Shown here: piece by piece, positions 1 through 64,000 of the stretch
Position numbering within the stretch: the stretch's first letter is position 1
How the letters are laid out: each line of letters begins with the position of its first letter
Assembly: GCA_034190875.2 (NCBI GenBank)
Contig: CM067356.1
Coordinates: 51,296,263 to 51,360,262, forward strand
Source of the DNA: Urechis unicinctus
Lineage: Eukaryota > Annelida > Polychaeta > Xenopneusta > Urechidae
DNA: 64,000 bases
Direction of reading: 5' to 3'
Notes under the pieces: generated by a model
Databases searched by the model: none
What the model was told of the DNA's origin: nothing
Seen by the model: only the letters and a program-made list of their open reading frames with translations
Made by a program: the position numbers and the translations under genes

Positions 1-1082
1 GTAGTATTGATCTCAAAGGCAATAACAAGCTTCATTGGTAATCATGCTCTAATCCAAGTCGAAGATTTGATAGACGTGATTTGTATCCTTCCTCTGTTCA
101 GGCAATTCAAAAACATCAGTGAAGATAATTTTCAGGGTATGTGCCTCTTTTATTCAATCCTGAACTCTGATATTCTGTGCCAGCTGGTACTCTATATCTA
201 TTGGGTGATTATTGCGCACAATTCGAGCACCGTTAACTAGATATTGCATTATGCAGTTTGCAATTAAATAAACTGAAGCCATGATCTGTTCGTCGCGATG
301 TCGATATTTCTCGGCATTTTATAGCGCATTATAGTGATAAATAAACAAATGGATATGTTCATATCTGAAAATATCACGATGCGGCTATATTCGTCCTTTT
401 CAATGTGATGTAATATCGCTAGACACGCAGAATATTAACCAAAATCTTCTCCACAAATGTCATACAAGCAAGACATTCACGGTACACAGTGTTTGTGTTC
501 TCCGGAATTATGGGAAGCATTTTATAGTCATTATGGTTAAGGCTCATAAGATACGAACATATCATCTTGTAACTAAAGCACGAATGGCCTTTAGGGAAAC
601 ACGGTCTAATCATGTGGATTCCCGAGTGGGCGAGTCCTTGCCAACATGTAATGTCAAGTGTCCTGAGTCTCACATTTTATCAAATTTGTTCATGGGTAGT
701 GACTTTAAGGATTGAGTATCCACAGAACTATTACCTTTTATTGGAACGATTTTGCTAATTAACTAGATAATGCGTCTGAATTCGGCTTACTATCCCATTT
801 GTAGAATTATCAGTCAACTGTTCATAATTCTACAGTACGTGCTTTATTTTTTGCATTGCTATTACAAATGCATTTACGGTGGATGGAGGAGTGCTCTTAT
901 TGTACAACAATAACGAGACACGGTGCTGTATGCTGATGCAAAACATTTCCGTTGTCCATTTTCGGTCGTAAACTAAGCTTTTTCTTTCATTTGCCAAGTA
1001 GCTGCTGCTTAGTTCAAAATATAGTTATGAGATATGACAGTTCAAAATATGCACTTGGCGTGTCTGTAAAAGATGAGTTTCT
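1..1082. other. Non-coding stretch, no gene seen
   Basis: Only short open frames (at most 84 codons) occur, with no recognisable domain, no codon structure and no splice pattern that I can support. The sequence is AT-rich and unique within the window as far as I can see. Confidence 0.5.
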
Positions 1083-1312
1083 GGTTGAGTAGAGCGGTCC
1101 TTGCGAGGGCCATATCAGCAACACATTACTTTGACCCCGATTTCACCTAGAGGAGAGAAGGGTGCAGTCAATCGGCTGGTGACGACTGCCAAGCAATAAT
1201 CGTTTTCATTACTTTGTCTTTTCATCTTCTTCATATCTACTTTCATTCACATGGTTTACCCTCCGTTTCCCATTCATCCTAAGCGGCTGCTTAGTATGTC
1301 AACCAAATTAAC
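1083..1312 (+). repeat. SINE-like repeat, copy A (no tail)
   Basis: This stretch aligns with 42030-42290. Shared blocks include a head with GGTTGAG followed by GGTCC and GAGGGC, then TTTCACCTAGA, then CAGTCAATCGGCTGGTG, and finally GCGGCTGCTTA. The order and spacing match the second copy. The simple-repeat tail seen in copy B is absent or lost. I cannot identify clear A and B boxes of an RNA polymerase III promoter, so assignment as a SINE rests on size, two dispersed copies and the tail of copy B. Confidence 0.5.
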
Positions 1313-4239
1313 AAAGGAGTGGCTTGATGTTTCATCCAGCTAATCTTTGTTTCGGTGATCCGACATACTAGGGATTTCCGAAGGCACAAAAGATAGTGTA
1401 GGCGCGGCCTGGTAGTACGTACATTTATGCGCTGTCAAGAAGGCCACTGTGTCAGTCGGCACTCAGACCGACAACACATAGCCAACTGGCAGCGCCCAAC
1501 CAAAGTTGGGTGTCACTAAATTGCCAGTATCTACTAACACCGCTGGCTATTGATATATCAATCCAATGCGATCCCCCTGCTCGCCTTCAAACCTGAAGCA
1601 AAATCATCAATATATTCCTTGTGCTACAGCAAGCCATGCGTTACCGTTGGGAAGAAAGCGTACTTCATATCTTCTGCATGTGAAATTTCGTTATTGGCAA
1701 CGTTTATGGCCAACATTGAAACACAAGCATAGTTAACTTCTGCATCGTCGTTATATAATTAATCATATGAACACAATTCATCAGCATTTAGATTTCAACG
1801 TGTCCTTTGCTACCCGAGATAAATTACGCAATCGGATTTAAATCGGGCAAAAAAGTTGGATGCCTCACAGCGTATTTGCATCGCAACAAAGCATAACAAA
1901 GACCCTGACCTTATATCTTGAGCAACGGTTTGCAAAGGCGTATGATTATACAAGTGATCACCATACATTAGGGTTGAGTCATGTTCGATGAAGTGTCGGT
2001 AAACGCGGAGGTGGGATCCAGCAAATATCTTAAACCCTATATCTAAAACGCAAGTAAATACGAGACGGGAGCATCAAATATACCCAACATATTACAGGGC
2101 AGCTGTTTACAACACAATGCAGGTCACTGGGTAGGTGGGCTCAAATATGCCGCCAAAATGTCAATTGCTTGTGACAAAGTAAGATATTGCAATCGGTTTC
2201 GGTGGCAGCTGCTGACCGGCATACGCTTTCAAGATAACAAGAATATTCATAACTGTGACCAGACGATGTATTTCTCAAAATTAGCTACTATTCAACCATG
2301 ATGAGCATGACATCTATTCCTCTAGAAACAATAATTTATTCAGATATTTTGCGTAACAATTGACCGATTATAGCCAGATGCTAAATGAATGTAGAACTGG
2401 TATTGTTCTCACTCCCACCGAGTCGAATATTTCTTATTAACACATAAGTAATACAAGTTCGATAATTTCTCAAGAAACCAATAGCATTCATTTTTGCAGG
2501 CCTAGGGCATTGACTGAATGTGGAAGAGGAACATGGGGCATCAAATATATGGCTACTTATACTATTTGTCATCGACATGGACGTGCTGAATAACCTTGAG
2601 CTTGTGTTTCATCACATCATGTACAAGCAAAATATGCTTAGACGATGAAACAATCAATCTCATATCTTGGTTCGTCTAAAACTATTATCCGTCTCATTTT
2701 ATTGGTTGGATGATAATGATACCGCAAATGGTTTGGGTAGCGCAATTTTTAGCGAACAGATTTTCGAATCCTTTGTAGGAATTCTAAGCATTTGCATTAT
2801 ACAGTCTAATTATCGTGTTGAATGCATTCTCGAGCTAAGATTAAGCACGATGATTTGCTCCAGAAACCTACCTAGCAGACACTTGTCACACTAGAATGTA
2901 ACATTCAAATAATTGGTGTTACACAGAAATGCCTTTTCGATATGATGATAACATTCTCGGACCTCCGATCAATATCAATTGACCGCGCTTATTCAGATAT
3001 TTTCGTCCCGTAACTGACGGTATTCCTTTAAGGACTACGTATCAGGTAATTAATACTCTTACTCGTTTAAGGCTGTGTTCATCTATCATGAAAAACGTGG
3101 GCAAAAATACAAAATACAAAATAGAGGTAACTATGCAGTTACCCATGCTTCAAATGGCAGAACTTACTGGTGTGAACAGCTGAGGTAATAAAGGTTAGAA
3201 TTCCTGTTACATGACGTAAAGCTGTCTCATTATCTTATAAACTGCTCCGTTTTATGTAAGAGCGGTTGGCTAAGTTTGGTGCCTAGCAGAAGCGTAATTG
3301 ACAATGATGGAATACCAAAGCATTATATTTCTATGATTACATGTCCCTCTTAGTCCAATCACGTAGTGTATGGGAGACGGTGAGAGTATGTAATGCATAC
3401 ATAAACCCCATTAAAGGGGCTTGCTTTGGTTGTTGTCGAGCCACAGAACCAGAATTGCCACGGACCGTTTAATCCATTACAAGAATGCCAAATATCAGCA
3501 CAACAACTAGCCATGTTGGGTAATGATAAGACAGATATGGCAATAATGCTCATGTTGATATCATTTTGGGAGGTGCATGGAGCACATGAATCAATCAGTT
3601 CGAGACAACAATATTGTGAGAAATCGAAGATCACTGCGTGTAAGGCAAGGCTAATGAACGTGCTGAATGCTGTAGCAGATCTTACCTCGGCTCTTACCGC
3701 CCGCTAGGATCACCACTACCCAACGCAACGCATTCCCTACACGTACATCAGGGGTATTTGGAATGGTAATATGGTCGATTTTCTCCAACACACAACAGGG
3801 AAACGAGGTTAAATACGTTTAGGTCAGATAGTTAGAAGCACAGTGAATGTAAAAGGTATGATAGAACATGAGGACCGTGCTAAAGCATGGCTCAGTTCTC
3901 TACAAGAGTACGCACAGTATCGAGTGATGATCACAATGGCTGAACTACAGTAAGTATACACGTCCATACATGCAAGATATACGATGCATCAATGAAACAA
4001 CAACCATCTTAGGATCAATGACATTTAAATAACACAGCATACATAACACAGCCCCACAGTCTGGTGTAGGCGCCTGTTCTTCTCTTCTGATACCTTGTAT
4101 GCTTCACTTTATGCTTCCTTTCTCAATCGGGCTTTTTCTTATCACCAGTCAAATGTGCATGAATATGTATAGCGCTGTTGCATGATATATGTAATGATTT
4201 TGTTATACAGACATCTTGGTTAAACAGCTATAAGTGAAA
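1313..4239. other. Non-coding stretch
   Basis: No recognisable gene. Overlapping open frames of about 90 codons occur on both strands at 3359-3707. Their residues match no family I know, and such paired frames are expected by chance. A few SINE-flank-like bases continue after 1313. Confidence 0.4.
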
Positions 4240-5159
4240 CCTACAACAAGTCACAATCATTGCTGTTGAGTTGAAATGGATACAATTTCGGCAATCAGTT
4301 AAAGTAAGAGTGGCCTTCAGATGATATCCAAGTAATTGACCACAAAGTTACGTCATATCGAATTCGACCGATCTAGCCCAATGACCACTTATCAACGCAT
4401 TCTTCATGAGCATGAACGTTGCGGAAAGCAATAAAAATCTTTCATAACGGCTCACCCACATGGACGAACCTCCATAATCGCCCGTTTGTGGGTTAAATTG
4501 GCCTGAATTCACTCACTCGGACTTTTTGACAAAAACCAAAAAGACACATCATCTCGTCAAATAACGCAATACTACCGATAACTAGGGTTAATGTTCATTC
4601 ATGGTCAACTAGTTAAAGTAATTCCCAGAACCTAAACATTGGAGTATTTATCCACACCCGTCATTAATATCTCAAATAGAAGTCATGGGCCAATCGTAAT
4701 CTCGTGGGTGACGTGATCTAAACCTATTATGCTATCAAATAAATATGTGAGTGACGGGGGCGATTTAACAGAGAATCGATAAACTGTACTTTGCCGATAC
4801 TCGTCATGACATTTTAAATATTGCATCTAACTCATGATGCATACTAAGATACTTTGATAGCAAGCTTGTTGAATATGAACAGACGCACATATGGAGCTTC
4901 ATTCAATTATCCTTGAATATGGTGCAACTGCTGCTGTGCTGAATTTGCAGCACAAGTGATAATCAGAAGGTATGTGTGGTGAGGCATTGATGATATAACT
5001 GATCAACAAAAAGTTTTCTTTGAATAAGCCGTACAAGGGATAACCTTAACGAATAGCGCCTTTTTTATGGAATGAAATTCGCTTACCATATAACTAATAA
5101 ACGAAGCAAGTATAACAGTCAGTTGCCGATCTTTTCTCTCACATAATTTTTTGTGGGTT

Positions 5160-6310
5160 TCATGTCGCATGAAAAGTTATATGATGGCTGAGTTGGTGTA
5201 TTGTGCAATGATATATGGAAGTCCATATTATTGAGGCATAGATCCTTGCCAACAAGTGGAAGGAAATCTGCACGTTAACATAGAAACGACAAATGTTTTT
5301 TTTGTAGTCGTTGCTTGAATCCTTATGAGTTCACGGTTATATATATTCATTATTCATTTTGTCAATTATTGCAATTACCCGCTTAAATTATCCCCACCAT
5401 TAATGCATGAAACCTTGCAGTAGCCAAGCCGTTACACGCTAAAGAGATCAAATGGTCTGTTCTGCTGTAACTGAGCTACGATAACCATAGCTAGTACTGC
5501 TATCAGCTTATTTGATCCCAATTTTGAAACACACGAGGGGTATGCAAAGCTTCCCCTTGTTTTTGTGTAGTCGTGAATACCGACTGAAACAAACTAATTA
5601 ATAATATTGTACCACTCCAGAAGTAAATCAAGCATTCGGCAAGGTTTATGGAATTGAGCTATTTTGTCGATTAGTTAATGTCACTAATGATGTTATTTCA
5701 ATAGAGATATTAAGTAAGGTTAAATGCAATTAACACTGTTACAGCCATTGCCAAACGAATCAGATATTCTCTATGGCCGAATTAAAAATTGATGTCACTT
5801 GCAGACAATTCCTATTGTCGCTGATCCAGATCTATTGTCGGACGGTGACATGGCATTCAGTGCCTCCCCCCCCCTTGAGGGTATTGGATTAAGTCAACTG
5901 ACTTAAATAGGTCCTGGTTTAGTTCTGCCATGACTGCGCAGTTTCATGTTGACACAATTGCACACGATATATTTATGTGTCCGCAACATCCATCCATATT
6001 ATTATTACTGTGTATATGTCAGAAGAGAAAGCCAATATGACATCTGCTAAAATGAAATAGTACAATTCACCATGAGGCGTTTAATGGTTTTATTGTAAAT
6101 AAATAGCCAATGAAATCCATTGAATGAACGATGTAACATAAATGAATATAGTCGTGCATTAATTGTTTCTGGATGTACACATGCATATATTTTAATGGAT
6201 TAGGTATCTTTGTGAATTAGTTGCGATACCATTAGAAATGTTTCACAATTAGGTGGAATCAACCTGATCATCTCTGTCGCGTCTTTAATCCAAACTTTCT
6301 CACGATTGAG
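5160..6310. other. Segment present only in duplication copy 1
   Basis: Copy 2 runs from the equivalent of 5160 almost directly to the equivalent of 6310, so this 1.15 kb is either an insertion here or a deletion there. I see no terminal repeats, target duplication or coding sequence that would identify it as a mobile element. A run of C lies near 5867-5875. Confidence 0.45.
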
Positions 6311-8349
6311 ATGTCAACCATGCTTAAAGTTGTCATGAAACAAACAAGGCCGCATGCCAAGTGCCATTATATGCCAGTTCATTCCAGCAAACATCAGTGA
6401 AGCGGTTTTAATGATAATCAGGCCGTAAGTCGCCATTGAGACATAGCAGGTAGCCTACGCGTATTACCTGCGCATGATTGTTTTTTCTTAACAAGAAGAG
6501 GTGAAGCAGGAAGTTTAAGAGCAGTGACATGAGTGAAGGTGGAAAGGTTTACGTTGTAGGTTAAGGCATGGACAGAGAATACGAGGAGGTCTTGAAACAA
6601 AACATCACCAGGGGAAGGGTTGGCTCGAGCAGCTAATGGCGAGTTGCAAGAGCTTAAAGTCAGCTAAGATAATTTCCAAGTAACAGTGTTTTCCGAATCG
6701 CAACCTGTCATGATTAACTTTTGGCCTTTGACGTAGGTAACCGCTGATAAACAATATTAATCGGGACGAATACACAAAATCCATTGGAATGCATTGACAC
6801 GAACGTTGCCTCAGTGACCAGTTCTTTTAAACGGTGTAAGGTCACACATTGTCTACTGATCTATAGGGTACTTGTTGACAGTTTTCTTTATCTGCATCTA
6901 GATAAAAAATAATTTCAGATTATTGATTGGAAGGGGTCGAATTATTCCAGCAACATCTTCAACATTTCCATACACATCAAACAGTTTGTCTTAGTCAGGG
7001 GATTCATGGCTTATGTACTGCATTGCCATGCACAGAAAATCTTCATATTGTATATTGTCAGAATTGTCGTCTCTTGAATAAATTGCTCATGCAATCCTTG
7101 CCGTGAAATTCTGTTTTTGATTCACCAGTTATTATGAACAGCCTTCTTCCAATGATTGTGTGCCATACATTGCACACGGCAACGTAACTAGCATGTGTTA
7201 ATACAAACTAAACAGTTCCCATTTCCTGCTTGGTTGATGAGGTAATAACTCGAGGGAATTGCGAATATGATTTCAAAACTATGCTCATAACAAACCTATA
7301 TATGATAAGCTATATAGATCATAAACGTTTGCCAGGTAAGATATTGATTTATGAATCACTGTCGCAGTGTTTATCATGTGAAACGAGGCTCGTATGGCTC
7401 TTGATAAAATAATGCCTGATACGCTACGGGTCAAGGGAACTGGGCTCTCCAGTGGATAATCCATCGATCCATTCATTCATTGTATTTGTTATAGCATGAG
7501 GCATAGAGACAAATAATCGTTGGATCTCACCTCTTGTTGACACTCTGCAAAGCAGTGATTATGTAAGGATGGATGTCTTCCAGTTGCAGTGCAACTGGAT
7601 GCTGTCCAAAGGATACATAAATACTTAGCATGCCAGTATGCATGGAGGCAGAATGCAAGACTTGCAATATGGTACCAAGAAAGGGTGTGTACATATCAAC
7701 ACCTCTTCAATAAATTAGCGTTCATTGTGGAAAAACAAAATGCGTTTATTTGTGCAAGTCTACATCATAACTACAAATAGCTATTGGCAGACGTAACAAT
7801 GTTATTGATGCAAGTATCACATAATTATATTAGCTATAAAATATTGCTTTCAATGACCACAGCAGGTGTATTCTAACGCCAAAATACATTCACCGTCACA
7901 TGAACAAGCTTTTCTTGCATTTTAAAGGATGAATGGCACGGCTACATATCACCTGAACACTAAAATATATTCAATATGCTTTGTAAGAGCATGAAATCAT
8001 ATGTTCATAGTAACTAATAATAGCAACATATATTCCCCTAAACCAACTGTATCTAAAATAGCATATCCTTCATATATATTTCTAAATAAGCAATATCCAA
8101 TCGATATTCTGCAGATATGATAATAATTTAAAATAGATTTCACATCACACGAACACATTCACATAAAAACTATTGTAGCCATTACTTTTACTTTACATAT
8201 TGCCTTTACAAGTAGCGCTCAACACATGCATCATCACAGACAAAAAGCAAAACCCACACCAGAAGCTTACGTTACAGGTTAATTTTACTCTGTTGTATAT
8301 TCCGGCCTACTGTACCACGTTATACTGCAATCTTGTATTTTGATATTAT

Positions 8350-8562
8350 TTACGATTTACGAAATAGGAAGATGTGCGTCCCAGGAATACCATTAGCTGC
8401 TTGCAACTCCTCAATAGACTGAGATTGCAGCTGGGCTTCAGGGAACTTGCTGTTCCTACTTGCCATTGGGCTGATGCGCGTAAAGTAGATGTAGGAATAG
8501 ATGAGTCCCAGTATGGCACACAGTGCCATCAGTACTATGAGCACAATCAAACCAATGAACAT
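8350..8562 (-). CDS. Small single-pass membrane protein, family copy 1 (70 aa)
   Basis: The frame begins MFIGLIVLIVLMALC and has one strongly hydrophobic segment at residues 2-27. It is followed by a polar tail of about 43 residues rich in S, Q and N (core SRNSKFPEAQLQSQS) ending FRKS. The frame is open upstream to 8655, but that extension is not kept in copy 2, so I place the start at 8562. All copies share a CAGA before this ATG, which could instead be a splice acceptor, so this may be the last exon of a larger type I or signal-anchor protein. Against copy 2 (49018-49230), 13 codons differ: 10 are synonymous and 3 are not, and there is no indel. That is the signature of selection on a protein. 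I do not recognise the family. Confidence 0.6.
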   Translation of the reverse strand: MFIGLIVLIVLMALCAILGLIYSYIYFTRISPMASRNSKFPEAQLQSQSIEELQAANGIPGTHIFLFRKS

Positions 8563-10260
8563 TCTGGTGGTTGGTGAGTTCCTGTCGAATTGATCAGATA
8601 TTGACACACCTCTTTCTTGATATTCAATGCAATAGTAGTACCTCTGGGTGATCACCCTCCATTACGTTCAGAGGACTGGCAGGGGTAGCAGAGACCATCA
8701 TCTGGACACCCGATTTAAGTGGTCCCACTAAGAGCAAAGCAGAGATGCAATCAGAAGATCAATAATAAAACACGCAGCGTACACAGCAATGAACTCAGCA
8801 ATGGATAATGTTTACATGGCTAGTTGACACGAGAGTTACAACCGGATGTAATCAGCGCTCACTGACAAACGAAGTCTAGTACCGATACTCAGGGCAATGG
8901 TGCACATTAGCCAATTATAGCCTGCTGAAACACAACTTAGACACATTAACTTGAATAATCATTCATAATTGGTCGATAATAACTCATTGCATTGGAAGAA
9001 TATACAACAATAAATTTTAGCATCGGCAATAATTGAATACAATTCCTAGATATTGTACCAAGATAGTGTGTTTGCTGATATTCAGGCAATCAATATTCAA
9101 ATTATTGCAACTCTAATATATATGAATAAATTATGAGAAAAAGATTGGTGCATATCTATTTTCAATGCGTGCATACTTTGAGAAATTGAATTGATGATGG
9201 TGACCGGGAAGTCAATGTTATGTCACCTTTGCTCCAATAACGACGACGAATTCCAACCATAGATATTCCTATAGGCAAATGTGCTTCATGCAAATGCAAA
9301 CACCTGTGAGAGCAAATCACTCCTCAAAATCAAGACACATCGAGGGAGTATTCAGTCTCTCTATATGAAAGACTAGGTCCCTAGAATCTGAAACGAATAG
9401 CCTATACGAAAATCTAATAAGACGTTATGGGTCCCGTGGCCTCAATTATTATCCCTTGAAATGGCAGAAATCTTGGATAAGATGCAAAAAAAACCCCCAG
9501 AGCAACATTAGTAGTTGTCATATAGATGTCAAATGTCAGTTGATATTTCACACGCTACAGCAAGTATTGTCATTGTGCAATCGCCTGAACGACTTCTTAA
9601 TCCTGGATTAGCTTGATTGTAATAAGTAAAACAGTCATGGGCTGTGTGGCATAAGCTTTAATGCACGTGTTAGCAGGGTGCTAGGCCAACTTTATAATGA
9701 ATAATATCCCTTTCACACACCCTCAACTCCTAAGCCCGACAGACTCTGCTTCATAATCCAAGAGAGCATCAGTGTTTGCGGCATGCTGCCGGTGACATGC
9801 TTACCTATCCTATTGAGCACAGGCTCTCGGTTCCGAGTGCCAAGCCGCTAGATTGATGTATAATTAGTAGTTCTAGGGACTCGGTGTAGTAGGGTGAAAT
9901 GCGACAGGAAGCAATTAGTTCCTCAACCCGACTGCCAAATTACCCATGCACCATTGTTTGCATGTAGCAAAATACCGCCATCTATTAGGTCCCTATGGTA
10001 TTGTCATCTTACTGGAGGTATGGTATCATTACCTCTAATAACGACGAGAAACATCATTTACTGCCTTTTGCATTTATTGTGCCTCAGAAGCAGCGCCACA
10101 CTCGTAGGGCTTACAGAACAACCCATGATTTACTGAGAATATACTTGTGGTGTGACTTTTAAAGTCTTTAAGGCCACTCGCCGTCTTCTTCCACCAACGG
10201 CGAAATGTTGCTTATTTCCTAGCGCAATCTCATGGGACACGACTGCCTTATCCTTGCCAA

Positions 10261-10342
10261 TATAACTATATTCACCGAGCATACTGAAGTCATACTCGCC
10301 ATGAACGGTACACATTGGATGGATGCCAAGAGCTAACAACAC
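10261..10342 (-). other. Possible signal-peptide exon, copy 1
   Basis: On the minus strand the frame reads hydrophobic residues LVVWPLVLLALG, then HPMCTVHGEYDF and SMLGEYSYI, which resembles a secretion signal followed by a mature N-terminus. No ATG is present in frame (an upstream TAA blocks it), so it would have to be an internal exon or a relic. The 82 bp are 98% identical to 50393-50474 (2 substitutions, both changing the residue: I/T and F/Y). It lies upstream of the membrane-protein ORF on the same strand, so a two-exon type I membrane protein is possible. This is inference only. Confidence 0.25.
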
Positions 10343-10564
10343 TAGAGGCCAGACTACCAGTTATTGCTTGTCATGCGATCCTGAGTGATTACAGCGACAA
10401 CCAACGAAGAACGTGAGTGAATGGATGTGCCATTTTTCTTCCGTTAGCAGTTAATGGCAACTTAGCATATATCAGATCGTTCACTTACCTATCACGCGGT
10501 GTGAGGGCGATTCTTGTTCACATGCCTTACATTCGATGTCACAACCGTATTTCCGATTACAATA

Positions 10565-10689
10565 TTGTCGCCCTGAAGAGCACGCACTATCCCGGTGACT
10601 CACTGTGGTAGTAGTCCTATCACGCAATCAATACCTACAGATGTTCTTAAATGAAGGTCACTTCTCCATTGGTGGTTCACACAGTGAGT
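10565..10689. promoter_or_regulatory. Perfectly conserved 125-bp non-coding block, copy 1
   Basis: These 125 bp are identical, base for base, to 58950-59074, although flanking sequence of the two duplicates differs by several percent and by indels. Neither strand has an obviously maintained long frame. The block sits upstream, on the minus strand, of the small membrane-protein ORF. A diverged relative of its right half is found near 61580-61650. A control element, non-coding exon or recent gene conversion would each explain the identity. Confidence 0.4.
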
Positions 10690-11839
10690 ATGTAGAGATG
10701 GAGGTAGTATCACAGCTCACACGCAACTGAACCACTAGCCAACAGGACACTTGCCTCACAGCGCGTTACACTATCAACGGTGTCTCCCTCTCCCCTCGCT
10801 TCAGCATCGTGAGCTAAGGTGGCTTCATGCAGCGGCCGTGTCATATTGGTTGGGGTGCTGCGTGTAGGGTCCATAGCTGGAGGGACGGAGCTCAAATGTC
10901 GTCCAATCTCGGTTTAGAACGGAATTATGTGTTTTACACAGATGGGTATATTCAAGCATTAAAAGCAAAGCTCTTTTAAGCACAAGCGGATCAAGCAGAT
11001 TGTCATTATTTGGAAGAGTAGGCGATCTTTTATTAGCCACAGCGCTAGCAGCAGAGTGGGTGTCGTAAGATGCTGTATTTCAGTAGACAGCACAGCACAT
11101 TTGCACTACGATTGGCTACATGTTCACAGAAACGGTGTCTTGGGTTGCACTTAAATCTGCCATATCATTGATATCAAATCCCTACATCGAAACAGTGAAC
11201 GGAGGATCGTTGTGAATTCTGTTACACAATAGAAGATTTAGCACTACAGTTTATTCAGTATCCTCCAAATGCCCACCACAGCCTAGTTCGCCCATTACTA
11301 GCAAAAACAGTTCAAATATATCATACTGCTGAACAATAGTTGTTACTCTCAGTATATATGTATTGAGATTATGTGTTATCAATGAATTGGTGGCAGCAAT
11401 ACCCCCATCGAAGAGCAGTTTCAATTTTGATGACACGTACATGACGTTTATATATCTCTACCAATCTCGCTTTCGCATGCGCAAAATACAACGTCACAAC
11501 AATTAACATCCGTCATCGTGCAACATACATTCACTCCCTCAACCGCAACGTTTTACTAGAATAATTAATAAATCCTCAATCCTGCGCCAGGTTGATTGTG
11601 GTAATTTTAATATCAATCAGGGTCCCACCCCGGGCATTTGCTTTGATGTACGTGACAGCCGGGTGCTATTGCAGCCTCACAACTGATTAAAGCCTTATTA
11701 CACACACCCACTGCCAAGCGACTGGGGATTCTTCTACCCGATTTAATTGGGCCAACTTGTCCTATGGTGAGCACAGGCACTGTTTCTGATTAGAATAGTA
11801 TATATATCTTCTTATAAAGCGGTGATGTGACTATTACCA

Positions 11840-12175
11840 ACAATGTCACTGAAACGATTTTCCGGGATTCACTGCGACGCTATTGCTACCTGTGGCTTTC
11901 ATGGATTTTATTAAAGAGAGATCACTTATCCATTCGTGTCCCTCATGGTAACGATGAGGCAATGAAGGTAGCATAGCCGCTCCCACGCAAATGAACCACC
12001 AGCCAACAGAACACTGCAGCGCTGAGTACTCTATAAATATCCCCGCCCACTTCTTCGCCTACGCCTTTGTTTGCAGAATTTGATGTTTCTGATGACGTGC
12101 GCTGCCCATATTGCATGGCCCGCCATAAATAGGGACTATACGTGGATTGACGAAACGCAAATGTCCACTAGCTAA
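11840..12175. repeat. Dispersed module E, copy E1, with promoter-like motifs
   Basis: This is closely similar to 61535-61830. It contains CTATAAATA next to CCCCGCCC (TATA-like and GC-box-like), then TTTGTTTGCAG and a block with GCGCTGCCCATATTGCATGG. On the minus strand it reads TFAFRQSTYSPY and on the plus strand CPYCM, so the coding strand, if any, is unresolved. The block at 10800-10960 is a diverged relative with TFELRPSSYGPY in the same frame, which favours the minus strand. Confidence 0.45.
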
Positions 12176-12335
12176 CGGTACGCTGCAACGCCAAACACCA
12201 TAAAAAAATCCACCCCACCCCACTTCCTCGCCTACGCCGTTTGCAGAAGTGGATGTTTCTGATGCCGCAAGCTGCCCATGTTGCGAGTAGAGACCATAAG
12301 ATTACGAAACGCAAATGTCTCCATTCTATGTCTAG
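12176..12335. repeat. Dispersed module E, copy E2 (degenerate)
   Basis: A second, shorter and more diverged copy of the E module lies directly after E1. It retains CACTTCCTCGCCTACGCC, TTTGCAGAAGTGGATGTTTCTGATG and ACGAAACGCAAATGT. The TATA-like element is replaced by CCATAAAAAAATCC and the reading frame is broken. Confidence 0.45.
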
Positions 12336-12579
12336 ACGAGTGTGGTTTATATCGCAATGATAAGCATTTCAACAGTGTGGTTTATCAGTTGCAGCATTAA
12401 CAGCCAGGCCGGTCATTGTAGACAAAGTGGGTTATTCTATTACTTGCCACGTCACGAATACCAGCGCGGGTATCTTCATACGTAGCGATATTTCAGTTCA
12501 CAGATCATTACAGAAGTGCTTTATCGTTCACAAAAAGCAGGTTCATTTTGCCTCAGGTTAAATTATATTTGGATACATA

Positions 12580-13076
<497 letters not shown>

Positions 13077-16000
13077 TTTATCTATATTTATTTGGTTTCA
13101 TATCGTTAGTTTGTAAGGAGTGCTTATTCTGTGCTATTCCCGTATGAGACACCTTTATCAAAATGCAAGAACTTATAATGTTTAAGAGGTTAATGTGCAA
13201 TTCTTGTAAACAAATTACGATAATATACGAAACCTGGGAATTTCTTTAATATGTTTTAATAGTGACGATGCTTTCAGAGATTTAAATAAACTATCAACAC
13301 TTGCATTTGCTGGTGTTACACAGTACGTTGCTATTCTGACCAATGAAATGCAGTTAGTGTATATGCTGTGTTTGTGCAATATATCCAATGGAAGAATTGC
13401 GTTGATTCCATGCACTGCAGGTAAGTGGTTTCATTAGATATCTTTTCGGTGTTATTGAGCATGATTAACTTGATATTAGCAAGCCAATCGGAAAAATGAA
13501 TGACAAAACCACATCTGTCACATTGCAACCTTGTTAGTATAGCACTGTGCATGCTACTTCGTAACTGGCACCGATTCCTCTGAACCAGGGTCAAGAAAAC
13601 AATGTATATGACTGATTGATTATGCCCATACAACATTGATCAGCTTAATGCGCGCCGGGCAGTTGCTCGATGATCCGTCATTCAATTGACTTATTGACGT
13701 ACTTACGCGTGGTAAGGTTGAGCTGTGGATGGGACAAAAAGCTCAGTGTGATTGCGTACAACTAGGCGTTCTGGTGTGTGGTCCAGCGCGTATTGATTTA
13801 TGTCGGTTCGTATGTTTTTTCATCCGGCTTTTTCATCATCCGTGGCAGCATGCTGCAAAGGCTAACGTTTCACACGAACTCATATTCCACATGCGAATCT
13901 CTCTGCGTTTTTGCGACACGAATTATTGTGATATTCTCTGATAACTACAAAAAGGTATATAATTATGCATTCTAAAATCATAGTCATAAACCCAGCGCTA
14001 TATCTATATCAGATAAACTTCATTGAAACTTAACAAGATAATCAAGCCGGTTGCAAGGTGGTTTGTGTACTCTCACTGATTAGCAAAAGACTACATCACT
14101 ATATACAAGCTCCATCAACAAATCTCTATTCCTATTTGCATATATTCATCGATGAAGTGTTCAGATGGAGAAGGTTAATGTACTCAAAGAGTACACATGA
14201 CGAAAGAACATTGGAATCAAGGCAGCGACATTGAATTGAAAGCAGGATAACATGGCAACTATTTGCCAGTGTGTTGAGTCTAACATCCATGTCATGTCTT
14301 CTGTGCGGGTGCTGAAGGCTTCGTTAAAATCGTTGGTTATAAAAGCCGTCTATCAAACCCCACCCCCACCCCTTGACGTTTACGCTTCCCTGTGCGTAAG
14401 CTATCCATATACGCGTCTATAATTGACAGGGACATGTCTAGTACCGCTGTAGTGGTAATGGTTGAGTTACACCGAAACCAATGCTGACCTTTTGAACAAG
14501 GCAACGTTGTTATTTCTTGTGTTCAATGGGTGCAAGGAGCTACTCATGACGTTCTTTGTATCACCCCCACAAAGTTTAAAACAATGAGTTATATCATTGT
14601 TAGCATATTACTATTGCCATCGCATTTGTTGTTATATTTCTATGCTTAATATACGTCTATAATAATCATGTCTTTTTCATTGAGAACCAGTTTTGTATAT
14701 AACCAGAACCAACAGGAGATGAGAGAAACTTCCTGTGTGACGCACAGAGAAAACAAATAACTCCAATTGTTTTCCTCTTTGTGCATGATTTGTAGAATGG
14801 ACATGATGATTTAGATTTAGTAATTGGCCAATGTCTTCATCGATAGTTATTCTTTTTGTTTTAAAGTGCATTTATCAACATGAGCTAAGTGATAGATAAA
14901 TTTAATTTACTCGCCTAGTTGGTTATAACATAAATATTGATGGCATGCTGATCGTGACGCCTGATAATCGGGATATGTGACCCGTTTATCAAATATTTAT
15001 ATCCTTAGGTTTCACGATGACATTTTAGTTACCGATGACAACCACATTGTAGAATGTGCAACGTTCGTTTGCTAAGTTTCCGAGGTCAAATGTTGAAAAA
15101 CTGTTTCATCGAAAACTATCAACAAGGCACTTTGTTAGTGTTAATGCCGACAACATGGTGGTGTAAATATTCGAACCTGTTTAGGAGTTAACCTAATTAA
15201 AGGCATAACGAAGGCGGTTACATTGAAAATCGCACTGCAAAAAATATTCTTTGACATCACTGACACAATGAAATGTAAAAGATTGCGTGGATATATGGTT
15301 GATGTTAATCGAAACTATCCATTTATAAGCATCTAAATACCAAATAGGTCCTTATAAACGGTAACAGGTACATGCGACATGTGCCTAGCATGTTGACACA
15401 GTGCGTCGTAGGTTGTGTTGCTCTGATAGTAATTACTACCTGTCACATCATGTAACAGTGCTACCTCCTTGCTGTGTATTGGTAACGTGTAAGTATAGAC
15501 AGTCACCTTTGTTCTACCAATCCCATTTTCGTCCATCATTAAGGACTGCAGCACGCAATCGATAAAATGTGTGTAATACATTACGCTCTACAAGGCATAA
15601 CGACAACACGACAATGCAGGATAATCGCCATAGTTTTTCCACTTCCCCCAGGATTCAAGCTACCTTCAGTTGGAAGGCAAAGCGGTAGTCAAGTAAGTCT
15701 ACGTCTTACGTCAGACACGGAAATTGATGGAGCATTTACCAGACGCTGGGTTTGTTATCAATTCTGAAACGACAGTCATCAATCATATTCATAGTCTATG
15801 ACGCTGTAGGTATCGCGTACTGGAGGATAATTCCTACCAAACAATAATAATTAATTTGATTTTGTCATTGCTTAGCTTCATGAGTCAGTTTGATTGATCT
15901 GTTCGTTCCCACAGACGCATGTATTTTGATAGATATTTTAACAATGCATTCTGCGAACAAGAAGGAATTTACAATGTAATGTGTGCTCCTGGGAAACTTT

Positions 16001-17220
16001 GAACACATCAATAACGTTTGATACGCAATGAACGCCTGATTATGATTGAAGGTTTCTATGTGTGATGTCATTCATCAGAACCAGGAATACAAACCAAGCG
16101 TTTTCTTTATGTGACCAAGTGCCACCTTGTATCGAATGCCATGATGAATTTCATTTCAATGCATAGTATATTCATAATAACTCACAACACTTACATGTAA
16201 TCACTCATAGCCGTAACATTAACTTAAACACATGCCTTTCACAGAATAGCCAACAACTTGTTGCAGAAATAGGAAACTATAAGATGTTGAATACACTTCA
16301 AGTAAGCCCCTTAGAATTTTATGTTAGTACAAGTACCTATGTACGACACATGTTAAACAAAGTATCCCTTGTGCATCTTGCCGACTTAGACAGAGATAAG
16401 AAGAGTTTCGTCAATCCATTTGCGATCCGTATTCACGGTGCCTCATCCAATCTGAGCTGCGCATAGATTCAGCACCCATCACACTAATTAATGGTGTTGG
16501 CGAGAAGATTTGGGAGGGGGCCAGGTCTTTCAAGCATCAATGTCCCCCTTAACGGCTGTGTCACGAGCCTCCTAGCGGCTTGTGGTTCATTGGCGTGTGT
16601 GCTGCGACGCTGCCTTCATTGCTGCATACTTTGCGTGTAAGGCTCCAGTGGAGAACTGATCTTCAGTTAACCGCATAGATAAGAGCATTAGGTTGGGATT
16701 GCGTGACAAGACTACAATCGCAGTGAGTCGGCAGGAAAGTGTATATTCCAAGGATACAGTTTTGAACTCGGAAATACTATTGTGTACTGCTGTAATTAGT
16801 TGTAAGCATGTGAACAAGAATCTTTGCCCTTCCGCGCAATAGGAAGGTGTACGTTCTAAAGAATATTCATCCTTAGCTGTGTAAATAGTTACATCCATTC
16901 ACTGTTCCGTAAATCGTGAACCATATCCAATGAGGCTTGTTTGTATGGTTGTAACTTACATGGCTTAGGGGCTTACTAAACAATGGTGTCAATTGAATAA
17001 TTATTGACGTCCAATTACGGCCTCAATAGTCTGATGATCGCGTAGCCAGCCTGCCTTTATAACATTTGCTAGGTGATAGGATAAAATAATTTATCGTCCG
17101 AACTTTTCAAACCAGCCATTCAATTGTTTCATTAGGCAGTACTACTTGGAGCCTTGGTGTGTCTCTGAGCATTAACATTTTTGTGTCAGTCTGTCAAATC
17201 AACACTTTCCAATTACTTCT
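13077..17220. other. Non-coding stretch
   Basis: No gene that I can support. The longest frame is 103 codons on the minus strand at 16587-16898. It has no recognisable domain or conserved copy in the window. A T-rich to mixed composition continues throughout, and no tRNA-like fold was seen. Confidence 0.4.
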
Positions 17221-17604
17221 CCAGCCATCTCTGCTTTGTTTTTTAGCGCGAAGACCGCTCTCGGCCGTGAGCGGAGAGCCATTGCATCTTCTAACGGCGC
17301 ACCAAATGTAATGGAGGGTCATGATTCAGATGCACTCGTAATGATCTGAGGGCAAAGAGAAGCGTCTGCCATAATCCAACTTGAAGTTTCAAAGCTCAGA
17401 ATGTTCCTTGGCTTGATTGCGCTTATAGCATTAGTGGCTGTGTGCCATATTGGGATTGATTTATTCCTAAATTAACTTTATGCGCATCAGTCAAATGGCA
17501 AGTGGGAACAGCAAGTTCTCTGAAGCCCGGCTACACTCTCAGTCTATCCAGGAGTTGTAAGTGGCTGCCGCATTGCCTGCGACACTCATCTTCCTGTTCC
17601 TTAA
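17221..17604 (+). pseudogene. Small membrane protein, family copy 5 (broken, inverted)
   Basis: The plus strand from 17401 begins MFLGLIALIALVAVC, matching the membrane segment of the other copies. A 2-bp loss at the equivalent of GCACTG shifts the frame and a stop follows within the hydrophobic stretch. The rest of the ORF is still aligned at the DNA level (AATGGCAAGTGGGAACAGCAA, then AGTTCTCTGAAGCCC). Homology extends upstream to about 17221 (TAATGGAGGGTCATGAT), so a larger repeat unit was copied. It is the only copy on the plus strand. Confidence 0.6.
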
Positions 17605-19906
17605 ACCCTTAACCATATTCATTGACTGGACGATTGCAGTGTCAAGTTATTTGATTGGCCTGAACAAAATGGCATTTGCAAATTTAAGGAGCAGCTATTG
17701 GTATCAAAATCTGTCAGTTTACTGTTTTATCTTGAGAGGAAAACGGCCATCATACTTAACTCATTATATTCAAATCTTTTGTCCTGGCTAGTAGAATGAA
17801 AGTGGAATAATATTTAACTGCACTTACCATGATAATACTCCTTAGGTTCATTGAAATATTCAGGATTTACAATTGAGACTATTTAGGCATTTCAAGTTAA
17901 ATATCACCGTTAATTATGACGCCATAAATACAGCAGCAATGCGTGTCATTAATCAGATACAATAGATTCATTAAGTAATGCTTGAATCCTCGTTGAGCCG
18001 TTATAAGATATAATGCAAGACCATGTATGTCAATTGCTTTTGGCCCTCCGCGAAACATATTATATTCCCATTAATATAGTAAAAGTAACATGTATATACT
18101 GTTAAAAAGATAATTGATGAACCAACACAATTAGGATAATTATGAATCGCAGGTCAGCGTGCGACAGACAGTATGTTTTATTACACACATTACTATCAAT
18201 TATATCGCAATGGGCATATTGTGTGTAACATTAAACGTAATATTCCACCTAAACTGACAGGAGATGGTTAGAGTCGTGTCAAGGATTATGGCGAGGTTAT
18301 GCTCAACAGTTGAGGCTTACATTGTCAGCCTTATTATATAAAACGTCTACCTCTCCTCGGCCAATGTCAAATGTTAGAAAAACACAAAATGTTAAGATGA
18401 GGCCGACGTTATATTTTATCAACCCAGATAGTCATGATAGGTAGAATTAGCGACAATTCCTACATTTATTGTTCTAGTTATTTCCAATGATGTCGTTACT
18501 TAGGTAATATGAATGGTAGGTTAATACTGACGCTATTGCGTTTATCGATTGTTATCAAATATTCGCACCAAAGTCGATTACTTTAATGAATTTGGGTATC
18601 CAGTTCCCCTCCAGCGGAGATAACCATGAGGCATGCCTACTTGTATCCGCAGATTAGTTTTCTTTGCCGAGGCCCACTCAGAAGTGGAGCTGTTCAGTGG
18701 ATAGTCACTCGCTTATAAGCTGCAACTAATAATAAACCTAACATGGGATCGATATGCATGGGGAACTGATGAGGATGGTGCGTTACACTCTTTTATTGCA
18801 GTTGCTTTATAACAGTTAACTTTAGGTAAGCAGATGATTTATCACATTTAGTAGCGTATTGGTGGGTTAGGGGTGCGGTAAATCAAGTAGGCTGATAAAT
18901 CATAGCCCTTTTTTTAATTTGACAAGCCCAACAGCGGATATAGATGATACAAATATTGCTTGGTTACAGCGATTCAAAAGATATGCCTGATGAGATGCCT
19001 CAAAATGTAATGCGCTATTAGTTTCAATTCGATTACTTCACGTTCATCTTATATAATGTGGGTTTCAAAGCTGGAGATTGTGATTTGACTTCCTCAAAAT
19101 AATACTGGATGAGGTATTACACATCCACAACAATTATTGAAAATCCATACTGACGGGTGGCATACACCAGATGCAGAACATACGATCTATTCATCGGCTG
19201 TACATTCACATTTTTCTATGTGTGTCCCACAGCATCTCGTAATACTAGATATTGACGTTTCCAAAAGCTTGACATTGATGATAAAATGACGTCGATATAG
19301 ACGTCCTACGGAAGTGTATTGTCCTCTGAGGTTATCGATCCAGATGCATAGGTAATGACTACAAAATAAAGAGTGTGATCACACGTATTGCAAAGGCAAA
19401 ATTGCTTACAATAATACCAGACCACAAGGAGGTGAGATGTATGCGATCGACATCATGTGACAAGAACTGTTACGTCAACTCTAATTCGGGAACAAACTAA
19501 TCAATTGTATAGGAATGATCTTATCGTGTTCGAAGCTTAACTCAAAGATGATCCCTCTACGTCACTATTTGAGACTGGTACATTTTGAGTAATGTTTCAT
19601 TTTGATAAGAACTAATCTGCTGCAGCATTTGTTTTGACCAGCTTTTACCAAACAATCGTTAATTTCCATTGGATTCGTCGGAATATTATGGGTGCTATTG
19701 TCTTACTTGATGACTAACAGTGCATATCGCCTGCTGCAGAGTATTTGAGAGTAAACTCCCAGTTATATGATTATATATAACATGTAACCCATTCAGGTAT
19801 ATGTATTATTCCGACTGATTGTGTGTTGTAAACTTGCATTACTGGTCTTTGGTCACAACAAATAGACAAATATATACTTAACAACGACCCTCCCTACCAC
19901 TTCCCA
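17605..19906. other. Non-coding stretch
   Basis: No open frame above 76 codons and nothing recognisable on either strand. Confidence 0.4.
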
Positions 19907-19907
19907 C

Positions 19908-20240
19908 ATGCATACACACATACACACATCCATACGTATATGCATACATACATACATACATACATACATACATACATACATACATACATACATACATACA
20001 TACATACATACATACATACATACATACATACATACATACATACATACATACATACACATACACATACATACATACATACATACATACATACATACATACA
20101 TACATACATACATACATACATACATACATACATACATACACATACATACATACATACATACACATACATACATACATACATACATACATACATACATACA
20201 TACATACATACACACACAAACACACACACATACACACACA
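19908..20240. repeat. CATA tetranucleotide microsatellite
   Basis: About 70 near-perfect CATA units run from about 19941 to 20211, with a few CACATA variants, flanked by CA-rich edges. Open frames of about 110-135 codons on both strands are repeat artefacts. Confidence 0.98.
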
Positions 20241-23200
20241 GTCATTCCAACAATTACCGCTGCAGAATCCCATGGTAAAGAGGGTAACTGCTACGTCTTA
20301 GGTGTAATAACTTGAAGGGGATTAAACCAACCAGTTGGCTCGAATGTATCGTGTTTTGCTGTTATCTCCGCTGTGCGGGTTCAGCAACCCACTCTGTACA
20401 ACAGGTTTGTGTCAAATGACTTAAGTATCACAATCATCCAAATCGATCCCCGCGTGGTTGAAAGCTGTGTAAAACACTAATGTTTCTGTTCCATAATGAA
20501 TAAATCAAAGTATTGCATGATAAATTGAATAGAGCCCTAATTGCAAGATATCGCGAATGATGCTCGTTAAGGAAAAACGCAAACTACAGAATTCGTAAGA
20601 AACAAATCTATTTGCAAATGACTGGTATATAGATGTCATGCCAATGTGTTGAAATCACCCCCCTCCTTCTCCTTCGCATGTCAGGCCCAATTTAAATCTC
20701 AACCAGCCGTTCTTTTAAACTACGTCTAGACGGCTGTGATTGACGGCTGTGATTGAAGATACGACCCCAATTTAAAACATGGCGGCGTTGCTAGAAAAGG
20801 ATCCATTGATTGCTTCAGCCACGAGTTGATCAAAAGGACGGCTATTCCAGCTACTAGAAATTTTCAATTTCATCATGGCGAGCGAGTTACTGCAAGCATT
20901 AAACTCGTCTTTGTTATGTACTGCGATTGAAGGGAAGATATGTGTATGCGCTGTAACTCAATTTGCTGTGATGAACTTTTATGCTTTTATGGGTGATTTA
21001 AACCTCCACGACAGAGATGCCAGTTCAATGTGACGTCATAGTATATTCGCACTACAACCTCTCCTCAGCTGCTTTAGACAATATCTTAGAGTCAAATTTC
21101 TCTTAAATGCGGCAATGGAGCCCATTCCATCAAGACTTCCATTTGCTTTTCTAGTTCTTCTCAAATTCCAGTTAACTGAAATATCACCAAGCGCCCTCTT
21201 CTGCCCAAAGCAATCATATGCAGCGATCACCATGATGCGGTCAATCGAGATTCAGTGCTTTGTATGTTAATGTCATTCCATAGACACTGTATATGTAGAG
21301 TTGCAATAACATGAAGTCTAACGCTTACCTCTTTCTCTAATTTAGAAGATCAAGATGTGCTCAATATTATAAGATTCATGTTAAGTGACCATGTGCATTC
21401 TGCATCGCATCTATGCGGTGATATTTTATTTTTTTTAGTGCGAATGCCAGATATGTGTCTAATGGAATTTTGGTTCCTTAATTATAAAATAGAGATCCAT
21501 GCAAATAGGCTTATTTATCAGAATTTGTTAGTTCAATTGTTCTATCACCCAGTCAGATTTGGCGGTTGCAACTTTTGTTCTAGCCATGATAAGGGATAAA
21601 TAATTTAGTTATGAAAGATCTTTCCACATTAGCCACGAGTAGATGGTTTGAAAAAATGAACACATACTAATAATGCAGCTACGAATCAAAGACACATCTT
21701 TGGTTAAAACGTTTTATTGCCGCCCATTTCAGTGGCATTCCGTGTAAAAATGAATTTATATTTCGACGTGTTCAGCTAACTTACGGACAAACACGGCCAG
21801 TGTCCATCATTAACGTTGGTTAATCAATACAGGCGACATATCGGGAACGTCGATCGTCCCAGTCAAATCCCGCTGACAAATATTCTCATTGCAACCATAA
21901 AGGTCACCAGATAACTCGGTTCTGTGTTTTCTTAGTCGACTCCTGACGATATCATAACATTCACAAAGGATATGACATTTCAAATGTTAAATAAAGCACC
22001 AAAATACATCACTCAGTGCTATCAGCTGTAATTCCCCTCATAGCCAAACTGTTTGACCCTGCCACCAATTACTTTTGAGCGACTGAAACTGAGCCGAATA
22101 TATGCGGGTAAACACATTTTATCCATTTTCCTTATGCAGAGATATATATCTTTTACAATCAATATGTGACAATCAGCAGTGTTTCCATGAAGTGCATGTC
22201 AGTCGTTGATGTCGTCGACGAGTTTATGGAACCCTTATATCACCATTACTCTACTAATGGTTAATATGCTGAGGTGAATTGTCGGTTCGGCAAATATTTT
22301 TTTAGACGGTAATTGCTGCTAGCAGTATCTGTGTTGTAGCTGGCAATAACCCGTCGCGGCTGATAAAAATAGATATTGTGGCTGTCATTCAAGACACATT
22401 AGTCACAGATGCGATAATAAGCTAATGAGTTTCCATTTAAATCACTGCTGGGCTCGCTAATTATGCACCGTTGGCTCTTGTAAAATAATTTAAATGCTTG
22501 GGTGTGCTTATACGGTGGATTGAATTGTCAATCAGACCATCAGGCGATCTGAACCTAAGTTAAGAATATCTTTCAATGCGTCACATACATAACTTTTCAG
22601 CAGCTGAACCGACAGACAATCACTATGATGAATTATCATTTGGATCAGATATATTCCCAAAGATCTGATAAACGATTGTAGGTTATCAAGGACATTGACT
22701 ATAACGATCTTAAGTAACGTCAACGATAAATTGTCATCCGATAGACTTATGCAACATGGAGATAACAACCGATTGTACATAACTGGTAATAGCTCTTTTA
22801 TCTAGTAACTCTTGCTTTTCATGTGGTATGCAAATTATTCTACGAAGTTAGTGGTTAGATACACGAGGCAATATGATCTCATGGATGTAGCAAATTATCA
22901 AAATACATTATATTTGCATTTGTTTGCATTATTACCTATCCACTTGGAGGATACCAAAAGTCAGAACATTCATATTCGATATTTTTATTTTTCAGTTCAA
23001 ACTGTAATTCATTTGCTATGTCTTTTCATGAATGAGCATAAATAATCTTTATTTCTGGTTTAAATAGATTATTAGGATCAAGTTATCTCAGGGGGTTTAG
23101 GAAGTCATTCCTTAATCGGCAGATGCATCATATGGCAAGTGTGGTGGAACACTCTCACAGCTATTTCAAGGTCCATTAGATTTGCTCCTGTTCAAAAGCA

Positions 23201-24280
23201 AACAGTTTTGAAGTCACTCCTAGTGCCTGGATCAATAACCGCAGAGGACAATGTAGTCTTGAAGAACGTCTATATTTACGTCATCAAGTTGTCGATATCA
23301 AGTCTAATGGAAGATCTAATATATGATAATACGAGTGTTCCGCTGTGTTCCTCATCTAGAAAACATTGTAAATATACAGCTGAGTGTATACTCCTTTGGT
23401 GTGGAATTTTAATAATCGGCAAGTCAACCTCGATTGTATTAAGCAGCTCGGATCGTAACTCCATCTTAAAAGAAAACGACGTCACATTTCTCTCACCTTC
23501 CCCAGGTGACGGCTGATGTCCTATGTTATCAGAAATGCCCACTAACCACATTGCGAATGAAACTACAACGACGTGTAAAGACGTCACATTTCCGACATGG
23601 TCGTCCCAATACTCTCAGATCTTGTTTTTCAATGTTTACATGGCAAGTAAAATAAAACCATACAAAAAGCGAAACATGCAACAATGTAAGATGCATGATC
23701 TAACTGCATGCTGGGAATGTGGCCACTAAGACGACTGTATCTTTATAGAGCGCCTGAATGAATCATTGCATAACAGAACGTAGCAATATAGCCGTTCAAT
23801 CGGGTCTATTAACTGTATGGGTATATTATAAGAGCTGCTGCAAACTGTTATCTTCGATGATTGAAGAGCCAGGGCTTCACAGAGTGTTGCTAAAGAATTC
23901 TCCATTGTGAAGTCACTGTGTATTGATCGGTGGATGGTCGTAGAGTGGTCGGCTTTTATAGCTCTATCAATTAGTTATATAACGAAAGTAATGTGAATTA
24001 TTATTGTTAAACTGACCCGCTGACGGAACAGCTACAGCAATTATCCGCCTGTAATATATTTCAGTTAGTAGTAAGATGTTAACTGATCAATACTGTGTAT
24101 ATTAAAGCCTTATTTCGCACTAACGACCTCTTCTATTTATTTACAACGATTTATTAGGAGTGCTTTAACCGCCTCTTTTCTTGTCGTTGGTGCATGTGAT
24201 GCAGGAACTGAACGTGAGATCACGTGATACCACCAATCTTGTAGGTGCTTTTGATGACTTGATGGCTAATTCGACGAACC
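20241..24280. other. Mostly non-coding stretch
   Basis: No recognised gene. A 14-bp tandem duplication (GACGGCTGTGATTGA-type) lies at about 20730-20757. A minus-strand frame at 23276-23587 (103 codons) starts MTSLHVVVVSFAMWLVG, which resembles a signal peptide, but it has no known domain and overlaps an equally long plus-strand frame, so I do not call it a gene. Confidence 0.4.
21036..21250 (-). repeat. Inverted repeat partner of 41125-41335
   Basis: The minus strand aligns over about 210 bp with the plus strand at 41125-41335, sharing ATTGACCGCATCATG, GATATGATTGCTTTGGGCA-like sequence and GAGGGCGCTTGGTGATATTT. The 65-codon frame here is truncated in the other copy and the differences change residues, so this is a dispersed repeat rather than a conserved gene. 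Confidence 0.6.
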
Positions 24281-24640
24281 ATGAGCACGACCCTGGTGTT
24301 ACGAAGTGCCTCAAGTCCCACTTATTTTGATTCTTCTTTCTGTGTGATAATTGCGTGGATTAACGCTGCTATCGGGCCACAAAGCTGTACTTCTGCTGTA
24401 GATTCATTGTCGTCAGTTTGCGACGCGAAACGCCGCACCAAGTTTGCAGTCCGTGTTTTACGCAACTCGATGCCTGCCCGATGCCCAAAAAGGATCCCGC
24501 AGCTGCAAGGCCTCTCGTGGGGCCCCGGCCGAAAATTCTTAGAAATCCGTCGCAAACTACTCGCAAACCCATCGCAATCCAATTGTGACTTGGGTATTAA
24601 TAAGCAGCAAATATTCCTGACTTATGACTAAAACGTTGTT
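24281..24640. other. GC-richer patch with overlapping frames
   Basis: This stretch is visibly richer in G and C (CGACGCGAAACGCCGCACC, GGGGCCCCGGCC) than its AT-rich surroundings. It carries frames of 116 codons (plus, 24281-24631) and 86 codons (minus, 24322-24582). I recognise neither. An old insertion or a CpG-rich exon are possible. Confidence 0.3.
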
Positions 24641-25231
24641 ACTGACGAAGCGTCTCAGCATCACAAGCCAATAAATGATCAATAGCAGACGAGCTTTTAA
24701 ATTATTGCTTACCATAAATACAACAAACAATACCACATATCAAAACATTCCCGTTACATAAAGCAGCATACCCTACATATGTTACGAATACTGGAACAGT
24801 TACACATCACCTGGGTTACAGCACGCTACTTGCACCAATTAATACTAGAGATAAATATTAGATATTTGCCGCAAAAAAAGAACCTGGATTTGCGCCACCA
24901 AATTATAACACTAACACGTTACCATTCATAGCCTAAATCTATACATTTCCCTAAGTGGTACATCATTCTAAAATGATTATTATCGAACAGTCAATCGTCA
25001 TGCTGTGGAAATAGTGCTAATTGTCCGGCAACTGCGCCACAGTATTTGTAATCAAGATAAGCACCTGCTTCACACGATAACGCTCTTATTTTGCTTTTAC
25101 CAAGCTTTTACTATTTATTAACAGAATACGCACGCATTGTCATTAGTGACTCTTTATACTTCGTCTGGCTTCACTGATTACCTGCTCTGTGGTATTGGTT
25201 GATACTAAATTGTTTTGTCATTGGATCTGGT

Positions 25232-25438
25232 TCAGGATTTGTGGAACAGGAATATGTGTGTTGCGGGCGACGAGTTGGCTGCTTGCAACTCTTCGACAGT
25301 TTGGGATTGCAGCTGGGCCTCAGAGAACTTGCTGTTCCTACTTGCCATAGGGCTAATACGAGTAAAGTAGATGTAGGAATATGGCAATATGGCACACAGT
25401 GCCACCAGTACTATAAGAACAATTAAGCCAGTGAACAT
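25232..25438 (-). CDS. Small single-pass membrane protein, family copy 3 (68 aa)
   Basis: The frame begins MFTGLIVLIVLVALC, has one hydrophobic segment at residues 2-24, and keeps the SRNSKFSEAQLQSQT core and a C-terminal FHKS. Compared with copies 1 and 2 it has one in-frame 6-bp loss in the membrane segment and about 17-20 synonymous versus about 9 residue-changing codons. Changes cluster in the linker after ELQAAN. It ends in TGA where the others have TAA, at the same position. The frame is therefore kept although the DNA has diverged widely. Flanking homology to copies 1 and 2 is weak but present for some 100-300 bp either side. Function unknown. Confidence 0.6.
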   Translation of the reverse strand: MFTGLIVLIVLVALCAILPYSYIYFTRISPMASRNSKFSEAQLQSQTVEELQAANSSPATHIFLFHKS

Positions 25439-25439
25439 T

Positions 25440-28400
25440 CTGGTGGCTGGCGATTGCTAGTTGGATTACGCCAAATTTGACGCACGTTTCTCCAAATGAT
25501 CATGTCATTACTGCCGCCTCCTCGTCAATTCTCTCCATTACATTCAAGGCGCCAGTAGAAGAAACAGCAGAGATAGCAAAAGAATGAATCAATATCCGAA
25601 CTATAATATGCAGCTCTCAGTGGACTGCGACAGATATCGACTAGTTGCTCTTTATCCTCAAATCACTTCTCGTGGCTCTGAATTAACACATTCCATTACC
25701 TCATGGCGCCGTTAGAAGTTCCAGTCGCCCTCTGGTTAACGGCCGAGATTGGTCTCCCACACACAGCAAAGCAAAAGCTTCAGAAGCTGACATAACAAGC
25801 CTAAAAACAATCAAGTGAATGCAACTTAATACAATGCAGTAAAGCAATTTAGATTGAGGTACAATTCTAAAATATAACCGGTTTAACTACGGACAGGACT
25901 TTTGACAAACCTTAACATAAATTATCACAGATTATTAGTCGTAATTAAACCACAATATTACAGAAAACGGATAACAATCTGGTGACTTGTTGATGACGAG
26001 CGTCGATAATCAGGCAATCCTTGAAAAATATTTGATCAATATCCAATCGTGAGTGTTGGCAATCAACAATAAATATTGGACCAAACCGTTCCAATAGTTG
26101 CCTAGCCAAGCTTCACTTAAAAGGTTGATAGGCATTGGCTCATAACAACGGCAACCGAATTTAATGGCTTCAGCCAATGATACATTGATGTATATTTAAT
26201 ATATGTGATATAACAATCAACAACATGCGCTGCCCGCATTGCATGAAGCACCATAGAAAGGCGCCGCGTACGGACTGACGGAACTAAAATGTTCCCGTTT
26301 TTTGGTAAAGGTGAGCATGATGAATATTGAAGGTGTTAGTACACAGCACATTATGCTTTACTGAATACATACTGCGTGAGTTTCATCTTATCGGCGACAG
26401 TATAAATTCAAAAGCGGCTTCAGTTGCAATCTTTCCCGACATTAAAGGCAATGTGGGTCACACTACGTTGCCTCTGTGAAGAGTGGGTTAAGCTGGTAAT
26501 TGTCACACCATTCACAGCCGAGCCGTGTAATTTGCTCTATAGTTGTTATAGCCCAGCAAGTTTAAGTTAGGGTTATGCTGTTACTTGCTTCATTCGTTGT
26601 AGGAAGCAGGTGAGGCTCTAATTTGCTACATTCCAATGCAACCGTTACGTCATATCAGGAATTGAGAATTAAAGCATACTATCAATCTATATTCAACGTA
26701 CACTATTGCTTGATGACGAAAACCTTAATCAAGCGCATACTTAGGCAGCAAGTCGATTGATTGTTAAGCAAAATATATGTTCGAACTGGCACTATGATTG
26801 ATTATATAGAGCTGTCATAAGCTAGAAAAAAAGCTCATGTTTCAACAAAACCTTGTTTCCCACAGACAAAACATCTGAAAGCAATATAATCGTTGTCTGT
26901 GCCAGTCAAAGATGTTTGATGCTATTGAATTATAATTTCTATCATCTAGGTGTCTTTCATGAATAACGCACAGCTTTGGAACATAAGGTCGAGATCAACA
27001 TTTACCAGTTATGTAATTTAAAAAAAATGTATCTAACCATGCATTGCAATGAAACATGCAAGCATATATGATCATATAATTTGATACTGGGTGACGCCTG
27101 CTCAGCGAAAAAAACACAGGCTCATAATTTGTATTAAAAGATTTTGAAATATTATCATTCATGCCCTCCCGGTATTGTCGCATCCATTACACATACTCCC
27201 TGCAGGAAACCAACATGGAAGTCGCTTGGTTAGTTCTGATGAAGGGGCAAGAATGCTAACAGCTTCTTCTCTCTATATATTGCACATTCGCTGAACCGTT
27301 ATTTACAGAAAGCAAGTGTTCTCTTTATTGTGCATTTAAAATTGTCACTACACTACATTCATAAAACCAATTAATCATTATTTCCTAATAAAAGTGCCAT
27401 GCAACAGCAAAATGACTGTTATAATTGTTATATGGCTAGAATCATGAATTCGGTTATTTCATAAGCGTCGATTATTTCGCAAGTGCGTAAGTCATGGATA
27501 TGCGTGAGATTTGTCACATCTGAGCCGAGTACAAAAACAGTGTTATACGTGTGGCCAACCGTTATGTGAGTCTGATACGACACATTTAAATGTGGGTGTC
27601 AGACATAGACTAATTCGATTAAAGCTTTTTCTTTCCACTTCTTCGCTTAAGCTGTACCATCAATATGGCTCGTAGCTCGTAATGTACAGAGCAAGGAATA
27701 ACCATACACTCAAAGCAGATATCAACTGCGCGCCAAGAAAGCGGTATTCTAGGTACATGATTATTGCCTATTCATAAATGACAAGTTAACAATGCACAGC
27801 ACGAAGATTAGAGAAGATTGACGCTTAGTCCAACCAGAGCCACACACTATGTCAACGCGCTCGTCCCATCATGTCCCATTTATCAGATAAACGAGGCACA
27901 ATAAGTATAGACGGTTAGATAACATGCAAATCGATAGTGTATCTAGCATTAGCTCTGGCATAAAAATGAACGATGGCTGAAGAGCAATATATGGGATTAG
28001 TAACGGATACCTAAGGCTATTGCTATTTTATTTATTATAAACCGGATTTTGATATCTAAGAGATAAGATGATCGTCACGTCTTTTGTATATTGTAAAACA
28101 CAGAAATTGTTTTCTTTGGTTTAACCACCGAGCACTATACATGCACAATTTACATGCATAACATATTACATCCTAGTATGTGTGACGTTATGGAACATTT
28201 TTTTGGAATGATTTCCAATGTACCTGCTTTGATGCTGTTTATAAACTGCTTACCATGGCCAAAAAATGAAGTTATCCATTGAAAACTATTTAAGAGGGGT
28301 AAATAAATATATGCAGCACGGTAAACAATGCGACAGGGTGATATGATCAGTTGCCCGAATCTCAAATAACCACTTAAACTCAAGAATATAATCCTCTTTT

Positions 28401-28669
28401 TAGTGGAACATACCTATAGCGCTACTCTCGGATGTCCAGATTAGCTTGGCACCAATCAGCACCTCGCACTGCTAGATATTTGCTGCAATAAGAATAATCC
28501 CCGAGCAAATGGCGAAATAAATGACAATTTGGCCAGGTATGTGAAATTATCATGGCCTTGATATGCTATAAATATAATGGTATGTCCTATCAAAAAAAAT
28601 AGTTCTGGCAGTTTCCTTTCAAGTGATAATTGGAGGTTTGTTTGGTTTCTTCCATGGCTCAGGGCCTAT
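25440..28669. other. Non-coding stretch with an E-module fragment
   Basis: No gene that I can support. At 26221-26300 there is a diverged E-module fragment (ATGCGCTGCCCGCATTGCATG then GGACTGACGGAAC). Elsewhere I see nothing. Confidence 0.4.
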
Positions 28670-28782
28670 TGGGGGTTCTCAATATTTATGCATGCCCTAC
28701 ATTCCGCGGCCAGAACGAGGCCATGGGTGGGCAGCCCCGTTGACCTCCGACCTCGTTAGCCGGACCGCAGCGAGTTGTAAAC

Positions 28783-30150
<1,368 letters not shown>

Positions 30151-30752
30151 CCACCAATATGCCCACACTGACCACTAAGGCCTATAGTACAGCTACAGGA
30201 GGCTGTTAGGAGTGCTGTCGGCTCCTCTGTAGATAATGTGATCTGTTAAAAAACCATCATTGGGAATATCAATTGCATTCAATGATTATTTCTAAGATTT
30301 CATATTGATATTTTTGAGTTAATTCATAGAGATAGCATGAATTTGCAGATATTTTGAAACATTTCACCTCTTAATTTTATCCATGCACTACCAACCACAT
30401 GGTGTGGATTTTATTATCACTATCGGGGCGATGCAGTGGATATGTTTCTAACTCTGCAAGAAATGGAAAAGCATGCCTGATTAGTATCTTAATGGTTGTA
30501 TAATCAGGAAATATTAGTGAGGATTATATAAGTGTGAATCATCATGTCTTCATGCGTACCATTTGTTGTCAAAAACAATTCTACAGCAGCGTCTTTTCTC
30601 CTTATCTTCAGTTTTTATCAATAAAAAATGTTTAAAAATTTTGACCACTACCATGTAGTCGAGTTTTTTCCTCATGCTAAGAGACAGTAACCACATGCAT
30701 TTATGGGCCACAATAACCATGCAAGCAAGACATTCAGGTCGAGATGTCATAC

Positions 30753-31158
30753 CTCTATTGAGTGGGCATCTTCATTTTTCTTCTGGGATCTGTGGCATCT
30801 TCCCTTGATGACACAGCAGTTTCTGACAAGCTTTTCCACTGGAGAAATAAACATGATCAAATAAGCATCTATCCTGTGTTATCCATCCTGAGTGAAAAGC
30901 GATCAACTACTTAAACACACCTCCAAACAACTCTATCAACGCCACCGGCAAGCGCCCAGATGCCAAGCGGTCGTCGACCATGCAGGTATATGTAATGATA
31001 AAATTACCTGTTATGCCGTGGACGTATTCCTCATCAAAATATTTCATGGCTCTGGCGATGTTTCTTTTCCCGGGAGCATCCGAAGTCTTTAATAAATAGG
31101 TTTCAACAAACCCGAACGATAAGAGGGGAACGAGGGACAAATCACGCTTACTCGCCAT
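30753..31158 (-). pseudogene. SWIM/YqaJ-type protein, first two exons
   Basis: Exon 1 (31158-31008) starts MASKRDLSLVPLLSFG and contains GKRNIARAMKYFDEEYVHG, a pattern I know from the N-terminus of animal YqaJ-domain transposon proteins. The donor is CAG/GTAATT. Exon 2 (30838-30753) follows a TTTCTCCAG acceptor, and the phase-1 junction joins cleanly to give VEKLVRNCCVIKGRCHRS, QKKNEDAHSIE. Downstream, ECLACM at about 30735 fits the start of a SWIM zinc-binding motif, but the frame breaks and the nuclease domain is absent. It converges on the transposase relic inside the same terminal repeats. The role of this protein in transposition is not known to me. Confidence 0.6.
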
Positions 31159-31267
31159 CTTCACCGTGTTGTTTACATGTGCGGCGACTTGAGGGCTGCT
31201 GATAGCCCTTACTAGCCTCGTTCTCGATATCGCTGCATTATTCATGAGGCAATATTAAGAACCCCCA

Positions 31268-34957
<3,690 letters not shown>

Positions 34958-34958
34958 T

Positions 34959-34976
34959 ATATATATATATATATGT

Positions 34977-35066
<90 letters not shown>
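34959..35066. repeat. TA microsatellite next to the THAP/Kolobok-like element
   Basis: About 50 TA units with one GTATAC interruption lie immediately upstream of the THAP relic. Confidence 0.98.
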
Positions 35067-35128
35067 CGTAAATGTAAAACTGTTAACCAATAGATTTCCC
35101 TAATACACAGAGATATATTTATATACAT

Positions 35129-36258
35129 ATGAACAATGAGAAGTCAGGCGTGATTTTTTTTGTTTCTAAAAGACATATGCGCCGCATATGGGTGTCGAAA
35201 GTCAAGCGTAAACACTGGAGTCCTGCCCTTATAGTTATACGACAGTTCTATGTTCTGATCATTTCGAGAAAAGTGCTGCTCAAAAGTGTAGGATTTCGTA
35301 AGAAACCTAGGCTCCGAAATGGTATTGGCAGCTGAGCAGATAGATAAATCAAGTGACAGTGGTGAATCACAGACTGAGGTGTCACACTCAAGTACTGCCG
35401 ACCTAGGCTAGGCGTCCGCGCTGTTTGCTACACCAGGGGCGAGTGCCTTGCCGTCTGCCGACCATGAAGCTTGCTCTCACTTGTCATTAGGGGTGCAGGC
35501 AAATGTTTTGGTGAGTGTCAAAAGGCAACTGCATTATTATATATGATGAAATGCATTGGCAGGGATAACTTCTGTTGTATGTATCCATATGTCTTTTCAG
35601 AGTCAATTTGTAAACATTTACATCCTTAAAGGCTATGATGAATGAAATTGTAGCATACTTATTGTATTGATACCATAGATGGCTGACAAGTCTCTATAGA
35701 CACAGAGTTCTATCTTTCCTGGGATAAAGAAATATTCAAGAGGTACCCAAGTTGGCCCATCTCACCAAAAGTGTCACCAGGGGCACCCAATATGAGCCCC
35801 AGGAGGAATCTGTTGGACTGGTGGACAGCGATGATGAGATGGAAACAGACCCTGACTATGACTTCACTGACGAAGTGATGATGCTGAGATGGATACTGAT
35901 GATGACATGGCGTTTGAAGAACTGTTAGGTTAATATTGTTTTGTTTGTAGTGTAATCACAGAGTTTTATTTGATGGAAGAAAAATTTAGCTCACAGAATG
36001 CTTATGTACAGTGGTGTTGATCTGGAGGATGGCCCCAGTCAAAGATACCGGGGGAGTTTTGCTTGTTTTGAACAAATCGGCGTGAATGGACACCGTAAGA
36101 TATGGGATTGCCAACCTTTTACAGGAGCTATGCCCGCAGGGAATTTGTTTATGGCTTCAGGGATTTTTGTTAGTGGCAGTAGTGCTATTAGAACACTGAA
36201 CATGTTCAGGTATGGGAAAATCCCAAGCCTGTCAAAGTACCAATTTCTTTTGGTATGA
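35129..36258 (+). pseudogene. THAP plus Kolobok-like transposase relic
   Basis: At 35140-35330 a THAP domain can be read across frameshifts: RRIWVSKVKRKHWSP, then CSDHFEKSAA in another frame, then GFRKKPRLRNG. At 35735-35930 an acidic linker reads QYEPQEESVGLVDSDDEME, TDPDYDFTDE, then after a frameshift AEMDTDDDMAFEELLG. At 35998-36258 an open frame has GHRKIWDCQPFTGAMPAGNL and then SGSSAIRTLNMFRY. This PAGNL/SGS pattern is one I associate with THAP-bearing animal transposon proteins. The catalytic remainder is missing. The order THAP, acidic linker and PAGNL block is that of the intact family as I remember it. Confidence 0.55.
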
Positions 36259-36447
36259 ACATGCACTAATCTAAAATGAAACACATGTTATTTTGACATT
36301 TATTACGGAAACCTGAATAAGTTTCATTTGCACAGACATTGTTACCCAATTAAAAATTGGCATATAATATAACTTACTTATTATATGACTATCATAAAAT
36401 ATGAATATCATTGATTTACTTCAGACTATGTACATCAGGTGCTCGAT

Positions 36448-37749
36448 CTAAGGCAAAAATACCCAAGCTACAGACTTGCTGAGGTCCTTGCAGATGACAG
36501 GACTGTCCAACCACCTATTGCCTCCCAGTACGAGAAACCTGAAAAGGATCGTCTCGTAGGTGCTCACAGGTGTCGATTCAACCTGACCAAGAAATCTTCC
36601 GCTCCATTGTAGATAACCTGTATATTTACCGCCCGGGTCAGGGAAGGATTTTCTAACAGCTGTTACCACACAGGCAGCCAGCACTTTCCTGTTTCTTTTG
36701 CCCAGTCTGTGCCATATCCAGAGTGTAAACTGGCAGTAAGCTAGATACCTGAATAATCTGAAGCAATATGTCAATTAGTTGTCTATGGTTTTAAAATAAG
36801 TTGTATAGTTAAAAAAACAATTGTCATTTGCCAACTATTCCCTCACTTCATAATTTTATTGTAAGCTCTGCCTCTGGATTTCATGTAACTGGCATTATTT
36901 ATTCTTGGCTATGTGAAATATATTGTAGTTCATCAATATGAACACTGAATATTTTACACAGTGGAATTAATGTTCCCTTTGTAATAAATATGATTGTTCA
37001 ACCTCAAACCATCCTTTTTGGTAGCAATAATGGCTAACTTACTCATTGTAGAGACATCATCTCCAACAGGTCTGTCCATTTGAATAGATTCAAATTTGGA
37101 CACTTCCAGCACATTTTTATTCATGCAGCTAGCCAGGAATCTGGGATGCTTGGTGATGCATGTCCATTCCTCCGTTAGAGCCATCACTCTCTCCAAACTT
37201 CTGTAGCACTCTCTGGCTGTGTCCATTGGGATGCAGTACTGACATCTACACCTAAGTTAGAGAAATAATTAAAGAGTCATTGTAAATTTATATTTGTGGT
37301 ACAATGAATGAATATAAAAGGAAAATACTTTATAAACTGCATGCAAACATCTGTCCACAATATTCAATGTGCTCAGGGTACAATGACAAAGCTACATTCA
37401 CTAGCCAAGTACTATTTGTTGTAGCAGTTAGGTCTGTCAACATACCATCCTCAACTTACAGAATGTGTAAATTTATTGGGTAAATGAAACTAACGATTAT
37501 TTTTTACCAGTTAATATAGTTCAATAAAGCTTGGGAAGGATATTCTAAAACTTACCATTCATCGTAATCTTTTGTTGATTCTTCATCCGAAGCGGACCCT
37601 TGAGTTAGACTTAGAGCTCCCGGTGTCATTTCGTAGTGTGACTTGGATTTTTCAACTCCCGTCCGTATTGGCTCAGATAAATAGTCATGGACATGATTTG
37701 TCCCAATGTTATGCTATGGGGACTCGTAAACTTCATCAGAAGACGACAT
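36448..37749 (-). pseudogene. P2X7-C/ZCCI-like zinc-domain gene, three exons
   Basis: Exon 1 (37749-37556) starts MSSSDEVYESP, meets an in-frame TAG at codon 12, and continues to KDYDEW. The donor is TG/GTAAGT. Exon 2 (37251-37043) begins G-TGTAGATGT, so the split codon restores W and gives WCRCQYCIPMDTARE, then TCITKHPRFLASCMNKNVLEV. Exon 3 (about 36745-36448) reads YLAYCQFTLWIWHRLGKRNR, then KVLAACVVTAVRKSFPDPGG, KYTGY. The C-x-C-x2-C cluster, the CIT-HP-F-C motif and the AYRQ-like, LGKRNR and IRK-FP signatures match the zinc-coordinating C-terminal domain of P2X7 receptors and its many stand-alone relatives. No P2X channel part is present. The TAG makes it likely dead, unless translation starts later. 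Confidence 0.6.
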
Positions 37750-38069
37750 GGCTTGTCAAAACGGTGTAATTTTAAAATCCAAATAATCGTTTTTCGCTTC
37801 GCTCGCTCGTTCGCTCGCAGTCAAATTCTCTTGGAGTCAGCGCAGCAGGAATGACGTCACGCAACGTGCACCTAGCGGCCAAATGAGGCAAAATGGCATC
37901 TAGAAGATGGCTTCGTATTTTCTTCCGAATGAAACCTTATCGGTGGATTTTTAGTACTTATGCATGCCGTTGCAATGAATTATGGGTCCCCGTTGGTTTA
38001 TGAGTTATTAATCTTCAATTTGAAACACATTATAAAGAAATGATGAAAATCGTTGTAGTTGACCTTTAA

Positions 38070-41000
38070 TTAATCAACATTTAATATATTTAGTTTGACG
38101 ATTCGACAATAATTATAGATTAAAAATACATTTAAGCAAATCGGCATAGTTTACCTTATCCGTCTTGGACAAACATAATAATTTATTTTTCATATTGTTT
38201 ATCACTTGATAGTACCTTTAATTATTTCGTTACATTGCATTTAAAACCACACATTCTTTCCATGGTATTATGCCTGATATTTGGTTAGCATATATGTCTA
38301 CGAATTGAACGGTGCTCTTGACACTTGCTACACTTGGCATACGTGTGTGGAGACAGCATTGTTTGCTGTGAATTATTTGTCCTGTCGCCTAAGGCATTCC
38401 TAATTTGCAAAATGGAATTAGTATTTCAAACCAAAGGGAGCTGCTGCCATCCCAGTCATATTAAAAGGACTGAACTAAAAAAATATGTCAGTAAGTGCGA
38501 TCGATGGCCATAATAAATCCCAGTTAATGGTTAGGCTGTTTCTTCATACTAAGGAACAACTCTGCGTTGCATGTGTGACCACACACACTTCTCGTTAATG
38601 TGGGGCTTATCATCGAATGGTAACTGCCGTGACATGTACAAACCCACCCATGCACAGGATTCATGTGAACCTACTGCTACTGTGCACTAACATCTCGCTC
38701 GGTGCTCGTGTTTGCTTATCACAAAAAGCGGACAGTGTTAAGAAAGCCGTCTTATATCAACCCTAAAAGCTTTGTAATCTTGTCGTGTAATCATTATTCA
38801 TGGGTAGGAATGCCTCAAGATGGATCAGCGACACAAAGAGTGCATATATTGGAAAAAGGGTTCACTTCGAGTGGCTCTGTGGTAATCGCTTGGCGAATTA
38901 TAATACACTGCAATCGTTTGGAGGCGCTGCCGTTATATAAACAAAAGCACCTGGGAATACTGGGCTGATGTCTTTGCGATTGGTGAGAGCGGGAAAAATA
39001 ACGTTTCACAGAGCCTTTTCGCTGCCATAACGCGTCGGACACAAGCTTGAAAATAGCGAAAATAACAACTACAATATGAAATAAATGGCAGCTTGATAAA
39101 TTATCCGGGTAGACCTATCGAAAACAGTTGGCTTTTCGCAGCGTCCGCGCCGTTTTACTATTCTCGATCTTTAATGTCTGTAGACGGTGATATCGATTGT
39201 CAACAACCTTCTAGAGCGAGGGAACTGGCCGGGGGTAGAATTTAACATTTGTTGGCTTGCCAGGGACAAGTGAAGATCTCGAGCATACACACTATAGCAT
39301 CGCTAAGCTGTGTGGAGATGACATGAAATAAAACGCCGTCATCAGGCGACGATACTATAAAATCAATAAAAGCATATGGGTTTAGTTAATCCTACTACTC
39401 GGGGTCGGCGTCTGTTACAGACATGGAGTCATTTGATTGGTCGAGGCTTCCATGTCTCCTAATTAATCAGAGGAGTCCACGTGGTTATAAGAGACGTTAT
39501 GAAAAACAACGCTCGGCGCCTTACAAGTGGCGTCTTCACATTTTTTCTTGGGTTGCGGCTTGAGTGAACGCTCTTAGCGAAGCTATACACTCTCTGATCG
39601 ACACTCAAAGCACACTTGCACAACACAAGCACCCCACACAAAATCATTTTATTCTGTGCAAATGGTACCTGATAAAAACGAATTCACTAAATCTCTTCAA
39701 CCAAAATGTCCCCAATCGTCTGTACCAGACCAATAGGTGACCCGCACTATATACGTTCGTATTGTGTCCAAAGTGGGTTCCTAAAAATCCAGGGATCTCA
39801 TAAATCTTTGTGTTGGTCAATGCGCTGATTTGTACAAATTTGAAGAAATTAAATAGTTCGAATATTGAATAATATCTCGTTTTTGACCTGTAAGGCTGTG
39901 TTAAAAATATTACTAGTTAGATGTTCTACTAATTCGTTACCTAGCACACTTATAATCCTGCTCTTCGTACTATGTATCAACAACGATTTCAGTACAATGT
40001 TTAATTATAGGGCAATAAGGAAGAAATTTGATTGCCAAGCAATAATGTTTCATTTACCACAACAGTCAAATAAACATTCTTAGTACCATAAACCTTTTGT
40101 TGCGTTAGGACAAAATCAAGCATCGCGTTCACATGACGCCTGGTGGGCACCTTTATGTGTAAATTGTGAGGGAAATTGGTCTTTGCTTTTTACATTCGCT
40201 GACTACCACATATAGCTCAGCATGTCTAATGTGCCGTTCCTCTTTCCTGACATTATTCTGGCGAGTGTTGCTTATTATCATTTCTCTCTGCGTGAAAGTT
40301 TCCCTAGCGTAAGTACAATTAGCACTAAGTGCAAAGCGGCCTGCGCAGCAATTTGGTTCAATACACAGCAATGTCATTCGCTATTTCAGATCTATCAGAT
40401 CCAAAAATACAGATCAGCTGACCATGCCGTTTTGCAGCTGTTACTGGTACGTCTACTGGGCGAGAAGCTTTAGCAACTACTGGTTCTCTGCTATAACTAA
40501 CCCTAATATCTTCATTATTAGTATGAGAAAAGTGTTCAATGCGAACTAAATGAAATATGGCACATATCAGCGGTCAAAGGTTAGCAAAGTCGCATATCAC
40601 AAACCTATTGGACCCAACAAGTTCACTGATGAACAGTGAACGAAACCTACATCCTTCGTGTCTGTATGGTTTGAAAATTTTATTTCAGTGGTATGTTTGT
40701 ACTGTACTGAGCTGTTGTTGCACCTAAAGACACACAACATCCAAACCGCAATCAAAACTACAAGCGTGATAACATGTCTCATCAGCTGTCATAAAGCCAC
40801 TGCACTATTGTGTCATGCACCTCTGCTCTAGAAGTGCCTGTGTAGGCGATTAAAGATGCTCTGAGGTCCAACTCATATCATATTGGTTAGACAACAAGGT
40901 GATGCGCATACATACAAAACACACAAACACATAAACAAACACATACACACAAACACACACACACAAAATACTATAAATACTGAGCCAAACCTAATTTGGT

Positions 41001-42029
41001 TCAATATAAATGTTCTGAATAATGAATGGGTCGGCGAGTTTACAACCCCCCGTTTGATCAATGTCAAATGACAACGAGGCCAATTTGACGTGCTAAAAGA
41101 CTTTCGTGAATTACACATTGTGTTGATTGACCGCATCATGATGATCGCTGGATATGATTGCTTTGGGCACGAGAGGGCGCTTGGTGATATTTCAGTTCAC
41201 TGGACTATAGGGATTAACTTATAAAATAGAAAACTTGATGAAATGGGCTCCATTCTTGCATCTATCATTAACTTGGTTTGAATATATTTCCAGCAGCAAG
41301 TGTTGGATTGTAGCGCGAATAGACCGTACCTATGACTTTTTTAGCTCTTTTTGAAATCAACCGTGAAAGTTGTTTGTCATTACAGCATATTGAGTAATTG
41401 CACATACAGAGATACAAATGACGTTTGGATGATATAAATGTGGTTGTATGTTGTTGATATTATCTTGGCTTAGGTCGCAATGTACGTTAACGATGCAGAG
41501 AGAGATGGATTGATCACATGCCTGGAACCGACGAAAGAAATTGACGATAAAAGCAGAATGTCACCAGTACAGAGCGAGGTGCAATGTTTATTACAGCTGG
41601 CGTGTTATCTACCAAAAACTGGCTCGTATTGTCCTGTGCTCTTTTATTGCGAGATATGCTCTTCTTCGTACAGGATATACCTCTGCTGTTCTGCTGTTTG
41701 TGGAAATGTCACCTTTCTGTAGGCAGGTGTGGAAGATTGTTCGAGGCTGAAGCAATCAGTGTTTCACTTTCTTGCAAGGTGAGTTTGAAGGTCAATCACG
41801 ATGCTGCCAAAGCACCGGGTAGGGTACCTTTCTTTTTTGCCAAAAGAAAGTTAAAGAAATATTGCTGGAACTAAAGTATAATGACCAATAACAATAAGCC
41901 CTTGTACTTTGTATTGCACCCCCTGTGGGTCCGGGGAAAGAATAGGCCCACTGTATCCTTCTGCATGTCGTAATAGCGACTAATAGGGGGCAACCTGTTA
42001 GCCGTGGGTTGTGTCGGTGGACAATGGGA
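38070..42029. other. Non-coding stretch
   Basis: No gene that I can support. A 61-codon minus-strand frame at 40597-40782 begins with a hydrophobic run (MRHVITLVVLIAVWMLC) but does not align with the small membrane protein family. A CA-rich patch lies at 40905-40970. A short palindrome-like CGCTTCGCTCGCTCGTTCG lies just inside the preceding element at about 37795. Confidence 0.4.
41125..41335 (+). repeat. Inverted repeat partner of 21036-21250
   Basis: It aligns with the reverse strand of 21036-21250 over about 210 bp. The short frame (MMIAGYDCFGHERALGDISV) stops after about 25 codons here, while the other copy runs 65 codons. Confidence 0.6.
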
Positions 42030-42322
42030 TCCAGGTGGTTGAGCGGAGAGGTCCTTACGAGGGCTGTATCTGTAACACACCACTTTAGCCCGGATTTCAC
42101 CTAGACGAGAGGCTGGAATGGCCTGGTTCAGTCAATCGGCTGGTGGTAACTTGCCCTAGGATAATCGATTCCATTTTAATCTTTTCCATCTGCATTTTCA
42201 TTTATCCTAGAAGGCGGCTGCTTAATCAGGTCAATCTTATCTTATAACCTTTCTTGGCACCATATAACACACTAGTATTGGTGTGCCGTTAAACCCTATA
42301 CTTACCTTACCTTACCTTACTT
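42030..42322 (+). repeat. SINE-like repeat, copy B, with TTACC tail
   Basis: This is the longer partner of 1083-1312. Past GGCGGCTGCTTAATCAGGTC it continues to TTGGTGTGCCGTTAAACCC and ends in tandem CTTAC units (42298-42322). A short body with a 3' simple-repeat tail is what target-primed retroposition of a SINE leaves. No clean polymerase III boxes were seen. Confidence 0.55.
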
Positions 42323-43894
42323 TGCATTGCACGTGAAAGCATCGTTATTTCGCATTGGCATGTAGACGTAACTACCTTTTTCCACAATTTAAATTAATTT
42401 ACACAATCATACTTGCTGATGCAGTACTGGGCGTGTCTGTGCATGACAATTGGAAAAAGTGATATCAAATATGTACGTATCAACTGTATGAAACATTGCC
42501 AAATGCATCTTAAGTGGTTATGAAACAGGCGGACTGTAGGGTATCAATGAGGTATAGTTATGAGCTTCTAGTAGGAAGTAGAATACAAGTTTAGATAATC
42601 TTCCTTTTAAATGCCTATAAAAGGATGCAACTGTGGTGCTAAATGACCAATGTTGAACCACTAACACCTAAACATAGTCTGCAGGCCATGATGTTTTTAC
42701 AAGTATTACAATTGTCAGACGAATGATATTGCTAAGCGACCTACTTCTGACACCATAGGATATAACAGGCGGGGTTTTTACATGTAACTTCCGAGTACGT
42801 AGAAAACATATGTGCTTTCGGTCAATATGGTTGACAGACATTTTTGTATACTTAAGGTATCCTTCTATATAATTGGATTAGCATTAAATGGCCTTTATAA
42901 GTCCTAACTGATCGCAATTAACTTTGTTTTTAACACAAATAGCTTGAATGTATATTATTTTTTCTGCTGAATTGTTTTTGAGGCTAGCATTATGAATACG
43001 GAGGCCCTGAACCAAGTTATTTTTCGACATTTATATGACCAGACGTATATATTAATGGCAGTCCAGGGACCATAGGTCTTCATCAGACAACATTGAACCT
43101 TTTGTCAAAGGGATATGGCTGATGCATTTGGAAATGTCTGCATGAATTATTTTCCTTTTGATAGAATAAACATCTGGCTAAAGGTTTGACTTGCAGATTT
43201 CTTGAAAATTTACAGGATGTTTGAATCATTTAGCTACTGTAAGCAATAAATAACACTTTTCAGGTTGATATCTGGTTGAAATCTCATTACTGTCTAATAT
43301 GTTTAATATATTAGCGTGACTGGGTTCCTAAATGAACGTACACTGCAATAGGGCAGGATGCGTTGATGTTACGTTTTGGACCCTCTTACAATTTACAATC
43401 CATGACCGGCCTACTGAAAATACATACGTTCGTTCAGCGATTGTCTTCTTTAATCGGTAGCTTTCACAAAGTAACTCACGGAAAGTCGATGTATTGTCAA
43501 AATACAAGCAAAAAGATGAAAAGCGTGTGCATTTCCCTGTGACATGTCTGCTGGAGGGGAATGTTTTTGTTTGTAAACATACAATTTCCATGGAGATGCC
43601 AATGCAATATTCAAAAGTAGAAGTAAAAACTATTTTACATCATTGCATGCCCAACCATTAGCTGACATATACGTGATAATGACGCAACAATGACCATTGC
43701 AAACTAATTTAAAATGCAAGTCTTCTGCATCCCGGATAACGCGGGTTGAATTGCTTATTTATTCATTTGTCACGCGATACATTGCCAACTGCTTACGCAA
43801 ATGACCAGATGTGCATTAGAACAGCAGTATACATTCCCAAGGTAAGCATCATGGCATAAACAGAATGGAGTGCATCAGCTGCTGTAAGTGACAC
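42323..43894. other. Non-coding stretch
   Basis: No recognisable feature. The longest frame (87 codons, minus, 43328-43591) has no known motif. Confidence 0.4.
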
Positions 43895-45134
43895 TTACAA
43901 TAGATCACAATCATTGCTTATGAGTTGAAATGGATACAATCTCGGCAATCAGTTCAAGTGAGGGTGGCCTCTAGATACTATCCAAGTTATTGATCATCGA
44001 CTTACGTCGCATCCGACCGATTTCCCCCAATGGCCACTTATCACCGAGAGTATTCATCAGCATGAGCGTTGCCAAAAACAATGACATCATTGGGCAATCT
44101 TCCTGAACATGAAGGTGTCAACAAAATAAAGGTAAAATCAAAGTCTTTCATAGCTGGTCACTCACATGGACGAACGTCCAAAGATATCCGTATATGGTAT
44201 AAATTGGCCTGAATTCATTCACTCGGACCCCAGGCACATCATCTCGTCATACATCACAATACTACTAAACTCATTGTTAAAATTCATTCATGGTCAAAAG
44301 TACAAGACATGTTACCACTACATACGAGAAACCTTACCCCTGTCATACCTTGAATGACAAAGAAGGCACCCTCTACTGGTCTAACATTTGCAAAATAATC
44401 AAGAGGCTTGAAATTAGTTAAAGGAATTCCCAGAAACTAAACATTGAGATATTTTCAATATCCGTCATGGGCCAATCGTAATCTCGTTGGTGACGTGATA
44501 AAAAACTTTAATGCTATTCATAACATATGTGAGTTAAGGTGGATATTTAACAGCGAATCAACACACCGTACATTGCCGATACTCAGCATTTAAAATATTG
44601 CATCCAACTCACGATGCATACAAAATGTACTACTGATAGCAAACTTGTTGAATATGAACAAACGCACATATGGTACTTCATGTGAATTGGACGATTGTCC
44701 TTGTATTTGGTGCAACTGCTGCTGCGCTGAATTTGCAGCACAAGTGATAATCAGAAGGTATGTGTGGTGAGGCAATGATGATATAACTGATCAACATGAG
44801 TTTAACAACAAGAAAAGTTGCTTTGAATAAGTCGTACAAGGGATAACCTTATTAAATAGACCCCTTTTCATGGAATGAAATTCGTTTACTACGAAGCGAG
44901 TATAAAAAGTTGAGAACAGTTAGTTGACGATCTTTTTTCTCATTTGGTGCTGTAACTGGCTACGCGACAGGTGGCATTTGGTACCATGCCCCGATTTATC
45001 AATCAGCCAGGCTTAAGGGTTTCATGAAACAAGCAAGATCGCGTTCCATTTGCCATCATGTGCCAGTTCATTCTAGCAAACAGCAGTGAAGCGGTTTTAT
45101 TGTTTGTTAGGCCGTTAGTGACCATTGAGGCATA

Positions 45135-47036
45135 TTCGTCCCATCACGGCACAATGATGAATACTTTAGCTCCTATAGTGTTTAAAGAGGACATTCCTTC
45201 GGTTGATACGGTACATACGGGATTTCATAAACGCTTGCTATTAGACATGCAATCTTGCTGGAATGTTTTCCGCTTTCTATAAACGTGCGGAGGTGTTGAA
45301 TGTTTTGTCATATGCTATTCCACGTTAGTATATGCAATAGAAAGATAAGAATAACACAGGTTCATCTTCTGAATGGCTATATTGGATGTGCTTCACTACT
45401 CAAGCAAAGTTAAATGAGACTCGGAGTAGGAACCTCAAGGTCGGTAGAGTACCTAATATGCAAAGTGTGGTTAGTTCAACTGAGTATTGTGCTTGTTAAA
45501 CAGACACATTTGTTAATTTATATGCGGAAGCTTCTCACTTTGCGACAACATCTATCATGTTTCTTTGACAGTAAGTCATGGAAACAGACAGCCGTGGCAC
45601 TAGTATCACGATGCAGACACGTGACACGACATTTCTTGTGCCTGAATGCATGAATTCCTAATAGAAAATAATCACAACGAGTTTAGCTGACAGTTACGAC
45701 TGTTCTAAAAAGGCATAAATTGAACAGCATTTCTTACATTAGAAATATTATGGTGAATCTGGTAACCTTCCACATTTTCAGTAGTATTGGTCCCTTGGTA
45801 ATGGATTGAATCGCCAAATCGACTACCAAATACATAACCCGATTGCAACTACGCGAACGTTAGAGGAATACAGATAACTTTTGCTTGCTAACATGTTGAA
45901 TAAAATATGAAACCCATTGCGGAAAAGAATTCATATCAGTGTGCTAACACACATGCATATGAGCAAGATATGATCAATGACAATGGAATACCTGAATACT
46001 ATTAATACGTGAAACATTAACGTGGCAACTGTCGATCTCCACCCGACTGTTATTGTCATCCAGCTCACTTTTAATTAACAATAGGAATACTAATATAAGA
46101 ATAATTCAGTATATATGCACAGTCAAGTAACTAAACAAATAACTGAACTAATTATCATAATAGTGTAACAAACTAATTATTCGCTTGCTAATGTAGTGAA
46201 AAATTACCATAATTTATTATTAGAAAATCTTCATTAATTGAACTTAAATAGCCCGTGTCTCCCTCCCACAACAACATTCCTTTGCTATGTTCTGACCTGT
46301 CAACGCAAGTGAAGACGAGGAAAAGGGTTAAATAAACGCTGTATAAGCGGCCTAGCTATAATAACATTGATCAATCCAAACGAAGATCAGTAAAGGTATG
46401 GTGCAATGTCGATCAATCTTATTTGTCCTCAAAGCATTTTTGTATTTGAATAAGGTGCTCTCGCCGTTGTCAACATAAAATACAGTAGGACTTGTGCATT
46501 TGGTACTCTTGCAGGTGTCGGTTTCGCCATGCTAAAGATTCCAAATATATCTTCTATATCTTGGTATCGTAGCTATGTTCATTATATTCGATCCATTTGT
46601 GTACAACTGCATCTGTGAATGGGAAATGTCTCCGGCGAAACTGATAAGCGGAAGGCAATCAATCTGGAGTGAGACAGCGATGGTCTGTGACGCGATCAAG
46701 ACTGGTGGAGCAGATATCCTTCTGATACGCCTGTGTTCATTACGTTATTATTCAGGGGGTTGCATAAATAGAGATATGACAGACTTGTAATGCACATGGG
46801 CTGTTGGGCTTTTACTTCCCCTTCACCGGTGAAAACCGGATACACTGACATCTTATCCAGTGTAAGAACGGTCACACATTGCAAGAAATTTGTCCTGCGG
46901 AATTAAATATGGTTTGGGAAGGGGTTAAGAACAAAGCCTGTAGCTTAACCTCTGATGACCAAGATATCGCGTCCTATGGTTGAGGTCACAAGCGGTAGGA
47001 GGTCTGTACAAGGTAAACGACGCAAATGTTGAGTGC
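45135..47036. other. Segment present only in duplication copy 2 (1.9 kb)
   Basis: Copy 1 passes directly from CCATTGAGACAT to AGCAGGTAGCCT at about 6440-6450, while here these are 1.9 kb apart. No terminal repeats or protein motifs were recognised. The flanking CAT/AT bases give no clear target duplication. Confidence 0.45.
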
Positions 47037-49017
47037 ATCAATAGCAGGTAGCCTGCGTGCATTACTGAACGCATGTTTGTCTTTGCATAACAAGAACATG
47101 TGAAGCAGGAAGTTAAAAGCATTGACGTGAGTGAGGGTGGTAATGATTACGTTGTAGGTTAAGGCATAGACAGAGAATACGAGGAGGTGGTTTTCAAATA
47201 AAACATCAACAGGGGTAGGGTTGGCTCGAGCAGCTAATGGCGAATAGCAAGAAGCTACTTACAGTCAGCTAAGAAAATTCCCCAGTTACAGTGTTTCGTA
47301 TTCTTGCGAATCGGAACCTGTTAGTGATTAACGTTCTTTGACGTAATCAATTAAATTACGCCGACAGACCATTTATATCGGGGACGAATGCACAAAACCC
47401 CTTGGGATGCATTAACACAAACTTTGCCTCAGTGACCAGTTCTTTCAAACGGTGTAAATTGAAACCTAAAAATGCCCGCAAATATTTTGTATTTAAGTGC
47501 ATCACATATGTGTGGATAATATGCTCAGGTAGTGTGTAACCTGGAGTCGGTCATATATTGTCTAATGATCTATAGGGTAATAGTACCCGATTATTTAATC
47601 ATTTCAGCTAAGTGACCGCAACATCTTCAACGTTTCCATGCACATCAGACAGGTTGTCTCAGTCAGGGCATTTATGTAGTCAGTCGGGGCTTATGTATGC
47701 TGCAATTACATATACTGCATCGACATGCACATAATATTTCCATATTGTATATTGTCAGAATCATTATATCTTGATTAAGTTGCTCATGCAATTCTTGCCG
47801 TGAATTTGTTTTTTTGATGCATCCGTTATTATACACAGCCTTCTTCAGTTCTCATGATTGCATGCATATCTTCCAATGCTTGTGTGCCTGACATTTCAGA
47901 CTGCAACATAACTAGCATGTGTTAACACAATTAAACAATTCTCATTTCCTGCTTGGTTGATGAGGAAATATCTCGAAAGAATTGCGAATACGATTTCAAA
48001 AGTATGCGTGTAACTAATCTATACGATATAAGTGATAAAGATAACGTTTTCCAGGTCGAATATCGATTTATGGGTCATCGTAGGAGTGGTTGTTTATCAT
48101 GCGAAACGAGGCTTGCATAGCTCTTGATAAGATAGTGCCTAATAACATACGGGTCAAGGGGTCTGGGGTCTCCACTGGGACATCCATCGATCCATTCAAT
48201 TATTCCATTTGTTATAGCAAGAGGCACAGAGACAAGTAATCGTTGGATCCCACCTCTTGTTGACAAAGCAGCGATTGTGTAGGGATAGATCTGAAGTATA
48301 CCCAAAGACATAGCATGCCAGTATGCATGGACACGGTATGCAAGACGTTCAATATGTTACCAAGAAAGGGTGAGCATATATGTGAAAAACAAAATGCGTT
48401 TATTTGCGCGAATCTACATCATAACTACAGAAGGCTACTGGGAGACGTAACAATATTATTAATGCGAGTATCACATAATAATATTAGTTATAAAATATTG
48501 CTTTCAATGACCACAGCAGCTGTATTCTAACACCAAAATACATCCAACCTCACATAAACAAGCGTTTCTTGCATTTGAAAGGATGAATGGCATGGATAGA
48601 TATCACCTGAACACTCAAAAACATTCAATATGTTTTGTAAGAGCATGAGCATATAATTATATGTTCATAGAAACTACAATTAACAACATATATTCCCTTA
48701 CACCAACTGTATCTAAAATAGCATATCCTTCATATGTATTTCTAAATGAGCAATATTCAATCGATATTCTGCAGAAATGATCATAATTTAACATAAATGT
48801 CTCAACGCACGAACGCATTCACATGAAAACTATTGTGGTCATTACTTTCGCTTTACAAAAGCCTTTATAAGTAGCGCTCAACGCATGCACCATCATAGAC
48901 AAAAAAGCAAATCCGTCACCAGAACAATCGAAGCTCACGTTACAGGTTAATTTTACTCTTTTGTTTATTCCGGCCTACTGTCACACGTTAAACTACAATC
49001 TTATATATTGATATTAT

Positions 49018-49230
49018 TTAAGATTTACGAAATAGGAATATGTGCGTCCCAGGAATACCATTAGCTGCTTGCAACTCCTCGTTAGACTGAGATTGCAGCT
49101 GGGCTTCTGAGAACTTGCTGTTCCTACTTGCCATTGGGCTAATACGAGTAAAGTAAATGTAGGAATAGATCAATCCCAATATGGCACACAGTGCCATCAA
49201 TACTATGAGCACAATAAAGCCAATGAACAT
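49018..49230 (-). CDS. Small single-pass membrane protein, family copy 2 (70 aa)
   Basis: The frame begins MFIGFIVLIVLMALC and keeps length, membrane segment (2-27), SRNSKFSEAQLQSQS core and FRKS end of copy 1 with no indel. Three residues differ from copy 1 (L/F, P/S, I/N) against ten synonymous codon changes. The upstream frame that is open in copy 1 is shifted here, which supports a start at this ATG or a splice acceptor just before it (CAGA-ATG). It lies in segmental duplication copy 2. Topology would be a one-pass protein with almost no residues ahead of the membrane segment, unless an upstream exon adds an ectodomain. Confidence 0.6.
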   Translation of the reverse strand: MFIGFIVLIVLMALCAILGLIYSYIYFTRISPMASRNSKFSEAQLQSQSNEELQAANGIPGTHIFLFRKS

Positions 49231-50392
49231 TCTGGTGGTTGGCGAGTTCCTGTCGGATTAAAGTAGATGTTGATGCACTTATCTCTTCATACTCAATCCA
49301 ATAGTAGTACCTCTGGATCATCACCCTCCATTACTTCAGAGGAGAGTGAGAGGTAGCAGTGACCCACCTCTGGACACCTGTGTTTAGTGGTCCCACTAAT
49401 AGCAAAGCAAAGATGCAACCAGAAGATCAATAATAAAACATACTGCGGCATACACAGCAATGAACGCAGCAATGGATAATGTTCACATGGCTAGTTGACA
49501 CAAGAGTTACAACCAAATGTAATCATCGTTCATTGACACGCGAAGTCTACTAATACTCAGGGCGATGGTGCACGTTAGCCAATTATAGCCTGCTGAAATA
49601 CAACTTAGACACGTTTACTTGAATAATCATTCATAATTGGTCGATAATAAAGCATTGCATTGGAAGTGTTTACAACAATAAATATTAGCATCGGCAATAA
49701 TTGAAAAAAATTGTAGTTTAATATTGTACCAAGATCGTGTGTTTGCTGATATTCAGGCAATTTATCTCAAATCAATATTTAAATTATTGCAACTCTAATA
49801 TATGTCTATAAATTATGAGAAAAAGATTGCTTCATATCTATTTTCACTGCGTGCATACTTTGGGGAATTGAATGGATGATGATGACCGGGAAGTGAATGT
49901 TATGCCAACTTTGCGGCATTAGCGACGACGAATTCCAACCATCGACATTTCTATAGACAAATGTGCTTCATATATGAAAGCCTACGTCCCTTCAATCTGA
50001 TACGAATAGCCTGTACGAAAAGCTATTAAGACGCTATGGGTCCCGTGACCCCAATAATTATCCCTTGAAAGGGCTGAAATCTTGAAATAAGATGCAAAAA
50101 AACAACCCAGAACAACATCAGCAGTAGTCATTTGATATTGCACACGCTAGAGCAAGTAGTAGTCATTTGATATTGCACACGCTACAGCAAGTATTGTCAT
50201 TATACAATTGCCTTAACAACTCCTTAATCCTGGGTTAGCTTGATTGTAATAAGTAAAATAGTCGTGGGCAGTGTTAGCAGAATGCTAGGCCCACTTTTTA
50301 ATGAATAGTATCCCTTCCACACACCCTCAATTCCTAAGCCCGACAGACTCTGCTTCCCAATCCAAGAGAGATATGCCTAGCATTAGTGTTTA

Positions 50393-50474
50393 TATAACTA
50401 TATTCACCGAGCATACTGTAGTCATACTCGCCATGAACGGTACACATTGGATGGGTGCCAAGAGCTAACAACAC
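50393..50474 (-). other. Possible signal-peptide exon, copy 2
   Basis: It is the partner of 10261-10342 with the same frame (LVLLALGTHPMCTVHGEYD) and an upstream in-frame TGA in place of the TAA of copy 1. The frame after SYI is lost because copy 2 lacks the following 0.48 kb. Confidence 0.25.
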
Positions 50475-53400
50475 CAGAGACCAGACTACCAGTCATTGCT
50501 TCTCGTGCGATTCTGAACGATTATTATATTATATTATTATTATTATATTATATCATTTATTCGCAAATCAGAGTTTACAAAAAGATATATTAATTAAGCA
50601 ATAAAAAATAAAAAAAATACATGAGTACCAATTAGTTTGTACAAAGAAACACATGAAGCTCATCTGCCTCTTGCAGTGTTAAAGAAGTAAACAAACTGCC
50701 TTCGCGCTGCTGACCCAGTTCTTGCAAAGCGCATATTGTCGCCCTGTCTTCTGCTGATACTACATTAATATTTAAAAGCAATTCGCGTACATTATTAAGG
50801 TTACCTTCATTAATTAATCTTAGTTTTTGGTAGTCTAAATTTAGTAATGACAGACATGATCTTACATTATTCAATACGACAGATGAGCTTACATTAGTGA
50901 GCATAGTAGCAAGTCGAACTTTTGGGTTGTTACTAATGGTGCATTTAACCCAAAAATCCACAAAACGTAACAATAACTGAATGCGTATATCTGGTCTGCC
51001 TACAAGCAGCGGTAAAAAAACGAGACCTCGTTCTTCTATTAAGCTGAAGAACTCTCCTTACACACTTTCGCCAAGCAACACTTATTTTTTCAAGTGACTT
51101 TAAATCCAATTTCCATAAAGGACTACCATAGAAGCTTGTACAAAAGGTATCAAAAAGCCTAGTGCGAACGTCGGTGCGGCAAATGCCGAATCTGGACATC
51201 AAAATGTTAGTACGATAAAACAATTCTCCTACAGCTTTATCGATATTCGCATCGTTGTTTTCATAACCGATATAACTGCCTGGATGAACAACCTTAGAGT
51301 ACTTTTGTAAAATAGCTCCATTCAGCCGTAATTCGAGATTGGTATAACATTGTGGAATATTGTAGCACAGCAGCATACTTTTTTCACTATTGAACATTAC
51401 ATCGTATTCTTATGCGTATTCTTCGCATATTGAAATCATAAGCTCGGCAGCAGTGACTGAGGGAGCAAGGAGTGTTAAGTCGTCAGCATATCCAAATGCA
51501 CCCATAAACTGATGACCGACATGACAACCAACATTACTACGTTCAAGACGATTAAGCAGCTCATCGATATAAATACAGAAAAGAATCGGCGATAACACAC
51601 CGCCCTGCTTTATGCCATTACTGCATTGGAATGCCTCAGACACATTAGAGCCTCATTTAACTAACAACGATTGGTTGAAATACATATAAAGGAGCAACTT
51701 TACAATAGTAGGACACAAACCTCTACGTATCAATAATTGAAACAGTTTAATATAATTAACCCTATCAAATGCCTTCGATGCGTCTAGCATCACAACATAA
51801 CATGGCGATTTTTGATTGACATAAAAATCTATAACTTCTTGAACTACATAGGTATACTAAGAAGTGGAATGGTCTGGTTTACAACCAAACTGGAGGTGAC
51901 TGGTGCTTAAAACATTTGAATACTTTGACAAAATAACGTTATCTAAAACCTTGCCTACAACACTACTCAGCGCTAACGATCGATAGTTATTGCTGTCGCT
52001 TGCCGATTTCTTTTTGTTTTTCAATAACGGAACAATCACCGACCTTGTCATTTCAACTGGAGTGAATGAATGAACAATCATTGAATTGAACAACAAAGAT
52101 AAATGTGTGAACAATTCACGAGTGCCATTTATAATATGGTCCGAATTTACATTTTCATTAATGTCAGCCTTATGGGCCTTAATTTTCTCCACGGCTGCCG
52201 TAACATCACTGACTGAAATATAATGATCAGATTCGCATTTGCCTGAATTACATCTTTGCTCAACTTGGTCATTCAGAACCACTCTTAATCGCTCATATTC
52301 ATCAACATTATATGACACACTATTAAACAATTCTTTGTATTTGGTAGAGAATAATTCACGAATACCAGTCTCACCTCTCACATTATCTACAACTGCTGGC
52401 ACAACACGTGACTTACCACTTCTTTTCTTAACCTCAGACCAGAAATCACGGCTTCTATCGGTTGTTAAAGCTTCCGCCATGCGTTCTACAGACAACTTAT
52501 CCTGATTCCTGACAACCCATCTCGAAATTCTTTTATATTCGCGTTTGGTCTTAATCATTACCTCCTTCACCCAGCCCACAATTGGCCTACCGCTATCGAC
52601 CCATAAATGATGCCAAAATATTGACTGCTCCTTATAAGGATTGACTAGGGTTTTCCAGCCTGCCTTTGACTTTCGTCTTACAGAAGGAATAGCCTTTTGT
52701 GCCGCTAATATACATGCATTAAGGATTGCTTCGTGATAATAAATAATTGCGTCGGTATGGTCAGTACAGTGCGCGTCATTACATTGCAGTGCTTCGTATG
52801 GCAACTCTATATCAGCAAGTAAATCATTGAGTTGACCTTTGAACGCCTCAATGTTAGATGCATTAGCACATTTCCAAGAAGGCAAAGTATGCAATACTTT
52901 GCCCTGCATAGGCACAAATTCAACAGGAATGTCAAGCTCTAAAATTACTGGACTGTGGTCTGACAGGTTATGACCTTCATGTAAGCAATGATAATCGGTA
53001 ATGCAGTGGAACATATTATCCGAAACAATAAAGTGGTCAATACAAGACGTAACAAACGAAAATGTATAATTCACAGTTGAACATGAGCTCAATAATCCAC
53101 ATTTCATACTTTCGACCTCACAAAATGTCTTAAGCAGCGTAGTGTGTCTTGAGTTATCTCTGCTTAGGTCAGTATTAAAATCACCACCAATGACAACATA
53201 TTCAACATCATTATTAAGCGCAATTAACGACCTTATCTCGTTCAACACATCTCGATACAATTCTACATTAATTGTACAGTTTGAGTCGCACGGCATGTAT
53301 ACAGTGATAAGAAGCATTTTAGCGTGGTTAGGTACTGTTATCACGCAAGCACTAAGTCTATTACAATCAGACGTCAGTGGCTCTATTGCACAACCAAGCG

Positions 53401-53913
53401 ACTTTTTAAAAGCAATGGCACAACCACCATATGGTCGCCCGATTAGTAATTGTCCCTCATTGACCCCTGATACGCCAATCACAGTTACATCATCCAATTG
53501 ATTTTCTAATAAGCAAAGGTTTTCTTGTAAACACCAGTGTTCTTGGAGTAACAATAAATTACAATTTCGCAGCAATGAATTGATATAAGCTAAACGATCG
53601 CTAGCATGTCCTTTACAATTGAAAGACGCCAGCGTTAAAGGTGCATTTTTTCAAAAAAATCGAATCGAAAAAAAAAGTTGCTAACTGCAAGAGTACCCTA
53701 AATGGTGCTGATATCCGGATTCCAAAGTTGGAATGGCCGTATATATTTCTTGTTGTTCGTGAATAAACCTTCAATTCCTTATTTTTCACTTCCAGCCAAG
53801 AATAGACCATATTTGGAAGCTCATGTATTATTAATTCCGGAAGCGCAGAAACGTCATCACTCTGTGCCGATTGCCGCCGGCGGGTGTTTTTAGTTGCGCT
53901 ATTTTCATTGCGA

Positions 53914-54108
53914 TAAAGGACGATCAAACCAAGAAACGAAGAAAAGGTGGAGGGAGAAAGAAGCTGTTTATAGATTCAACAACTAAGAGAAGGAAGCGGG
54001 AGCTAGACCAGCTGCGGTCTAACACGAGGGTGTCTTAAGATAGGCATTCAGGGAAGTTAGGAGTGTGACCAACGAAGAAGAAGCTGCAAAGTTTTGCTGG
54101 ACATGTAA
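53914..54108 (+). pseudogene. N-terminal exon of transposon protein
   Basis: It reads KKRRKGGGRKKLFIDSTT, then KRRKRELDQLRSNTRVS. After a small frame-breaking insertion it continues AFREVRSVTNEEEAAKF and, in another frame, LLDM before GTAAGT. This basic, RxxxxxLRxNTRVSxG...WR...EEVAKFLLD pattern is one I associate with the first exon of animal proteins that later carry the PAGNL transposase block. Function is unknown, possibly DNA binding. Further plus-strand exons may include 54595-54830 but I cannot identify them. Confidence 0.4.
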
Positions 54109-55319
54109 GTAATCTCGTAGCCCTACAAGACGTCTGCGTATAAATTCATGTTACCGTTATGACCGGAGCTAGTAATCTCGTTGTATTATGAATACCCTGC
54201 TATCGAATCGGTCTCTATTGAATCGACTTGTGTAAATGTCACCGATTAAATAAAATCTAAGGGCCTATTGTGAGTCCATTGCACCATTTAGATTTGTAAA
54301 TTGTTGTTGCAAACATACCTTACTTAATTTGTAAATTTCAGGTAGAGAAATTATTGCATCCTCTTGACCCTAATTCAATGGCTGGTGATCAAGTTTTCGT
54401 CTAACCTTGCCTGCAGTCAAGTTGTGACAATGGACACAACAGGCATATGCACTCAAGTAGGGTTGGTCAGCCAATGTAAGTCTGACCACTCAACTACACA
54501 CTGACTAAATGTCCTATCAGAAAACAAAATACTGATGCTGCACATGTAATGTGTTCTAGCTATTTGGCCATATAATGCCATTTGTTGTGTTACAGGTCCA
54601 GCAATCGCTTCAACAAGCAGTCAAAGACGTGGTCATCGGTTTAGAGGCCAAGACTTGCGCCCATATACCAGATATGATGACAGAAATCTTTAGGCCCAAG
54701 CAATGCGACAGCAATCACAACAACACCCACAATGCTCTGCTGATGACCCCCCGCAAAATCAGTTTGAACATTGCTCCTGTGCCAGGCCATCTACCCAAGA
54801 AACAGTTGCAGGAGTCTCATTTTGATTAAAAATATGATTTGGAAATTTGTTTTTGTTGAAATGTACAAATATTTTATTAGTCACATTCTTTTGTCTGTTA
54901 ATCCAAACTTTAATAGAAGAACTCATGTAATTGGCAAAAATAATACATGAACTCATTTTAATGTCACTTCTTTTTTTATCAGGGCTAGAATTATGAACAT
55001 AAAAAGTCAAATCTGAAGATAAGTGTCATGACTAATTGACAAAATAATGTGTGCATAATTCTTTTCTTCTGTGTTTGAGAGACGAAAAAATTTACTAATA
55101 TATGAATGCTCATTCCATAAAACATATAGACAATAAGTTATCAGATTGTTGAAGCAAAAATGTTCAGAACAAATAATACCACATGTTTTGTAAGACTAAG
55201 CAATTTATAATCTACACAAAAATACCAATCAGAACAATGTGATATTTCCGGATTAAAATTAAAACATTTAGGCTTAGTATATTACCAAAACCTATTTTGT
55301 ATTAAGCCTGTATACTGTC

Positions 55320-55752
55320 AATACTTGTTACGGAAGAGGTCTCTGATCTTCCTTACACAACCGGAGTTACCCTCCTGTTGCACTCCTCCAAAAATACATG
55401 AATCCACTGAACCAATTGCTGATAGGCGCCGTGTCTAAGCATCTTTTTTTTTGTCCTCGACAACCGCATCCCATAGCAAGTCCACCCGGTACCTGTTAAT
55501 AACCTCAATGACCATCGGGTCAAGCACAACTCCTTCCATCTGAGGTAGTGCATATGTGCAAAAGTCTGGGCTGTTAGTGCACCATTGCCGCTCCACAGGG
55601 GGAGGCATTTCCCTACATTGAAGGCAGATGCAACAGTCTGGGGAAGTGGTAGTTGATGGAGGGTGGAATCCTTCTTTCGGCGGTGTGGGTTGTCGGGTGA
55701 TTGTAAGCACAAACTGTGGCTGTCTTTCTAACCAGCAACTGACCCACCCCAT
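55320..55752 (-). pseudogene. P2X7-C/ZCCI-like ORF inside the nested transposon
   Basis: The frame reads CCICLQCREMPPPVERQWC, CTYALPQMEGVVLDPMVI, INRYRVDLLWDAVVED, then a run of nine A/T shifts it to LRHGAYQQLVQWIHVFLEECNRR-type sequence, and a second shift gives SGCVRKIRDLF. These are, in order, the Cys cluster, central helix region, AYRQ-W-HG-L-NRR motif and the SCVVRKIRD-F end of the P2X7-C family. Both shifts make it non-functional. Upstream minus-strand frames (55771-55956, 56126-56380) may be earlier exons but carry no signature I know. Like the gene at 36448-37749 it faces a plus-strand transposon gene. Confidence 0.55.
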
Positions 55753-57458
55753 CCAAATCCAGCCACCGCACTAAATTCTGAAAATATGAGTAATCAAAAG
55801 TCTTCTTTTTGATGGATTGAATATCTCCAATACAAATCTCTCTCTGTGACCAAAATTGCAAGAAGGTTTTTGGAGCAGCTTTAGAGTGCTAAATGCTGAG
55901 TTGTACAATACCTTCATTTTCTCCTTCTGTGACAGCTCTAAAGATTTAGCAGTCATTCTACTCTGCTGTAGGGTCTGGTTAGTTATTGATGTGTTGCAAA
56001 GGTAGCCACTGCAAACAAGATTGACTCGCTTTCGGCCTGTCGAGGTCTACAAACAAATGAGAACCAATGGAAATTTATGGTTCGATAGTTCAACATTGGA
56101 CCTATTTACTGACAAAGTGATTCAATTAGGTAAGGCAAGCCCAAAAGTACCTTGTTTGAAGAAGGTGGGGCTCCTCTGCCACCTCTTCAGGCTTGTCTGC
56201 AACCTCCACCAACTTGGACACCTGTGTCATGGTGAACAATTTCAAACCATTAAACACATCCTTCCCAGTCATAATGGGTGTATTGAGTTCAATAAAATAC
56301 CCTTGATAAGAATCAAATAATAAAGGAATCAACCTCAATTCCACACATGTTGTCAGAATCTGTACCATGACCCCTTCCACTGCCTCTTCTTGTATGTGAT
56401 CCCCTCCTTGGCATTTTGATTTCCTTTAAATTTGAAAGTGGGTTGGTTCAATTTAATCAATGAATGAACATGACAAGAATAATTCAATCAATAATGTTAC
56501 AGTGTTTTGAGCCAAAAGCCTGCAAAAGTCAGCCAAACCCATACGATGATACATACCACCCCAAACTCCTAGCATTGACGTTTCAGTACACAGGGATTTG
56601 CATTGGCTGGCCGTTATCTTCTCTGTAGGGTTTATGTATGCATAGAAGATAGCGACCCGCCAGCCAATTCAAATCCATGTTTCAGTTCACTATAACCAGA
56701 TAAAGTAGACGTCATGAGGGAGACCCAAGTCCCTTGATTTATAATACAATTTATGAGTTCATTCAGGAATACTCCAATAGTTTGCTATGAAAAAGCACCG
56801 ATAATTGCATAAGAAATAATCAAACTTCGAACAAGAGTCACGGCTTTACACTCCAAAACGTGAAAAACTAGTCAAGAATATCGTTTTTATTACGCTTGAA
56901 CATGCGCAGCCTCAGTATAAATATACTAAGTCTAAGGGCTACCTCAGGGTTCGTTCGCAGGCTATCTGTTGTTAAATTTAAGGTAATCTATTGTACTGAT
57001 AGTGTTCACTTAATTGAGGCGGGTTCTTTTTTATATACAACATTCGAAAACTCCAATCAAAGAAGAAGAAAGAAGAGAAATGTAGGAATCAAAACACTCA
57101 CCACTTCGGTTGCATGCGTTTCCACCTTCTATCGAATCTGCGCTGCGCGTGACGTCACGACTATGTGTTGTCAACAAATGACCCTTCAATACGCATGCGT
57201 CATTTTCCCATCGACATGTGCTCATGTTTGTAAACATGGGTGTGGCCGACAGATTTCGATACGGTGTAATCGACGATATAGCGTTGAACTAGTCCGTAAA
57301 ATGGTTTATATGGGTTCCAAAAGAGTTGTTCTATTAAATGGAGCAAAAAAACCGCATGTCATTTTTTTCAAAAAATGCATCTTTAATTTGTTAGTGGTAG
57401 CCATTTATGTATGAATAAAAAAAATAACAAAATGTGGTCAAGAACATCAACGCGAACT

Positions 57459-58532
57459 TTAGTCTTCGTTGCTTACTTGCTTAGACTTGAAAAATCTCCG
57501 GACACAAACACCTTCGGGCCAGTAATCTGCTGATAGTACAGTATCTAGCTGAGATGCTTTAATTTCAGCCTTGAAACTGTCGAATTTAGACTCAGTACTG
57601 GAGATCTTGTCGATTGATCTGACAGTGACTTGATTCTCCTCGATGAAATCCTTGATGTGATTTATATCAGTTCCCTTGGCGACTCGGTATATAAATACGT
57701 CGCGACTAGGTTCTGGAGCACCTTTAAAAAGTTCTGACTTGCCTCGTGTTGTGCCTGTGATTGTCAGTCGACTTGCTAGACGCCTCCTCGTTTTCTTCAT
57801 CTCTGAGGATGGATACTGGTAACCTTCATCATCATGACTACTTTGTTTCTTTGTTGCTGATGTGTTGTCATTGCTTTTCTTCTGTCCAGTCTTGGGCTGA
57901 TGTACCTCGCGTTGTGATTTCACAGGTTGTTGTGCCGGAACAGCTGTGGCATTTGGAGATACCGCTGCTGCCGCCGCATAGCTTTGTGGAGAACTAACAG
58001 GGTTATTCTCTATCTGATCCAACCTTTGTTCTAAGTCATTCATAGCGTTCAGTCTCAATTCCAATTTATTCAACCTTTCGCATACACTTATTGGATGCAC
58101 CTCAGCGGGTGATGCCTTTGGGATGCGACCCAGTGTTATTGAGTCGACCGCAAACAAGGGAAGTTTTTTCGCGGAATCGAGCTTCATGATTCCCGACACT
58201 ATATCTTGAATAACCTTGACGATTTCAAGCGAGTTACCAGTGTCTCTGTGTCTAATAAGAGCGGGCAGAACCTGTTCGTCGCCCACTCTCCACAACAGTT
58301 CCTTTGCTTTTACAACCTCGTCCAAGGAGTAAAATTCACGGCATGCATTTACAATGCCTTTCCCAGGTGAGTTGTTCACCGAATGGGCCACGTAGGTCAA
58401 AACTGGATCTATGACAACCTTTGAGAAGAACTCGCTCCCGTCCGGCATGGCTGGTTCTACGCGGTTGATTACAGTCTTTAAGACAATTAAGTCAATAACA
58501 CAGTGTTGAGTTGGTCCAAACTGACACTGCAA
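57459..58532 (-). CDS. LINE ORF1 protein (357 aa), intact
   Basis: The frame is uninterrupted. Residues 1-140 are a mostly helical unknown region. Residues 152-176 are a likely coiled coil (LNKLELRLNAMNDLEQRLDQ). Residues 180-240 are low complexity, rich in A, Q, S, K. Residues 265-347 form a conserved C-terminal block starting LFKGAPEPSRDVFIYRV and ending WPEGVCVRRFF, typical of ORF1 in CR1-like and related animal LINEs as I remember them. It would bind element RNA and chaperone it. ORF1 remains open while ORF2 has several stops. It ends 54 bp before the ORF2 ATG. The first ATG may not be the true start. Confidence 0.75.
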   Translation of the reverse strand: MQCQFGPTQHCVIDLIVLKTVINRVEPAMPDGSEFFSKVVIDPVLTYVAHSVNNSPGKGIVNACREFYSLDEVVKAKELLWRVGDEQVLPALIRHRDTGNSLEIVKVIQDIVSGIMKLDSAKKLPLFAVDSITLGRIPKASPAEVHPISVCERLNKLELRLNAMNDLEQRLDQIENNPVSSPQSYAAAAAVSPNATAVPAQQPVKSQREVHQPKTGQKKSNDNTSATKKQSSHDDEGYQYPSSEMKKTRRRLASRLTITGTTRGKSELFKGAPEPSRDVFIYRVAKGTDINHIKDFIEENQVTVRSIDKISSTESKFDSFKAEIKASQLDTVLSADYWPEGVCVRRFFKSKQVSNED

Positions 58533-58949
58533 TGAATTCAGTGTTCAGAGAGAAAAAAAAAAAGAAAGAGAAAACAACACTGAACCAAATAGAAAAAGTT
58601 CCACAACGCAAACTCCACACGACAAATCACATTTTCTCCTATACTATCCCATGCGCAGTGTAATTGTCCGTCCAAAGCACCAAATTTCATCAAAATCGTT
58701 CTCAATGATTTTGACGCCTTTATATCAACACTTGAAGCTTGGTTATGCAGCGCTGTCGACGAAAACTCTCGTCGAGTCATTATTCTTTAACGATCACAAA
58801 ATTACAGCGACAACCTATCAATAACTTATTAATAGGTAATATCAATTTAGCATATATCAGATCGTACACTTACCTATCACGCCGCGTGATGGCGAATCTT
58901 GTTCACATGCCTTACATTCGATGTCACAACCGTATTTCCAATCACAATG

Positions 58950-59074
58950 TTGTCGCCCTGAAGAGCACGCACTATCCCGGTGACTCACTGTGGTAGTAGT
59001 CCTATCACGCAATCAATACCTACAGATGTTCTTAAATGAAGGTCACTTCTCCATTGGTGGTTCACACAGTGAGT
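58950..59074. promoter_or_regulatory. Perfectly conserved 125-bp non-coding block, copy 2
   Basis: It is identical to 10565-10689 and lies just beyond the LINE in duplication copy 2. See that entry for interpretation. Confidence 0.4.
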
Positions 59075-59700
59075 GTGTAGCGATGGAGGTAACATCACAG
59101 CTCACACGCAACTAAACCACTATCCAAGAGGACACTGGCCTAGCAGCGCGTTATACTATCAACGGTGTCTCCCTCTTCCCCTCGCTTCAGCCTCGTGAGC
59201 TAAGGTGGCTTCATGCAGCGAGCTGGTCATATTGGTTAGGGTACTGTGGGTAGGACCAGAGCTGGAGGGACGGAACTCAAATGTCGCCCAATCTCGGTTT
59301 AGAACGGAATTATGTGTTTTATACAGATGGGTATATTCAAGCATTAAAAGCAAAGCTTGTTTAAGTACAAGCGGATCAAGCAGATTGTCATATTTGGAAG
59401 AGTGGGCGATCTATATTTGCCACAGCACTGACAGCAGAGTGGGTATCGCAAGATGCTGTATTTCAGTAGACAGCACAGCAAATTCGCTCTACCATTGTTC
59501 ACAGAAACGGTGTCATGAGTTACACTGAAATCTGTCGTTTCATTGATATCAAATCCCTACATCGAAACAGTAAATCGAAAATCGGTGTGAATTCTTTTAC
59601 ACCATAGAAGATTTAGCACCATAGTTTATTCAGCATCCTCCAAATGCCCACCACAGCCTTGTTCGCCCATTGTTAGCAAAAACAGTTCATATATATCACA

Positions 59701-60554
59701 CATTGTTATAAGATCCGTCTTTCTGAATATTGCGTCCTGGTGTCCTTAATGAATAATACAGCCAAATGCCTGGTGCTTGAAACGAAGGTAGAGGGAAACA
59801 AGCATGCCACTTCGGATCACACGAGAGAAAACTAAGACATTTAGCATGTATTCTTAGTTCTGATTAATGAGATTATCACTCCGGGCAGATTAAATCTTAC
59901 AAATGTCATTGGCTGGTGACACATTGAACGCATGGTACAAGTCTTCCAAAAAGGGGTGTATGCACCATCAATATAAGTGATTGGAGCTAATATTTGTTTA
60001 CGGTTAACAGCCTTTCACCTGTTTTTCAATTTCTCTCTAGACTTTGCAGGTCCGTGCTATTTGTCGATCGAATTTGTCTGAGACCTAATAATCGTATGTC
60101 TAAAATATCGGCCTTCACGTATGACAATAGTGAATACACAGGACATCTGTATCCCCCTCCTTGTCAGTTCGTGGAATGCGATGTAGCTGTTGCTGTTTTG
60201 CAGGTTGAAGAATGACCGAAATGACCCCTGACGCTTGGCGTGCTGATCACTCTCTCTATTTGGTTATAGCAAGAGGATGTAACCACTTTACAATGGTTTA
60301 TGGTTTAAGCACGGAAGCAGTTTCGTTCTAATTCAGCATGTCCGGGCGACGAGTATTGCTATTTTCAGTTTGTTCAGTTGGCGCGGAAGGATATTTGGCG
60401 AAGCATATTTTCCGTTCTAATAATGCCAATGCTATTCAACCAAGGTAATTTACGAAGACATGCGTCATGAAGCAGTAAGAGTACACTAACCACAGGTATT
60501 TTCAGGCCTACTGCACCACTTAATCCTTCAAAACTTCTTGTGAGTGGACAGTAT
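59701..60554. other. Non-coding stretch
   Basis: Homology with copy 1 ends at about 59700. A 73-codon frame at 59994-60215 has no recognisable motif. Confidence 0.4.
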
Positions 60555-60746
60555 TTAGGATTTACAAAACACAGATATGTAAATCGCCGGAAAACTGTAA
60601 CTGCAAGACAGACTGAGATTGCAGATGGACTTGCTGTTCCTACTTGCCCTAGGGTTAATGAGAGTAAGGTTGGTGTTGCAATAGATCAACCCCAATATGG
60701 TAAACATTGCTACCAATGCAATTAGTACAATTAGACCAACAAACAT
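60555..60746 (-). CDS. Small single-pass membrane protein, family copy 4 (63 aa, diverged)
   Basis: The frame begins MFVGLIVLIALVAMF, keeps the membrane segment and the ASRNSK motif, and ends FCKS. Between them a 10-bp loss shifts the frame and a later 11-bp loss restores it (21 bp, seven codons in total), so the middle of the tail is new sequence while the C-terminal end is again aligned. The frame is still open. Either the copy is a pseudogene that happens to stay open, or the tail is tolerant of change. It is followed upstream by an E-module at 61535-61830 on the same DNA segment. Confidence 0.4.
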   Translation of the reverse strand: MFVGLIVLIALVAMFTILGLIYCNTNLTLINPRASRNSKSICNLSLSCSYSFPAIYISVFCKS

Positions 60747-61534
60747 TCTGATGTTTCATGAGCATTGGATAACCGCAGTCTCGTTATTAACTTATCAATT
60801 ACTGAAAACGCTGGTTAGATTCCCCTCGATTACCAGATTCCGTTCAGGTACTGTGAGATGGATGCATTAACCCTGGACAGCCACTAAGGGCAAAACAGTG
60901 ATGCAATAAGGAGCGATCAATAACAAATCACGCAGCAACGCAAACAGCAATAATGGACATTAATGTAACATGTTGACAAGCGAGTTAGAGCCATATTTGA
61001 TCAGCGCTTATTGATGCATGAAGGCTTCCGTTATTTGTGCTTAATGAATCTTGTGTATTAACCGGGAAAAAACCCCGATGATGAACGGACCGTGGATGCG
61101 GTGACTGAATTGCATTATTATTTGTTAGTATCTAAGATACGGTCTGCCAGAACATTGAAACTAATTATCAGACCAGATAAATCATTGACGCATTAAATCA
61201 AACTATGTCCCTTAGTGCCTCATACAAATCACACAACCAATGATAGCCCAGCACTCTCTACATCCCTATACGACAGCGCATTAAGTGATGGCTAACGAAA
61301 GCTTAAGTATACACAACCTGCAACGAATAGACTTTACGCAGCGCCGATAAGACACCAAGGTCCACTACACTCTTAAATCATTCATTGAAAAGGCTTAAGA
61401 CATCAGAAGAAGTCGTTTCGATGTCGGATATCAGTTAATATTGTTTCCAACGAATCGGCGAGGTGACTAGTGCTGTTCACATGCCTTACCTACAATGTTC
61501 ACAGGACAATCAATCCCTATTCACGATCACGCAT

Positions 61535-61830
61535 GTTGGGGATTCACAGCCACGCTTTTGCTACCTGTGGCTTTCATAGATTTTATTACAGTGAGATCAC
61601 TTCTCCAATGCTATCCCACGCGGAAACGATAAGGCAATGGAGGTAGTATAGCTGCTCCAACGCAAATGAACCATTGCAGCGCCGTGTACTCTCCCCGCCC
61701 AATTCCTCGCCTACGCCTTTGTTTGCAGAATTTGATGTTTCTGATGACGCGCGCTGCCCATATTGCATGGCCCGCCATAAATAGGGACCATACGTGGATT
61801 GACGAAACGCAAATGTATCGAATCTCGGTC
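61535..61830. repeat. Dispersed module E, copy E4
   Basis: It is nearly identical to E1 in its right half (about 2 differences in 108 bp around GCGCTGCCCATATTGCATGG). The minus strand has an open frame of 94 codons (61586-61870) with TFAFRQSTYGPYLW, AMQYGQRASSETSNSAN. E1 keeps the first 40 codons of this frame, then diverges. The module lacks the TATA-like sequence of E1 but keeps CCCCGCCC. Confidence 0.45.
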
Positions 61831-62094
61831 TAGTCCGGCATGGTGTCCATTGCAGTTGTAAGCATTTCACAGTTGAGTTGATTATAATCGAATACTATGC
61901 GCGCATATAATGGCCGCACAGCTGGTCAAAATTTGTCGACAGACTCTCGATATGATCATAATAATACGACTCGTAGATCAAGATGCCTAAGTTTTAATCC
62001 TAGCCAAATAGATGGAATTTTGTCAAGTCGCTGAAATTTTATCAAATAAAAGGAATTTTATGCAGTATTTTTTGGTACTGTTAATGTATGTTAT

Positions 62095-63444
62095 TTACTT
62101 GACGAGTCCGTTAGCTGTGGTACATGGCCAGACTATGGCTTTCTTGTAACCAATGGTCCCTGGTACAACACATAGCTGACCGATCCCAGGGAAGCCCTGC
62201 TCCTCTAAAGTATCTGAACAGATTTTGGCCACAGCTGGTGTCATTACTGCATCGAAGTTCTTCTTCTTTTGAAGATTGCTGGACGAAAGCGCTGAATTAC
62301 CCTGAGCATCCTTCTGCATGGCTGCCAAAGCATGGACAGCCAGTTCTGTAGGTAGTTTACAAAGCTTCAGTATTTCCCTGATGGCGAAATCGGGGTCGTC
62401 AACCAAATCTTCATACCTCAGGGCTTTGATGTCGATGCCCCTTTCTCGCAGCTGGAGGTATTTCTTCATGATTATCATCCAGATTTGCGTTCCTATGTGC
62501 AGCGGATTCTCCGCTTTTCCGGTAAAATCCTTACTGGACAGTCCCATTTGTGAGACAGCGTACTGACTCGCTTTGGGGTGATAATACGTCACCATAAACG
62601 CTGCTTTCATCATCGGAAGCACTTCAGTGATCGTCACTAATGACTTAGCGACCTTCTCAACGTCACGGTACATAAAGATATGAGCAGCATCCGGGAAAAT
62701 GTCGGCCAGCATGGGGACGCCGTCGATAGAGGGCGCTGTCATCTTCATGAGATAGGCCTTTACGTCACGCACGCGCTTTGTCGGCTTGCAGAGGATACGC
62801 ACGGTATTACGAGTGACCCTCAACAATTCATCTTGAGCCCAAGCTTTACCTGTATAACTGGCGACGGCGTTCAATGCATCTGGTTCAGAAAAAGCCACAC
62901 AGCACTGGGTGTCTTCAAATATGCGCACGAGCAGGGTGGAACCACAGCGAGCCGTGTTCTGAACGAAAATCAACTTGGCTGGAGTATCTCCGAGTTTGGC
63001 CGCCAGTTTGTGGAATGCATGTATTGGCATTGTGATGACTTTCCTCGCAAAATTAAATTGAGCTTGCCTCAAAAAGGATCCGTTCTCACATCTCCATGGA
63101 TCAACATTAGGTGGAGTTTCCACGAAGATAGCCTTCTCGTTTGTGATCTGGTAGAGGGAGACTTCATCGCGGAGAACATACTCCGGGTGGACAAAGGCGC
63201 CGTGTGTGAGCACGAAGTCGATAAATGTAGCTGGTCCTAGAAGCACGTCGAATTTAAATCTGGTTACAATGTTAAACACCTGTGCCGATTGGCCGTAGCG
63301 CTCAGGTAGGCTTTGATTCCACCTGGCGCGCCAGTAGGTGCCCGTGAAGACCCACACGATGTTCCGACCGGTGTGAAAGATGACACGGAACCCCAGGTAC
63401 GCACAGAACTTTGCGAAGCGGACGAAAACATCCCCGTACCACAT
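62095..63444 (-). CDS. Sulfotransferase-fold (P-loop) protein, 449 aa
   Basis: This is one uninterrupted frame. Residues 10-35 are a hydrophobic stretch that could anchor it in the Golgi or endoplasmic reticulum membrane, with a short N-terminal tail. Residues 159-172 read IFVQNTARCGSTLL, the phosphosulfate-binding loop that normally holds the PAPS donor (usual form has a basic residue before SGS/GT). Residues 249-269 read FPDAAHIFMYRDVEKVAKSL, matching the 3'-phosphate site with R260 and S268. Residues 341-363 (ALRYEDLVDDP) match the conserved RYEDL-DP segment. It would transfer sulfate from PAPS to an unknown acceptor. CAG directly precedes the ATG region (CACAG/GATG), so a 5' untranslated exon is possible. 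It has no close neighbour of related function. Confidence 0.7.
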   Translation of the reverse strand: MWYGDVFVRFAKFCAYLGFRVIFHTGRNIVWVFTGTYWRARWNQSLPERYGQSAQVFNIVTRFKFDVLLGPATFIDFVLTHGAFVHPEYVLRDEVSLYQITNEKAIFVETPPNVDPWRCENGSFLRQAQFNFARKVITMPIHAFHKLAAKLGDTPAKLIFVQNTARCGSTLLVRIFEDTQCCVAFSEPDALNAVASYTGKAWAQDELLRVTRNTVRILCKPTKRVRDVKAYLMKMTAPSIDGVPMLADIFPDAAHIFMYRDVEKVAKSLVTITEVLPMMKAAFMVTYYHPKASQYAVSQMGLSSKDFTGKAENPLHIGTQIWMIIMKKYLQLRERGIDIKALRYEDLVDDPDFAIREILKLCKLPTELAVHALAAMQKDAQGNSALSSSNLQKKKNFDAVMTPAVAKICSDTLEEQGFPGIGQLCVVPGTIGYKKAIVWPCTTANGLVK

Positions 63445-64000
63445 CCTGTGTCACTCCCAGAATCCAAATATTTACGAAATCGTTGCTTTATGTTATGATG
63501 AACTCTGATTACTGGTGACATGGACACGAACCAGAAACGGACCTTACTGGTGCTCCCCTGGTGTGCAACCAAGCAAATCCACTCAGAACAGTACAACGAC
63601 GACGCTGTTGTCTTTGTAAGACAGTTACAATGACAATCAGATAAGTTCTGTAAACTTAGGCTCAGGTGCACGAGCGGGTCTGGTCGCTAATGAGGACACG
63701 TGGCCTTGTTGTCATCACACCGTGTGAGGCCTGACACTAAGACCATCACGGGATGACACAGCCCGCCATCTTCATCATCAACACTACTCAAAGAGAACAT
63801 ATCATGGTGCTATCCTATTGCGATATATTTATGTTTATTAATAGCATGAATATTATGGAAAAATATTGCCATACTAATGGTGTAATGTAGAGCATGATGA
63901 GGGACATTGACAGACAAGCAAGCCTACACACAAACAAACAGACGGACAGAGCGCGAGCTTATCTATAAGGAGGTCAATCTACCAAGAGACTTATATATCA
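63445..64000. other. Upstream region of the sulfotransferase-like gene
   Basis: It probably holds the promoter or first exon of the minus-strand gene. A possible splice acceptor (GACACAG) lies just before its ATG. No other gene is visible. Confidence 0.35.

Follow-up and report, generated by a model that had tools for sequence, protein, structure and literature searches.

Remnants of a P2X7 ballast-like gene in two TTAA transposon copies of Urechis unicinctus and their probable Kolobok-type families

A 64,000-nucleotide stretch of the Urechis unicinctus genome (hereafter the window) raises the question whether a DNA transposon family encodes the zinc domain of the P2X7 tail as one of its regular genes. 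The initial annotation had proposed two TTAA elements here, each with a P2X7-C gene facing a transposase gene; the core of that proposal stands, and parts of the proposed anatomy do not. In our reading, both elements are very probably dead, non-autonomous copies of two Kolobok-type families, the fuller relatives of which encode a transposase and a convergent KolX, the name given to a gene of Kol0 Kolobok transposons in the cited passages of Kojima and Bao 2022 (PMC9587614).

The second of these elements (element 2; 53639–57382, plus strand) is a complete 3744-bp TTAA transposon copy, as judged from its termini, its pair of TTAA target-site duplications (53635–53638 and 57383–57386) and an empty-site test, in which the joined flanks yield the uninterrupted start of a LINE open reading frame, MATTNKLTLASFNCKG... 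Its terminal inverted repeats, AGGTGCATTTTTTCAAAAAAAT at 53639–53660 (plus strand) and AGATGCATTTTTTGAAAAAAAT at 57361–57382 (minus strand), are 22 bp long, match at 24 of 26 positions with TTAA counted, and end AG..CT, that is, 5'-RR and YY-3'. In the source genome (1.19 Gb searched), 25 matches covered the full query at 93–100% identity, the window copy included, among 39 candidates scored of 2012. TTAA and terminal repeats, with differing flanks, were present in 10/10 copies read, the termini being expected in copies that were the best full-length matches.

Element 1 (35129–38065, plus strand) is a 5'-truncated copy of a TTAA family of about 3.25 kb, probably of Kolobok type, recognized by homology to a related genomic copy (L039) and by family termini. 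Its right end is intact, with the junction ACCT/TTAA at 38062–38069 and the TTAA itself at 38066–38069. Homology of L039 to the window starts at 35131, inside the THAP domain; there, L039 has a 20-letter protein stretch and the window copy keeps 10 letters. The left end of the family, TTAA followed by AGGTCAACTACAAAG in copies L040–L056, is absent from the window copy, and the family termini are AG..CT. We thus rejected the view that element 1 is complete from 35129, where its left edge is a truncation inside the THAP domain. AGGT next to TTAA had been read at both left ends; it is present at element 2 (53635), and there is none at 35129. The 8-mer TTAAAGGT occurs on the window's plus strand once only, at 53635, and is not diagnostic by itself, since its reverse complement also lies at 38062, 38214 and 57720. 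Around element 1, the 25 longest of 123 inverted-repeat pairs contained nothing beyond chance or a (TA)n tract. At the family's right end, all 40 scored genomic matches had 96–100% identity (window copy included), and 8/8 copies read, picked because they matched to the query end, shared the junction and its TTAA amid different flanks. TTAA was found at 6/9 left ends, with a query that lacked the terminus, and on both sides of the one copy read at both ends. A longer copy may lie on contig C453, where 5.2 kb separate PAGNL from the right end.

Element 1 retains remnants of the THAP/PAGNL gene that the initial annotation had assigned to the plus strand of both elements. A THAP domain exon remnant (35129–35298, plus strand), assembled from six-frame pieces, has lost its first zinc knuckle and has a broken frame; in the related copy L039, the THAP Pfam profile reaches E=0.0014 (19.8 bits, below the cut-off of 23.9). 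An open transposase exon with the PAGNL motif follows (35974–36255, plus strand), with no Pfam match and at least 150 genomic matches (the best 150 of 757 candidates). The next piece (DYVHQVLDLRQKYPSYRLAEV; 36415–36609, plus strand), likely transposase by its position, ends before a catalytic core. On the minus strand, KolX exon 1 (37556–37749; donor GTAAGT) has one in-frame stop, exon 2 (37043–37251; acceptor TTAG, donor GTAAGT) carries a CxCxxC cluster, and exon 3 (36604–36748; YLAYCQFTLWIWHRLGKRNRKV..AVRKSFPDPGGKYTGY) matches P2RX7_C at E=4.1e-5 and 24.0 bits (cut-off 23.5; profile positions 144–191). Searched against the PDB, exon 3 gave weak P2X7 matches in register 545–592 (E=0.8–1.1, with unrelated chains ranking higher), and further searches with KolX pieces of the window gave nothing relevant. 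The Cys-cluster exon alone showed no P2RX7_C match, its only Pfam match being PIF2 (E=9.5e-4, below cut-off), and exons 2 and 3 as drawn are out of frame with each other. Selection on element-1 KolX was set aside as a claim because too few copies were readable.

In element 2, KolX survives on the minus strand as a piece with the Cys cluster (DCCICLQCREMPPPVERQWC...; 55438–55638), a piece in a shifted frame (AYQQLVQWIHVFLEECNRRVTP; 55356–55442) and one whose frame is shifted again (CVRKIRDLFRNKY; 55321–55361). An X-stopped frame matches P2RX7_C at E=6.8e-4 and 20.0 bits, below cut-off (profile 74–191), and the Cys-cluster piece by itself at E=0.0045, likewise below cut-off. Both elements do carry a P2X7-C domain on their minus strand, with a profile match above the cut-off in element 1 and below it in element 2. 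On the plus strand, Pfam profiles and comparison with element 1 revealed no THAP or PAGNL gene, and this assignment was rejected; instead, that strand holds remnants of the N-terminal and C-terminal parts of a different transposase. The N-terminal remnant (KKRRKGGGRKK; 53702–54094, plus strand) matches the related genomic element L019 (8048–8467, minus strand) at E=1.5e-40, with 57% across 146 aa; three pieces of the C-terminal remnant (54550–54823, plus strand) match L019 5594–5890, minus strand (E=2.3e-14). The protein of this C-terminal piece in L019 in turn matches positions 4448–4702 of a further locus, L022 (E=7e-15). Compared directly, elements 1 and 2 align over their shared KolX stretch only at E=0.1 or worse, and we therefore assign them to different families. 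A catalytic core was found in neither.

A fuller anatomy is seen in L022, a 6.8-kb TTAA element between terminal repeats with ends AG..CT. It contains a 364-aa transposase-like reading frame and an intact 169-aa KolX, which lies 13 bp beyond a C-terminal transposase-like frame and faces it. The 364-aa frame matches the Pfam Mutator-like transposase profile at E=5e-4, below cut-off, and the unrelated Stereocilin at E=4e-4; besides this match, we call it a transposase because of its DGR.DSPG and VVTD.HP motifs, which also occur in locus L023 and which we take to be Kolobok transposase motifs. The third acidic residue of the putative DDD/E core was not located in the L022 and L023 frames. Compared with both window elements, these transposase cores gave nothing better than E=0.03, a match that falls on the PAGNL exon of element 1. 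KolX scores 106.2 bits against P2RX7_C in L019 and 100 bits in L022, and in the intact relatives homology to P2X7 spans the whole ballast (about residues 467–593 of P2X7 structures; E=2.2e-16 for L022 and 4.2e-18).

The TTAA duplication at element 2 would equally suit a piggyBac element with a KolX-like gene. piggyBac, however, has 5'-YY termini next to TTAA, and on the 5'-AG termini seen here we rejected this membership. The ends AG..CT are those of Kolobok, 5'-RR and YY-3', in the cited passages of PMC9587614; piggyBac proteins reportedly lack most of the seven cysteines, whereas L019 and L022 KolX align with P2X7 across the cluster; and the element-1 family has a THAP-like domain (below cut-off), a DNA-binding domain described as usual in Kolobok transposases in the cited part of PMC6004289. 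A piggyBac identity is accordingly very improbable. The Kolobok-type reading is backed by the TTAA duplication, the 5'-AG..CT-3' ends, short inverted repeats, high copy number and convergence, and the hallmark of Kol0, a KolX homologous to the P2X7 ballast, is present in the intact relatives and also in the window, where one match exceeds the cut-off and the other falls short of it.

The source genome allows the association to be gauged beyond the window. P2RX7_C has at least 150 matches above the Pfam cut-off (the best 150; 2592 first-look candidates), and KolX exon 2 of the element-1 type also has at least 150 (the best 150 of 2042 candidates). A PAGNL exon was listed within 6 kb of 46/150 best element-1-type domain exons, and an L022-type transposase core within 6 kb of 13/150 best P2RX7_C matches (12 loci), against 0.23 expected in each case; five shifted controls gave 0–1 KolX–PAGNL pairs and 0 P2RX7_C–core pairs. 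Every listed pair was convergent (46/46 and 13/13), as are the genes within each window element, an arrangement already described for the latter. Among the best matches listed, association of the domain with a transposon family passed the preset test, and the proposal that such a family carries it as a regular gene is supported. Nor was the domain seen mainly outside TTAA elements: with seeds taken from elements 1 and 2 and partly from the same 20 loci, termini were found within about 10 kb on both sides of 7 of the 20 best domain loci, on one side of 9 and on neither side of 4, while the seeds alone matched 3 sites in reversed control loci. An unseeded search scored 25–30 in 6/20 loci against control maxima of 17–22, with L037 marginal (22 vs 20) and loci without known termini also at 21–23.

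Transposons can carry host exons, and among the matches listed 137/150 P2RX7_C matches had no L022-type core within 6 kb. Both observations would fit a passenger, that is, a cellular P2X7-like exon captured by, or adjoining, transposons. Three KolX-bearing types (L022-like, element-2-like and element-1-like) nevertheless share the convergent arrangement, and within elements KolX dN/dS was below 1 in 24/24 computable pairs (range 0.08–0.79), in a sample restricted to those 11 of the 20 best loci (L036 among them) whose domain has no stop, a choice that favours constrained copies. A single ancient component is a simpler account than several captures, and we judge the passenger explanation improbable. 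For the transposase, the L021/L022 pair gave a dN/dS of 0.76 on 15 changes.

Within the window itself, and in addition to the Kolobok-type reading, the domain is likely a fossil only, both elements being deletion derivatives with a passive, interrupted KolX. In 10/10 element-2 copies checked the KolX frame is broken, and all ten have a second frame break in common; this favours the fossil view, as does the fact that no catalytic core was found in either element; L019, L021 and L022, on the other hand, keep KolX open, and 128/150 best exon-2 matches of the element-1 type have no stop within the match, in a list that favours open copies. Under the Kolobok-type reading, a transposase with a THAP or basic N-terminus and a DDE core would bind the inverted repeats, excise the element and insert it at TTAA. 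KolX may serve as a zinc-stabilised accessory of transposition, possibly binding phosphate or nucleic acid via two arginines that P2X7 has retained as well. Fuller relatives would have moved the window copies in trans, given that no core was found in either and that the frame is broken in all ten element-2 copies. A bolder and rather unlikely idea is that transposition requires KolX, which would be under selection of its own, and that element-1 derivatives, apparently core-less yet with open KolX exons in many copies, could supply or titrate it in trans and regulate active Koloboks; if true, such derivatives would be more than debris.

In viral contigs, scanning for the PAGNL and the KolX pieces gave 16 and 10 pattern matches, respectively, and no relative. 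Among the literature results listed, the term ZCCI, also applied to this domain by the initial annotation, returned only papers on other subjects, and later work on the topic offered nothing relevant beyond the papers cited. P2X7 is an important ion channel of the immune system, and its tail would be a captured transposon gene, as homology suggests (E=4e-18) and as is already published in the cited passages of Kojima and Bao 2022 (PMC9587614), which derive P2X7 from KolX. Since that origin is in print, what this genome adds is a confirmation, the gene orientation and data with which KolX function can be tested: in a single genome, the zinc domain of the P2X7 tail is confirmed as a standing gene of TTAA transposons, under constraint, and its convergence with the transposase holds for the KolX–PAGNL and P2RX7_C–core pairs listed. 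No priority over published work is claimed for the convergence or for the genome-wide count.

Among known systems, piggyBac shares the TTAA target-site duplication and differs in its terminal bases. Kol0 Kolobok, in the cited passages of PMC9587614, shares the TTAA duplication, the 5'-RR ends and a transposase accompanied by a second protein homologous to P2X7 476–595; the window copies differ in being deletion derivatives without an intact protein, and KolX here converges with the transposase, whereas those passages state no orientation. The P2X7 ballast (PDB 6u9v, 8tr5, 9e3m, 9e3q) is homologous to intact KolX over the whole domain, with E down to 4e-18; KolX, in contrast, is a separate gene within a transposon and lacks the P2X channel part. 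KolX is resembled by nanor and nanor-like ZCD proteins (Rump et al. 2020, PMC7016195) in being short, with a zinc-cysteine domain and little else, and nanor is read as a domesticated KolX in the cited passages of Kojima and Bao (PMC9587614). Nanor is reported, in the cited part of PMC7016195, as a gene of fish, coelacanth and hagfish, whereas the copies described here are repeats; where that 2020 survey gives only one or a few (<10) zinc-cysteine-domain genes per species, this one genome holds at least 150 matches above the Pfam cut-off.

Genes for the P2X7 ballast domain (KolX; Pfam P2RX7_C) were repeatedly found facing transposase genes across the source genome (G000; 1,190,315,542 bases in 926 contigs, with the window at C15:51296263-51360262). 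The genome's size, its LINEs and the introns in its transposon genes point to an animal. All genome-wide figures are for best-scored matches, and the window's own copies are counted in where scored. Among the best 150 of 2042 candidates for the second KolX exon of element 1, 46 had one of the listed PAGNL exons (the plus-strand transposase exon of that element) no more than 6 kb away, compared with an expected 0.23; all 46 pairs were convergent and 32 were spaced 780-793 bp apart. Searches with P2RX7_C itself gave 2592 first-look candidates, the best 150 of which all exceeded the cut-off; 13 of these (12 loci) were paired with the transposase core typical of the L022 locus, again with 0.23 expected and every pair convergent. 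Controls in which coordinates were shifted five ways returned 0-1 and 0 pairs, respectively. The initial annotation's suggestion that the domain is a normal cargo or accessory gene of a DNA transposon family is supported among the matches listed. Counting against it, listed PAGNL exons occurred near listed P2RX7_C matches or L022-type cores in 0 of 150 cases each, and only 3 of the 150 exon-2 matches had a listed L022-type core nearby, including one in same-strand orientation; the two sets catch different families. Among the 20 top-scoring P2RX7_C loci, matching TTAA termini were present on both sides (7), one side (9) or neither (4), and an L022-type core was listed within 6 kb at eight. A third KolX type, an open 106-aa exon 81% identical to element 1, was noted at C5:54668069-54670671 and C11:29552510-29555110, some 2.02 kb from an open 194-aa transposase-core match on the opposite strand; this 194-aa frame also recurs in further core matches listed.

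Element 2 (53639-57382) is a complete insertion, with TTAA on both sides (53635-53638 and 57383-57386) and inverted repeats agreeing at 24 of 26 positions, TTAA counted in. It interrupts the second ORF of a LINE at its beginning: the flanks joined at one TTAA read in frame as MATTNKLTLASFNCKGHASDRLAY..., and with the element left in place the LINE frame enters it after MATTNKL. The interrupted minus-strand LINE-type element (51857-53575 and 57459-58532), split near its ORF2 start, presumably comprises ORF1 and an endonuclease/reverse-transcriptase-like ORF2. Among the best 39 of 2012 candidate copies of element 2 scored, at least 25 match rows span the whole element at 93-100% identity, and all ten copies read carry TTAA and terminal repeats within differing flanks.

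Element 1 (35129-38065) ends on the right in ACCT followed by TTAA (38062-38069). The AGGT/TTAA left end initially annotated at 35129 was not found there; homology to the L039 locus begins at 35131, within THAP coding sequence, marking element 1 as a truncated copy. In other copies of the family the left end reads TTAA|AGGTCAACTACAAAGATTTT, an inverted counterpart of the right end. A (TA)n tract of ~110 bp (34955-35066) directly upstream of the truncated edge may be linked to the loss. The best 40 of 973 right-end candidates were 96-100% identical, and 37 extended to TTAA; for 26, one of the listed PAGNL exons lay no more than 6 kb away, always in the same orientation and, in 23 of these 26 listed pairs, at 2.02-2.11 kb. 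Three copies with both ends among the matches listed give a family length of ~3.25 kb. The copy at C453:4528-9723, with a spacing of 5.2 kb versus the usual ~2.04 kb, may be a longer one holding the catalytic core, or one with an insertion. After the element-1 copy in L039, a minus-strand 253-aa ORF (4517-5275) contains LDGKHIPIKAPPNSGSLYHIDF and resembles a Harbinger-type nuclease.

With stops read as X and a cut-off of 23.5 bits, the minus strand of element 1 matched P2RX7_C at E=4.1e-5 (24.0 bits) and that of element 2 at E=6.8e-4 (20.0 bits, below cut-off). Element 1 accommodates three KolX exons bounded by plausible splice sites (37749-37556, 37251-37043 and from 36748); the first two are in phase, the second and third as drawn are not, and exon 1 contains a stop. 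Two frame shifts break the gene of element 2. Intact relatives in the same genome, at L022 (169 aa) and L019 (180 aa), match P2X7 structures over about residues 467-593 (E=2.2e-16 and E=4.2e-18, respectively) and P2RX7_C at 100 and 106 bits, and settle the identity of the window genes. At L027, a second KolX fragment, of the element-1 type (6334-6808), is only a few kb away from a KolX of the element-2 type, suggesting that insertions of the two families are nested there.

The plus strand of element 1 holds a THAP remnant and the PAGNL exon. In L039 the corresponding region hits the THAP profile of Pfam with E=0.0014, below cut-off; for the PAGNL exon Pfam gave no match. A THAP/PAGNL gene had also been assigned to element 2, wrongly, as Pfam finds no THAP or transposase match there; a transposase gene nonetheless faces the domain gene, as had been claimed, since the plus strand matches N-terminal (E=1.5e-40) and C-terminal (E=2.3e-14) pieces of the L019 transposase. 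The shared C-terminal piece also matches L022 (E=7e-15). L022 and L023 have transposase cores similar to one another (E=2e-23); searched with these, neither window element gave a match better than E=0.03.

L022 is a fuller relative, 6.8 kb long between repeats (AGAGGCTGTTCAGCC...) that are flanked by TTAA, with a 364-aa transposase-like ORF and a C-terminal ORF ending at 4747 on one strand and KolX (4760-5266) on the other. Pfam gives the 364-aa ORF weak transposase support, through a Mutator-like profile (E=5e-4, below cut-off), and the unrelated Stereocilin profile scores E=4e-4. L021 is 97% identical to L022 across the 6.8 kb, and the family was therefore probably mobile fairly recently. 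In both loci a further minus-strand ORF of ~200 aa (L022 5736-6353, L021 5741-6337) has densely clustered cysteines (CRCKGQCVRRCPCKKNGTNCSTRCFCKVKFCRNRV in L022) and resembles CXC/tesmin-type repeats; the L022 ORF has no Pfam match. This ORF may represent a third gene, or else an exon encoding the N-terminus of KolX.

Pairwise dN/dS for KolX, computed on open copies only, from non-independent pairs of which several hold few changes, was 0.13-0.48 in the element-2-like group (10/10 pairs) and 0.08-0.79 in the L022-like group (14/15 pairs; L021/L022 lack synonymous change). The four deepest pairs, all with L027, gave 0.13-0.18 at dS 0.62-0.93. These values support past purifying selection on KolX within transposons. 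Weighing against it, along with the limits of the sample just given, the L021/L022 transposase pair gave 0.76 on 15 changes. KolX is broken in all ten element-2 family copies checked: the frame is lost at the first break, a poly-A tract, in seven, and the second break is common to all ten. Most likely, then, KolX was already dead while this family multiplied, and the proteins it used were made elsewhere.

In the mechanism we propose, the transposase would drive cut-and-paste transposition into TTAA sites, and KolX would be an accessory protein stabilised by zinc. Two GDP-binding arginines of rat P2X7, R546 and R578, are reported as those kept in invertebrates (Rump 2020, PMC7016195). By eye, arginines in L022 and L019 seem aligned with them. 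KolX may plausibly bind nucleotide, phosphate or the DNA backbone.

Rump et al. 2020 (PMC7016195) describe the domain across animals, at fewer than 10 genes per species, in a main text containing no words beginning with transpos-. The term KolX was found, in a literature search, in Kojima and Bao 2022 (PMC9587614) alone, where KolX of Kol0 Kolobok elements is given as homologous to P2X7 476-595 and P2X7 is stated to originate from a P2X4-like gene fused with KolX. Our putative Kolobok assignment draws on TTAA, ends of the 5'-RR type, the presence of KolX, and weak matches to THAP and transposase profiles. Because Kojima and Bao have already published the KolX/P2X7 relationship, the finding belongs to a known kind, and adds a clean demonstration within a single genome.
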